A stretch of 64,000 nt of DNA, from NCBI GenBank assembly GCA_009746045.1, contig RPFO01000041.1:3459661-3523660 (forward strand), given 5' to 3'. Positions 1 through 64,000 of the stretch are shown piece after piece. The translations under genes and the position numbers were made by a program. Below the pieces are notes generated by a model that had not been told where the DNA came from, searched no databases, and saw only the letters and a list, made by a program, of their open reading frames with translations. Origin of the DNA: Mesostigma viride. Taxonomy: Eukaryota; Streptophyta; Mesostigmatophyceae; Mesostigmatales; Mesostigmataceae. Within the stretch, counting starts at the first letter, position 1. The number at the start of each line of letters is the position of its first letter.

Positions 1-84
1 CTGGAGCTTGTAATCCTCAGCATAAGGAAGCCAGATCCTGCCTGCAAAGCTATCCAGTCCCATGGCAGCAATGCCACCTCCGCT

Positions 85-467
85 GTGCAGGGCCAAGGTG
101 ATGTCCCCGGGTACCCAGCCCGTGATGGGGCAAGGCCCAACAAGCGTAAGCGCTTCAGGCGCCAGAGGCAGGGGGCTCAGGGTGGCAAGGGTGCAGGTTC
201 CCAAGGAGGGGTTGGGAGCCAGCAAGCTGGTGGTCAGCAGGGTAAGGGTGGCCAAGGGCAAGGCAAGGGCCAAGCTCAAGGCAACCAGGGCAAGCAGGGT
301 GGACAGTCTCAGGGAGGCCAGGGAAGCCTGGCAAGGGTGGGGCTGGGTCTGGGAAGAAGGGTGGAGCATGCTTTGTGTGTGGCAAGGAAGGTCACTGGCG
401 TCGTGAGTGTCCTGACAGGAAGGCCAAGCCTGCTGGGGCAGGGGCCAGTCTGGGCAGCAGTGACTAG
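85..467 (+). pseudogene. gag: CopA gag C-terminal part with CCHC zinc knuckle
   Basis: A basic, Gly/Gln/Lys-rich stretch (about 127-320) runs into a CCHC knuckle at 369-410 with spacing C-X2-C-X4-H-X4-C (CFVCGKEGHWRREC). It stops at TAG 465-467. The basic stretch and the knuckle are in different frames, so there is one frameshift near 320. Retroviral-type Gag of this kind binds RNA in virus-like particles. The start codon is not determined because the N-terminal half is outside the window. No copia DSG protease motif follows the knuckle. Confidence 0.7.
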
Positions 468-839
468 CATCATCCCCTGTAAATAGTCAATCACCCCTTG
501 GGGAAGGTGTGCTGGATGTACATAAGGATGGGGGTGTGCCCCTTGTGCAGCACCAAGGGTGTAAAGATGTTGTTCTTCCACTGGATTGCAATAACAATGC
601 TGCAGCTGAATTCCCTATGCCTCATGCAGGTGGTGGGTCTCCAGCAGGTGCTGGCCTGGAGGGCCAAGGGACCTTGCTGGAAGGGCCTGGAGCGGTCCAG
701 GGTGCAGGACCTGACTTGGGGCGTCAGGATGGCCTGCAGGGAAGCCCTGGAACCTCAGGAGTGGATCATGTGTCCCCACACACGGTTCAGACGTCTCGCC
801 AGGTCAGTACTGACAGAGTGCTGAGCTATGCTGAGGCTG

Positions 840-1690
840 GCCATAGTTGCATCACATGTTTGGGCATTCTGGGCAGGCAGCAATGTTTGCTTGGAAGCTA
901 GGTAGGGAGCCTTTGTGGGAGGCTGCCAGGCTGCTGCTGAGAACTGTGGTTGCCAGGAGAATGCTGTTCACCCACCTCAGTCCCATGCTAGGGAGCCTGC
1001 TAGGGAGCGTGGCGACATCCAGATGGATATCCAGCATATCAGGGGCTTGTATATATTGGTGGGGTGGACAGGTTCAGTAGATACAGGCTGATAGACGTTC
1101 TGCCTGGTATGCAGGAGCACCACTTGTTGTTGGGTATGAAGGCCCTGATCCCAGGCTTTGGGGTGTGCAAGAGTGTGCAGGCAGACTTGCAGTTTGACTG
1201 TTTGCTCAAGCATCAGGACCAGCTGCCTTGTAAGCTGGTAGTAGTCCCCAGGGAGAGTCATGGGCAGCAAGGGGCTGTAGAGAGATCCATACGTGAAGTG
1301 AAGACAGTGGTGCTAGCAGCAGAGTCAGTGCCACTTGTGGCATCTGCCTTAGAGAGGGCAGCCTGGTGTAAGGGGATAGAAGAGCAGCTGAACCACAGGG
1401 TTAACTATTACTTTGATGGTGTGGCTGTCTCTCCCCTGGCCCTGCAGTATAGCTTGTTGCCTGAGAACGTGGTGCAGGCCAGTCTTAGGAAGGCAGATAG
1501 GTTATTTGCCCAGCTGAGACGTAAGGACAAGAACTGGAATGTGCTGAGGCCTCAGGTGGGGCTGAAGGTCAGGATGTGGAAGGAACCATCTATTCCAGGC
1601 AAGCGGGGGAAGTGGCAGGATGGGGTTGTCACTCGTGTGGAGAAGCTAACAGATCTTGCCTGGTGGCTTTGGAAAAGGATCCAAGGCACG
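840..1690 (+). pseudogene. CopA integrase, frameshifted
   Basis: The zinc-binding head has an HHMFGH string near 847-865 and a CGC pair near 940. The catalytic core has a first Asp in IQMDIQHI (about 1017-1040), a second Asp in QADLQF (about 1180) and a Glu in GAVERS (about 1275). The second Asp and the Glu are separated by 31 residues rather than the usual 35. The head and first Asp are in one frame. From 1064 the core continues in another, and the C-terminal tail continues in the frame of the downstream ORF, so at least two frameshifts are present. The C-terminal part contains RPQVGLKVRMWKEPS, a conserved integrase tail shared with CopC. The product would integrate the cDNA; this copy cannot be translated as one chain. 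Confidence 0.8.
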
Positions 1691-4026
1691 TGTACAGGTT
1701 GTCCTGGGCTCATGTCAAGGAAAGAAGGCCACATGCAATCTGGCCTGCAGACGGGCCAGGCCCTCCCAGCTGGGTTGAGGAGCCAGGCCAGAGCCAGGCA
1801 GCAGCAGCTAACAATCCTCTGGTGGTGGATGATGGTCTGTCCCTGCTGGAAGATGACGAGCAGGAGGCTGCTGAAGCAACTGTCACAAGGCCAGAGGGGA
1901 CGGGGCAGCCACCTAAGGCCCGGGGGCCTCTCATGGCGGACGTCATCCGAGCACTCATGCGCAGCAAACATGATCCCAAGGTATCCAAGCTCACGGGGTG
2001 GGGGTCGTGCTGGGCAGCTACAATGGAGGTAGATACCAACTCACAGGTGTCTGTCATCAGGGAAGAGGATGCTGTAGGCTTACAGATGTCCCATCCCAGT
2101 TGCCTTGCTGTGTCTGATTTCTCAGGAAAGGTGTCCATGAAGATCCTTGGGGAAGTGAGTGTGCCTATCTTAGGGGTGCCCACCACGTTCTGTGTGGTAG
2201 AGGGCTATAAGGGGCCTGCCATTCTGGGTCAGAACTTCTTGTGCATGCCAGGGGTTACTTTGACCTCTGATGAGTTGGCACTAGAAGGCAGGGGCAGCCT
2301 CCCCCTTGAAAGATATCACTATTCCCAGGGTCTTGCAGTGGCGGTGAAGGCTGTTAGGAGTCAGCCAGCTGAGGGTCCTCAAGGTCAGGAGCCCATAGCT
2401 GAGGACTTGTTGATAATCCCAACCACCTTTGATCCAAGGCAGTTAGGGGTAAACAGGTACCAGATAGCTGCTCACAGTCCTATTCCCTGGCGCCAGCTAG
2501 TCGAGATGATGCAAAGCCCCAAGATGGCTAAGGCATGGACTCTTGGCTTTGTTGCTTCTGGGCATGAGTGGATAGTTTCCAACTGTGCAGAACCTGTGGA
2601 TGAGCTGCCAGAAGTTCACCAGCTGCTCAGATTGATGTTTGTCCTCAAGCTCAAGGAGGTTGATGGTGTCCAGGTGCCACATGTCAGACCAGTTGTAACC
2701 GAGTATCATGGCACTGGCCAGTTGTTAGATGAGGAGCTCTATACTCCAGGGATGCTGCATGACACGTGGAGGATTCTGCTGTGTATATTTCTGTCTTTTC
2801 TGGTTAAGGGTGTGCCCTATAGCTCTGTGCTGATTGATTTCAAGAGGGCTTTTCTCAAGGGTGACCAAGATCAGGCTAGGCAGACTTGGAGAGATATCCC
2901 TCCTTTCTTTGTGACTGTACCTGCTGTATGGAGAGCAGAGATAAAGGCCAGGTACCTGAGAATTCTGAAAGGGTTGGAAGGTCTCAGGTCCAGTCCCATT
3001 ATCTGGAGAAAGAGCCTAGAGAAATTCTTGAAGAATACTTGTGGGTTTTCTGTGTCTCCAGTGGATCCCTGTTTGTTCCAAGGGTCCCACAATGGCCTTC
3101 CTGTCTTTGCCTCACTGCATGGTGATGACCTGCATCTCATAGGTCCACCAGACTGGGTTGAGGCTGTCTTGGCTAAGATCCAGAAGCGGTTTGAGCTGGG
3201 TAAGATACAGCACATGGTGGAGAATGAGCCTATGGTCTTCTGTGGCATGCAGGCTACGTTGTTCCAAGCCAAGGGCTCGTGGTTCATCAGGATGGAGGGT
3301 GGTAAGGACTACCCACAGCAGATTGTAGATGCATTGCAGGAGCCCATCACGCAGGCTAGGTGTGCTACCATCAGGGGCATGCTGGCATGGCTTGCAAGTA
3401 TATGTGCCCCTGACTTGCTGGTTCTGAGTCGACTTACTGATTCCCAGCTGGTTGAGGTGGGTGCTGAGAGTGTGGTGCAGGCTGTCATGATGTCTCCCCC
3501 TCTCATACTGGGTCCTGTGGATTTGTACAAGCCCCTTGACATGGTTCTCTATGTGGACAGTTCTATGGATAATAGGAAGGTCACAGAGGTCAGGGGCAGG
3601 GCAGCAGCATTAGTTACCCTGGAGCAAGATCACACCTCACTTGTTACCTGGTACAGTCGGTTGCAGAACAGGGTTACACCCAGCAGTGATATTGCTGAGT
3701 GCAGGGCAATCTGTGAAGGGCTGCATACTGCTCTTTACTTGAGGGAGCTCTTCTACCAGCTATGTCAAGTGGCTTCCTGTAGGTTGCAGCTGCACACACT
3801 GGTGAGGACTGATAGCATGGGCATGGTGCAATTTGTGCACAGGCAGCTGGCCAGGAGCAGGGACCTTGACTACTTGTTGCTCAAGGAGATGTCCTACCTA
3901 GCTCACATTGAACATGTGCCTGGTGTGGACAACCCTGCAGATGCCCTCACCAAGCTGGAGGAGAAGGCGGAGAGGCAGTACCCCCTGCTCCGTGGGCTCA
4001 TGGACCCCTTACACGGGCGGCCATAG
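1576..4026 (+). CDS. pol: CopA protease-reverse transcriptase-RNase H polyprotein, open
   Basis: This is an uninterrupted 816-residue reading frame; the start given is the first in-frame ATG and is probably internal to a longer polyprotein. Residues 1-60 are the integrase tail. A retropepsin-like domain follows with catalytic Asp153 in EVDTNSQVSVI and a distal AILGQNF motif at 215-221. The RT has motif A Asp421 (LIDFKRAFL) and the metal-binding pair Asp517-Asp518 in SLHGDDLH, where Ty1/copia normally has YVDD. RNase H follows with Asp661 (LYVDSSMDN), an AECRAICEG helix, a RTDSMGMV motif and the terminal GVDNPADALTK. The protease lies between integrase and RT, which is not the Ty1/copia order. 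The frame is open, so this part could still be functional, but the upstream integrase is broken. Confidence 0.9.
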   Translation: MEGTIYSRQAGEVAGWGCHSCGEANRSCLVALEKDPRHVYRLSWAHVKERRPHAIWPADGPGPPSWVEEPGQSQAAAANNPLVVDDGLSLLEDDEQEAAEATVTRPEGTGQPPKARGPLMADVIRALMRSKHDPKVSKLTGWGSCWAATMEVDTNSQVSVIREEDAVGLQMSHPSCLAVSDFSGKVSMKILGEVSVPILGVPTTFCVVEGYKGPAILGQNFLCMPGVTLTSDELALEGRGSLPLERYHYSQGLAVAVKAVRSQPAEGPQGQEPIAEDLLIIPTTFDPRQLGVNRYQIAAHSPIPWRQLVEMMQSPKMAKAWTLGFVASGHEWIVSNCAEPVDELPEVHQLLRLMFVLKLKEVDGVQVPHVRPVVTEYHGTGQLLDEELYTPGMLHDTWRILLCIFLSFLVKGVPYSSVLIDFKRAFLKGDQDQARQTWRDIPPFFVTVPAVWRAEIKARYLRILKGLEGLRSSPIIWRKSLEKFLKNTCGFSVSPVDPCLFQGSHNGLPVFASLHGDDLHLIGPPDWVEAVLAKIQKRFELGKIQHMVENEPMVFCGMQATLFQAKGSWFIRMEGGKDYPQQIVDALQEPITQARCATIRGMLAWLASICAPDLLVLSRLTDSQLVEVGAESVVQAVMMSPPLILGPVDLYKPLDMVLYVDSSMDNRKVTEVRGRAAALVTLEQDHTSLVTWYSRLQNRVTPSSDIAECRAICEGLHTALYLRELFYQLCQVASCRLQLHTLVRTDSMGMVQFVHRQLARSRDLDYLLLKEMSYLAHIEHVPGVDNPADALTKLEEKAERQYPLLRGLMDPLHGRP

Positions 4027-5033
4027 AGACCAGGCCTTGCTTCAGCTTGGGTGCCCCAGTGGGCTGCTTGACCAAAGTACCAAGTGGTGACTGGTGCTTA
4101 CTGGTTGACAGCCGGTCCTTCAGGGTTAGGTACACCCTCCTGGACAGGAGTTGGTGTGGAATGTCACTCCTACCAGCTGAGAATCATGCCTGGCCCTCCC
4201 CATGGGGTTCAGAAGAGTCGCCAGGACTTAAGTCGACGCCTTTGGCCTCAAACAGTTAGGCCATGCAAGGGCAACCCGAATGTTGGTTCTTACAGGTTGC
4301 TGTACATATGTTTTCTAGTGCTTGTTTCCAACCTGTTGCTAATAAAGAACCTGGTTGTGTGACCATGTGGAACATGGTTGCCAGGGGGCCACATTCTGGG
4401 TTATATAATGCTTGAATAAAACATAATCATGTCATGTCATTCTCATGTTGTTCCATGGTTGTAATGTTTCTCTTGTGTAAAGTTCCAGGTCACCTATAAA
4501 CCTGGAGGTTGGGGTGGGGTTCAATTCCCCAGCAGAGCCACAGCCTGGCATGAGTGATTCCTGGGCTTAACACCCAGTGAAGACATGGGCTCCCCAATAA
4601 GGCAGTATTTGTAGGTGCTACCTGAGTCTCTTTGAGCATAAAAGGGAAAGGCTGGCCAAGGCGGGCGCCATAAGAACGGGCGCCTGTGATAACTGTGAAA
4701 GATCAGGAACTCACAATAGTACGTTCTTGGCATCCTGTAATCCCAGCCATTGGACTAGGTAATGTGCCTTGACTTTAATCTAGCACCAAGTTCCCAAGGA
4801 AAGGTTGGGAGCTGACCAAGGGGTCAGGGGATAACCTGGGGTGACCTCTGATTCACTGGCCAGTACACCTAGCCTGGTCCAAGGGCAGATATGTTGTTAC
4901 CCAAAGGAGGCAGGAACCTGGGCCCTCAAAGGTCTGATCAACCTCAAGGGACCAAGCGGTCTGTGGCTGAGTGGGCACAAGCAAGGTTAGGCTTGTTTCA
5001 AGCTGGTCCAGCTCCAAAAGAAGAAAGGGTTGG
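4027..5033 (+). other. CopA 3' untranslated region with polypurine tract
   Basis: No coding sequence is visible. It shares short blocks with the CopC 3' region, including the double GGGCGCC motif near 4661-4685 (CopC about 40740-40765). A T-arm-like hairpin GGGGTTCAATTCCCC lies at 4516-4530. The purine tract AAAAGAAGAAAGGG at about 5016-5029 directly precedes the LTR and is the likely plus-strand primer. Confidence 0.6.
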
Positions 5034-5676
5034 AGTTAGCATTTTGGGCAACCAATATGCTAAGTGGATGCAGTTTGGAAAGACCTTTCCAACGCCGTGC
5101 TGACCGCCTGAAACAGACAAGGGACGAGAAAGATATGAGGTCCCGAAGTCCTAGCCGTCCGTGGCCGACTAGGGTACAGTCCTCTGGTATAGTGGACAGG
5201 ACACGTGGCAGGCCGTGCCTGCACAGGCTTAGCCTGACTATCACGTGACTGTGGTCCACGTAGACCAGAGGAGCAGCAGCCTGTGGCTGGTGGACACAGG
5301 ACTGGCACAGGTCTGCAAGGATACTAGGCCTTGCAGGCTTGTGACAGGTCCTGTACTTCCTAGGTTGCAGAGTCTAGGCAAATCCAGTTCGTCCTGGCTC
5401 TGCACTGATGCCAGTGGACGTTGAGGATTTGCTTGCCTGCCTGCACGTGCCTCGTCACGCCGATGGGAACGAGGAACAACGCAAAGGATATAGCTTGGTC
5501 ATGGGGGATGACCAGCTATCTTGGCAAGCACGAACCGAGGCTCCCACATTGGACGTGGAAAAGCTCACCGTGGTCGTGGCTTGGTGCACGGGTTAAAAGG
5601 TTGCTGCCTTGCAACTTTGGCTCATCCCGTTGTGTGCGTGAGACCAGGAACTCACAGTTCTGGCTGCTCGCTAACT
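5034..5676 (+). repeat. CopA 3' LTR with AGTTAGC...GCTAACT ends
   Basis: The left end follows the polypurine tract. The right end is fixed by the return of gypsy coding sequence. The two ends form a 7-bp perfect inverted repeat, AGTTAGC and GCTAACT, rather than TG...CA. The length of 643 bp matches the CopC LTR (627 bp), and both contain a related CTTTCCAACG block near position 70. The 5' partner is outside the window, so identity cannot be judged. Confidence 0.75.
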
Positions 5677-5677
5677 G

Positions 5678-7645
5678 ATGGAGTTTCTAGCACAGTTTTC
5701 CCCTTTTAAACTTCAGTATGTTAAAGGTGTAGATAACATAGTGCCTGATGCCCTCTCCCGCCGCGCAGAGTACTCCTTTTTCGAGGACTTAGATGTTCTC
5801 AATACTACTCTAGTTCCTACCACTCTTGGTGTAACCCCTTATGGTGAACTACCGGATGATGAATCTTATGCCTACCTCTTTCATACTGCTGTTCGTATGC
5901 CTGACCTCCTTTCTCACGTAGGACTCTCTCTCCCGTGTGAAGCCCTTCCTGTGGTCTCCGTGGGGGGGGAGGGGAAAAATAAAATTTCTATACCGCTTAG
6001 CCATATAGCGACTAGGTCAGGAAAGTCCTATGATAATATAGTCCCTCTAGGACCTCCCCTTCTCTTTGGCAAGGCGGTAGGAGACCTCTTTAAACCTGAT
6101 ATAGATACTTCTGTAGCGACGCCTACCTCTGATCTCGAACGCCTTATCAGTAGATTTACGGCCACTGAGCCGGAAGCTTTAGCTGCTATTGCCTCCCATC
6201 CCCAACAGTTAGGCAAATACCCCTGTAAATTTGTAGGTGGGTTTTTATATGTGCAGTTAACAGACTCTCCCCCTCAATGGCGCCTTTATGTCCCTCCTAT
6301 CTGTCGCTCCTCCTTACTTTTTGAGTTGCCTGATTCAGCTGCTCACCAGGGCGGTAAACGGGTACGGGATCTAGTAACCCGTTCCTACTACTGGCCTTCC
6401 CTCTTAAAGGATGTAGATGAGTATGTTAGGACCTGCCAATCTTGTCAGGAAATGAAACCTAGCAATGTAGGGCAGATAGCCGAGCCTAGGACCCTTCCTG
6501 ATCCCATCATGCCATGGGATTCCCTTATGATGGATTTTGTAGGACCTTTTAGAAAGAATGATAAGGGTAATGCTCAGATCCTTGTGTTTGTAGATCGCTT
6601 TACGCGTATGTGCCATCTCGTGCCTTGTCCCCTTGAACTCACCGCACGCGATTGTGCCCGCCTATACCTCAATAATGTTTATAGATACCATGGTTTGAGT
6701 AGGCAGTTTATTTCTGACAAAGATAAGTTATTTACTTCAGATTTTTGGCAGCAGTTCTTCGCTGCTATCGGTACCAAGGTCACCTTCGGTACTGCCTACC
6801 ACTCCTCCTCTTCTCATTTAGTAGAACGTTTGAATATAGTAGTGGAAGAAGCTCTGCGGTACTATGTGAATGGTTCTGGGAGTGATTGGGAGGATTATCT
6901 ATGTCTGGTAGAGTTTTCCCTTAACAATTGCCCTCAGGCCGCGCATGGTTACACGCCCTTCTTCCTAGACACAGGTAGACAACCTCTTACCCCTACCTCT
7001 CTCTTAGCCAGTCCTTTAAGGGACAAGGATGATGTGTCTGGAGATACTGTAGAAGGTGTGCAGGCGTTATTAGATAAGATGAAGAATGTCCACGACAATG
7101 CTATTGCAGGGTACCACAGGGCGCAGGCCAAGTACCTTGCTAGGTTGCGTGCCTCATTAGATAGGAGAGCACCTGAGATAGAAATAGGAGATTTAGTCTT
7201 AGTAGAAGGCCCTCGTGTTGGCTGATTCGCTCACAAGTCCGAGGCTGAACTTAAAGTGAAACTCAGGCCCGCCTTTTTAGGACCCTTCCGTGTGTTGTCT
7301 AGAGTAGGTAATTTCTTGTATGAGATAGATATCCCTACCTCTTGGCAGACCCATTCGCGCAACTTTCATAGAAGCCAGCGAAAGCTTTACCACCAAAGCA
7401 CGTTTGCTGGTAGAGAGTTAGCTCCTGCCCCTTTAGAGCATAATCCTGATACTGGTGAGGTAGAGGACGAGGTAGAGAGTATCGTGGCCCATAGAGACAT
7501 TAAAAGAGGCCGTGGTACTCAACGCCAGTATAAGGTTAAATGGATGTATGCTCGTAGCGAGGTAGATAAAGTCTGGTATACGGAGAGTGAGCTAGATGGG
7601 TGTAGTCGCCTTTTGCAGGACTATAAAACCCTGCACAAGCTCTAG
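5678..7645 (+). pseudogene. pol: GypA pol: RNase H end, integrase and chromodomain, one in-frame stop
   Basis: The frame opens with the RNase H terminus (YVKGVDNIVPDALSRR). An integrase zinc domain follows around residues 210-260, with HQGG at His223 and CQSC. The position of the first zinc-ligand His is Pro (PDS where HDS is usual). The core has Asp286 (MMDFVGPF), Asp347 (ISDKDKLF) and Glu383 (HLVERLN), giving DD35E. The usual PQTDGQ loop before the Glu reads SSSSHL. A TGA at 7223-7225 interrupts the frame, which then continues (7256-7645) through the integrase tail into a chromodomain (about 7465-7625, with YKVKWMYAR and VWYTESEL). Chromodomains in chromoviruses steer integration to heterochromatin. 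The stop makes this copy probably inactive unless read through. Confidence 0.85.
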
Positions 7646-7721
7646 TTGTAGACCTTCTCCTCTCTTATGTTATGTCTGCTGTCGACGGGTGGTTGGTTGT
7701 CCCCTCCCCTCCGCAGCCGTC

Positions 7722-10057
7722 ATGTCAGAGCCTACCCCTCCGTTGGAGTCCCTGCCGCCGGCTCCTGATCCGGAGCTATATTATGAGGTCCTTCCGGGCC
7801 GGTGGGTCTCCAGGACCAGCTACCCTGGTGGTCGCATCCATTCTGCCCTGCAGGCGAGTCATGCGGCTCTGGTTCGGGCCGCCCTCTTCGGGGTCTCCTG
7901 GTTTGGACCGGACCCACAGGACCCGCAGCAGTTGATTGTCCGTGGTTTCGACGACGCTGGACACTGTCTCCTTGAGTGTGGGTCCCGCTGCCCTGCCCTT
8001 GGGCAGATAGATGCCATCCTCCAGTGTCCCAGGATTTTCTCCTACCTTTCTACCCCTGTGGGGCGCTCTTGCCTCAGGGAGGTTTTTCAGTGGCTCCCGG
8101 CAGAAGGAGACGCTGAGTTAGATGACAACCCCTGTGACCTCCTGCGGGCGGTCGAGTTCATGAAGATTGCGGACCAGTCTGCGGGGATGTTAGCATATGG
8201 CGATCCTTCTCCTCTGGATGCACCGGTAGAGTCGCAGTACACTCCGGAGTATTCGGCCTCAGTCGCAGCTTCCTCCTCCTCAGTGTCGGCGCCCTCTCCT
8301 GTTCAGTCATCGCCGGTGTCGACAAGACGCGTGTCGGTGGAGCCGACGCCTACCCCTCCGGGCGTGGATCCAGAGTCTGCCCACCTTGCGGCCACTGTGT
8401 CTGCAATGCAGGCCCAGATCCAGTCCTTAGCCTCGGCATTCGGGGCCTTCATGGCGTCTCAGTCGTCTGCTGTCGCTGCGCCTGGTGTGGCGCCTGTTGC
8501 TGCTGCTTCGCCTACCCCTCCTGTTGCCTCGGCGACTACGGCCTCGCCTGCGCCCCAGTGCGAGCCCTCGGTCGCTGTGGTTTCGTCTGCTGCTGCGGCT
8601 CCTACGCCTCCTGCTGCCTCCGCGCCTGTGGCCGCCGTACCGGTGCCTCTGCGCGAGTCTCCTGCCCCTGCGATCGCGCCCGCCGTCGCTGCTTCCGAGC
8701 CTCCACAAGCTCAGTCGCAGCCGTCGCGGGGCTTCTTTGGCGATGCGAGCGGGCTTCCCAGACTCTGGGAGGGGGGTCCCCCGCAGCGGATTCCAGTGCC
8801 AGACTGGAGTCTGGATGGTAGCCAGTTTTATGGTAAGGTGCCTGTCCCGACGGGCCCCATTTTCAACATGTGGCCCGAGGGTGCGCCTCCAGCAGAGGCT
8901 GAGGCGTCAGCTTCGGTGGCGGGTCCGTCGCGGTCTCCTGCGGTGGCGGGTCCGTCGCGGCCTCCTGCGGTGCCGGCGTCCTCTGCGCCTGTGCAGGATC
9001 CTACCCCTGTTTCGGTTCCTGTTCCTTCGGCCCCGCGCTCGCTGGCTGCGGTTGTTAGGTCCAGCGGCATTGATCATCGCTCCCTCCGCGCTGCCGACTC
9101 CTTAAGGGAGTTGTCCCAGGGCGACTGGGAACGTGCCCCCTCCGTGGTGCATGCTACGCCGGAGTCGCGAGATTCGCCCGTTCCTGGGTACGGTATGTCT
9201 GCGCACGCCTGCCGACAGTGTGACCTACCGCGCGTCGCTGCTGAGCTGTCCATTTCGCCCATGTCCTATGGGTTTTCCCAGGTGTGTCGGGCGCCGCGTG
9301 ACCGTAGCCTACCCATTGATACCGATCGGCCTCCTTGTGACATGGTTATTTTAGCAGATCCTGTGTTCCAGGGTGAGATCCTGGTTCGGCGAGTCCTGTA
9401 TCGCTGGGCGAGGCGTCATAACGACTTGGACACCTACGGTGGTTACCAGTGGGCTTACCCTCCGCCTCTGGGCATTATGGCCTCAGATGCCCTTACGGTC
9501 GAGTATCCTGCTGCTCCTGGTGCTACGTATGGCGCGGTGCACCTGCAGCCCCTCCTGGAGTGGGATGCCCGCCGCCCAGTGCCCCTCCCGGGCCAGGGCC
9601 TGGATTCCCGTGGCCATCCTCCCCCTCGGGCCAGCGACGTTCTAGAGACGTTCGGGTCGCGACAGTGCGCTCGTCGGTGGCGCTCACGTGAGATTCGGCA
9701 CATCAGGTTGTGGCCGGCTAATGTGGAGCCTCTGCTAGATCTGTTCTTCCCGACGGGTCTGCGTCATCGGATCCGGTACCATCGCCTACTCCTTCGGGCT
9801 CTCTGTTTGATCGCGGTAGAGCCTTTCCTACGCCTCTTTGCCTGTGGCTTCTTAGACTGGGCCCGTGGCCAGGTGGTCCTTACGCAGCATACTGTAGGTA
9901 TTACTGGGCCTTTCTGGGCCTTTTTCCTGATGGCGTGTGGGCCGATGTTTTTCTCACTGTAGATAGGCATGATAACGTGGACGACGTGGCCCACTACCAT
10001 GCGTATCTGGATGTTCTGCTGGCCTCGCGTGGCACCTACCAGACTGATGGCAAGTAG
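7722..10057 (+). pseudogene. GypA extra ORF downstream of pol, unknown function, frameshifted near its end
   Basis: The likely start is ATG at 7722 (MSEPTPPLE). One frame runs to 9962. Residues about 1-160 look globular, followed by a short predicted helix (SAMQAQIQSLASAFGAF), a long Pro/Ala/Ser-rich linker with a duplicated VAGPSR motif, and a Trp/Tyr-rich C-terminal domain. From roughly 9700 the more protein-like reading switches to another frame (e.g. FPDGVWADVFLTVD) and stops at 10055-10057, so one frameshift is likely. The position between pol and the 3' LTR is where retroviruses carry env, but I see no signal peptide, transmembrane pair or cleavage site, and no zinc knuckle. The helix plus Pro-rich linker resembles some Gag proteins. 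I do not recognise the family. Confidence 0.55.
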
Positions 10058-10430
10058 ATAGAGGGCCTTAGGCCCGACCTGAGGGTGTTGTCCCTCCGGT
10101 ATATAGAGTCGCCCTCATATTCTGGCCAGTTGATTGGTCGTTCTTGGTCCTTGGTGCTGACTTTGTTCACTCTGTGTGTCCTGCCCAGTGCCGTCCCTCC
10201 CGGCAAGGCCTCTGTGCCAGGCAGTTAGGGGATCCTCCCAGTGACCAGGCTTGGTGCTGGTTTACCCTACACCCCTCGGGGTGGAACCGAGTTAACTTGT
10301 TGGTGCTTTGTATCTTTGATGGCCTGTCGATTGTGTTGGCGTGTGCTGGGTGTGTTAGGCTATTCCTACCCCTTTGGTTTCCTCCCTGTGCGTAGGGAGA
10401 GGGCTCCCTACTACCTTTGTGGGGGGGAGG
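10058..10430 (+). other. GypA 3' untranslated region and polypurine tract
   Basis: There is no ORF of note. The purine run GGGGGGGAGG at 10421-10430 immediately precedes the LTR and is the expected plus-strand primer. The layout resembles the 300 bp before the GypB LTR. Confidence 0.6.
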
Positions 10431-10977
10431 TGTTACGTCGCGCGACAATCCGTTGTAGTTACGGACGTAAATTAGGTCCTTTGCCTCGGTCGTTCCTAGG
10501 TTTACGTGTAGTTTGTACTGGTGGACACTGTTGTCCTCGTAACAGTACCGTGGTGCATTGGATGCTTTTGGCGTCGCGCCGCGTACTTTATTAGTGGTCC
10601 TTATCCTTCGGGTAGAATGTAGTGGACCAGCGTGCATCTGTGCATTTGTAGGCAAGGGCCAGGTCGGCCCGAGCATGCTGGACCGTTGGTGATCATTTAT
10701 GCACGTTCTACCCCTCGTGTCGGGACTCGGCGTGTGTTAAATGTTATATTAGCTTGGGTCATGGCAGTGTAGTTGTGTTTCCTTCCTCTATTCCTGGAGT
10801 AAACGGGTTTGTGTAAATGGCTTATGGCGTAGTATAGTAGCACATACGTAAATGCATTGAGATCTGGATCGTCTCGTTCGTCTTTCGCTAGGGGTTTAAC
10901 TAGAGGTGGCCTTACTAGTTTAGGTAGCATTAGGCCGGGTAGAGGTAGAGGTGGCGGTAGAGGTTTAGAACGTAACA
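10431..10977 (+). repeat. GypA 3' LTR, TGTTACG...CGTAACA
   Basis: A 547-bp segment with perfect 7-bp inverted ends (TGTTACG/CGTAACA), directly after a polypurine tract and directly before interrupted CopB coding sequence. These are canonical TG...CA gypsy-type ends, in contrast to the AGTT...AACT ends of the copia-like elements here. Confidence 0.85.
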
Positions 10978-12481
10978 CTTGCCCTTAACCGAGGGCCCAT
11001 GGGTTGCCAACAGCGGGGACGGGAGGTCGGCCAGCAGGTCAACCACATAGTTGCGGCTATCCTGCATGTGCATGACCCATTCGCCAGAACGCGAATCCCG
11101 CTGCAACGTAGACTGCACGCCGCAAAACACCACGGGTTTACCCTCCTCATGATCCACCGCCCTGCCCAGGGGAAACTTAGCCGCCACTGCAGCAAGAAAC
11201 TGGGTAGCAAAGGTGCGAGGTGCCACCAGCTTGAAGTCATCGCCATGCCACACGAAGAGGGCTGGCTCGCCAGGGACGCCGGTGGGGACCACAAAGAAGT
11301 TAGGATCAGCGCGATGGTACTCGTGGCCCCTAGCTCTGCAAGACCTCCTCTGCGGAAATGCGGAAGATGATGGGAGAGCTCTGCAGCCCCTCCACCCCTG
11401 TCAACAGCTCGATATACTCGCTGCCAATGGTGCCATCCTGCCAGACCACCGGGACCTTCACCACGTAGCGGGTGCCTTGCCATGTTTGCTGCGCGACCCC
11501 AGCGTCGCTGTGGAGGAATGCCCGCTGAAAGTCACCGCACCACATCCCGTAGTCCTTGCCCGCGTTCCGCTTGCCCAAGTAGATTACCGTCAGCAGCCGA
11601 TGCGAAACATGGTTGAGCCCAGGGGTATAAAGATCCTTGGCATCCAGCGGAGAGGACCCCTTCGTCTCCGTGACCACGGGCCTAACCCGGAACAACACCG
11701 AAGAGTTGGTCTCGTCCGGCTTGTAGGTGAGCACGAGCTTCAACCGCAACCGCGTGGCCCCGGCTGGCACACTCTCCAATCCTCGGTAGACCTCGCGCTC
11801 TCGCCACTGCTCCTTGGCTCGAATAAACGCGTCGCGCCACAAAGCAAACTTGACAGGATCTTGACAGTCCATGCAGGACAAGTTGCTCCCACGTCACATG
11901 CAGGGCTATCCGCCGCCAGTGAGTGTGAGTGGAGGCCGAAGCTTCGTGGGTGCCAATCCTGAGGCTGAATGATGGACTGGACGAGCGGCGGTGTGGAAAA
12001 CGCCGCCATCGGTAAGCGCCGCACGACGCCGGGCTGCCCTACCACCACCCCCAATGGAGCGTGGTACTCGCGAAGCGGGATGCTGCCCACCCCCGCGACC
12101 GACAGCAAGTCAGTGGACACTGAGAACCCCGGGTATGATACGAAAGGTTCGCCCAGCAAGGCCACATCCTCGTAGCCATCCACGACGTGAAACGGCGTGT
12201 CAATGCCCAACACCGGCAGCACCACCATCCCGGTAACTTGATATGCCGAAGTGCCTGCAAAGTCGGTCACCGATTTGTATTGCGACTCTAGCACTGGATA
12301 CAGGGTGGCCGCCCGACGAGAGATAATAGACACGGATGCTTGCGTGTCCACAGCCACCAGCTGCCACGGTCTACACGTAGGAAACAAGGCTGACTTAACC
12401 GGCCTGACCCCCGGTGAGAGAGTTTTGACCTGAGCCACCCCTGATGCAGCTTTCGCTTTAAGCGCCTGAGCACGCCACAAG
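10978..12481 (-). pseudogene. pol: CopB protease and reverse transcriptase, frameshifted and truncated
   Basis: The protease domain is in the frame running from 12480 down to 11740, with catalytic Asp at about 12346-12348 (VDTQASVSIIS) and distal ALLGEPF. The RT continues in a second frame (11881-11330), with motif A GDFQRAFLH and the VEGLQSSPI block. A third frame (11292-10978) has the metal-binding box FVWHGDDFK near 11236-11250. The frame ends inside the VKGK block before RNase H, where the GypA LTR begins. The DTQ and HGDD variants match the other copia-like elements here. At least two frameshifts and the truncation make this copy inactive. Confidence 0.8.
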
Positions 12482-12798
12482 AGTTAGGTTAAATAGTGCC
12501 GGAACCTTTTGCCCACTGAGGCAAATCGGTCCGTCACACTATTTTGCCCGGAATAACCACTTCCGAGCACCCAAGTTAATTCGGCCGAATGAACTTGGGT
12601 GCTCGGAAGTGGTTATTCCGGGCAAAATAGTGTGACGGACCGATTTGCCTCAGTGGGCAAAAGGTTCCGGCACTATTTAACCTAACTAAAACCTGGCCTC
12701 GTGGAGGGGGGACGAAGAGCCCGAGACATCCGCCTGGGCCGCTGAGCACGCAAATAATATTGCGCCGGAAAAAGGTTCCGGCACTATTTAACCTAACT
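12482..12798 (+). mobile_element. PAL3: palindromic element with AGTT...AACT ends, TSD ACAAG
   Basis: A near-perfect hairpin (12482-12688, arms about 103 nt, centre in TTCGGCCGAA) is followed by an 80-nt spacer and a 30-nt copy of the hairpin's right end (12769-12798). The ends are AGTTAGGTTAAATAG and its complement. ACAAG flanks both sides (12477-12481 and 12799-12803). Deleting the 317-bp element and one ACAAG copy rejoins the CopB reading frame between the integrase tail and the protease, which confirms the boundaries. No coding capacity. Confidence 0.85.
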
Positions 12799-14277
12799 AC
12801 AAGGCCGTGACCGTTGAAGCCAGGTCCCTAGGTGGGCGAGGCGCATGGGCAGGACCCTGACCCTCCGGCGAGGCCGCGCTAGGCGGGCCTCCCACATTAT
12901 CCGTGGCTAGCACAGGAGGTGAGTCACTACGTGCACTAGGTCCCGTCAAACCCACCCCATCCTCATCCCACCCATCCACGGGGTCATATTGGGGCCCAGG
13001 GGAGGGGGGGGGGGTAGCTGTGTCTGCCCCTGGGAGCGACCCGTGGTGGGGTACCACCTCAGATGCTACGACAGGCGCATTATCCTTCACTACCCACCCC
13101 AGTGCCCTGTTGGCTGCCAGCTCACTCTCCATGCCATCCCCTTGCTTATAGCCTGCCACTGATGCCCATGGTACCCTATACACCCGATCATTCCACTCTA
13201 TGTCTATGACCCGCAGCGGCCAGTCTAACTTTGTGATGGCCCCAGGCCCCTGCATGGTGCCCCGTTTGCCGCTGAGCGAGCTCTCCTTTTGGAACATGAC
13301 CAACTGCCCGACCTCAAAAGCGCTAGACAAATCAGGCAGCGTGGCATCCTTGAGCCGCAGCTTGGCGGCGGTATCCTGTACAGTAGATGCTGTTGGTATG
13401 CCTCTACTACCTCGGGTGAGTAGGTGCCCGCTGACAGCCCCCGAGGCGTGACTAGCCCAAAGCCCTTGACATCGAGCACGTGCCTATGGTTGCACACATG
13501 CATGAGCTCCTTGCACCACGCCGTCTTGACCGCGTAGGATTTGCCATGTGGGTTATCCTGCTGCTTGGCTGCCACAGTCTTGACATAGCTTACAGGTCGA
13601 TCTATCATGCATGCCCATATTGCCGTGATCATCACGCCCCACGATGACCACGGCCTCCATCCCCGGCAAACCTTGCACACAGCGGTACTGCTGGTCTAGC
13701 ATGAGCTCCACTACGGGATGAAAGAAAGCCAGGCTGATCTTGATAGCCCTGTGCAGGTCAGCCTCAAACATGTGGGGCAGCGGCTCAATGTAGGTGACCT
13801 TGCTGAACCTATCCTTGACGATGAAATAGGTGTCCCCCCCTTCCATGTGCATGACATCCCCCACAACTGATACCCTCGCTCCAAGGGTGGAGTCTTGGCA
13901 TGCCGCCTACTCGACTTCTTCCTGATCTTGATGCAGGCAGGACACTGAGCACGCACATTCTTCAGCTCGTTGTATAATGGTGCCCCCAACATGTGTGCCC
14001 CCTCTACCTCGGCTTGGGCCTCATGCCCGTATGCACGGTGCATCTGGTATGCTAACAGTTTCAGGGTGACAGCCTGAGGTGCAGTGGCATTGTCAGGATT
14101 CTCAACAGGTGGGGTGACTACTGGGGTAGTGACATTGGCTAACTGGGCAGCTTCAGAGGCTGCACGAAAGGCCGCCCGTGTGAGCGCCTTGCCAATGTGA
14201 AGATCCACACTAGGGTGGTGTGTACCGAGAACATCTGCCCGCCCAGCATTCTCTTGCACTGTCACAACATTCCTCAT
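12797..14277 (-). pseudogene. CopB integrase, frameshifted
   Basis: The zinc head (MHRAYGH, then CPAC) lies in the frame starting at 14277. The core in the next frame has the first Asp in MGDVMHMEGG and the second in ELMLDQQY. The residue equivalent to the catalytic Glu reads Asp (GMHDRS), with 29 intervening residues as in CopD. A further frame (from 13680) covers the YVKTVAAK region, and the last (13330-12797) has the tail FEVGQLVMFQKESS and a Pro-rich linker. There are at least three frame changes. The Glu-to-Asp change alone would be expected to weaken or abolish strand transfer. Confidence 0.75.
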
Positions 14278-14297
14278 AGGCCCAACCGCCCCAGTAT

Positions 14298-15626
14298 CTA
14301 TAGCTGGGGAGCTGCAGTAGTGCTTGGTCGCTCGGCGTTGTACACAACCGACCTAGAAGACACCACATTGCTTAGGTCACGCATTGTAGACCCGTGCTCA
14401 GGAAGCACGTGATCCTGGCGCGACAGAGCCAGAGCAGCATCAACGGATTGCGTGAGCACATCACGGAATGAGACAGAAGATGCAGTCACTTGGCTTTTAG
14501 GAACGACGTCAGGCTCTACGACGGCCCGGTTCAGCGTGACGCATTGAGCAAAAGAAGGGGTATCGAGCGTGCTCTCACCTGACTTTCGTGCTGCCCGTCG
14601 CTCTGCCCACTCCTCGCGTGTGCCGTGGACGACGATGCGCTTGGCCTTGCACGCCTCCACGCTATGACCACGCAGAACGTGGTGGCACTTGCGGCAAAGG
14701 TTGTCCTCGAGCTCCAGGTCTGGGCGAACTCGGCAGTCATCCCGGACATGGCGACGTCCGAAGCAGTGCTCACAGCGTTGCTTGCGGTCAGTAGACGCCC
14801 CCTGCTGCCGCTTGGCCGGGGGATTATCGCCCTTCTTGTCGTCGCCACCATGCCCGCGCTTGCGCCCTCGCTGGCCCCCGTTGTTGCCGTGGCCGACGAC
14901 CTTTTTCAGGATGGCCGTAAGCTCCGACCGCGTAATTGGAGCCTCTGCGCCTGAAGAAGAAGACGCGCCGGGATCCACCTTGCGCAGGGATGGCAGAGCG
15001 GCCGAGGCAGTCGGCTTGGACTGCGCACTCTTGAAGCATGAGATTAAATACAGCATGCCCTCGTCGAAACTGACAGCACTCTTCTTTTTGAGTTCCGTCG
15101 CTATGGTCAGATGCACATCCGACGACAGGTCGCATTTCTTGAGAAATTGATTGCACAAGAAAATGGGCTTGAGAGTATCTAGCAGCTTGTGCTTGTGCAC
15201 AAAGACCTGGAAATCACGTGCAGCCCCGGGCAAATTTGCCTTATTAACTGCATAGCCCTCGAAGTCGTTGAAGGCTTGCTCGTCGGCCTCTTCCTTAGAC
15301 CGCGACAAGTGGGCATCTAGACCGTTGTAAAAAACTTCCCAGGTTTGTTTGTTGTCGTCCGCAATGCGAACTAGATTGGCAATGTTTGGGTGCTTGGTTG
15401 TACTGCAGAATACTGCACGGAACTTGCCAATCAGCTCCGAATCTTTGTCCGCGCGTCCATCGCGCAGACGCTTGAGAGCAGCCAAAAAAACAGCTGCGTC
15501 GTCCGCCGTATAGTCGGCAGGTAGATCAGCGGGCACCTCCGTTTGCTTCAGAGGCCCGCGATTCAGAGCATCGTCAGCAGCAAGCATCAAATGCTTAAAC
15601 TGCTTGGCCAGTTCAGGTTGTGCCAT
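14298..15626 (-). CDS. gag: CopB Gag with two zinc knuckles, intact
   Basis: A 442-residue open frame with ATG at 15626-15624, 143 bp inside the LTR. The N-terminal 220 residues are helical and match a copia-type Gag in length. They are followed by a basic Gly/Lys-rich linker and two zinc knuckles: CEHCFGRRHVRDDC (C-X2-C-X4-H-X4-C) and CRKCHHVLRGHSVEAC (C-X2-C-X6-H-X4-C, a stretched variant). The role would be particle assembly and RNA packaging. The C-terminal 100 residues have no recognised domain; an isolated LDTPS string there has no counterpart in the other elements. The pol frame begins 20 nt past the gag stop in a different frame, so expression of pol would need frameshifting, re-initiation or a separate transcript. 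Confidence 0.8.
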   Translation of the reverse strand: MAQPELAKQFKHLMLAADDALNRGPLKQTEVPADLPADYTADDAAVFLAALKRLRDGRADKDSELIGKFRAVFCSTTKHPNIANLVRIADDNKQTWEVFYNGLDAHLSRSKEEADEQAFNDFEGYAVNKANLPGAARDFQVFVHKHKLLDTLKPIFLCNQFLKKCDLSSDVHLTIATELKKKSAVSFDEGMLYLISCFKSAQSKPTASAALPSLRKVDPGASSSSGAEAPITRSELTAILKKVVGHGNNGGQRGRKRGHGGDDKKGDNPPAKRQQGASTDRKQRCEHCFGRRHVRDDCRVRPDLELEDNLCRKCHHVLRGHSVEACKAKRIVVHGTREEWAERRAARKSGESTLDTPSFAQCVTLNRAVVEPDVVPKSQVTASSVSFRDVLTQSVDAALALSRQDHVLPEHGSTMRDLSNVVSSRSVVYNAERPSTTAAPQL

Positions 15627-15769
15627 GCACGAGGGTTTGCATCAACCTCGTGGCCTCGTCCGCACTAAAGCGTGGCAGGACGGTCCCTGCGGCCTCGCCA
15701 CTTGGCGTATCTGTGTGTTCGCCCGTGCGGCTCCGTGTACCGGAAGCCATCGGGATTTTTATGAATACA

Positions 15770-16130
15770 AGTTAAAGCCCCCGACCGGCTAAGCTATGGC
15801 GGTCGGTCACGTTGAGCTTGGGATAACTTAGGTGAACACAGAGAACTGCTGTCGGAGCTGGCCAACCACTGGTTTATGTCTTAGCCAGCAAAGCCTATCC
15901 GGTTAGCCGTAACCGTGGGACAAGCTAGCTGTCCGTACCGACCCGGATAAGGCCCGGACTGCATGGGGCCTAGGTGGCGCCGGCCCTAGGCGCCGACCTT
16001 AGACCGGTCGACCGCATCGGACCGCCGGATTATAGCCGGCGGCTTAGCGGACACTAGCGGAAGGCGTGCGGACGGACATGGTCCCGAACTTAGAGCCAGA
16101 TCCTAGGGCTCTAGAGTAACTTACTCAACT
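15770..16130 (-). repeat. CopB 5' LTR, AGTT...AACT ends
   Basis: On the minus strand it begins AGTTGAGTAAG at 16130 and ends CTTTAACT at 15770, 361 bp. The inner boundary is supported by the following TGTATTCATAAAAA, which matches TGCATTAATAAAAA right after the CopD 5' LTR. The adjacent host base string is GGAAC (16131-16135), a possible target duplication whose partner is outside the window. Confidence 0.65.
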
Positions 16131-16137
16131 GGAACAC

Positions 16138-17174
16138 TTAATATTCAGCTTGGCAAAGGCTAGCCTTACCCTTATATCCCTCCCTGGCGATCCATGCCAG
16201 GGGCAAAGAACCTAGCATAATGACATAGAAATGAACAACCAAACTAAGTGGAGGGCAATTGCAAAATAGCCCGCCAGGCCCTAGGGGGGCAGGCGGCCAT
16301 GGCCCGAAGAAGAACCTCAGGAAACTCCACCTCCAACTGCGGTGCAAGCCCACATAATGGGCAACCGTGGAGCTGCTCAGCCAGCGCCCCCGGCCCTGGA
16401 TGTCCCCCATGCTGCGACCCGCGAGGAAATCATGAGTGGCACCCCCATGCCGCAGCCCGTGAATGGTGAAAATCTGGGCGACCCCCAAGGCCTGAGTCGC
16501 ATCCTGCCAAATGCGCCTGAATTGCGGGTAGGTGAAAGGGAACACGGCCTCCCAAGCGTGCTTACCCGCGATGCAGTGACGGAGGATGGTTTCAGACATC
16601 ACATCTTCTACCACCACTGACTGAGTCTTGCCCTTAGAGGTCTTGGTAGACCTCAACAGTATAGGGCGCCCCGTTGAGCCGGCCCAAGCCGAACGTCAGG
16701 CTGGAGGCGCACATGGCCAACACGGAGGTTCAGCGCCTCCGAGATTCGCAGGTAATGGCGGAACACGATGACCACCAGCAGCCCCGCAAGGTGCTGACCT
16801 TGCATGACCATCGTGCTGGCAAGTGCAAACGCCGCCTCCCATGGAATGGGAGGAGGGGCACGGGGGGGCACAAGTGTTTTCCACCCAGCGAGGACGCCAC
16901 GGGCCAAGTCCCACCGCTTCACCATACCGGGATAATAAAGTTGCAACCCCATCAAGGCATTGACACACGTCTGGCGGCTGTATCCCCGAAAATGAGCCCA
17001 GGCGACATACGCACAAAATGTCTCCTCAAGGGTGTCAGCTCGTGACGATGACCTGGCCGCCCACCCACCAGCCTCCCACCAAGTCAAGAGGGAATCAAGA
17101 CCACGACGGTAGGCCAGCAAGGTAGCCGGCTTTACTTTCCCCTCTAGCAATGGAAGGTAGCTAACAGGTGCAGG
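16138..17174 (-). pseudogene. YR1 tyrosine recombinase
   Basis: The N-terminal SAM-like domain starts after the NPGP motif (LLEGKVKPATLLAYRRG). The catalytic domain shows the first Arg in HYLRISEALNLR, the HxxR box in IHGLRHGGATHDF (about 16442-16464), a Trp in GRGRW and the nucleophile Tyr in VAHYV (about 16354). These are the expected R, H-x-x-R, H/W and Y residues. A frameshift near 16655 separates the first Arg from the HxxR box. The enzyme would integrate the circular cDNA. The final residues run up to the CopB insertion. Confidence 0.8.
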
Positions 17175-17198
17175 GGGCCCTGGGTTAGGATGGATGCC
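17175..17198 (-). other. 2A-like NPGP motif between RNase H and recombinase
   Basis: The minus strand encodes EGIHPNPGP at the exact boundary between the RNase H and the recombinase domain. The core NPGP and the upstream Ile match the 2A ribosome-skipping consensus, but the usual D and E positions are Gly and His. GDxHPNPGP-type strings are known at ORF starts in some animal retroelements. Separation of the two enzymes by skipping is plausible but unproven. Confidence 0.4.
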
Positions 17199-19080
17199 TT
17201 CAGCGGTCAGGTCACGCACCCAGCCTGCCAAGAAAGTCGCCATGGATTGGCCGCGAGAAACGCCATCGGCTGGTTGAAGGGCACTCGGCGTCCACACCCA
17301 CTGGGAACGACTCCCAGTAGCGAGGGTCAGCGCGCACAAGCGGCGGCACTGCTTGTTGAGCTTGTGGGATGAGGACCGCCCCTTAGCCAAGCAGCCCAAC
17401 GCCGCGGTGGAGTCCACCAACCTCACCACCCGCTTGCCTCGGTTTGCCAAGCTGCGCGCACTCCTCTCCACGCCCTTCACTGCAGCCCGCACCTCCTTCT
17501 CGCTGATGTGCATCCCCGGATCCCGCCAACGACTCCGGACCCCCACCCGCCATTGCTGGCTAGTGATTGCTTGTTGCGCCCGCGCGCTCAGTGGCCTAGG
17601 GCCAGCGTATGCCACCTCGCTTGGTATGAGCAAAGTCGGGTACCCCCGCACCTCTCGTGCCCTCGCCAGCTCCGTCACATCGCCCGGCTCCATGGTTGCG
17701 TACACGACACCTTGCCCGTAGGTGGACGCGTCAGATGCAACCACCTCTCGTGCCAAAGGTGCGCTTCGGTCAACCCTTAGCATGGGAGCCAAGGCAAGGG
17801 CACACTCTAACTCCTCCCGCACCCCGGCCCACAGCACCCAGGAGCGCTGCCCCCACCCTTGCAGGCTGATGAATTTGAAACATTGCTGCCAAATGGACAA
17901 GCAGCTGCGGCTTAACATCTGCAGCCACAACCACCGCCCCAAGACGGCAGCCAGCCCCTCGGCCGTAGCTCGGCCTCGAGTGAGTATAGCCTGCGTGTGG
18001 GCGATCACAAGGTTGAGCTGCTTGACCGTTGGTTCCAGCACGCCGTTCCGTCGGTGTACCACCCCTAGGGCTTCCAGCTCGGCCCCTTCCAGGCTCGCCA
18101 TCTTAGTCTTCTCCTTAGACGGCACGAGGTTGTTAGGGAGGTAGCCTTCCTCAATAGCGCGCGTGATGAGCTGGTTCACCGCCTCGTAGGTCCGCCCGTT
18201 GCTGGCCACCAAGTCATCAATGGTGATGGACAGCATGGGGGCAGGGGGGTTTTCCAGGTCAATCTGAAGCTCCCCGGCGCGCTCCTCCTTGTAGTCTCGA
18301 TGGCCAACAAGCGCAGTGGCTGGCCACACTCGTCGCGCACCAAGGTGAGCTCACCTGCGCTTGAGAGGTAGTTGACCTGGCGCCTCGGATCCAGGGCACC
18401 GGTCATGTAGAGCACCATCTCATGGATGGCCTCCCCCAGCGCCACCGCATGGGAATGTCCCATGGCCAGCACCTTGAGCACGGGCCACACCCTCCGCCTC
18501 GGCCCTGCCAGACCTACGCTAGTCGACCACACACTAGGAAGCCCTTGGTATAGTCCCACCACCACTCGGGCACCTCGATGGAGTAGTAGTATGATACGAG
18601 GTCGCTCTTGGCGCAGTAGCACCAGCCCTTGATGTAGACCTCCACGAGGATGCCCAGGTGGGGTAGCAGGATCTTGGGGGGGTCCACCCACAGCAGGTTG
18701 CCCAGATTCCTGTTGACGATGAACCGTAGCTCGCCCACCCCCTTGGCCACTCCAAAGCAGCCATCCACCCACTTGGGCCGCCTCTCCCGGAACGCCACCA
18801 TGCCCACGCTCGCTGCCCGGCTCATGAGCTTGCCCCATTCAGCCATGGAGCATCCCCGGCTGGGCTTGGGCACATTCCAATACTCTGTGCTCGCCACGAC
18901 CGCTGGCTTGATGCAGTTCTCTTCGCTGGCATATATCTCCCGCCAGCTCGGCCGCATAGCCAACAGGTCGAGCAGCCGTGCCTTTCCCGCCACCTCCGCC
19001 TTCGGTAAACTCACCGCGTCCGCGCGCAGTTGTTCATACTTATTCTGCTTCCCATATATTGCATCAGCACCTTCTTGCAC
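17199..19080 (-). pseudogene. YR1 reverse transcriptase and DIRS-type RNase H
   Basis: RT motifs on the minus strand: LRFIVNRNLGNLLWV, motif A KSDLVSYYYSIEV, a VLAMGHSHAVALGEA stretch equivalent to motif B, and the metal-binding box LSITIDDLVASN (about 18206-18232), i.e. TIDD in place of YxDD. RNase H follows, with SDASTYGQGVVY, the DSTAALGCLAKG motif and the terminal ALQPADGVSRG typical of DIRS-group elements. At least two frame changes (around 18515 and 18330) break the RT. The N-terminal boundary is unclear because a C-rich run and the TTAA element lie just upstream. Confidence 0.8.
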
Positions 19081-19227
19081 CTGGCCTGTCGCAACGCCCC
19101 CTACGCGGCGACTGTGCCAGGTGCAGTGCCTCTTGACCCTCGCAAGGGCCTCCTCCCTCCCCTTAGAGCACGCCCCTCTAGGGTTAGGAGGAGGGTCTCG
19201 CCCCCCCCCCCACAGCTAGCCAATTAA

Positions 19228-21143
19228 GGGGACTCGCACGTCCAAAAGCCTGAAAAACTGACTTTAATGAATATCAGTTCCAATGCACTTGGGAACCATC
19301 TAGTGATGATTGAGAACCATAAATATGATGTTTGGACATTCATGCCACCACTTGTTGGGGGTACTACCCCCAACCACGCACCGGTGGCGAGCTAAAAATA
19401 GAAAAAGACGCTATTTATGAGATATTTTGCCCAAGACAGACCACTTAATTATCCAAATGACCTGCCCATACATTCCTGCAAAGTTCCCCCACTTCTAAAA
19501 AATCTGGGCTATTCACATGGTCAAAATAATCACATTTGTTTGAGTTATTAAGTTCCCCGCAAAATGGGTACTTTTTTGAGCCAAAAAAAATAAATCAAAT
19601 CATCAACACATCGAATGGGGTCATCCATACATGCGAAATTCCACTGAGTGGGGGGAAACACAACCCCAAAGTTTGAGCTCATTCTGACGAGCGTAGCTCA
19701 AGTTATTGATTTTCCTGTGATGCCACCTGGGTAGACGCTAACAGAGAATTGAGCTAGTGCTGAGCCAAAATGACATCTGTTTTGCTACCCTAGACACCCA
19801 AAAACATGCCCACTTTGATCACGGAGTGTGAGGAGGATATCCGGAGCCTCATACGCCCCACCCCTCCATCGGCACAGCCAGCCTTGTGAGTCTACCCTTA
19901 ACAACAAGGCTGGTAGGACGACACGCCTGAGCAGCATATGCAATGCCTATCTCAGGCTAATAATGTGTGATTTTGTGCCAACAACCAAGTTGTTTCACCC
20001 AACAACACATTAAAAACCCTCTTCCAAAATGCCCAACAAGCCGGACACGTGGAGGACCACACACGCAGTATATAAAGAGAAAATAAGCTGACTTTTTATC
20101 CAGCCAGCCTGTGGCTACCTGCTCTGGTTACCATGACAAAGGCTATCATTTACTCAGTGGGAAAGGTGAAGAGACCTTTGGAACAACCTACCTGACGCAT
20201 GTGCCACCAAAGCATTGTGTCCCGCAAAATGCACACTGCCTCCTTTCTAACAAGCACAAGCCACTTTCTTTAGGAGACAGGTGCCAGCTCGTCAGTGTCT
20301 GGGGAAAATGATGCCGCTGCTTAGGAAGACCGCGTGAATTTCCTCGAACACAACTGTCTATAAAGCAATTTAAGAAATTTCAGAGAAGCATGGAAATAAA
20401 AGCATGACACCTGCCCGACAGGTTGCGGGCCACGCGCTGCAGAAAGCCAGCCATGTCACAGACGAACTTGCTAAAAGACATCCAGGAATCCAGCGATGCA
20501 GCGCCAGGACCCGCAACTTCCTGGCTGCATCTGGCCGGAAAGAAGGCAAAAAGCTTACGCTCAACGAGCTAAGAAAGCAGGAAAACGCTAGATTAAGACG
20601 TTTAATACAAGAACGTACCATAACGGGCATTTATTCGTGCCCAGGCGCACAAGAAAGGCCACCCTTTCATGGAGAGGTTGGGCACACATCGCGCAGGCCT
20701 AATGTTATCTTACCGCAAAATGACGGGAAAGGTAAAGATAGCAGCGGGAATTTTTAACGGCTTTAGAAACACCATTAAACTAGCTTTCCTTACGACCATC
20801 AAAATTGGCAACCATCGACAATCACACCGGCAGGCATCCATTATACTTCATTCATCCCGACAGAAAATCAGGCCGGACCCCCCCTGCCGATGGCAAAGAA
20901 AAAAAGCCCGCGACATTATAGATCGCAACCATCCCACCATAAATTAGAATCAGTAGCTAATTTTCTCCAACAATCGAGCATTTTTTCTGCTTTTCCGCGT
21001 GCCAGATTTGTCACGTTTCGTCTAAATGCAGTCGCCATGGCCACTTCCGCAAGGGGTGCGCGCACCTTGCACCCACTTTTCACGGTACGGAGGGTACCGC
21101 GGAATTTTTTTGGCGCGGAAAATATTCGCCGCGCCGAGTCCCC
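19228..21143. mobile_element. TTAA-flanked non-autonomous DNA transposon
   Basis: TTAA flanks both sides (19224-19227 and 21144-21147). The ends are GGGGACTCG and its complement CGAGTCCCC. TTAA duplications are typical of piggyBac and Kolobok elements; no transposase is visible, so the superfamily is open. A diverged relative occupies 60849-63117 in the same orientation, sharing blocks near the left end (GAAAAAGACGCTATTT) and a near-identical 60-bp block (21031-21090, 63001-63060). It separates YR1 gag from RT. Confidence 0.7.
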
Positions 21144-21297
21144 TTAAGCCAGCGCACTACCTTGCATTGCAGTGTGTACTCGCGGTGGCGGCGCGTGGCA
21201 CGCTGTCGCCGGCGTGCCGATCTCACCCTGCCCCACGCGGTGTACGCTGGCCTAAGTGGGTATGGCAGCGGGAAAAGGGAGCGGTCCCGCTGGGATT

Positions 21298-21963
21298 CTA
21301 TTTCCCTACTTGTTGAGCCTTGCTGAGCTTGTCCAAGAGGATCGCAGTTTGGAGAGCTGCCTTGACAGCCGGGGTGGCTGACAGTGCAGCCTCCTCCCCC
21401 AATGGCAGGAGGTGGCTGGCCACCTTCCACCCCCCCCTCCTTGCCCCTCCACCTGCAGCAAGGCTGCCACCACCCTCATTAGGTACTCCATGCCCACAAG
21501 CTCCCCGGCTGCATGCTGAGCCCAGCTCCTTGAGAAGGGTGTCCATGGCCAATGCAATGTTCATGACAACTTTCCTGTTCTCCATGTTCCGCCAATTTCC
21601 AGGCTTGACCGTCATGACCCACGACCGGATTCCCATCCCATTGTCGCTGGCGTCCTCCAACACGTACCCCGGCAGCACCCGCTCCGAAATCCGATATTTC
21701 ACGCTCTTGGCTCGGCTTGGCAGCGCCACCCCTTTCGAGGCCTTGAAGTGGCTCCCCGCCCCCTCCATCCCTCCCAGCGCTGCCTTCAAACCGGCTTGCA
21801 TGAATTTCTCGGCTGCGACCTCCCCCTCCTCGTCCTCCTCGTCGTCCTGATTTTCGGTTTCCGGAGGTGCCCCAACGAATGTCGCCAACCTCGCCCTCAT
21901 TTCCTTTCCGACAGCCCCCCCACCTGCCGAAACCTTGACCGCGCCTTTCGGCTGGGCCATTTT
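21298..21963 (-). pseudogene. YR1 gag-like ORF, C-terminal part
   Basis: ATG at 21960 opens 220 residues with an acidic Asp/Glu patch, a central region (VKYRISERVLPGYVLEDASD, then VMTVKPGNWRNMENR) and a Gly/Ala-rich tail. When LARD1 and one GCAGG copy are ignored, the upstream ORF piece at 33473-33228 runs in the same frame, with only a TGA and one codon between. It therefore looks like one ORF with a single stop. Its place upstream of RT in a YR element suggests Gag, but there is no zinc knuckle and I do not recognise the family. Confidence 0.45.
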
Positions 21964-21975
21964 TCATTGCGCAGG

Positions 21976-22707
21976 TGTAACAGTATTTTCTGACAGTGTG
22001 TATACTGTTACATCCAAGTGGACGCGAACTTGTAGTTCAGCGTTCAGTGAAGATGGCTGAGTCCTTTGTACGGCCAACGTGTTATGATTCCTGGCCTGAC
22101 TTGACTTTTTGGGACTTATTTGCGGAGTGCCCTTTTGATGGTCCTTTGTGTTGGGCCCTGGACGGTACGGGACAGTATACCTTGGAATCTATGTGTAATC
22201 TGACTGATGTCAGTTAGTATCTTTCGTAAGTTAGGGGTGTAAAGCATATAGAGAGAGAACCTTACCGGTTCGTCTGTGTTCTGATTTGCTGAGACCTGTA
22301 GGATTGCTTTGGACTCCTCTGTGTCGGCGGGGACATAAGCTTTGCCTGTTTGTCACCATAGCCATCAGGCGGATACCCCCAATTATGTGAAGTTATTTCT
22401 AATAACCAAACATGCTCACTTCAGGCCCTGTTATTGGACAGCCATATCCGATAGACAGGAAGTCTTGTGTCTGTATGAACAAGCAGAGAGACGCCCGACC
22501 AAAAGGGGACCACCGCTCTCTATCGCGTAAGTACCGTCTCGTAGGAGAGGCCTCTAGACGGGAAACGACCACCCTCTACGATTCCTGGAGAGTGCTAGGA
22601 ATCTCCCCTGTTTCTTGGGGTTTGATAAGTCCGTTCTGTCTTTAATGACAGGAGGTAAAAGATCTGTGCATTTAGTGGAGCAGAGACCACCATTTTATTC
22701 TGTTACA
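21976..22707 (+). repeat. LARD1 5' LTR
   Basis: 732 bp, TGTAACAG...CTGTTACA. Compared with the 3' copy I see only a few changes (a 4-nt and a 2-nt indel and scattered substitutions), so the insertion is fairly young. Confidence 0.85.
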
Positions 22708-22708
22708 T

Positions 22709-22720
22709 TGGTATCGGAGG
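22709..22720 (+). other. LARD1 primer-binding site
   Basis: TGGTATCGGAGG starts one base after the LTR. It closely resembles TGGTATCAGAGC, the site complementary to the initiator Met-tRNA 3' end used by many plant LTR retrotransposons. Confidence 0.7.
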
Positions 22721-25700
22721 TTTGACCTCTGAACAGACTTATCAAAGCATGGGACGAGTTTCCGTGTACTGACTCTTTCAGTATACATCAACCATTTCCA
22801 CCTACCAACGTTTTTTCTACCGAGGGAAGAACAAGAACGATAGCATTCGTCTTGGTTGAGACATTTAGAAGAAAGCTTTCTATCTAGCTCAGCGGCCAGT
22901 CACTTGGCGGTTTCACCAACCCTGCTGAACTGTATAGAGTGCATTCTTCACTGGGCAGCAAATTTCTGTTTGCAGTCTGTGTTGCGGAATAGGCTATGCG
23001 TCTGGCATGGGACGTTCTCACGAACAAGCCGAGCCAGACCACATTTTCCTGAGCCCAAGCTAACGCACCAGACCAGCCAACTCAAGTGATTCTGCTGCTG
23101 TCGCCTATTCGACACTGCGTCAATCTGCCCGACCCGCTGAAACGGCAACGAGCTCTACACAACAACAACAATCAGCCGACACAGTGTGGTGGTGGCAACG
23201 ACTTCTTCCAGTCGTGCCAATGCCTTCTTTTTCAACGACTACATCTGCCAGTTTTAGTGACAACATCTTAATGTTTCGTCAACAACCTTTCGCTCTAGCG
23301 CCGACGTTTTGCTGTAGCAGCGACATCTGGTTGTAGCGACAGCATCGTCTGCTGCAACGGCATCTGCTAGGCCAACATCTCGAAAAGCAGGTGGGCACCT
23401 GGTGATCTCTTTTAGTTGCAGAAGAGATGCCTACAGGGTATGAGACATTTATCTTACTGCTCACCACCATGATGCTATAATGGAGAAGACCCAGTCCTGT
23501 AAGCAGTTTGGAGGAAGGTCTTTTCCCTGTTCTCGTCATGGCTTGTAAAAAGGGTGACAGTCCTATGTCTCTCAAGGTGTGCTGTCATACTGCTGACACT
23601 TGACGGTGTTGTGCCTAACACCTGCGTGCGTAGTTAGGGAGAGCTGGCTTCTTCCCCCATAGGGTGGGAGGAGAACAACCTAGTTGTTCCCATCATTACA
23701 TTATTCCATGCCTGTGATGCTGTTTTAGCATTGCTGTGTGAGTCTGAGTTTACCTTTTAGCACTCACCATAGGCTTGTGTGGAGTATATGTTTTGATTGG
23801 TGCCTGTCACTGCCCTCAAGTAGTGTATCTGGTATCATCGTAGGGTCTGTTGTCACCCACCGTAAAAATTTTCTGGGAGGGTGTGGATCTGACCAGACAC
23901 CTCGTGCATGGTTCTGGCACGTACCAGCACACAGCCAGATAGTTAGTAATAGAAAGGCTATCCATTCCAGGTTGGTTTTGATAGTCAGTAGTTTATTTAG
24001 AATACAACCAGGACTTGGGTCAGCCAGCATTCAATGTTATTTCTTGGTGCAGGCTGAAACTTGTACCCCTGTCATGGGTAGTCACGGGCACTTGTATTAT
24101 CTATGGATGGTGTGCTCTATTGCATCTATGGCTTGGCTTGCCTCTGTATATGTGATAGAGTACTGCACTCTATAGATAGTATGACGTGCACCTCTTCAGT
24201 TGCATAGACATCTTGCAGCTGTAGGTAGTTACTGAGGTGCCTCTTTTGAGTGCAAGAGTGCATCCTTCTGCAGTGCCTCCTTGGGTGCATCCCTGCCATG
24301 TTCTCTGGTCTTGCACACATAGGTGCCTTGATTGCGTGAACTAGCTATTTTGTTCACTGCTGAGAACATTGTAATGGGCAGTGTCAAGTATTTCCTTTTC
24401 TTCTTTTTTTAGTAGAAAGGATGCTTGTTCACTGGGTCCCATAAGGAGTATGGTCATCAAGTTCGCTGCATAGGACGTACTTTACGTCTGCCCTTGATGA
24501 CTCAGGTTGGCAATAGTTAGTTAATTGCCATGCCCTTTAGCAATCAGCTATAGTCATAGTTTTACAGCTGGCTTGTCCTAGACACGTGGGCTGTGACGTG
24601 TTAACTCTTGTCACCCTGTGTCTTGGTTAAGACCTGCTGCTTATAAGGGAGCCACTAACACTCCCTGTCACCTGATTTAGGCCATACAGTATTATATAGC
24701 ATTATAGGCCACCTGTTGGGAGAAACAGTTTGTTTGTCTCCTGACCCTGCCAAGGTTGCCTGTACTGTTTAGTTCTAGTTTTAGGTCGCCTGTTGGGAGA
24801 CGCCAGCTTTGTTTGTCTCCTAACCCTGCCAAGGCCGCCTATATTCTGCAGTACTAGTTAGGGCTGCCTGTTGGGAGAAAATAGTTTGTTTCTCTCCTAA
24901 CCCTGCCAAGGCTGCCTGTAGATTCCAAGTGCCTAAATCTTACGTCAGTCACTCAGGTTTACATCTTTCTTGTGGCCATTGGGATGGTGTAGACGTTGTG
25001 CTTATCATGGAAGACGTCTATACAGTTGCCCCTGGTTGCCTTATTATGGAAAGATGTACAGTTGGTTGATAGATGCGTGACAGTTGTTTTTCAGTCATGA
25101 AAGCAGTCACTATAGCATCTGTCCCAGTGTTGGATATACCAGAATCCCCACGTGGTTTTGGTTGTTTGCAGTGGTATTTGAGCTTGCCCGAGGATATATG
25201 CTGTGCCAGTACGCCATGGCTGAGTTTTACTTATTTTGCTTTTTCCTCAGTGACCTGGACTTCAATCACTTGGGCTTTCTCTGCATGTAAGCCTTTCTTG
25301 TTAGCTCTCTGCTGACAACTGCTGAAGTTCTTATGGTCAGAAACAATGGGAGTCATACTTCTCATGTGATTCCCTGTTTTCAAGCTCTCTCTCTCCGCGT
25401 ACAGTCTGTGACTCCAGTGCACCAGGTATACAGACTGTGTGCATACCTATAGAGTACTCATCTTCTTCAGTTCTCACTGTTATGAGAGCTTTGATGAGTA
25501 TTCGCACGGCCTATGGAGTGGCCGAATGGTGTGCATCTTTTGGAGCAGTGGACATCATGAACAGAGTTGCTAGGGTGTGTCAAGGACGTTTTGTGGCTAT
25601 CATAACAGGGATGCAGACGAGCATTCATTAAGTGTGGAGTTTACCGGTGACTCTTGTTGCTCTAACTCCTCACTGCTTGTCAATTGCTTGCCTTTGTTAT

Positions 25701-25842
25701 TGATCCTTGCCACTGTCCTCTTGACCCCCTTCTGATCTTCCCTTGCTTGCTAAGCCTTGTCTTGGGAAGATCTCACCTCTCACCTCTGTTCATTTCTTTG
25801 TCTATCTTGCTGCCTCCCATTGTCCATGTTACCAAGAAAATT
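22721..25842 (+). other. LARD1 interior, left part: no genes seen
   Basis: Only short random frames. It holds a three-copy 77-bp tandem repeat (separate entry). A stretch near 23160-23380 is rich in CAACA/CGACA triplets and could be decayed gag, but no protein motif can be read. Confidence 0.5.
24706..24936 (+). repeat. Tandem repeat, 77-bp period, three copies
   Basis: Units begin at 24706, 24783 and 24860, an exact 77-nt spacing. Each contains CCTGTTGGGAGA, then GTTTGTTT, then TCTCCTAACCCTGCCAAGG. The TTGGGAGA and TCTCCTAA parts are complementary, so each unit could form a hairpin. Confidence 0.8.
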
Positions 25843-27981
25843 GGATTTCTCTGAAAATAGTTTATTAAACAGAATGCGGGAAAGAAAGGGCCGCCACAAC
25901 CTTGTGGCTGTACATGCAGAGAGGCTTGTTAGACGAATGGGGACGACTTGTTGTTTACCGGGGAATCCTATCGGCAACTAGCTTTGCCTTTTGTAAGTCA
26001 GGCGCCGTTTGTTTGAACGGCCGGCCATGTGTGGAATGCTGACGGAAGTTGCGTCAAAAAGCTGTAATAAAATCTGATGTAACCAGCACTCACCAATTGA
26101 TTGGTGTGCTGCTTGGTTGGGTAGTGTGTTCAGGGTTGCATTCGAAGAGTACACATGGCCTGACAGCTCAGACGTGTGACAGATGAGCTGGCTGGCTGAA
26201 TTATTAAATTGTCAGCGTTAGGATATTTCTGGTTTTGCCGTTTTCCATTTTGACGGTAGGCTTGATAAGCATGGTCGGCGGGTTGTGACTCGTAATTGTT
26301 TCTTTGAATGTGCTCACTGAAGCAGTATGAGCGGCCTCGCTGCTATGGCGGCGGGGCTAAAGAAAATTAGGCAAAGACCCCGTCCTTGCCTGCTGTGAAG
26401 TCGCGGGCTTTGCGACTTCACGGCAGGTAGGGGCGGTATGAACGGAACGGAACTTTCGCGTTACCAATGTGCCAAGTGGTTCTGGTTGGCACCTTGCTGG
26501 GCAGCGTCTCGGTGGTCATAGAAAGTGGGCTGGGCGCCCCGCCCCGGCTGCTGGTAATTCCAGCAGCGGAGCCAATCATGTCGACTAAGAAGTCCGCAGC
26601 TAATGCGGAAACTGTGCGAAGGTCAATAGATTAATTTGGATTCCATGAGACTGCGCTGGTAGTCAGTCAGCGGCCCACAGCCTAGGGCGCTGCATGGCGC
26701 TGCCTTCAGCTTGGTGCGCGGCCCTTTTTTGTTATGGGCCAGCGAGGGATATAAGGGTGACGCGCGGCCGGCTAATTTCTTGCGTTCCGGAAGAAAATAT
26801 ATTTGCAAAATTCCCACAAAAGGAACCGAGTATCGGAAAGGCGTCTCGGCTGGCAGTGGCAGTGCCTGGCCTTGTCGTCTCTCCCTGCTCAGCACCCGGC
26901 AGGTAGCGGTTCAAACCCTGGTGGCGTCGGAATGCGAATTTTCTGGGTTTTTATCTGGAATAATATTTTGCTGAGGCGGCTCCGCGGATTCGCTAACCTT
27001 TTATCGTCGGGCCCCTTAGGGGGTTATTATAGCCTTGTGCGGGCTGAGTCGCCATGAAGGAGATGTTGCGACACGCCCCACTTTGTGGTCTTTTTATGGA
27101 AGCGGCTACCCTCGAGGCTGCCTGGAAGAGGGGGGGGGATTCTTCTTCTTTTCTTTGTTCACTGTTATTGGGGCAACAGTGATCCTATCAAGTTTTGTTT
27201 CCTGAACGGCGACAGTGCGGGGGAGGAGGGCAATGGCGCCAGGGACTGGGGTGGATCGGGGGGCTCTTGCTCCTGCATGCGAGGGAGACGAGATGACTAC
27301 TTAAACCTGCCTTTGGCAGGGGCTCTACTCATTGTTTTCAATCAAATGCTGGTTTTCTTGGGAGCTCAAGTGTCATAATCGGATTTCTCTGAAAATAGTT
27401 TATTAAACAGAATGCGGGAAAGAAAGGGCCGCCACAACCTTGTGGCTGTACATGCAGAGAGGCTTGTTAGACGAATGGGGACGACTTGTTGTTTACCGGG
27501 GAATCCTACTGGCAACTAGCTTTGCCTTTTGTAAGTCAGGCGCCGTTTGTTTGAACGGCCGGTCATGTGTGGAATGCTGACGGAAGTTGCGTCAAAAAGC
27601 TGTAATAAAATCTGATGTAACCAGCACTCACCAATTGATTGGTGTGCTGCTTGGTTGGGTAGTGTGTTCAGGGTTGCATTCGAAGAGTACACATGGCCTG
27701 ACAGCTCAGACGTGTGACAGATGAGCTGGCTGGCTGAATTATTAAATTGTCAGCGTTAGGATATTTCTGGTTTTGCCGTTTTCCATTTTGACGGTAGGCT
27801 TGATAAGCATGGTCGGCGGGTTGTGACCCGTAATTGTTTCTTCCCACCCATCCCACCCTTGGGGGGCTCTTGCTCCTGCATGCGAGGGAGACGAGATGAC
27901 TACTTAAACCTGCCTTTGGCAGGGGCTCTACTCATTGTTTTCAATCAAATGCTGGTTTTCTTGGGAGCTCAAGTGTCATAA
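25843..27981 (+). mobile_element. SDR-1: non-autonomous split-direct-repeat element (A1-internal-B1A2-B2)
   Basis: A1 25843-26304 and A2 27381-27842 are both 462 bp with about three substitutions. B1 27258-27378 and B2 27861-27981 are both 121 bp. The order A1, 953-bp interior, B1, A2, B2 is the split direct repeat layout known from PAT, Ngaro and TOC-type YR retroelements. No coding sequence is recognised. No target duplication is evident, as expected for YR-mediated integration. It lies in LARD1. SDR-2 is a diverged family member with the same plan. Confidence 0.8.
27843..27860 (-). other. G-quadruplex motif at SDR-1 A2/B2 junction
   Basis: The minus strand reads GGGTGGGATGGGTGGG: four G3 tracts with loops of 1, 2 and 1 nt, exactly between A2 and B2. 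SDR-2 has an equivalent motif at the same place. Confidence 0.75.
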
Positions 27982-29717
27982 GTCCTTATTTTAGGACCAG
28001 TTTGAATTAAAAAATATATGTGCAAACATCAAATTTTGACCCTGGCATTTTTACCACTGACAGATAACACACTTTTTGAATTTTGGACAAAAACCTGGGT
28101 TCAAATAATTACTACATTTAGTGCCTGAATGGACCCTGGCCCATGGCAGGCCTCAAACCGCGAATTTGGTCAAAATGAGAATTTAGGACCAATAGGACCA
28201 ATTAGTATCAACGCATGACCATGCTATCCACACGGTCCCTTGAGCATCTTACAAGCGCTAGGGGACCCTAGGCCTTGGGATGGCGGGGCAGCGTATAACA
28301 AGGCCATACCCTGCTGTGGCTGCCTCTATATATACGCGTGCTTAACGGTGTCACAGATGGTGCAGGTAATGCAATATACGGTTGCATGGTTGCTGAGGTT
28401 GCCCGGCTTGAACATGGCCCACCCCTTGCGGTAAACTTTCTCTAAGCATATGCCAAACCTTCTTTGACATCACGGACATGCTGGCCACCACCCAGCGATG
28501 AAAAAACATTGCATTTGCATTGCAACTAACACATGAATGCAGCCAAATCAAGTTACAGAACAACGTTGTGCTAACATGCAACGCTTTGTGAGCAAATTCA
28601 GGGTGCATGTAACACGTAAACCATACTGTATATGCTGTCTGAGAACACCCTGAACGACTGCAGGCCATAGGACCATGGTTTATAACTAACACATGAGTAA
28701 AACTGCTCTTACGCATGTGTGTTTCAGCTGCAGCGGACGACGAAGATAGAGACGTAAAAAATTGTATGACGTAAACCAACTATGCGTGACAGTTATGTGC
28801 ACAGAGAGCGTCCCCTCTTTTTAGGCATAGCTTGCTGACTCAAAACATCACGACAGCGTTGCCAGTTACACTCATGATCTAGGACACCCCGGCACGTACC
28901 TGCTACTTACGTCGCCTCATTCCAGATGGTTGCAAGAAAGTCGCTGAAATCCGCAGCGAGGTCAGCTTTCCGAGAGCTGAGCGCACCAAAGCTGGCCAAC
29001 CGGTTCGAAAATGATATAAACCACGCTTGTGCTGCGTTCTAGGTCCAAGAAATACCGAAAGTGAAGACCTATAAGGTGCGCTCGCTGCCCAGCCTGAACG
29101 TCCCTAAAACATGGTCGACAATGGAAATCGGGCAAGAATATCACGGCTCAGGCGCTCCCATGTCAAATACTCCGTTTATAAACTCCAGACTATAATAAAA
29201 ATCGTCCACAAAAATTTCCTGGCTTGATTCGCACCACCATTGCTAATACACTAACATGTTTGTGCCAAAATCGACCCTCCGCGAGCAGGCGATCTGGGAC
29301 CCATTTGTGTTGTGCCGCTGTGCTACAGCGCTACACATAAAAACTTGCGCAGAAAATTTCACAGCCTTTAAGCATAACTAACAACCTTTCGTTTTTGCTA
29401 CTGGGCGCCCGAAATGATAAACGCACGTGAAAACGCCGGCCACGATTGTCAGGTCGCCATATCCACCTCAGATCATTCCCGCACCCACTTTTTCGCTCCA
29501 AAATCGGTTATATTTTTGGTCGAGGTACCTACTTTCCCGCCATTATACCCGGTACCCGGGTACGGAATCCGGGTACCATGTGCCGGTACCACGGGTCGGG
29601 TACATCATGCCGGGTACGGTCCACATGGGGTACGGTCCATATAGTGACCCCCCCCCCCCGGTACCTAGGTTATAGTAAATTGGTCGTTAATTTAGGACAA
29701 AGTCCTAAATTAAGGAC
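27982..29717. mobile_element. Non-coding element with GTCCTTAWTTTAGGAC inverted ends
   Basis: The left end is GTCCTTATTTTAGGAC and the right end is GTCCTAAATTAAGGAC, a 16-bp inverted repeat with one mismatch that is itself nearly palindromic. The interior has no ORF of interest, and a dense cluster of GGTACC/GGGTAC words lies at about 29525-29665. It abuts SDR-1 directly on the left and no target duplication was found, so the boundaries are provisional. Confidence 0.5.
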
Positions 29718-32489
29718 CGTGGTAGCGCTAACACCATGAGTGGACTTTGTGGTATCCTCTCATGTCTGTCTGAGAGCCTCTCTCTGATAGAGTTTTAATT
29801 CAGTGGGTACAACAGTATGCTGGCATCTGTACCCTGAGTGCCTACTCACTCACCTTCAGTTGTACATGATGCAAGGGGTCTTGCTACAGCTCTTGAGTAT
29901 TTCTCTATGCTGACGGACCCTTCCGCCCTTGAGCTGCCCACAGTACAACAGCGTTCTGGATCAATGGACAATTTTTGTACCTAGGATGGGTTTTGATACT
30001 GTTGCTGCGAGTCTTAACCTAGGAGCTGTGAGCTCTCTTTGTGTTGACCTCGTCAGCCTTACCGCTGCTTGACATCAATCTGCACCCTTATGGCTGTCAA
30101 GGATTAATCCATGTTGTGTGGTCTCACAGGAACATCTTATGGATGGAGTCTATCTGACCTTGTTGTCTTGTGGGTTTGAGATGCCCTCACCCCTACACCT
30201 TGACAGGGTTGGCTGGCCCCATCCCCCTTCCTGTGACTAACCCATGACTGTCCTGTGACCACGCCGTTGGCAGATTGTTGGCAGTAGGCCTGCTAGTTAT
30301 GGGAAACACAGAGCTGGAAATGCTCAGGCAGTGCCAAATGGCGTGTGTGTGAACGACGAGACACCTTGGCATTAGGATAGAATGGCACATATACCGCTGG
30401 TCAGCCGTCACTTGCGGCTGACCAGACTTTGCGTAAGTTAAGCCTAACTTACTGATCCTGGACTGACTAGCCTATCAGTTACAACCTGATCTAGTCAGTC
30501 CTAACATGACAACTACAGTCCCGGTACTGTGGTACCGGCTCAACACATACTGAGTATAGCCACGTGTCCATGCCACGACTGCTCTAGTCCAGCACCGTCC
30601 CAGTACCCAATTGGGCGCCGGCGGTGCTGGCACGTGTCCACTTAGGCTACAGGCGGGAGACTTAGACTAACTCTGCTGATTGCATCCAGTTAATCAGTGG
30701 CAGATTTGGGAACAAGTTTGTCTGCTGGTGGTATCCAGTTCACCATGCAGAGACAGTACCTCTGTTTGGCCAGTGCCTTCTGGTTGTTTCCAGTTTACCC
30801 GAGGCGGCCAGATGAATGAATACGCTTACGTGCTGGTTGTCTCCAGTTTACCAGCTGTTGAGTAATTGGACCATGGCTCTGCATGATCAATCATGTGCTG
30901 AATTGCCTTGGTCTAAGGTGTCACTCACTCTTGGCACTGAGTGATGCATTGAGCCTTGACGATGGTCGCGGTCTTGGGTGACCTGAGTCGTTCCAAGATC
31001 GTTGGTTGCTTTCACCATTCCAGTTGCCAGAGACTGATGAGTGTGCCTTGTTCATTTAGGGCCACTTGTTTGTGGGTTGAGATGTGGCTGCAGGCTTTCC
31101 CTCACCCTCGCCCCCTGAGTCTTGTCTTAGAGGGTAGGAGATCTATGAGGTCTATGGCAGATGGACATCACTAATTGCCTGTGAAACTGATCGGGATTTC
31201 AGTTTCTTCTTTTGTTACCTCATAGATCCCATTCTGTCCTGGTGACATGTGCCTTCTTGGCGGATTTGCTGTGGTCACCTGAATGAGGGCCTTAGGACAT
31301 TTTCTGTCTTCCAGTTCTGGGCCTATGGTCTACATGACAATGGTGGTCAGAATGCTTTGGTCAACAAGTTATGCTTCCAGTGGTTGACATCCGGAGTCTT
31401 CCTGCTGCAGTTTTCCTTCTTGGAGCCGATCCAGTGTTTGACATGCAACCCAGTATGTGGACCTTGGATGGAGAATCTGAAGTGGCCAGATTTGCATGGG
31501 ATGGAAAATCTGGAGTGGCCAGATTTGGATGGGTTGGAGAATCTGGGGTGGCCAGATTTTGGAGATCAGTTTTTACTACGTGCTTGCACTGATCCAGTTT
31601 AGGGAGACCTTGTCTTGCACGCGTGGACTTGGTGCAGTCTACCTGCTTTCTATGGATCCAGTTTGGGATGCGCAGATATGGCGCAATCTTTGCTGCTAGT
31701 GGGATAGGCAGAGAGAATCTGTTATGATGCTTACTGTGATGGGCATGGCGGATTCCATGAGTGAGCCCTCTCAACACTGCGGTTCCTTATTCTCTGCTTA
31801 TGTGTCTTTTGAGGCCATGCTTGCCTTTCTTTAGAAGACACTTCCTGTACCCGCAGATCCAGTTCCAGTTCTTTTTCCAATTCCAGATCTGCTTCCAGTT
31901 GCTATTTCCAGTTCCAATTCCAGTTCCATTTCCAGTCCTGTTTTCAGACTTTTTGAGTCTTCAGCTTTAAGGCGGTTGTTCCTTTCACCTGCCTTGGTTG
32001 ATACCAGTTGTGATGACAATAATGAACCTGCAGAGTACTAGGGTCTTTTCTTTGGTAGGAGTTCAAGATGAGACCAGCACCATTTAGTCTTTTTTCTGGC
32101 TGGAGTCCCAGGAGGAGACAGTAGTTGATTTAGAGTTTTGGGTTTTATTTTGTGTGATTTCTGTGTTTTTGAGTTTTGTGGTAGTGTGACGATTTCCTCC
32201 CCATATAGGTTGTGTGTTATGTGTTCAGGCTGTGCGTCTTGCCCATGAACTAAGTTCCCAAGAGGGTTGATGATGCCTTTGTGGTCGAGACTTAAGGCCT
32301 GGCAGGATAACTGGGTCATGCGGCCAGCCTGTGATTAATTGCAGACCATTTCCTTTGTCCATAGACTCAGATCCTTGCAGGGTCCATGATGCCATGTTGG
32401 CGGAGACTTAAGGCCTGTGGGGATGGTGGCAGTCATGCGACTGGTCTGTTTGGCAGAGCTGGTAGCTCTGTTCTTGCATGGGGGAGGAA
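29718..32489 (+). other. LARD1 interior, right part, ending in the polypurine tract
   Basis: No gene recognised. TCCAGTT words recur from about 30680 to 31950, most densely at 31855-31945. A 33-bp tandem repeat lies at 31468-31566. The tract GGGGGAGGAA at 32480-32489 precedes the 3' LTR. Confidence 0.55.
31468..31566 (+). repeat. 33-bp tandem repeat, three copies, open frame
   Basis: Units start at 31468, 31501 and 31534. In one frame they encode an 11-residue repeat of the form MENLxWPDLxG, inside a 117-codon open frame (31249-31602). The period is a multiple of three and the frame stays open, which may hint at former coding, but nothing else supports a gene. Confidence 0.5.
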
Positions 32490-33222
32490 TGTAACAGTAT
32501 TTTCTGACAGTGTGTATACTGTTACATCCAATTAGTGGACGCGAACTTGTAGTTCAGCGTTCAGTGTAGATGGCTGAGTCCTTTGTACGGCCAACGTGTT
32601 ATGATTCCTGGCCTGACTTGACTTTTTGGGACTTATTTGCGGAGTGCCCTTTTGATGGTCCTTTGTGTTGGGCCCTGGACGGTACGGGACAGTACCTTGG
32701 AATCTATGTGTAATCTGACTGATGTCAGTTAGTATCTTTCGTAAGTTAGGGGTGTAAAGCATATAGAGAGAGAACCTTACCGGTTCGTCTGTGTTCTGAT
32801 TTGCTGAGACCTGTAGGATTGCGTTGGACTCCTCTGTGTCGGCGGGGACATAAGCTTTGCCTGTTTGTCACCATAGCCATCAGGCGGATACCCCCAATTA
32901 TGTGAAGTTATTTCTAATAACCAAACATGCTCACTTCAGGCCCTGTTATTGGACAGCCATATCCGATAGACAGGAAGTCTTGTGTCTGTATGAACAAGCA
33001 GAGAGACGCCCGACCAAAAGGGGACCACCGCTCTCTATCGCGTAAGTACCGTCTCGTAGGAGAGGCCTCTAGACGGGAAACGACCACCCTCTACGATTCC
33101 TGGAGAGTGCTAGGAATCTCCCCTGTTTCTTGGGGTTTGATAAGTCCGTTCTGTCTTTAATGACAGGAGGTAAAAGATCTGTGCATTTAGTGGAGCAGAG
33201 ACCACCATTTTATTCTGTTACA
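32490..33222 (+). repeat. LARD1 3' LTR
   Basis: 733 bp, collinear with the 5' LTR over its whole length and followed by the GCAGG target duplication copy. Confidence 0.85.
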
Positions 33223-33227
33223 GCAGG

Positions 33228-33473
33228 TGTCGTTGGTGGCAGCGCCTGATCCTCCTCCTCGTCCGCCGCAAGATCTGCCACGGCCAGCAGTTTTGCCACC
33301 AACGTTCCGTTTGGGTCACGTGCGTCCAACACATCGGCAACATCAACGTGATCGGCCAGCAACTGCACGACAGACTTCAGTTGGCTCGAGCTCCACGAGC
33401 TGGCGTCCGTCACCCAGTCCTCGGCACCGAAGACCTGCTCGACTGCCCCCACCGCCTCAGTGCGGGGCTGATG
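33228..33473 (-). pseudogene. YR1 gag-like ORF, middle part
   Basis: About 80 codons on the minus strand (AEDWVTDASSWSSSQLKSVV, then a DVADVLDARD helix and an acidic AADEEEDQ end). It continues in frame into the 21963-21298 piece apart from one TGA, once LARD1 is ignored. Upstream it is cut by hAT1. No known domain. Confidence 0.4.
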
Positions 33474-33997
33474 CACTTGGCCCGTGTTGGTCTGTACGGC
33501 AGTACGGGGTACTCGGTAAAACCCTTGCGTACTGTAAAAATACAGGTATTTTTGCGATGGGTAAAAAATACGCGAAAAAATACGCGGTACGGCATACGAG
33601 GTATTTTTGAAATTGTGGTAAAAAAGTACGGGGTATTATTGAGGCCAAGGCTTAAAGTACGGGGTATTCTAAGGATGTGTGGCCCTGCAGCCAACAAATG
33701 TTACTATGTACTATGCTCTCTGCTATTCATTAATGAGCATAATGGCAGTGACTTGCCACCTGCCACACTTAGATCGACATTGCAATACATCCTTCAAGTA
33801 CATGTGTATATTGTGGACATGCAAACTATTGACCATCTAACACCGGTCTCTTTTATTACAATGCATCATTGACAACATAATACATTATTGAATGGTATAA
33901 TGCACCCAGAGCTCTGGCAGCCTCGATGCAGAGGATGTCATAGCACTATAGATGGCAGCTTCGCTGCACAATGACAACAAGTGCATGCCACGAATCC

Positions 33998-34475
33998 CTA
34001 AAAAATAAAATCATTGGCAATGAACCCAGAATTGACCTTCACTGCTGCGGCAGGTCCATACTTTCCCACTGCCGCGATCATGTTCTTGTACGAGGCGCTG
34101 GCGGCGACGTGAAACGGAATGCCATTCTCGTAAAAGAAAGAGGCCTGGGCAAGGCGGACTTCCTGGAGCTGCGCATTGGAAAAGCACTGTGGAATCGTCT
34201 TCTGCACTGCCTTGCCAGAGCCACAAGGGCCAGCACCCGGGGCAGCGGCAGGCAGAAGGGCCTTGGCAACGCGGGCACCGAGCACTGCCTTTTGCTCCTT
34301 CTTTTCCAACCGGGCTGCCTCAGCCGCCTGAAGCCTCCCGATCAGGCCTTCTACATTCCTAGACTGCTGGCGAAATGTGGCTTCCTTGTTGGGGATGTGG
34401 CCGAGATGGCCGACAGCGCGATCCTTGCTAAAGTTGCCAGGCCTGCCGAACTTGTAATCGCACACCTTGCACGCC
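33998..34475 (-). pseudogene. hAT1 transposase N-terminal fragment (BED finger and start of DUF659)
   Basis: The minus strand encodes ACKVCDYKFGRPGN...HLGHIP, a BED zinc finger with C-X2-C and a distal H-X2-H. About 100 residues later comes FFYENGIPFHVAASASYKN, the conserved opening of the hAT DUF659 region. The frame ends at 33998 and no RNase H-like core or dimerisation domain follows. Upstream of the finger the frame contains a stop. Such a fragment cannot transpose but might bind DNA. Confidence 0.65.
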
Positions 34476-35150
34476 TGGCCACCTCTGGCCGACTACCACG
34501 TCTTCCCCACTCACGGTCTTTTCCACCTCGTCAATCATGCAGGTGGAGGTATTGATACTCCTCTCCCCTTTTGACGACTGGAAGTCTGGAACTCTAGACA
34601 TGGTCGCCTCTTTTAGGATTGCCTAGCGCACAATACATGAACCGGCGCACCCGGCACCCTCTATTTGCTTTAATTGCGTCTTCACTCTTCTGCGTCTTTC
34701 TGGAAGTGCACCCGTCCCTAAACCTTATGATTCTGCCATGCATATGCTGTTGTCCCCTTACAGCTTTTCTCCCGCGCGATAAAAAATCCTGTCAAAAAAT
34801 GTAGAAAGGCACACCGTCACGCGTGTACTAGCAAGTAGCTATGCACTCGCTGCAATTTCAGCGATTTCAGAATCACTGACAGGTCTGGGCCTCTCCCCAC
34901 CGCGTGACACGTCCGCGACCTCCAAAATCGGCTAAGTCCAAAGTGAAAAACAGTGAAAATCGTACGGCGTACGCGGTCGAAAGAGGAGGGGTGACATACA
35001 GCCATGCTATTTGGGGGCCCAGTACCGCCACCGCCAGGTCGAAATGTCCGGCCCCCATATTGAACTCAGGGTCCAATGCCAACCGCCGGAATGAAACGTG
35101 CTGGCCCCCAGTATGCTAGCGCCCCCCTGGGGCGCCGCCACCGGTGCGCC

Positions 35151-36396
35151 AGTTATAAACAACGATTCCTTACGGAATCGATACTAAGCGCTTAGTATCG
35201 ATTCCGTAAGGAATCGTTGTTTATAACTAAAACTTTTGCTTGCGCCGGCAAGGCTAAGGCCGATACTAGTCGGGTCATCGAATTGGCTATTCGATTATCG
35301 AAGTTGCCTATTCGACCATCGATTTTTCCTATTCGATTATCGAATTTTCCTTATTCGATTGTCAAAATTTCCTATTCGACGGGGGGTCAGAGGCCAGCGG
35401 CCTATCATACTCGGTGCCCAGCGAGCCACCGAACTAGGCCTAGTCGATTATAGCGAGACATCGCGTGGAAATTAGCCGATTTCGGGGACTTTGCCGATTT
35501 TCGGAGCGACGTCGAACAACACAGATGATTAGCCGGTTGAGCACATCATATCAGTCGAATAGCTAGCGCTAGTACTCCGCCTAGTCAGCGGAGAGCACTT
35601 GCCTTTTTCGATTAACATATTAGGCTGAACGATTAGCGTCCGCAACGTTATTCGCATTACTAGGCGAAAAATCCACCCCCGGAACGATCCTAGCGGGATT
35701 CGAACCCGGGATGCCGGCGTGTCGCAACAGTCTTAGTTATAAACATCGATTCCTTACGGAATCGATACTAAGCGCTTAGTATCGATTCCGTAAGGAATCG
35801 ATGTTTATAACTAAGACTGTTGCGACACGCCGGCATCCCGGGTTCGAATCCCGCTAGGATCGTTCCGGGGGTGGATTTTTCGCCTAGTAATGCGAATAAC
35901 GTTGCGGACGCTAATCGTTCAGCCTAATATGTTAATCGAAAAAGGCAAGTGCTCTCCGCTGACTAGGCGGAGTACTAGCGCTAGCTATTCGACTGATATG
36001 ATGTGCTCAACCGGCTAATCATCTGTGTTGTTCGACGTCGCTCCGAAAATCGGCAAAGTCCCCGAAATCGGCTAATTTCCACGCGATGTCTCGCTATAAT
36101 CGACTAGGCCTAGTTCGGTGGCTCGCTGGGCACCGAGTATGATAGGCCGCTGGCCTCTGACCCCCCGTCGAATAGGAAATTTTGACAATCGAATAAGGAA
36201 AATTCGATAATCGAATAGGAAAAATTGATGGTCGAATAGGCAACTTCGATAATTGAATAGCCAATTCGATGACCCGACTAGTATCGGCCTTAGCCTTGCC
36301 GGCGCAAGCAAAAGTTTTAGTTATAAACAACGATTCCTTACGGAATCGATACTAAGCGCTTAGTATCGATTCCGTAAGGAATCGTTGTTTATAACT
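35151..36396. mobile_element. PAL1-A: 1246-bp nested palindrome element, TSD GCGCC
   Basis: Three 78-bp perfect palindromes (35151-35228, 35735-35812, 36319-36396), all bounded by AGTTATAAAC...GTTTATAACT, flank and centre two 506-bp spacers in inverted orientation. The whole is symmetric about 35773/35774 with no indel and only a couple of substitutions seen. GCGCC flanks both sides (35146-35150, 36397-36401). A B-box-like GGTTCGAATCC lies 28 nt from the central palindrome on each side (35841-35851 on +, mirror copy on -). The spacers also hold a degenerate 20-nt array of ATTCGATTATCGAA words. No coding capacity. Confidence 0.85.
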
Positions 36397-36915
36397 GCGC
36401 CGACAGCCGGCCCCTATATGCCCCCCCCCAATGCGCTGAAATTTTCGTGTTCAGTGACCAGATCACAATTTGATCCGGGCGCAAAATGATTGGCTGTACG
36501 GTACAAACAAAAAACGAAATTTTAGTATCGAAGTTCCGCAGCGCTTGCAGAATTTGCCCCGGAAGCCCGGGGGCACTTTCCCCGCTGAAAGGTGTCCGCG
36601 GAAGCGAATTGTAGCCAACGCGGAAGCGTGTGAAGACAACGCAGCAGACGAGCACTTGCCACGTGGCAAATCCCCTTTGGCAGTAGGCTCGCCATATGGG
36701 GGCCATGACCACCCGCCGGCAGGCTATTTCAGCCGCAGCCCCTTTTTCTTATATAGGGGCCGGACCAATGCAGCCACCGGCAGCCTTGGGGCCAGACCCT
36801 AGTACCCGTGAAATTTTGGCTGGACATGTCACCCCTCCTGTCGAAAGCGTCAGTACCGTGGAATACGGCGTATTTTCATACCCGAGGTGCCGTACGAACC
36901 AACACGGCACTTGGC

Positions 36916-37261
36916 GAGTAGAGCGGCGAGCTGCTTCTTTTTGGCGCTGAAGGCGACTGGCGCGTGACTGGCGGCAGCAGCCCGCGGTGTGGGCGTCCCG
37001 TCCTCCCCGCGCGCTGCCTGCCCTGCTGTAGCCTTGCGCCCCTTCGGCACTGCTGCTCAAGGCCAAAAATGGCTCCGACAGAACAGGTTCGTCAAACCAG
37101 AGGTTCGTTTCCCCTGGCTTGCTGTCGCCGCCCTCGTGAAAAGAAAAGAGGCCGACCTTAGCTAGGTGGGTTTGTTTTTGTCCTTTTTTGCGTGTCATGC
37201 GGCCTTGGCCCGGACGGCATTTTTTCGCCACGCAAATGTTGCGTCTGAACAAATGACGCAA
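36916..37261 (-). pseudogene. YR1 gag-like ORF, N-terminal part
   Basis: A basic N-terminus (MTRKKGQKQTHLAKVG) is followed by an acidic/aromatic stretch (ETNLWFDEPVLSEPF). A second frame then gives SHAPVAFSAKKKQLAALLAK up to the hAT1 boundary. Only the first frame joins the 33473-33228 piece across hAT1, so a frameshift lies near 37050. Function unknown; position suggests Gag. Confidence 0.35.
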
Positions 37262-37560
37262 TGTGGCGTTCTAATTGCCGGCAGCTTACGTAAGGCTGCC
37301 AGGGCTATTAGGTCACATATTGCGTGAGAGAAGGAATCTAGATCTAGTTGATCAATACGCCATTAGCCAAGAAACCTAGACAGTGGCAGGTTTATATCTC
37401 AACGTAGCTCCTGCCACCTGGCCAAGAAAAACTGGCCAAAGTTTTGGCCACGACTGATCCGGGTCTGACAGGCCGCACCGGCCTCAAAAGGTATGTCACG
37501 TGAACCCAAGAACCTAGCTATAGCGGCTACCCTTCCATCTCACTATAAAGAAACTATGTT
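37262..37560. other. YR1 5' end / CopC junction, boundary not resolved
   Basis: No gene is seen. CopC integrase sequence becomes recognisable from about 37565. The YR1 terminus should lie in this interval, but no repeat with the SDR elements or with the 16131 end was found by eye. Confidence 0.4.
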
Positions 37561-37564
37561 CAGA

Positions 37565-40268
37565 GAACCACGAATCTCTGAGGACTGGGTACCCCTTTCT
37601 GCACCTGCACTTGTCAGGAGTGCATGGCTGAGGAATGTGGATCTGCAACTGAACAGCAGGGTCAATTTCTACTACGATGGAGTTGCTGTCAGTCCAATGG
37701 GTCTATAGCATGGCCTGTGCCCTCCACATGTGCTGAAGGGCTGGAAGCAAGCTGCACATGTTACCTTTGCCAAGCTGAGGGAGAAGGACCGGGGTTGGAA
37801 GATGCTGGAGCCACAAGTGGGTCAGAAGGTCCTAGCTTGGAAGGAACCTAGCCTGTATGGCAAACGTGGTAGCTGGAGTCCTGGGGTGGTTACCCAGGTT
37901 GATGAAGCTAGCCATGCATGCTTGGTCAGCATGGAGGACGAACCAAAGCATGTACACCGGCTGAGTTGGTCATATGTCAAGCCTAACCTGATGAATGAGG
38001 GCAGTCAGGCACAGGGCTCACTGGGTCTGCAGGATTTTCAGATCCAAGGTGACATCACTGACGCACAGACCACATCTGTTGCAAGGGAGTCTGTCAGCCC
38101 TGGCCAGGTTGCAGAGGTACTTGTTGAACAGGCTGCAAGGTCAACAGCTGGGGAGTCAACTGTCAAGCCTAAGGTCTTAACCATTGACAGGGGGACAAGT
38201 TTGGCTGGATTGATTGGGGCTCTGCAAAGGGCCAAGTTCTAAGCAGCCCAAGGTAGCCAAGCTCAGGTGGCATGGCAATCTGGGGCTGGACACTGCCTTA
38301 GAGGTAGACACTAATTCTCAGGTTTCCATCATTGGGGCCAGAGCTGCAGCAGGGTACAGCATGACTGAGCCCAGCTATCAGTATGTGTCTGACTTCAGTG
38401 GCGGGGTGCACGTGAAGGTACTGGGTGAGGTATCTATTCCCATCCTTGGACAGGACACTGCGTTTTGTGTCTTGGAGGGCTATCAGGGACCTGCTCTTCT
38501 GGGGCAGAATTTCCTATGCCAGGATGGGGTAGTGATCACGTCCTCTCTCCTGACTAAGGAAGGGGCTGGTCAGGTCCCACTGATTAATTTCAGGACCACT
38601 CATCTATCACGTGCAGTAACCAGGTCGGTTAAGCGTGTGCAGGTGTGCCAAGGGCAAAAACCCTTGGTGGATGACCTCATATTGCCAGCTGCTAGTCATC
38701 CAAGCAGTTTGGGCATTGGTCCTCACTCACTTGCTGGACACAGCCCTAAGTATCAACTACCAAGGCCTGGTGAAGCTCATGTCCTCTCCCATTATGTGTC
38801 CCCAGGTCACATTGGGTCTGATTAAATCTGGGGAGGATTGGATCTCCAAGAAATGCGTGGAACCTGTCAATGACCTGCCTCCTGCACGGCGTCTACTCAA
38901 GCTCAAGTTTGTAATCAAGATGAAGGAGGTGGATGGGGTCAAGGTACCACACGTCAGGCCAGTGCTGAATGAGTTCAAGGCCGGGTACTGGTGAGTGCAC
39001 TGCTGAGGAGCTTTATACCCCTGGCATGCTGCATGACACTTGGAGGCTGCTGCTGTGTGTATTTCTAGGCCTTCTCAACAAGGGCTTGGACTATGGCTCA
39101 GTGGTGGTAGATTTCAAGAGAGCATTTCTGGAGGGGGATGCAGATGTGGCACAGGAGAAGTGGGAGGGCAAGACGCCTTTCTTTGTCAGGGTGCCTGCTG
39201 TATGGAAAAGGGACATTCACACTGAGTTCCTGAAAATCCTCAAGGGCCTGGAGGGCCTGAGGTCAAGTCCAATATCTGGAGGGATACACTCAACCGTTTC
39301 CTGAAGGAGCATCGCAACTTGAAGGTCTCTCCTGTAGACCCCTGTTTGTTTCTGGGGCAATGGGAAGGCCTACCAGTGTATGCTTCGCTGCACGGGGATG
39401 ACCTGCATCTGCTGGCTCCTACGTCGTGGCTTAAACAGCTAATTTCCAAGTTTCCTCTGGGTAGGGAGCAATGGCAGGTGGAGAATGAGCCTCTACTGCT
39501 TGTGGGCATGGAGGCCACACTGGTGAAGAAGGGGGGAGAATGGTGTATGAAGCTGGTGGGGGGCAATGATTACCAAGAAACCCTCATTAGCAAGCTTCCT
39601 CCAGTCATCACACAGGCGTTGTGTCCTATGGTCAGGGGCATGATTGCTTGGGTGGCAGGTATTTCCAGGCCAGACCTGATGGTCATAGCCAGGTTGCCTG
39701 ATGATATGCTGATGGAGCTAGGGCCTGCCAAGGTGGCTGAGATCAGGTTAGGGCTTCATCTGGCATTCTGTTGTCTGCATTAGATTTATCACAACCCATT
39801 TGCATGGAGCTGTATGTGGATAGCTCAATGGACAGCAGGCAGGTCTCCAAGGTCAGGGGCAGGGCTGCAGGGCTCTTTGTGCTCAGACAGGAAGGCCTGG
39901 GGAGTTTGGTGAGCTGGTTTAGTCGCCTGCACAAACGGGTGGCTGTCAGCAGTGATGTGGCAGAATGCAGGGCTATTTGTGAAGGCATTCACACAAGCCT
40001 TTATCTGAAGGAGTTGCTTCATCACATGACTTCTAACACTCCTTGGCCACTTCAGGTCACCACTCTTCTCAAAACAGACTCCATGGGGATGGTGCAGTTT
40101 GTGCACAGGCAGATGGCCAGAAGCAGGGACTTGGATTATCTCCTTCTTAAGGAATCGTCCTCCTTGGCCAATATTGAGCATATCCCTGGGGTTGACAATC
40201 CTGCTGATGCTTTGACCAAGCTAGTGCAAAATTGGCAGCAGTGCAGTACAAGGTTCTTCAGTCTCTGA
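37565..40268 (+). pseudogene. pol: CopC pol: integrase tail, protease, RT, RNase H, frameshifted
   Basis: The integrase tail reads LNSRVNFYYDGVAVSP and PQVGQKVLAWKEPS (37640-37900). The protease has its Asp at 38307-38309 (LEVDTNSQVSIIG) and the distal ALLGQNF. The RT has motif A VDFKRAFLEGD and the box SLHGDDLHL (39391-39402). RNase H (39771-40268) has LYVDSSMDSR, ECRAICEG and the terminal GVDNPADALTK. Frame changes near 37700, 38235, 38720, 38985, 39285 and 39780 make it non-functional. The domain order is again integrase-protease-RT-RNase H. Confidence 0.8.
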
Positions 40269-41134
40269 TGGACCCATCTCAGCAAGCTGTCTAGAGCTGG
40301 TGCCTGGTTGTAGGGCATTGGAGAGCAGGTTGTTTGGTAGTGTCAGCATTGTGACTGGCATAATATTTGTATTTTAGTCTGTACTAAGGCTCATGGACCA
40401 TGGAACACTCACTCTGATTTAATCAGGATACAGCCAGGTTTTGGCTGGGGTTCTTGCTGTTGACTACACAAGGTTGACAGGTCCATTACAGACCATGTAT
40501 TCTATTTTGAAAGAAATGTATATTTGTACATACCTCTCACAATGCATGGTCTGGGAACCTTTATTCTGGGGTTTATAGTGCGGGGTTGGATTCCCTGGTA
40601 TATGTTTCTACAAGCTGGCCTGCTCAGGATGTTTTCCTGTTCAGACTTCCCTAGTTCCCCAGGTCAGGATTTAATTGTTGCCTTGTGATTTCATTTTGTC
40701 ATTTGTTTGCTGTGGCAATTTATCATCTGACTAGTAGACGGGCGCCATAAGACGGGCGCCAATACTAACCTGTTGAGAGTATGACGGGCAAACTATTGTA
40801 ATACGTCTTACTTTGTCAAGTGGTATATTAATTGTCATGGATTTATTGTACTTATATTGAATATGTACTGCCGGTTTTATGGGAATAGTATCTGGGATTA
40901 ATGTAACTCACCGCCAGAAGGTCATTGTACTGGAGGCTCTACCGAGGTGATGGGATTAATTCCTGGAGAAGTTCTCATAGAATATAATAACCTGTATGTA
41001 TTTAATTTTGTGTTTCCAATATCTGGTGGTACTCTGTAATGCCAATTCCATAGGTTTTTATCCATTTCTCATGGAATGGTTTTCCCTGTGGCAGATCTGT
41101 TTCTTTTCCAGTTCCTTAAAAAGAAAGGGCTGGG
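40269..41134 (+). other. CopC 3' untranslated region, first segment
   Basis: No coding sequence. It shares short blocks with the CopA 3' region, including GGGCGCCATAAG and a T-arm-like GGGGTTGGATTCCC at 40582-40595. CopD inserted at its right end in the CTGGG at 41130-41134. Confidence 0.55.
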
Positions 41135-41655
41135 AGTTATTCTAGGGCTTCAGGCCTAGACTATCAGTACACGTGGCGTTGTCCCCGTCTCCCAAGTGGG
41201 ATACGGACATGGACGGTGGTGTAGTACACTGGACATATCTCTACTAGGATTTAGATCCGCACGTGCCATGCTGGGCACGTGGGTGCTAGATATTAGCACT
41301 GAGATATGTAGGGCACACGCACGTGGGTATTCACGTGGTAGGGTTTATGAGCTGTGATGCAGACCACAAGGTGGTTGCAGTGCTAGTCCTGTACGGAGGT
41401 CCTAGGAGAGGTCCAGGACCGTCCACGTAGTGCTGCTAGGCGGTCGTTGCCTGTGGGCATCGTATCAGTCCTAGCTGGAGTAGATCTAGCTGGACGGAGC
41501 CAGCACCTCATTGGTTAGCCCTAGTGCAGGATAGCTAGGTTACCCTAACCTACGTGCCCATGCAATCCAGCTTGGCAAGCTTGCATGGATTGATATTATG
41601 CCAGCCATTGCATAATCCAACACACGTTCGCTTTCATTGCACAAGTGCATTAACT
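41135..41655 (+). repeat. CopD 5' LTR
   Basis: 521 bp, AGTTATTC...CATTAACT. The next bases TGCATTAATAAAAA match the post-LTR sequence of CopB and contain no standard tRNA 3'-end primer-binding site. Confidence 0.85.
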
Positions 41656-41705
41656 TGCATTAATAAAAACTCTCACGGTTTTTATACTACTCTATCATCT
41701 TAAAA

Positions 41706-43368
41706 ATGTCGAACGTTTCCGATCACGATGGCTCTTCAGAGTCGAGCCTGTCGCCATCGTACGAGGATTTGGACTACCGGGCGGCAGTGAGGGGCCGGCA
41801 GGGTAGGGGTGACCACGCTGGCAGCGATGCCGGCAGTGGTCGCACGTCCTCGGACGAGGACCCGCGGTACCTCGATCAACTGGCGTCGAGACCGCCGACA
41901 TACAATGTCTGGCGACCCAACGCGCCACCGGCTGAAGGGCAGCCCACGGCACCCGAGTTGGTAACTGGGCCGGGGAGGGTGGTGCCAGTTCTGGGGGATA
42001 TCCCGTCGGATGGATATGACGAGGACGAAGACCTCGTCGATCTCGAGCTGCCTGAGGACAGGGAGCAGCGAGAGGAGCTGCTCCGCCGGGAGGCAGAACG
42101 CCTTCGGCAGGAGGCCCAGCTGCGCAGGGAGCTGGAACAGCAGCGCGAGCTGGAGGCTCAGCGCGAGGCACAGCTGCGGGCGGAGAATGAGATAGACAGG
42201 ATAGCCCGGGAGCTCGCGGAGAGGCAGCAGGAGCGGGATCGGGTGGCCAGGGCAGGCTTGCGCGCGGGACCGACAGGTGCGCGCGAGGCGCCCCCTACGC
42301 TGCGCAAGAAAACGAGCTCTTCACCTTTGCTCGCCGGCGCACAGCGCGCAACTTTCGGCGCATGGCAGGGGATGTTTGCAGGAAACAGACTCCTCGGTCG
42401 AGATGCAGCCAGGAGAGCGGGGTGAGGAACTGGTCCTGATGGACCCGGCCATGGTCGAGGCCGAGAGACTGGCCAAGATCGAGTACACCCGGCATTGCCA
42501 GCGGAAGGCAAAGCGGGCGATGGTCCGGTCCATGGCAGAGAACAGCTTGGCTCGGGAGCGTGCAGCCAGGGAGGCGCAGCATCGGGAACTGCGCAGACTT
42601 CGGGCGAAGGCACACGACGCCACAGAGAAGACCCGGCGTCACCAGGCGCGTTTGGACGCAGCCATGAAGCGGTCGGAGGCGGCACTGGCGTCGATGGTGG
42701 GCCCGGCGAGGAGGGAGCAGGAGGCCAGGCTGGCGCGGAAGAGCAGGCGGAACGCACGTGCCCTAGACAGGCGCATGCGTAAGGAGGAGAGGGCACTCCG
42801 CCGGTATCAGGAGGCGGCCAGGACCTGGGCTCTGCAGGGCGAGTTTGGAGACGCCATCCGTTGTGAGCGTGGTCTGGCGCCCCATGAGCCGTTGCCCGAG
42901 GACGCGGTACTGGACTTCATGCGCACCCCACAGCCAGCAAGAGCCCAGCGAGGAGCGGCTTTGTTAAACGCGCGTGAGCGCGTACGTGCCGGTGCAGACA
43001 CACCCCACCCCCCACCCCCCACACCCAAAACCACTTTGCAGACCGACACGGACTTGGAGCTGGACCGCATCGCTGCACTACTCCACCAGGAGCTGGACGC
43101 AGCGGAGGCCAACCCGATCAAGCGGGCGCGGGCAGCAGAAGCAGTAGAGCAACTGCTGAGGGCCGCCAAGCGGGTACGCCATGCAAGGAAAGTGGCAGGC
43201 GGGGTGTGGACCATCGTCTACGCCCCAGCGGTCGCATCCAGAGGAGGACGGTGACGAGGGGAAGGACGGGGGAGCACCAGGGGGAGGGGCACCCTCAAGC
43301 ACCGGGGGTATGGCGGGCGGCAGCAACGCTGGAGCGACAACCCAGCAGCAGCAGCAGCCACAGCATCA

Positions 43369-43400
<32 letters not shown>

Positions 43401-44600
43401 GGCAGCACAGCAACAGCAACCGCAGCAGCAGCAGCAGCAGCAGCAACCTCAACCACAAGCGGCTGTCGCTGTACCACAGCGACCCAGGTTTGATGCATCC
43501 CGTAGGGAAGATAGGATTACCTTCCCAGGTCTAGCTGAGGGTTTGTGCAGGAGGATGCACTTGAGTTTCTTTTCAAGATAGAACATTCCTGGTCCCATGA
43601 TAACATCCGTGATTGGTTTCCTGCTCTTAGGGTGTCTAACACGATCCACCAATCTGCACCTAGCATAAAACAAATGGTCAGATGTATGAGAGGAGGGCCA
43701 GCACACCTGGGGCAGAGGAGGTGCAAATCTTCACAGAATTCATAGCAGACCTAAAAGGGCTGTTGACCAAGGGGGAACACCTGCAGGCTCTCAAGGGGTT
43801 CAACTGGTTGGCCTCGTACAAAGTCAACAAGTCTGACTACGTACGTGACAACAAACAGTATGTCCTGTACATAGACAGGGACGAGGAGTTGAAGAAACTC
43901 AACTCTAAGTACCTGATCCATCAGTGGCTCACCAAAGCTGAGCTGGACAAGAACACCAATGCAGTTCTGCTGGCTGGCCTTAAAGACAAGTGGGATGATT
44001 TTAGGGGGGCCATGTTGTTCATTCAGCAGAGCCTAGAACCCTTCTCCACTGTCAAGGAACCCAAGGTTAACAAGGTCCAAGGGGGGGGGTCAGGACGGTG
44101 CAGGTCCTAGCAGGAAGAAGCTCATCAAGGAGGTGGTAGCTCAGGTCAAGGCGGTGTTCAAGGGTCCCCAGCAGGTAAGAAGGCAGGGGGGTCATCCAAG
44201 CAGCAGGGGAAATCAGACAAGGGGGGAAAGGGGAACCAGGCAGTAAGGCAGGGCCCTCCCAGGGGCCTAGTCAAAAGGTAAGCCTCATGACTCCACCCTG
44301 TACTGCACCAGGTGCTCATGCAAGGGGCATGAGAGGGATGATTGCTGGAAGGGCAAACCCGAACTTGGATCTGATGTGGATGTGTGCCCAGGTTGCTGGG
44401 AGCCCCGCCACCCGTTACCTGCAGGGGGACGCTGCAACAAGCCCAGGAAGGGAGCCTCGACGGGGCGCCCCACAAAACAAGCCAGCACTCAGGACGACTG
44501 TAAGTCTCCTGTACCCTGGTTTCTCAATGGCCGTGTACCTCTATTTGCTCTGTGTTGCCTGACAGTGAGGAAGTGGATTGGGACCTGGCTTATGACATGA
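41706..44600 (+). pseudogene. gag: CopD gag with coiled coil, polyglutamine and zinc knuckles, frameshifted
   Basis: ATG at 41706 lies 50 nt past the LTR. The first frame (to 42425) starts Ser/Asp-rich and enters a long Glu/Arg coiled coil (ELLRREAERLRQEAQLRREL). The coil continues in a second frame (about 42370-43254) and a third has a CAG-repeat polyglutamine tract (about 43340-43440). A copia-type Gag core follows (43682-44110, e.g. LASYKVNKSDYVRDN and ELDKNTNAVLLAGLKDKWDD). A CCHC knuckle lies at 44304-44345 (CTRCSCKGHERDDC), followed by a second, stretched CPGC...H...C motif. The roughly 600-residue charged N-terminal extension is unusual for a copia Gag and was not seen in CopB. At least four frame changes. 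Confidence 0.7.
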
Positions 44601-45655
44601 CGTTAGCACAGGTGGCCCAAGATCCCACTATAGCCTCCTTAGATGCAGCAGCAGATAAGGTTATATCCTATGCCAGGTTAGCCCAACAGCTACACAAGGC
44701 AATGGGGCATGAGGCAGTGGCAGAAAGGCTGGCCAACAAAATTGATGGCCGTGACCTGGAACAGATGTGCAGGCATGTCAGGAAGCACTGTGAAGCGTGC
44801 CAACTGCATGCACCTAAACCCAAGAGATGGCATGTGGCCACCCCACCACTGGCTAGAGGAAAGCTAGTAGGGGATGTGATACACTGGTGAAGGACACGGT
44901 GTATTACTTGGTCCTAAAAGATGCCTGGTCTAGGTTTGTGGTGATAGAACCCTTGCCAGGCATGGCCAATGAACAACTGCACAGAGCCCTGCTGATTGCA
45001 CTAGCACGGTATCATCCTCAGGAAAAATTAATGCTGGATCAGCAGTTCACGTGGATACAAGATTATCCTGATCTGCCCAAGATAGACATTGCTGGGGCTC
45101 AAGATCATGAACGCCAGGGGATGATTGAACGTACCATGCGTGCTATCAGGGACCTCATAAAGAAAAATGAGTCCAGGACAGCAGAGTCTGGGAGCTATGC
45201 TGATAGGACAGCGTGGGCAGCTGAGGTGTGCAGAACTCTGAACACCAAACCCCTCATGTCTTCTCCTTTTGGTGAAATCACATCAATTGGCCTGCAATCA
45301 GGTAGCTACTCTCAGGAGGTACTAGACCACTACAACACGCAAAGGCAACACTTGGCCAAGTTGCTGGCAAAAAAGGATAAAAGTAATGCCAGGCCTGTGT
45401 TTGAAGTGGGGGATCAGGTACTCTACTATAGGGAGGGGAAGGGAACAAAGCCCACTCTGGTAGATGGCATGGTCCAGCTGAAATCATCAGGTTGTCAGAA
45501 ACAGGTGACACGGTGACTATTCAGCATCACAGAGAGCGAATGGTTGGCAAGCATAGACTGAAGCTTTATTACCCTCCTTTGGCAGACGTGTCAGGGGTAG
45601 AATTCTTGGACATGGATTCAGAGCCTCAGTCTGGTGGGTTGGTCTCACCCAGTGA
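44601..45655 (+). pseudogene. CopD integrase, frameshifted
   Basis: The zinc head (LHKAMGH, CRHVRKHCEAC) leads to LVGDVIHW with the first Asp. After a one-base frame change near 44886 the core continues (TVYYLVLKDAWSRFVVIEP), with the second Asp in KLMLDQQF and Glu in GMIERT, 29 residues between them. The tail has FEVGDQVLYYREGKG. Another frame (about 45480-45665, LSETGDTVTIQHHRERM) links to the next ORF. The three catalytic residues are present; the two or three frame changes are the only defects I see. Confidence 0.8.
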
Positions 45656-47995
45656 ATGGCCAGGGACATAGCTGATGCAAGCAACACAACCATAGACGCT
45701 CCTGTGTTCCTCAGTGGTGCAGCCCCACCACAGCCCACTGGTCCAACTGGGCAGGAGGAACGTGCACTGGATGAGCAGCAGGTCGCTCCTCCCTCATCTC
45801 AGGAACAGCCACACGAAGCAGCAGATCCTGTTGTCCCCAGGAATAAATTTGCTGAGGCTCTAAAAGCTCTACATAGAGCACACACTGCCAAGGCACAAAT
45901 GGCAGCAGGTGCAGCACAAGTCAATGCTGTGGGTGAATCTAACCAGGATCCCAGTATTCTGGCAGTAGACACACAGGCACAGGTGAGCATCATCAGTGCA
46001 CAAGCTGTATCTGGCCTAAGTCTGCAACGCTCGCCCTGGGCTAGAGTGTCAGATTTTTCAGGCAAAACAAAAATGGCAGTCAAAGGCCAAGTGCTAATTC
46101 CCATTCTGGGTGTGCCCACTCCCTTCCAGGTAGTAGAGGGCTACAAGGGGAATGCACTGCTGGGGGAACCATTTGTCTCATACCCTGGAGTAGTCATCTC
46201 AGCTGGGAGGTTGAGTGTGACTGGGGTGGGGCAGGTCACCCTGGACCATTTCAAAATTCCTTTAACACAGATCAGTGATGGCCTGGAAGCAGCCATCAAT
46301 GCTGTCAACATAAAATACCTCCCAGGTCAGGAACCCTGTGTTGATTCCCTCATTCATTCTCAGAAGCTACACCCCTCTGCGTTTGGGCTTGGTAGATGGG
46401 ACATAGCGTCCATGTCTCCCTTGTCCTATGATGATGTGGTCAAAGACTGTCAAACGCAGATTGGTTTTCTGAAATGGATGGAAGCCTTTAACAGGGCTAG
46501 AGAGGAATGGGTTTGTCCTGATCCACGTAGCAAGTCCCAGGTACCACCTGTAACACCGATTGAGGCACTGCCACAAGGGGCCAGAAAGCTCAGACTGAAG
46601 TTTGTCTGCAAGCATAAACCCCAGGCAGATGGGACACCTCCCATTTTTCATGCCAGACCTTGTGTCACGGAGTTCAGGGGCTCCACTGAGCTAACAGAGG
46701 CTGAACTGTATACCCCTGGTATTCAGCAGACGTCTCTTAAGGTCCTGTTGGCCACTTTCCTTCACCATCTGAATGCTGGTAAGGACTACGTGTGTAAAGC
46801 CACTGACATTAAACGAGCCTTCCTTAAAGGCAACCCTGACATAGCCCAAAAGGTGTGGAGGGGTCAAGTCTATGTGGTAAACACTCCCAAAGTCTGGTCT
46901 GGGGACATCAAGGAACCTCATCTAAGGCCTAACTTGGGGGTAGAAGGGCTTCAGTCAGCACCTAAAATTTTTAGGCTGTCTGCCCAAGAGGTCTTCCTGA
47001 AGCTGGGGGCCCAGTATGATGATATTGACCCTTGTTTCTTCACCATCCCTCATCCTGCTGGTATGATGATGTTTGTGTGGCATGGGGATGATCAGCTCAT
47101 TACTGGTCCCAGGGCAGCTGTGGAGGATTTCATTGCTCAAGTGTCTGCTAGCTTTGAATTAGGCAAGCAGCTGGAGCTGGGGAAAGATCCTGTCAAGTTC
47201 TGTGGCATCATTCTGAACCTGTTTAAGGAGCAGAAGGAGTGGGTGTGTTCTCTCAAAGCATCCCCTGAGTATGTCATGTCTTGCAAAGATGTTCTTCCCT
47301 CTGACATCACTCCTGATCTCTGTCCCACTATTAGGGGTAAGCTAGGTTGGCTGTGTGCCACTTGTGCTCCTCATCTGGCAGTGGTCAGCAGAGTGGATGA
47401 TGATGTCCTCATGGAGGTAGGGTCTAGGGCTATTAAACAGGTGTTGCATGATGGCCCTCCCCTTATTCTTCATGCCTTGGATCTGTTCCAACCCATCCAC
47501 ATCACATGCATGATGGACAGTTCCATGGAGTCACGGGTAGTCACTAAGGTACAAGCCAGAGAGGCAGGTCTATTTATGTTGTCTAACCCCACTGGCAAGC
47601 AATCTTTGGTTTCCTGGTTCAGCAGACTCCACAAGCGCAAGGCAGTCAGCAGCAATGTAGCTGAATGCCGTGCTGTGGTCTCATCTGTGTTGCATGCCAG
47701 GTACTTGAACCATCTGCTGGTGTGGTTGCAGCATCAGGCTGGTAGTTATGCTGGTGTCAAATCCCATCTGCTGACTGACAGTCAATCCCTTCTCTCTTTC
47801 CTGGACAACCCCTTGGCTGTGCACACCGATTTGGACTGGATTGTCCTCAAGCAGGAGTGTACCTATCTGGAGTCCAAGACTCACATCCGAGACCCTGACA
47901 ATGCAGCAGATGCACTCACAAAAGTGCCACAGGCTGCAGGGCCTCAGTACAGAGTCCTATACACGCTGATGAACCCATATAACGGCAGAGGGTGA
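45656..47995 (+). CDS. pol: CopD protease-reverse transcriptase-RNase H polyprotein, open
   Basis: An uninterrupted 779-residue frame; the given start is the first in-frame ATG, and the true polyprotein probably enters from the integrase. The protease domain has Asp105 in LAVDTQAQVSIIS, a central LIPILGVPTPF and the distal ALLGEPF. The RT has Asp384 in motif A (TDIKRAFLKG), the VEGLQSAPKIF block and the pair Asp478-Asp479 in FVWHGDDQL. RNase H has Asp621 (MMDSSMESR), AECRAVVSS, LTDSQSLLSF and the terminal DPDNAADALTK. Length and domain content equal CopA. The DTQ and HGDD variants are unlikely to be decay because they recur in independent copies. Confidence 0.9.
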   Translation: MARDIADASNTTIDAPVFLSGAAPPQPTGPTGQEERALDEQQVAPPSSQEQPHEAADPVVPRNKFAEALKALHRAHTAKAQMAAGAAQVNAVGESNQDPSILAVDTQAQVSIISAQAVSGLSLQRSPWARVSDFSGKTKMAVKGQVLIPILGVPTPFQVVEGYKGNALLGEPFVSYPGVVISAGRLSVTGVGQVTLDHFKIPLTQISDGLEAAINAVNIKYLPGQEPCVDSLIHSQKLHPSAFGLGRWDIASMSPLSYDDVVKDCQTQIGFLKWMEAFNRAREEWVCPDPRSKSQVPPVTPIEALPQGARKLRLKFVCKHKPQADGTPPIFHARPCVTEFRGSTELTEAELYTPGIQQTSLKVLLATFLHHLNAGKDYVCKATDIKRAFLKGNPDIAQKVWRGQVYVVNTPKVWSGDIKEPHLRPNLGVEGLQSAPKIFRLSAQEVFLKLGAQYDDIDPCFFTIPHPAGMMMFVWHGDDQLITGPRAAVEDFIAQVSASFELGKQLELGKDPVKFCGIILNLFKEQKEWVCSLKASPEYVMSCKDVLPSDITPDLCPTIRGKLGWLCATCAPHLAVVSRVDDDVLMEVGSRAIKQVLHDGPPLILHALDLFQPIHITCMMDSSMESRVVTKVQAREAGLFMLSNPTGKQSLVSWFSRLHKRKAVSSNVAECRAVVSSVLHARYLNHLLVWLQHQAGSYAGVKSHLLTDSQSLLSFLDNPLAVHTDLDWIVLKQECTYLESKTHIRDPDNAADALTKVPQAAGPQYRVLYTLMNPYNGRG

Positions 47996-48370
47996 AGTGC
48001 CTCAGCCTAGGGCTATTAGCACCAGATAGGAGGGTGGTCATGGGGTGGCAGGGTCTGAAGTGTCCCACCCGTAAGACTCTCTTTGCGTCATTAAAGATTG
48101 AGGTCAGAAGGGTCCTCCTTTATTGATGGCTTGTTCTTTGTCAATAAAACGTGTGGTCATATTTTTCTGACAATGGTTTTCCCAACACAGGCACCCAACC
48201 AGTGGGGATGTTGTATCCAACACGGAGGAGCTATGGGCGCTTTTATAAATGCATCTCTTTCAGTGTCCTGGTTGTCCCTGTGGGGAACCTTGCTTATCAG
48301 TAGTGGTTGGCATATGAGTGGGTTGTGGGAAGAGTCTTCCCCTCACTCCCCAAAGAAAAGTAATAATGGG
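47996..48370 (+). other. CopD 3' untranslated region and polypurine tract
   Basis: Non-coding. The purine-rich CCCCAAAGAAAAGTAATAATGGG at about 48346-48370 directly precedes the 3' LTR. Confidence 0.55.
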
Positions 48371-48890
48371 AGTTATTCTAGGGCTTCAGGCCTAGACTAT
48401 CAGTACACGTGGCGTTGTCCCCGTCTCCCAAGTGGGATACGGACATGGACGGTGGTGTAGTACACTGGACATATCTCTACTAGGATTTAGATCCGCACGT
48501 GCCATGTGGGCACGTGGGTGCTAGATATTAGCACTGAGATATGTAGGGCACACGCACGTGGGTATTCACGTGGTAGGGTTTATGAGCTGTGATGCAGACC
48601 ACAAGGTGGTTGCAGTGCTAGTCCTGTACGGAGGTCCTAGGAGAGGTCCAGGACCGTCCACGTAGTGCTGCTAGGCGGTCGTTGCCTGTGGGCATCGTAT
48701 CAGTCCTAGCTGGAGTAGATCTAGCTGGACGGAGCCAGCACCTCATTGGTTAGCACTAGTGCAGGATAGCTAGGTTACCCTAACCTACGTGCCCATGCAA
48801 TCCAGCTTGGCAAGCTTGCATGGATTGATATTATGCCAGCCATTGCATAATCCAACACACGTTCGCTTTCATTGCACAAGTGCATTAACT
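48371..48890 (+). repeat. CopD 3' LTR
   Basis: 520 bp. It differs from the 5' copy by one missing base (GCATGTGGG for GCATGCTGGG context) and one substitution. It is followed by CTGGG. Confidence 0.85.
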
Positions 48891-48947
48891 CTGGGGGAAT
48901 GGCATTGGCCATTAAAGACATCTGTTCAAGCTTCAAGCTGGAGTGAA

Positions 48948-51275
48948 TCGGTTTTCTCTGAATATAGTTTAATTAACGCATGCGGGAAAGATAAGGCCGC
49001 CATGCCTTGGCCTGGATGTGGAAGGCTGTCTGCGACATGGGCTGACTAATTCGATTTGTACAAAGGGTTTCCTGCTCGCCCGAATTTTCCTTGGATGACC
49101 CGGTTGTTTATAAGGGTCGGTGGCTATTAATTAGCGGTCCGAGAAAATTAATTGTAGGTTTTATACGACTTCACTTGCAAAGATTCGTGTTTGGTTGCAC
49201 CAGCTGAGGTTAGGTGGGGACCTGTAGGGTCGGCTGGTTGCTTACCGAATCTTTGGCTGATTTGGGTTATTTAGTGAGTCGTGATTAATTATTGTAAAGT
49301 GGATTCGGACCGGCCCAAGGGGTCGATGGGCGCGTTTTGTGTTTGTCAGTCTTGGGAACCTTGTACAACTACCTGTACGGTTAACGCACTAGCCTGGGGG
49401 TGCGTGGCCACGCTGTTTGTAGTGGCGTTTTCAGCACTGTTCAGGCCGGTGTGTGACGCATGCCGGTGTTAATTCATTTAGGATGATGTCAGCTTGTGTG
49501 TCGGCGGGCCATGCCTTAAGCAAGCTAGGCAGGCAATGATCCGCAATTGTTTCTTTCACAATGGCGGCAATGGCCGCCTGTGCAAAATTGCACATTCTAG
49601 CGCGGGTTGCATCTGTCTTGTAGCCGAGGCAGATGGTGGCACAACCGCTAAGTTGTTCGACCAAGCATAGTATAGTTGGTCGTGCAACGGAAAGAAAATT
49701 TAAATTTACCCCCATGTCGTTTTCCCCGGCTGCGGGTCTTTTTGACATGGGCGAAGGATGGGGCGCTACTCCGGCGGTTTGGCCAGCTTCGGCGGAGCTG
49801 TTTATAAGTTTCTAAAACAGCTCTAGTGTCACATCGCAGGCTTGCCACCGTGCGATGGTGCGTGGGACGTGACCTGGACTCTAAAGGTCCCGAACCAGGA
49901 TCCTGTCAGCAACGACTTTTTTTGTCATAAAATATTTTTTTGTGGCGGCAGGTCAGTTGTCCAGCTGCCCCTGCCGAGGAGGGGTGGTTGGGGACAATAG
50001 GAGCCGCGCGAGAGTTGCGCTCCGAAGCTAGAAATTTCCCTATTGCGAGACTCGAGTTGGGGAGGGCGTCTCAGGGAGGCGAGGCTACGCCAGACCTTTG
50101 TCGTTCCTTTTCGTCTCAGCACCTGCTGCGCGGCTCAGTCTATTATGGTGTCGTAAAACCTCTTTCCTTTTTGGACGGTTCCGGAATTGCGAAATGCTGG
50201 CTCTTTTTGAGGGCTTGCTTTTGGGGTGGTCACCGGCTTGTGTCGCATTGTAACCAGCAGGCCCCTGCGGGGGTTAATATAGCCTAGCGCGGGCTGAGTC
50301 GCCATTTAAGATGTTGCGACACGCTCTTTCGCGCACGGTGGTCATGAGTTTAATCGGCGCAATGGGGTTGGCGCCAGGGGGGGGTAATTGGGTGGAGGCT
50401 TCTTGCTTCCGCGTGCGGATTGAGAAACCTTAAGGCCACTGTTAACTGCTGCATTTGTGGCAGGGCTCCACTTATTGTATTCAATCAAATGCTGGTCTTC
50501 TTGGGAGCTGAGTGATCTTAATCGGTTTTCTCTGAATATAGTTTAATTAACGCATGCGGGAAAGATAAGGCCGCCATGCCTTGGCCTGGATGTGGAAGGC
50601 TGTCTGCGACATGGGCTGACTAATTCGATTTGTACAAAGGGTTTCCTGCTCGCCCGAATTTTCCTTGGATGACCCGGTTGTTTATAAGGGTCGGTGGCTA
50701 TTAATTAGCGGTCCGAGAAAATTAATTGTAGGTTTTATACGACTTCACTTGCAAAGATTCGTGTTTGGTTGCACCAGCTGAGGTTAGGTGGGGACCTGTA
50801 GGGTCGGCTGGTTGCTTACCGAATCTTTGGCTGATTTGGGTTATTTAGTGAGTCGTGATTAATTATTGTAAAGTGGATTCGGACCGGCCCAAGGGGTCGA
50901 TGGGCGCGTTTTGTGTTTGTCAGTCTTGGGAACCTTGTACAACTACCTGTACGGTTAACGCACTAGCCTGGGGGTGCGTGGCCACGCTGTTTGTAGTGGC
51001 GTTTTCAGCACTGTTCAGGCCGGTGTGTGACGCATGCCGGTGTTAATTCATTTAGGATGATGTCAGCTTGTGTGTCGGCGGGCCATGCCTTAAGCAAGCT
51101 AGGCAGGCAATGATCCGCAATTGTTTCTTTCCCCTCCCTCCCACCCTGGAGGCTTCTTGCTTCCGCGTGCGGATTGAGAAACCTTAAGGCCACTGTTAAC
51201 TGCTGCATTTGTGGCAGGGCTCCACTTATTGTATTCAATCAAATGCTGGTCTTCTTGGGAGCTGAGTGATCTTAA
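48948..51275 (+). mobile_element. SDR-2: non-autonomous split-direct-repeat element
   Basis: A1 48948-49557 and A2 50522-51131 are both 610 bp. B1 50393-50521 and B2 51147-51275 are both 129 bp. The copies look identical by eye. The 835-bp interior has no recognised coding. B1 runs directly into A2 (CTTAA|TCGG). It is homologous but diverged from SDR-1: ends, the TTGGGAGCT block near the B end and a GCGGGCTGAGTCGCC...GATGTTGCGACACGC block in the interior are shared. It lies in the CopC 3' region and shows no target duplication. Confidence 0.8.
51132..51146 (-). other. G-quadruplex motif at SDR-2 A2/B2 junction
   Basis: The minus strand reads GGGTGGGAGGGAGGGG (the last G is shared with A2): four G-tracts with single-nucleotide loops, exactly between A2 and B2 as in SDR-1, though the sequence differs. 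Confidence 0.75.
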
Positions 51276-51342
51276 GGACATTTCAAGCTACTTCAAGGGT
51301 CCCTGGCAGGGGATGTGATCCCTAAAGAAAAGAAGGGATTGG

Positions 51343-51969
51343 AGTTGACGTAAAGGATTTACGTTAGATGGATAGAGATTGTTACGCTCTTTCCAACGGC
51401 ACATTGAACGCCTCATATTTGGTTACGGGACGTAAAAGTTATGACGCTTCGTAGGCTGTGCCGACAGTGCCGCGCGCCAATGTGGGCGCGTACGGACACA
51501 GGATGTACAATTAAGTGTCACTATGATAGTCCGCAGGACGTTGACAGGACTTGTACAGGACTTGATGGTCAATTGATAGGTAAGCGCGCCATAGCGCGCC
51601 AGGACCTATGAGACAATTCAAGATGCTGAGTACAGTACGGATAGGTCCACAGGACTAGCCGTATGGACAATTGATAGATCTGCGCGCCAAAGGCTTGCCA
51701 GAGTCTCCTAATCAATTGTGTGACAGTTCAGCAGTGACAGTACTGCTGAATACTTGGACGTGTGTACCTAGCAAGCTATATGGGTGACTTGTTAGCTCTA
51801 GGATGCAAGCTCTTGCGTGCACGTTCCACTTGCACTGCGACCAGGTCGTCTGTGCTACGTGCAGCAGTCTTGGAAGTGACGTGACTTCCGTCTGTGTTTT
51901 CTTTATTGTAATAAAGGCAACTTCCTGCAAGAGCCATGGAGTCGATCGGCAGTATACGCTCTCTTAACT
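51343..51969 (+). repeat. CopC 3' LTR, AGTTGAC...TTAACT
   Basis: 627 bp after a polypurine tract (AAAGAAAAGAAGGGATTGG). It shares the CTTTCCAACG block with the CopA LTR. The right end is where gag-like coding of GypB begins. It carries canonical AGTT...AACT ends of this lineage. Confidence 0.65.
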
Positions 51970-53540
51970 GGAGGTTTTTGAGGCGCTGTTGTCCACCATG
52001 ATGGGAGCGGTACTCCAGAAGGTGATGGAGCGGATGATGACTCCTCAAGCGGCGGCGGGACCTGGGGCTTCTGCACCTCCCAGTGCAGGACCCAATCAGG
52101 TCGCGCCTCAAGGGCCGGGCGGGGCAGTCACCAGCGCGACGTTACCGGTGGGTACTGTGACCGTTGCGGGTGGTTCCGGGGTGTGGGCCGGGCCGTCATG
52201 CAGGTCCCCCAATGACGGGGCTTTCCAGCGTCTGTCCAGGGGGTCGCACCGGGGCCGCCAGGTCCCCATGTGGCGGGGCTTTCCAGCTCCTCCCACCGAC
52301 CTTTGGCTCCTGTCCAGGTTCCCCCTCAAGGGCCTGGGTGGACCTCCCTGTTGCCGCAACAGGTGGGTTTGATGTCGGGGCTTGGACCGGATGTACGTTG
52401 GGGTTAGCGCGCGGACGTGGGGGCGGTATGCGGGGTGGTGGCGTGGTGGCGCAGGTTGCAATTCCGGGTAGTAGGGTGACGTTCCAGTCTTCCGCTGTGG
52501 CGTTGCCAGGGATCCAGCAGGTGGCCCCCGACGCGTGCGCAGCATTAAGGGGTGCAGCAGCCATCACGGCAGCCGCTTCAATAGCAGTTGTACAAGCGAA
52601 TGCTTATACTTTTTATGCGCAAACCTTTTAGCTAAGGTTAACGCATATCCTTACATCCTGCGCAGGATGTAAGGATATGCGTTAACCTTAGCTAAAAGGT
52701 TTGCGCATAAAAAGTATAAGCATTCGCTTGTACAACTTAAAACCTTTGCGCGTTGGGGCGGAATATTAAGCGGCTCCCTAACTAGGGTTTACTTCCGCAT
52801 CGAATTACTAATTCGATATTAATCCCGGGAAGGTCCGATATGTACCTCGCTAGGCGATTAATTAGGTCCGACCGGTGCCCCGGCGGATCCTCCCAAATAA
52901 TCCCTACTCGGCACTGGCCCCACGAGGTTTCGAACCCATGACTTCCGCGCCGCGCCGGTTCTAAGTTGTACAAGCGAATGCTTATACTTTTTATGCGCAA
53001 ACCTTTTAGCTAAGGTTAACGCATATCCTTACATCCTGCGCAGGATGTAAGGATATGCGTTAACCTTAGCTAAAAGGTTTGCGCATAAAAAGTATAAGCA
53101 TTCGCTTGTACAACTTAGAACCGGCGCGGCGCGGAAGTCATGGGTTCGAAACCTCGTGGGGCCAGTGCCGAGTAGGGATTATTTGGGAGGATCCGCCGGG
53201 GCACCGGTCGGACCTAATTAATCGCCTAGCGAGGTACATATCGGACCTTCCCGGGATTAATATCGAATTAGTAATTCGATGCGGAAGTAAACCCTAGTTA
53301 GGGAGCCGCTTAATATTCCGCCCCAACGCGCAAAGGTTTTAAGTTGTACAAGCGAATGCTTATACTTTTTATGCGCAAACCTTTTAGCTAAGGTTAACGC
53401 ATATCCTTACATCCTGCGCAGGATGTAAGGATATGCGTTAACCTTAGCTAAAAGGTTTGCGCATAAAAAGTATAAGCATTCGCTTGTACAACTATAGCCA
53501 CAGCGGCAGCAGGTGCAGCAACAGCATGGCAGCAGTACGG
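51970..53540 (+). pseudogene. GypB gag-like ORF interrupted by PAL2
   Basis: It reads EVFEALLSTMMGAVLQKVMERM at its start, then a Pro/Gly/Ala-rich stretch with at least one frame change near 52200, and an Ala-rich end that continues across PAL2 (AAAITAAAS before, TAAAGAATAWQQYGV after) to a TGA. The helix followed by a low-complexity linker resembles gypsy Gag N-termini, but no zinc knuckle is present. Low confidence in function. Confidence 0.4.
52586..53493. mobile_element. PAL2: 908-bp nested palindrome element, TSD ATAGC
   Basis: Three 152-bp palindromes (52586-52737, 52964-53115, 53342-53493) bounded by AGTTGTACAAG...CTTGTACAACT flank and centre two 226-bp spacers in inverted orientation. 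The element is exactly symmetric about 53039/53040. ATAGC flanks both sides (52581-52585, 53494-53498). A B-box-like GGTTCGAAACC lies 27 nt from the central palindrome on each side (53143-53153 on +, mirror on -). No sequence similarity to PAL1 or PAL3 beyond the AGTT ends and the AAAACY run next to the outer palindrome. Confidence 0.88.
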
Positions 53541-53827
53541 AGTGTGAGCCGGGGTACTGGAGTGCCTTGATGTCCCCGGAGGCTGTTCAATTCTACGATA
53601 CGGACTAGACAGGACAATCGGTTCCACGGGAGTCGCTGGGTCAGCCATTGTTGTTGGCGGCATGATGAGAAGGGCCGGGTCTTTGTGCGGGGGGTACGTG
53701 TTGCGGGACTGTAATATGGACCGTAACACGCCGACCCCGGATATGCGGGCGCGTCAACAGCGTTACGAGGAGTACTAGTACCTTCTCTCGCTTCAAGGGG
53801 CAGTCACCCAGTACAACTGGTAGATGG

Positions 53828-54862
53828 AGTTATATACACCATAGTGCTCTCCGCTGACTAGGCGGAGTACCAGCGCTAGCTATTCGACTGATGTGCTGTG
53901 CTCAACCGGCTAATCATCTGTGTTGTTCGACGTCGCTCCGAAAATCGGCACAGTCCCCGAAATCGGCTAATTTCCACGCGATGTCTCGCTATAATCGACT
54001 ATAGGCCTAGTTCGGTGGCTCGCTGGGCGCCGAGTATGATAGGCCGCTGGCCTCTGACCCCCTGTCGAATAGGAAATTTCGACAATCGAATAAGGAAAAT
54101 TCGATAATCAAATAGGAAAGTTCGATGGTCGAATAGGCAACTTCGATAATCGAATAGCCAATTCGATGACCCGACTAGTATCAGCCTTAGCCTTGCCGGC
54201 GCAAGCAAAAGTTTTAGTTATATACATCGATGTACTAAGCGCTTAGTATCGATTCCGCAAGGAATCGATGTATATAACTAAGACTGTTGCGACACGCCGG
54301 CATCCCGGGTTCGGATCCCGCTAGGATCGTTCCGGGGGTGGATTTTTCGCCTAGTAATGCGAATAACGTTGCGGACGCTAATCGTTCGGCCTAAAGTGTT
54401 AATCGAATAAGGCAAGTGCTCTCCGCTGACTAGGCGGAGTACCAGCGCTAGCTATTCGACTGATATGATGTGCTCAACCCGCTAATCATCTGTGTTGTTC
54501 GACGTCGCTCCGAAAATCGGCACAGTCCCCGAAATCGGCTAATTTCCACGCGGTGTCTCGCTATAATCGACTAGGCCTAGTTCGGTGGCTCGCTGGGCAC
54601 CGAGTATGATAGGCCGCTGGCCTCTGACCCCCTGTCGACTAGGAAATTTCGACAATGGAATAAGGAAAATTCGATAATCAAATAGGAAAGTTCGATGGTC
54701 GAATAGGCAACTTCGATAATTGAATAGCCGATTCGATGACCCGACTAGTATCGGCCTTAGCCTTGCCGGCGCAAGCAAAAGTTTTAGTTATATACATCGA
54801 TTCCTTGCGGAATCGATACTAAGCGCTTAGTATCGATTCCGCAGGAATCGATGTATATAACT
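53828..54862. mobile_element. PAL1-B: PAL1 family, head-to-tail arrangement, TSD GATGG
   Basis: It begins with an 11-nt remnant of the palindrome (AGTTATATACA), then a 5'-truncated spacer, a partial palindrome (54216-54279), a full spacer in the same orientation, and a full palindrome (54786-54862). GATGG flanks both sides (53823-53827, 54863-54867). Here the spacers are direct repeats, whereas in PAL1-A they are inverted. The B-box site reads GGTTCGGATCC, one change from PAL1-A. Confidence 0.85.
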
Positions 54863-54867
54863 GATGG

Positions 54868-55169
54868 TTAGGTGGTAATTGGACCTGGGACAGGTGTAGC
54901 GTTCGTTCTGGACTTCTGGTGGGCCAGAGGAGCTTAGTAGGCCATCACTAGGCCGTGCTCTGGCTTTAGCGTGTGGATCCTTACCCCAAGCGCGGGCGGG
55001 GCAGCTGTGGGGTCCCCTATTGTCACTCTGGTTTGCTGGGCGTCAAGCCTTATTGGGCTCTCGTGGTCACCAGGCTGTTTGTCACGTTGTTACTGTTGTG
55101 GCGTTGTGCTCCCCTTTTGGGTTCCACCGTTAGGGACGGGTTCTACCATCCCCCATAGGGGGGGAAGAG
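54868..55169 (+). other. GypB 3' untranslated region and polypurine tract
   Basis: Non-coding. The tract GGGGGGGAAGAG at about 55158-55169 directly precedes TGTTACG, matching the layout before the GypA LTR. Confidence 0.5.
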
Positions 55170-55449
55170 TGTTACGCCCAAGCCTATTTATTTAGGGTTC
55201 GTTAGTGGACATATTGGCCGTAACAATATACTGTCATCAGATTTGTGTAACTAGTTACGCACCCTTTTTCCAGGGGGTTGACCTACGTTGCTTTGAACAG
55301 CATATTATGATGTGTAGGTCAGGGCCCGGCGCTGTGGTGTAGCGCCGGCTAGCTAGGCTGAGCCAGGCTTAGTCTAGGGCCTTTTCCAGTGTACGCCCAT
55401 TCGTAGCTAGTCTGGTGGCTTTCAGGTTTACAACACATTCCAGTGTTTT

Positions 55450-55977
55450 TGTCAGGATATGCCCCAATATGCCTGACAGTCTTTTTATTGAGTGTGCTAG
55501 TTTCGGGTATACCGGAACTTATATGACTACTTTCTTCTACATTTTACTAAATATATTAGTTAGCTAAATATATTAGTTAGCTGACATCCGTACCCTAGTG
55601 GTACTGTAACCAGTGGTACTGTAGCCAGTGGTACTGTAGCCGTCTGACAAAATTTGCCTGGCTCCGCGCTACGCGCCGACCCTATGTTCACTAAGTGCTG
55701 CCCTGGAGGCGCAATGTCCTTGTACTTGCATACTAGTGATCTGACGCATCATTTTAGTGTTGATGTAAGCCACCCACTTGTGTGTGGCGGCTGGATGCAC
55801 TTTAACTTATACCGTAGATTATTTAAGATCGACGGATACTGCGACAGTGTGTTTTTCCACTTAATGTTGCCCCTGCAATTGTCATGGCTACCCGTTTGTA
55901 CGCCGACTCAAAGTCAATATATAAAATCAGTAAAGCATTATTCGATCTTTAAGCCTGCCACCTGTCTTACATTGACA
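55450..55977 (+). repeat. GAG1 5' LTR
   Basis: 528 bp. Contains a 17-bp tandem duplication (AAATATATTAGTTAGCT) and a 16-bp minisatellite GTGGTACTGTARCCA in three copies near 55600; both are shared with the 3' LTR. Confidence 0.9.
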
Positions 55978-55989
55978 TGGTATCGAGCG
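55978..55989 (+). other. GAG1 primer-binding site
   Basis: TGGTATCGAGCG abuts the LTR and resembles the initiator Met-tRNA site TGGTATCAGAGC. Confidence 0.7.
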
Positions 55990-56291
55990 GGGTGGCCTAC
56001 TAAATTGCTGAAACTGGTCCGATTTATCGGGCAAATTGACTCCCTGAATCCGACGTCGGCACTTTATGCCAGTCGTGCATATCCTAGACGGGCTTCCCTG
56101 TATCGAAATTCAAGAACTCCAGTATTTAGACGATCGTCTCTACCTCGTATTTGCTGTTCTCAACCATCGTCGCATATTAGTCTTAATCTTTACCATTACG
56201 GATTGAGCGTCTCCGGCTTTCTCGGCTGTCTCCAGATTTTCACCTTGCCGAGACTCGGTTGTGACCAGATTTTAACCTTGCCGAGACAATC

Positions 56292-57185
56292 ATGTCCGCA
56301 GCCGCGACAGCAGCAGCTACGAAAGCGACGAAAGATCTCAACATTCTACAGGCCTGCAAAAATATTACACAGTTCGACGGCCTCGACCCAGTAAAGTGGG
56401 ATAACACGAAGATTCCTTTTCTGGCCGTAGTGACAGCATTCGGGATGCTGTCTGTCCTGCTTGGCACCGAGGTCAATGAGGAACGCGACCTGATTCTTTT
56501 TGCGGCCCTTTGTCAGTGCCTCGTTGGACCGGCACTCAAAGTGGCAAACAGTGTTACTCAGAAAACTGGCAGCGTGGCATATCATCGCATCTGTGAAGAA
56601 TATGAGCATCTCAAACTGCAGATGAGCAACCGGCGAGCACTACGCCGCAAGCTAAATCGAATGAAGCTGGAACCCGGCGTCACAATGCGGCAATATATAA
56701 CCGACGGGGAATTAACTTATAACGACCTGATTGCCACCGGCGCCAAAATGGCACCCGAGGATCTGGCCGAGAATCTGCTCGCCGGCGTGACCGAGGAGTT
56801 GCTTCCGTCCCTTGCCCAATTGAACCTTGGGGACGGTATCACCCTACAGGAAACTAAGGCGGCACTTCTTAAGGCCTGGGACCTTGTGCACGGTAACAAA
56901 GATTCCGCGGAGGCCACCGGGGTGTATCATACCTCCCACTCTGGACGCGGTGGCCGTGGCACCGGGCGTGGCAGGGGGCGTGGCGGTCACAATGGCGGGA
57001 CCCAGCGGCCCAGCTGCACCCACTGCGGTCGCACCTCTCATCAGGAGCCCACCTGCTGGTGGAAGTACCCTCACCTACGGAACACTCGCGGCAACACCGG
57101 CGGGCCCGCCGCCCACCACACCACCGACACCCCACCGGCGCCCTCCCACGAGGCCCACGACCTCCCCCCCGGTTTCTGCTTCTAA
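56292..57185 (+). CDS. gag: GAG1 Gag, copia type, intact
   Basis: A 297-residue open frame from ATG at 56292. The N-terminal 200 residues match the copia Gag (UBN2-like) pattern: KNITQFDGLDPVKWDN early, then NRRALRRKLNRMKLEPGVTM and LAENLLAGVTEELLPSLAQL. A Gly/Arg-rich linker (RGGRGTGRGRGRGGHNGG) precedes one CCHC knuckle, CTHCGRTSHQEPTC. It would assemble particles and package its own RNA. Directly upstream are two copies of CCAGATTTTMACCTTGCCGAGAC (about 56231 and 56266), possibly a packaging or promoter element. About 570 bp of 3' sequence after the stop contains a duplicated CTCCCAGGGACACCTGGGGG block and no pol. Confidence 0.88.
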   Translation: MSAAATAAATKATKDLNILQACKNITQFDGLDPVKWDNTKIPFLAVVTAFGMLSVLLGTEVNEERDLILFAALCQCLVGPALKVANSVTQKTGSVAYHRICEEYEHLKLQMSNRRALRRKLNRMKLEPGVTMRQYITDGELTYNDLIATGAKMAPEDLAENLLAGVTEELLPSLAQLNLGDGITLQETKAALLKAWDLVHGNKDSAEATGVYHTSHSGRGGRGTGRGRGRGGHNGGTQRPSCTHCGRTSHQEPTCWWKYPHLRNTRGNTGGPAAHHTTDTPPAPSHEAHDLPPGFCF

Positions 57186-57752
57186 ACGTCTTATCCAGCT
57201 CCCCCGGGACAGGGAACAAGGGGTAGCAGCCAGCTGGGCCCAGCTAGCACCAGACGTGGGCCCTGGAGCTTTTCAACCTGCACTGCAGCAGGCGACAGCA
57301 GCCAGCCCCCCCAACCCGTCCTCTGGCCCTCCTGCATTGCTAGCGGCTAGTCGCCCACCCTGACAGACGTGACAGGTGCAGGTCTTCATGCCAGCAGCCA
57401 GCAGTGACCAGTACTGCAGTACCAGCATCAACCAGTCAACCTGTGTTCTTTTCTCCTGTGGCGCACTCCCAGGGACACCTGGGGGCCACCGGATGTCTTT
57501 CCAGGGTCCCAGCATTTTACCAGCAACAGCAGCAACAACCAAGTTTTTTCGAGGGTCCCCGGCATTCTCCCAGCAACAGCCACTGTGGCGCACTCCCAGG
57601 GACACCTGGGGGCTACAGTCATCAGTCTCCTCTCAGCTCCAACCAGATAGCCGTGTAAGGGGGGTGCCAGGGGAGTGTACCCGGCTATACCCTCACTAGC
57701 TATAGGTCTCTCTGAGCAAGGGGGGGAACAGGCACATTGTATGCAAGGGGGG

Positions 57753-58283
57753 TGTCAGGATATGCCCCAATATGCCTGACAGTCTTTTTATTGAGTGTGC
57801 TAGTTTCGGGTATACCGGAACTTATATGACTACTTTCTTCTACATTTTACTAAATATATTAGTTAGCTAAATATATTAGTTAGCTGACATCCGTACCCTA
57901 GTGGTACTGTAACCAGTGGTACTGTAGCCAGTGGTACTGTAGCCGTCTGACAAAATTTGCCTGGCTCCGCGCTACGCGCCGACCCTATGTTCACTAAGTG
58001 CTGCCCTGGAGGCGCAATGTCCTTGTACTTGCATACTAGTGATCTGACGCATCATTTTAGTGTTGATGTAAGCCACCCACTTGTGTGTGGCGGCTGGATG
58101 CACTTTAACTTATACCGTAGATTAATTTAAGATCGACGGATACTGCGACAGTGTGTTTTTCCACTTAATGTTGCCCCTGCAATTGTCATGGCTACCCGTT
58201 TGTACGCCGACTCAAAGTCAATATATAAAATCAGTAAAGCATTATTCGATCTTTAAGCCTGCCACCTGTCTTACATCCTGACA
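57753..58283 (+). repeat. GAG1 3' LTR
   Basis: 531 bp, collinear with the 5' LTR, followed by GTTTT. Confidence 0.9.
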
Positions 58284-58311
58284 GTTTTATCATTCGTGGC
58301 TATAGTCGGGA

Positions 58312-58401
58312 GAGTGGGTTTCAACCCACTGCTATTCCGAAACAGTCCACGATTGTGAGTGGGTTTCAACCCACTGCTATTCCGAAACAGTCCACGATTG
58401 T
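58312..58401 (+). repeat. 45-bp tandem duplication
   Basis: Two identical 45-bp units (58312-58356 and 58357-58401). Each contains GTGGGTTTCAACCCAC, an inverted repeat able to form a short hairpin. It lies just right of GAG1 in what is taken as the GypB LTR. Confidence 0.85.
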
Positions 58402-58789
58402 GAGTGTCACTGATGGGCCGGTTGTGGGTCGATCATCTATGCATCATGCATGCTCACGTTGTGCATCGTCTTCCAACGGTGCACGACGGCGGGCATATAA
58501 TTGGTGTTGGTGTTTTATTTACCTATATTCTCTCTCGGTTAATAGTGCAATGGCATAAAGTGACTCACGTCTACTTTCCGAGGGGGCAACGCCCGCGGAC
58601 TAGGATTTAACATGGATTCTGGTTCTGGTCGATAAAAGCTACATGTCAATATCCGAATGCAGAACGGCGTGATATTTGTATGAGTATTCTGTTCCAGGGA
58701 TACGAGTTCTGATTAGTACAGTCGACCATCGTCCACGACATTCAGTCGTGGATCAGGTGTAGGTCTTTCGCAGCCGGCAGTCCGCCGGA

Positions 58790-59510
58790 TGTAAAACGCA
58801 GCTAGGGGCTGTGCCACACCACCACGGCCAAGCTGTCATACATTTTGGTACCTCTGCGCAGCCCTGCATGCTCAGGTGCTCCAAGTGGGCGCACCGCCCG
58901 GCCAGCGTGCAACAAGCCAGCAACAGTAGGTGGTAATCCGTCAGGTGGGGGCCCTACTCAAATGACCTGTAGGTGGTGCAGGACTGCAGGTCGGCCGGCT
59001 GGCAGATACCAGCCACCGCGCGCACGGGCGTAATCATCAACGCCGACCAGCCGTGTGGCAAGCGCGTGCACCCGCGCAGCACGTGCACCTGCGCACGGGA
59101 TCTGTGATGTGACCTCCGAGCCGTTGATCAGCTCCGGTGCTGCAGCTGCCTGCTGCCACCCACCACCGCCCGCATGCTATCATCCCCCACCCACCAACAG
59201 TTGCCCTCGTCCACCCCTGTCAGCATGGAGCAGTGCTGCGCAAACACCTTGGTGCTGGCATCTGTCACGTGGCGCAGCCTCGACACACCCTGCAGTTACT
59301 GCAGATGAGGGCAGTGTGCTGCCACTGCCCTCACGCCTGTGTCGGTCACCCTGGCGTACTTGTCGAGACATCCAGGTGGCACAGCCTGGTGCAGTAAGGG
59401 GCGAGGGTGCAGGTATTTGGCATCCGCCACGCCTATCTCTGCCTTCGCCAGCTGCTCCCGGCGTCGGCGGCCTACGGCTTCGCAAGGCAACCCCCACAAG
59501 GGTTTGGCTT
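58790..59510 (-). pseudogene. Leucine-rich-repeat (AMN1/F-box LRR type) gene fragment
   Basis: On the minus strand, successive repeats can be read across frame changes: ARVTDTGVRAVAAHCPHLQ, HVTDASTKVFAQHCSMLTGV with NCWWVGDDSMRAVV, then LAGRCAHLEHLSMQGCAEV. These match the cysteine-containing LRRs of F-box/AMN1-like proteins (VTDxGVxAVAxxCPxLxxLxLxxC). At least two stops and several frame changes indicate a pseudogene or captured fragment. No F-box is seen. It is the only host-type gene sequence recognised in the window. Confidence 0.6.
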
Positions 59511-60848
59511 GTTATACATACTGTTGGCAAGAAGCGACCGGACGGATGCTGACTTCTCCCTGTATTGCACTTGCCGAGAGCTTTGCCCCTGAGGAGGTCG
59601 GGGCAGTGGTGGGCAACTGCCCACTGCGATGAAGCATTCGTTGATGATGTTGGACTGCCTGACGTTCTAACGTTCCGGTTCCCTACATCAGGCGGCCACC
59701 ACCACCAGCACCCTGTCATCCACCTCAAGGCAGCCTGCCAGGTTCAGGGAACAATTACAGCCGGCTGCAATGCCCAACCCCCGACCATGATTGCCTTGCC
59801 AGCCCGGGGATTACTACCCTACCATAGACTACTCGCTTCTTCTTTCCCTTGGGTAATCCAGTCAGCTTCCGCGACCATAAAGAAATAGTATCTATAATCC
59901 GAGGTATATAAGAGCATTTCTGTAGCAGCCAATCCAACCCGCATTTCCCGGCCATGTCGGCATCTTCTTCCCAGAAGAATTCGCGAAGCCTTTTGAGAGA
60001 TTCATCAACGGCGAACCTAAAAGTAGGGCAAATGCGACGAAACTGCACACGCTCCGGCGAAGGAAGTGGGCGGAGAATCTGGGCACGACGTGGTAGGAAA
60101 GGGCTCACCTGGTAATTGGGCTATTGTGTATTCATCGTTGAATTCCATCGGGTTGTCCATAGAATGGTGTTGTTACACGGCCTCGGCTGCGAGAAGAGAG
60201 TGGCAGCTTGAGTTCTGGTGCCAGCGTATCCGGGGAAAAGGCAAAAGCCCCAACAGCTATAACAGTCGTTAAGCTATTTGAATATGACGGTGCGAGCAGT
60301 AGTGCCAGCGTGTGCGTCGTTAGGTATCTTCCCTTCATTCCATTTGTTGCTGGCAGAAAACTGTCGAAAGGCCGTCAGCAGGCTCCGCTGCATTACTCAC
60401 GATTAGGTTTGGTAACAATTAGTGTGGCTGATACCACCCCGTAATCAGGAGGGGGCGTGACCGAATGGAATGTGGCGCATGACACTCAAACAATTGCCGA
60501 ATGCCGACCCCGTAGGCACAGACAGCACATATACTAGCACATTAGTAGCATAATAGCACTGCTCTCGTCTGTCGATAGCTACATGATTATCCGGCAGAGC
60601 CCGTTTTCGGAACAACAAAGGGTTCGAACTTCGAAGAAAGGGCAAGCTAATCCTGAGCTAATGCGTAATTAGAACTCGTCGTAACTTATGACTGCATAAC
60701 AAATTTATAATTGAGAAGTGGTGGTCGCTGTCAAACGTAATTATGCGCGGGTCGCCGAACTGCACGGTACTATCGTGGTCCATTCCCAAGTTTGGACGGG
60801 ACCACGAACAGTCTGTATGTCCACGAACAGTCTGGTCTTGGGACTGGA
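59511..60848. other. No recognised gene; one open frame of unknown nature
   Basis: A minus-strand frame of 117 codons (60108-59755; e.g. AVDESLKRLREFFWEEDADM) looks somewhat protein-like but matches no family I know. At about 60793-60840 a CCACGAACAGTCTG word is repeated. Otherwise nothing seen. Confidence 0.3.
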
Positions 60849-63117
60849 GGGGACATGCATAAGGTGCACTTTTCTGGAAACCACACCTATGCATGTGGTA
60901 AAAATCCAATGATGATTGGGGACCATACATATGATATATTAAAAAAAAAAAATTCAACCTGTTTGGGGGGGTACTAGCCCCCATTACACACCCGTTACGC
61001 GCTAAAAACGGAAAAAGACGCTATTTTAGTCATATTTTCCCTAGGACAGTGGGCAAACACATTGGGACCAAACCACATGTTTCCATATAGTTCCCTGACT
61101 TTTGAGAAATTCTGCCTAATTGGGACCAAGAAATAAGCAAGGATGCACAAGTTATTAATCATCCCGCAAAAAGGGTCCTTTTTTCACAAAAAAAAATATT
61201 AATTAACAAATTATAAACACTTCCAAAAATGCCATACCACATATTTTCAAATACTAGAGGTTGGGGGACATGCAACCCCAAATTTTGAGGTCATTCTGAC
61301 AACCACAGCTCAAGTTATTGACGTTCATAGGTTGACACCAGTGACGAAGCTAAGGGAGGTTTTAGCTAGTATTTAACCACACTAACACCCCTTTATACAT
61401 CTAAGCCTCGTGAAAACTAGCCAAACCACATACTGCCATATTCTGCACATATGGTACCTCCTATGTTCAAGGTTTGACGCCATTCTGACAAGAACTGCCC
61501 AAGTTACAACCATTCCAAGACGGCCACCCATGTATACGCTACAAGGAAATTTTAGTAACCATTTAGCCACACTAGCAACTCCTTCATCAAAGACATCTGC
61601 AAACTGACCAAAGCACACATAATTAACTCTTGCACGCTGACGGCAACGCATGCTCAATGTGGGGGGTCATTGTGACAAGAACTGCTCAAGTTGATGGGTT
61701 TCCTATATGACCACCTGACAAGGCGCTAAGGACCACTCAGTAAGCTAGTAACCCCACAGAGCCACTTCACATGCCATCCAACATGCACCAAAACGATGCT
61801 GAGTATGTTTACAAAGTGCAAAGGGTTGGCCACGCACCTCATACGCCTTCACCGTCCCTCGAGCATGGCAGTCTTGTAAATATGTGCATAGCCTTGACGA
61901 CGGTAGCACTAACACGCCTAACCAGCATTTCTTATGTTTCTCCGAGGTTAGGGTGTAAGGGATGCCAACCAAGCTAATCAACACAACAACACTCCTAAAC
62001 TGCCCTACCCGGCATGGATGACATACTGGGACTATTGAGGGCAAGGAACCAAGTAGGAACCTGGTACATATAGCTTGCATGCAATCATGCATGTCAACCA
62101 TGGTTGGCTCAGCACATTGTAGTCTTGTCACATCATCATAACAAAGGAAAGCTCAAACAACCAATGGTGGCAGCTATCTACATGCAGTCACACAAATGCA
62201 ATATCTCCAACATCACCATCACTATAACACTTCCATCCCTGCACGATAAAATGCAAAGAAACCATTGGCGGCCCTTCAGCGCATGAGCGCTGTGATGCCG
62301 CTGCGAAGAGAGGGACGTGCGTCACTCTCACACAACAAGAAGCGTCCACACGCACAACAACCTTGCCAGAACACGTTTTATGAAATGCCTTAAACCTTCC
62401 CGAGAAGCTATAGGCTGCGACTGATGCGGCCCTGACCACGACATCAACGAAAACAATCTAAAGCTGCCAGGTATTCGACAACACAACGGCAAGCAACGGC
62501 GAGCTAGCTGGCGGAAACTGCCCAAAAAGAACGCAAAAAACTTCGAACGATGAGCTTATAGAAGAATGCACTGATAACAGATAACATTCGCAACAAATCT
62601 GTACCTTGACCTCGTAAATCCCTCGCCCAGGCGCGCAACAGCAGCCGTTCTTACATGGACATGCCCTGCGCAGGTCTGAACAATTACCGATAATGGCCGA
62701 AAATCTGGCAAAAAGCACCCGCTCGGTTTAGAATTCGATGCAACCGATACTAACTCCTGCTTCACGGTCACAACAACCCCCAAAACCGCGATTTTACTGC
62801 TGCTATCATGAATTCTATTTCATTCCGCGCGACCAAAAAATTCAGATTACCCCCCATGCCGATGGCATAAAAAAACAACAGCGATATTGTAAGCCACCTA
62901 ACTTCCGCCACTTGCCAACACAAAAAACTCATCGTCTTTAAGATTCGAGAAAAATGTTTGCATTTCGCTTGCCCTAATGTGGTAGTTTCGCCTGAAGGCA
63001 GTCGCCATGGCCACTTCCGCAAGGGGTGCGCGCACCGTGCACCCACTTTTCACGGTACGGACGGTACCTCGGACAGTGCCGCGAATTTTTCGGCGCCAAA
63101 AAATTCGCGCATGTCCC
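60849..63117. mobile_element. Diverged relative of the TTAA-flanked element
   Basis: It shares collinear blocks with 19228-21143: GAAAAAGACGCTATTT near the left, the phrase around CTCAAGTTATTGA, CATGCCGATGGCA, and the near-identical 60-bp block at 63001-63060. The ends read GGGGACATGC (60849) and GCATGTCCC (63117), similar but not identical to GGGGACTCG. No TTAA flanks are visible, so the ends may be altered. No transposase. Confidence 0.5.
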
Positions 63118-64000
63118 GTCCATACTGACTCCGAGGATCGTGGACAGAGATTTACTGAACTCCGCCGCTGGACGGGGATTGACGGGATTGATGAGTGATG
63201 TGTGAAGACCAGTTCCCAAGTTTGGTTTCGTGCCGTGGCGTGCCGCGGAGACTGCGCCACGTTGCGTCCCGTATTTCCGGGCTGACCTGTACAGCGGGAG
63301 TACGACCCGTAGGCACGTTTGAGTCGAGTGGATATGGTGCAATACCGGGTTAAAGCCTCGCTCTCGAGAAACAACGCTAGTATCTCGTAGCTGCACTCGG
63401 TAGATAGCGAGGCAAAATGCTTGCACGAATTGCGGTCCCATGTCAATCAGGCTGCTTCTTGGCTCGTCATCTCCCGTCGTTGGAGACGGTATGTTCGACG
63501 CTGTCGCATAATATTGTCATCCGTTTGTACAGGATTGAATCCATATTCCCTGCTGAAAGGTATCCCCCAAACTCTTTTGCCCTGTGTGATATTCGAGCCA
63601 CAGAGACCTGGAAGGTGTGGCTTGCCCTCAAGTCTTAGAAGGCATGGGAATTCCCTTCATTTGTCAACGCGCGTTGGTGGGCATCGCGCGGTGCGGAGCG
63701 TAAATGCTGTGGCGGGCATGGCCTTGCCGGAGCTCGCCAAAGCCGTGGAAGAGGTATGTTACTATGTTTGCATGTATCTTCGGGCGTAGTGCAGTACGGT
63801 TGTAGTCCCTTCGGCTTGGTGGCCAGAACGTAGTTGTTAGTAGCACGTTGTGCACTCTCCGGCTTGGCCACCTGGCCAGGTCGTACTAGTGGTCTGGCAG
63901 GTGAGGCTGGTGAGCTGAAAATGGCTTGCCTGCGCACTGCTGCAATTAGCATGTTTCAAGGCACGTTGACCATGGTGGATCTACTATTTGTACAAAAGTC
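63118..64000. other. Right edge of window: no recognised gene
   Basis: A plus-strand frame (63421-63789) ends in NAVAGMALPELAKAVEEV followed by GAG|GTATGT, which looks like an exon end with a splice donor, but there is too little to name a gene. Otherwise nothing seen. Confidence 0.25.

Follow-up and report, generated by a model that had tools for sequence, protein, structure and literature searches.

In this study, we show that PAL1, PAL2, and PAL3, first seen as insertions in a 64-kb stretch of Mesostigma viride DNA (here called the window), are multicopy families across the 440-Mb genome, as revealed by a genome-wide search. Judging from the structure of their copies, we consider it probable (about 60%) that they are nonautonomous TRIM-like retroelements with palindromic terminal repeats, inserted by a resident copia integrase and with ends rebuilt from half-palindromes. 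The unit of every family is P-arm-P, where P is a perfect or near-perfect palindrome with AGTT...AACT ends that measures 78 bp in PAL1, 152 bp in PAL2, and 206 bp in PAL3, lengths that are far beyond chance. Monomers are ∼550 bp long in PAL2 and PAL3 and ∼665 bp in PAL1, PAL1 dimers exceed 1 kb, and inverted dimers (P-arm'-P-arm-P), which are common, span 0.9 to 1.2 kb. Because elements occur as P-arm-P or P-arm-P-arm'-P, PAL1-A and PAL2 of the window are inverted dimers and PAL1-B is a truncated tandem dimer (Table 1); in a self-comparison of the window, PAL1-A forms a 1248-bp inverted repeat (99.7%) and PAL2 in its entirety a 908-bp inverted repeat with zero mismatches. Rereading the sequence confirmed the coordinates, the AGTT...AACT ends, and the 5-bp target-site duplications (TSDs) that the original prediction had given for all four insertions, whereas its statement that each terminal unit is a palindrome holds for the full-length P but not for the left end of PAL1-B or the right end of the window PAL3, which retain 12 and 29 bp of P, respectively. 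At the cutoff used, loci L005 to L054 and the window contained no AGTT-ended palindromes other than those of PAL1 to PAL3.

Table 1. Coordinates of PAL insertions, their B-box-like motifs, and associated elements in the window
Feature	Position	Strand	TSD	Parts and remarks
PAL1-A, inverted dimer	35151..36396	.	GCGCC	P 35151-35228, arm 35229-35734, central P 35735-35812, arm 35813-36318, P 36319-36396
PAL2, inverted dimer	52586..53493	.	ATAGC (both sides)	P 52586-52737, arm 52738-52963, central P 52964-53115, inverted arm 53116-53341, P 53342-53493
PAL1-B, tandem dimer	53828..54862	+	GATGG	Left P reduced to 12 bp; right P 54786-54862
PAL3, deletion derivative	12482..12798	.	ACAAG	Inside CopB; P 12482-12687, 82 bp of arm, 29-bp end of second P
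B-box-like GGTTCGAATCC	35841..35851	+		PAL1 inner arm end, 28 bp from P; mirror copy 35696-35706
B-box-like GGTTCGAAACC	53143..53153	+		PAL2 inner arm end, 27 bp from P; mirror copy 52926-52936
CopA, complete copia-like element	1..5676 (part in window)	+	GATGG	3' LTR from 5034
CopB, copia-like element	13828-10978	minus		Hosts the window PAL3
CopD, complete copia-like element	41135..48890	+	CTGGG	LTRs AGTT...AACT; RVT_2 in 45656-47995
ORF with integrase domains H2C2 and rve	5675-7225

The length of the duplication across genomic copies had been proposed as a check. Among the copies sampled, which are the best-scoring and not random ones and whose left and right ends cannot be treated as independent observations, a 5-bp TSD was found in 29 of 31 PAL elements with recognizable ends, and it was exact at 11 of 15 loci of a second set of PAL copies and at 13 of 28 PAL3 loci, the other 15 PAL3 loci being mostly truncated, ending at the edge of the retrieved sequence, or continuing into more element sequence. 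The detected ends of L013, L020, L049, L068, L069, L088, and L089 lack a TSD. The same ends and the same duplication length, as expected of an element mobilized by Ty1/copia, occur in CopA, CopD, and CopE, the three complete copia elements that were read, and a scan for shared ends matched the PAL ends among copia elements alone. We suggest that a copia integrase may act on the PALs through these common AGTT...AACT ends, with CopD as a candidate source. In contrast to the PALs, the three copia elements have LTRs of ∼640 bp (CopA), ∼520 bp (CopD), and 378 bp (CopE) together with a copia polymerase; the polymerases of CopA and CopD are just ∼37% identical. The window PAL arms have no similarity to window copia elements in a self-comparison that covers CopA and CopD. 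AGTT...AACT LTRs had been attributed to four copia-like elements: this is correct for CopA and CopD, whereas CopB and CopC gave no match in the end scan, which required an exact TSD and repeated end sequences. CopD, described earlier as the one complete element, does have its 5-bp TSD, but CopA is complete as well, with a 5' LTR to the left of the window (the element starts 2761 bases beyond it, locus L070, −2761 to 5676, and ends in AGTTAGC...GCTAACT). CopA, CopD, and CopE lack a tRNA-3'-end primer binding site (PBS; TGG...) behind the 5' LTR and have purine-rich runs ahead of the 3' LTR. The window also contains two LTR elements with TG...CA ends, one of which encodes a copia gag; their iMet-like PBS, TGGTATC, would suit a green plant or alga as host.

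The palindrome halves are natural markers, and the route by which ends are copied can therefore be read from standing variation; end completion by nonautonomous LTR elements that lack the usual PBS thus becomes testable in one genome. We compared the outer palindromes of 36 PAL1 and PAL2 elements with a TSD and both outer palindromes full-length: the match was better as direct repeats in 15 and as inverted repeats in 0, with 7 ties and 14 pairs of identical perfect palindromes. Eleven of the 15 direct-matching pairs had zero differences, and this direct orientation is seen even though the arms are inverted. Where the two orientations are distinguishable, PAL1 and PAL2 have terminal direct repeats, which in a TRIM should be identical at insertion, and not the mutually inverted outer repeats of foldback elements or MITEs. 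Moreover, in 30 of 34 informative PAL1 ends and 2 of 2 PAL2 ends (32/36 in total), the distal half is a copy of the proximal half found at the opposite end of the element, which fits the prediction of LTR replication; the exceptions are four self-copied PAL1 ends. L027 and L031 were classed on a single base, and the two outer palindromes are unequal in the PAL1 monomers L042 and L055. These counts support the interpretation that the outer palindromes of PAL1 and PAL2 behave as LTRs wherever they are distinguishable, as originally predicted. PAL3 departs from this prediction: in 14 of 16 informative ends the distal half is a copy of the proximal half at the same end, as expected of fold-back synthesis, and both ends are self-copied in 6 of 8 informative elements. 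Among 13 PAL3 elements with a TSD, the outer palindromes were identical in 4, tied in 8, and closer as inverted repeats in L085 (1 difference, compared to 7 as direct repeats). A plain LTR model for all three families was dropped because PAL3 ends are mostly self-copied.

Of 30 PAL1/PAL2 dimer junctions, 22 are inner-inner, that is, joined at the tRNA-like arm end, 6 are tandem, and 2 are outer-outer. In 17 dimers with nonuniform palindromes, the arm-facing halves match better in 11 and the crossed halves in 1, with 5 ties; in the 7 such dimers of PAL3, the central P is imperfect in every case, while 9 of 14 outer P are perfect (Fisher P = 0.007, treating palindromes as independent). Perfect central P were found in two PAL3 loci outside these seven, L089 and L082, the latter incomplete at the retrieved edge. 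Heterodimers occur at L019, L041, L048, L057, and L067, and an identical three-palindrome set of halves is present at two genomic places, L072 and L086. Compared across copies, the halves show that the two sides of a palindrome are inherited as units, swapping partners at the center and mostly staying with the adjoining arm.

We propose that the RNA used for transposition runs from about the center of one outer palindrome to about the center of the other and would therefore hold the proximal halves only, the absent distal half being restored during cDNA synthesis. In PAL1 and PAL2, the opposite end would supply this half by a route like LTR strand transfer, the palindrome core taking the part of the repeated R region, whereas in PAL3 the cDNA end would mostly fold back and copy itself. 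The self-complementary ends of two cDNAs could also pair and prime each other, giving inverted dimers that would be joined mostly at the tRNA-like end, contain a central P made of one half per parent, and afterwards transpose as units.

Each of the three families has a B box next to P and close to the inner end of the arm, a T4 run is found at the outer P or one base ahead of it, and all six arm ends open with (T)ARAAC(C/T). The P/arm junction of PAL3 gave a weak RF00005 match (16.2 bits, under the gathering score of 29), and PAL1 and PAL2 gave none even at low threshold. ARAGORN predicted zero tRNAs and Rfam at gathering threshold 0 matches in the window, the low-threshold Rfam matches of the PALs being all below gathering and mostly to microRNA models that reflect hairpin shape. 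None of the six arm ends of the three families shows TGG... following P or a purine run preceding P. An ordinary tRNA 3'-end PBS was rejected for lack of TGG..., and a half-tRNA PBS (antisense) at the inner arm end was dropped because the T-arm-like GGTTCGA runs in the sense direction outward from P. We entertain, as a doubtful variant, that termini are rebuilt by hairpin (fold-back) synthesis from half-palindromes, replacing LTR strand transfer or alongside it, with a Pol III transcript as self-primer; such a transcript would end in ...GUUUU at the outer P boundary, or one base before, and prime reverse transcription on the complementary AAAAC adjoining P. If so, one kind of element would switch between LTR-type (PAL1 and PAL2) and hairpin-type (PAL3) replication of its ends.

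The palindromes might instead be kept perfect after insertion, in ordinary copia-mobilized TRIMs, through cruciform extrusion and gene conversion rather than during replication. Long palindromes do extrude, some PAL1 outer palindromes (L027 and L031, also L042 and L055) have one half in common and differ in perfection, tracts in L027 and L031 are patchy, and the central P of L082 and L089 is perfect. Yet central and outer P of the same length differ in perfection within the seven PAL3 dimers; correction mainly at the termini points to a linear intermediate, and the set of halves common to L072 and L086 also argues against conversion in place, an explanation that we regard as unlikely. Somewhat more improbable are foldback or MITE-type DNA transposons, with the palindromes as terminal inverted repeats for a DNA transposase that makes 5-bp TSDs. 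PAL1-A and PAL2 are inverted repeats over their whole length, PAL1-A, PAL1-B, and PAL2 lack an internal ORF of at least 150 amino acids, and the outer palindromes of PAL3 are mostly unlike, as with independently inherited ends, L085 fitting the inverted orientation. For PAL1 and PAL2, however, this reading is rejected by the direct-repeat test, which leaves it as a low-probability alternative for PAL3. In addition, P-arm-P monomers with TSDs that are not inverted repeats overall exist (e.g., L042, L045, L063, and L064), three complete copia elements have the same ends and TSD length, and Pfam found no DNA transposase among the 9 ORFs scanned, one of which has an rve integrase domain.

That ORF, with its H2C2 and rve domains, would also suit an integrase from other DNA elements of the Polinton or Ginger type, which likewise make TSDs of 4 to 6 bp, but LTR-type end regeneration in PAL1 requires reverse transcription or a circle and the end scan matched copia elements only, so that we hold this source to be very improbable. 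We give even less credence to SINE-like elements that depend on RNA polymerase III for transcription and on a LINE for mobility: the B box, the T4 run, and the weak tRNA match of PAL3 speak for them, but the ends read have no A-rich tail, the fixed TSD length is poorly compatible with such a route, and LINEs do not typically yield exact 5-bp TSDs together with terminal repeats and fixed AGTT/AACT ends.

Among known systems, the PALs are closest in several respects to TRIMs, whose definition includes small size, terminal repeats, and a TSD (PMC6934838) and which have been reported in Chlamydomonas and Volvox (PMC4717578). PAL monomers are likewise below ∼1 kb and noncoding (at an ORF cutoff of 150 amino acids), have two terminal repeats and a TSD that, at 5 bp, lies within the 4 to 6 bp of TRIMs, and are probably mobilized by a larger LTR element. 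Unlike TRIMs, their terminal repeats are palindromes of 78 to 206 bp, they lack a canonical PBS or polypurine tract, and the terminal repeats at either end of PAL3 elements are mostly nonidentical. The dimers alone are not new, because TRIM arrays have already been described in plants, where tandemly arrayed TRIMs (TA-TRIMs) comprise LTRs and internal units within one TSD and one array, from maize, contains two inverted units (PMC4717578). PAL dimers resemble the TA-TRIMs described there in that units, inverted ones included, are arrayed within one TSD, but differ in that the inverted dimer is a major form among the copies read, mostly one arm end is joined, and the joint is a single palindromic repeat. 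Helenus/TRIMp3 elements are described as TRIMs whose LTR contains a tRNA-derived Pol III promoter and which have a 5-bp TSD in fungi and plants, with copia as the likely helper in fungi (PMC10886601). The PALs share the 5-bp TSD and may share a tRNA-like stretch within or next to the terminal repeat, but their tRNA-like part straddles the P/arm junction and the B box alone is clear. A term search of the main text of PMC10886601 returned no mention of palindrome, hairpin, dimer, or inverted repeat, and the titles and abstract openings of the open-access literature matches listed contain no report of palindromic LTRs. With foldback elements and MITEs, the PALs have in common small size and long inverted repeats, the outer repeats of PAL1 and PAL2 nevertheless being direct wherever distinguishable. 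With lengths of up to 206 bp, the palindromes may also give rise to double-stranded RNA and genome instability, as may the inverted dimers of 0.9 to 1.2 kb.

The four PAL insertions lie where the original prediction placed them, with the duplications GCGCC (PAL1-A), GATGG (PAL1-B), ATAGC (PAL2) and ACAAG (PAL3). Compared with itself, the window contains PAL2 as a mismatch-free inverted repeat of 908 bp and PAL1-A as an inverted repeat of 1248 bp at 99.7%, which rules out a chance origin of these repeats. We searched the 440-Mb assembly for further copies and read top-scoring loci (L numbers): 20 for PAL2, picked among the best matches; 30 for PAL1, some of them the same element twice and two of them PAL1-A itself; a second PAL1 sample of 15 additional loci; and 28 for PAL3. 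The basic unit of all three families in the copies read is an arm between two terminal palindromes (P-arm-P), where P runs from AGTT to AACT and measures ~78 bp in PAL1 (arm, ~506 or 511 bp), ~152 bp in PAL2 (arm, 226 to 249 bp) and ~206 bp in PAL3 (arm, ~132 bp). A common form is the inverted dimer, P-arm'-P-arm-P; L036 and PAL1-B are tandem dimers, L032 is a trimer, and some copies are deletion forms. The second P is reduced to 29 bp in the window PAL3 and to 12 bp in L077, with the duplication intact beside both, so that short ends seem, from these sequences, to suffice for insertion.

Exact 5-bp target-site duplications flank 29 of the 31 elements with recognisable ends in a hand-made list, the exceptions being L020 and L049. 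Left out of this list, because one end is absent or continues into another arm, are PAL1-B, the PAL1 loci L030, L034 and L046, and 10 of the 20 PAL2 loci (L005, L007, L008, L011 to L014, L017, L022 and L023), among which L013 has two full palindromes and no duplication. The duplication lies at the detected ends in 11 of the 15 loci of the second PAL1 sample, in which L068 and L069 have none; in L056 and L061 (PAL1) it was found beyond one additional short fragment of P. For PAL3, it lies exactly at the detected ends in 13 of 28 loci and follows the 12-bp end in L077; the other PAL3 loci without one are mostly truncated or continue into more element sequence, or the fetched stretch cuts them off, yet in L088 and L089 the outer palindromes are full and no duplication flanks them. 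The predicted duplication length thus recurs in the genome copies, but not in every one of them.

The original prediction also held that the palindromes act as LTRs. Had the inverted dimers a foldback or inverted-repeat origin, their outer palindromes would be expected to be mirror copies, and imperfect palindromes allow direct and inverted copies to be told apart. A duplication and a full-length palindrome at each outer end are both present in 36 PAL1 and PAL2 elements; among these, the direct comparison was closer in 15 (PAL1 L027, L031, L033, L036, L040, L041, L047, L048, L050, L057, L059, L060, L063 and L064; PAL2 L019) and the inverted one in none, with 7 ties (L006, L032, L042, L043, L055, L062 and L067) and 14 pairs both identical and perfect. 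Eleven of the 15 show zero differences as direct repeats. The duplication of L057 lies beyond an additional 41-bp piece of P; L056, kept out of the set of 36 since its duplication is likewise beyond an additional piece, is closer as direct repeats (4 versus 6). In L020 and L068, neither of which has a duplication, the outer palindromes fit better as inverted repeats. The 13 PAL3 elements with a duplication comprise 4 identical and perfect pairs, 8 ties and one pair closer when inverted (L085, 1 difference versus 7 as direct repeats), and the inverted comparison is likewise the closer one in L088, which has no duplication (8 versus 10). The LTR reading therefore draws support from PAL1 and PAL2 but not from PAL3.

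Split at its centre, P resolves into a limited set of half alleles that swap partners there. In 49 elements, each with two full outer palindromes and chosen for having a duplication, we compared every distal (outer) half with the proximal (arm-facing) half of its own end and of the other end; 46 of the 98 ends gave no information, the two proximal halves being the same. At the informative ends, the distal half matched the other end 30 times and its own end 4 times in PAL1, 2 and 0 times in PAL2, and 2 and 14 times in PAL3 (Fisher test on ends, 1.7e-7, the two ends of an element not being independent; a single base decides the class of L027, L031 and one end of L095). By element, both ends matched the other end in 15 of 18 cases in PAL1 and PAL2 and in 0 of 8 in PAL3, where both matched their own end in 6 of 8. 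LTR replication would predict a match to the other end if the RNA extended between the two palindrome centres and the palindrome core served as R; a match to the own end is the outcome expected if a cDNA end folded back and copied itself. Correction of the palindromes after insertion is argued against, since it should reach the central copy too: none of seven PAL3 dimers that have a duplication and some difference among their palindromes has a perfect central P, though 9 of their 14 outer P are perfect. Beyond these seven, L073, L086 and L092 have an imperfect central P, and a perfect one is present in L082, cut off by the fetched stretch, and in L089, which has no duplication.

In 17 dimers with some difference among their palindromes, arm-facing halves match each other better than crossed halves in 11, worse in one (L072) and equally well in 5, so that an arm mostly moves together with the halves beside it. 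A dimer may combine arms that are different alleles: in 13 PAL1 dimers compared, they differ at 0 to 5 positions in 9 and at 10 to 27 in 4 (L067, 10; L041, 11; L057, 13; L048, 27), and the arms of PAL2 L019 differ at 24 (245 versus 226 bp). L072 and L086, which lie at different places in the genome, share an identical set of halves, and this suggests that dimers transpose as units. Of 30 PAL1 and PAL2 junctions callable by script, 22 are inner-inner, 6 inner-outer and 2 outer-outer; the script missed L044 and L047 because of changes in their central P or at its edge, and the PAL3 locus L086 contains an outer-outer junction. The 22-to-2 bias is not expected under random recombination between palindromes and fits a process in which one specific end of the cDNA or RNA anneals.

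The inner arm end has tRNA-like features. The B box GGTTCGANNCC occurs four times in the 64 kb (0.36 expected), always at inner arm ends, 28 bp from P in PAL1-A and 27 bp in PAL2; in PAL3 it lies 26 bp from P (L071). PAL3 gives a match to tRNA that is full-length but weak (16.2 bits, below the gathering score of 29) that begins within P and finishes in the arm, and in which the acceptor stem and T-arm region align and the D and anticodon stems do not; RF00005 had no match for PAL1 or PAL2. The P of PAL2 contains the A-box-like TAGCTAAAAGG, a loose motif that, as a pattern one base longer, is not above chance across the whole window. GTTTT or GGTTTT, a possible Pol III terminator, stands immediately before P at the outer arm end (one base earlier in PAL2), and, in the direction away from P, (T)ARAAC(C/T) is the sequence at each of the six arm ends; together these features make a self-made primer conceivable.

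The nearest known kinds of element are TRIMs, including tandemly arrayed TRIMs, with one example of inverted units (PMC4717578), and the TRIMs Helenus and Ajax, which carry Pol III promoters (PMC10886601); the latter source describes the tRNA-like part of Helenus as having no complementarity to its PBS. According to PMC6934838, bivalve TRIMs carry palindromic sequences and short inverted repeats within their inner domain and have no clear PBS, whereas in PAL the terminal repeats themselves are palindromic. Among the matches listed from the open-access literature, no title or abstract opening reports palindromic LTRs.

Locations of individual features, in window coordinates or, where a locus is named, in coordinates of that locus
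Feature	Location	Description
ORF	5675-7225	Integrase H2C2 and rve domains; directly beyond the 3' LTR of CopA, outside CopA
11.2-kb LTR element	21976-33222	733-bp LTRs, TGTAACA...TGTTACA; duplication GCAGG
Paired direct repeats	25839-27981 and 48946-51275	Two related sets, 466 and 612 bp
2.8-kb LTR element	55450-58283	Copia gag domain; TGTCAGG...TGACA; duplication GTTTT
CopE	L083 360-7881	Identical 378-bp LTRs, AGTTAGTC...CATAACT; duplication GCGCA
PAL2 monomer	L020 1506-2056	Flanked by ~17 bp of inverted target sequence
PAL3 dimer	L085 50-931	With duplication
Further palindrome	L005 2560-2637 and L048 176-323	Up to 148 bp; sequence common to both loci; without AGTT ends

Resident copia-like elements are candidate helpers of PAL. 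An unguided scan of the window and 8 kb upstream for AGTT...AACT between identical 5-bp flanks, in which the two end sequences also had to recur internally, gave four elements, CopA, PAL1-A, CopD and PAL2; PAL1-B and PAL3 are truncated and so could not pass. These ends and the 5-bp duplication are common to PAL and to all three complete copia-like LTR elements read, CopD in the window, CopA, which begins to the left of the window and extends into it, and CopE elsewhere, of which CopA and CopD have polymerases ~37% identical and CopE and CopD 82%. Given the identical LTRs of CopE and 33 CopD-like copies at 82% with no stops in the match, among the matches listed, the copia family of CopE looks young. 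The likeness of ends drawn earlier between PAL and the copia-like elements accordingly stands for these three, but AGTT...AACT is not universal among copia-type elements here, since one of two other window LTR elements, both with TG...CA-type ends, carries a copia gag; this 2.8-kb element is perhaps gag-only and non-autonomous. In the other, the 5' LTR is followed by TTGGTATCGGAGG, which resembles an iMet PBS. Shorter repeats of 121 and 129 bp adjoin the paired direct repeats.
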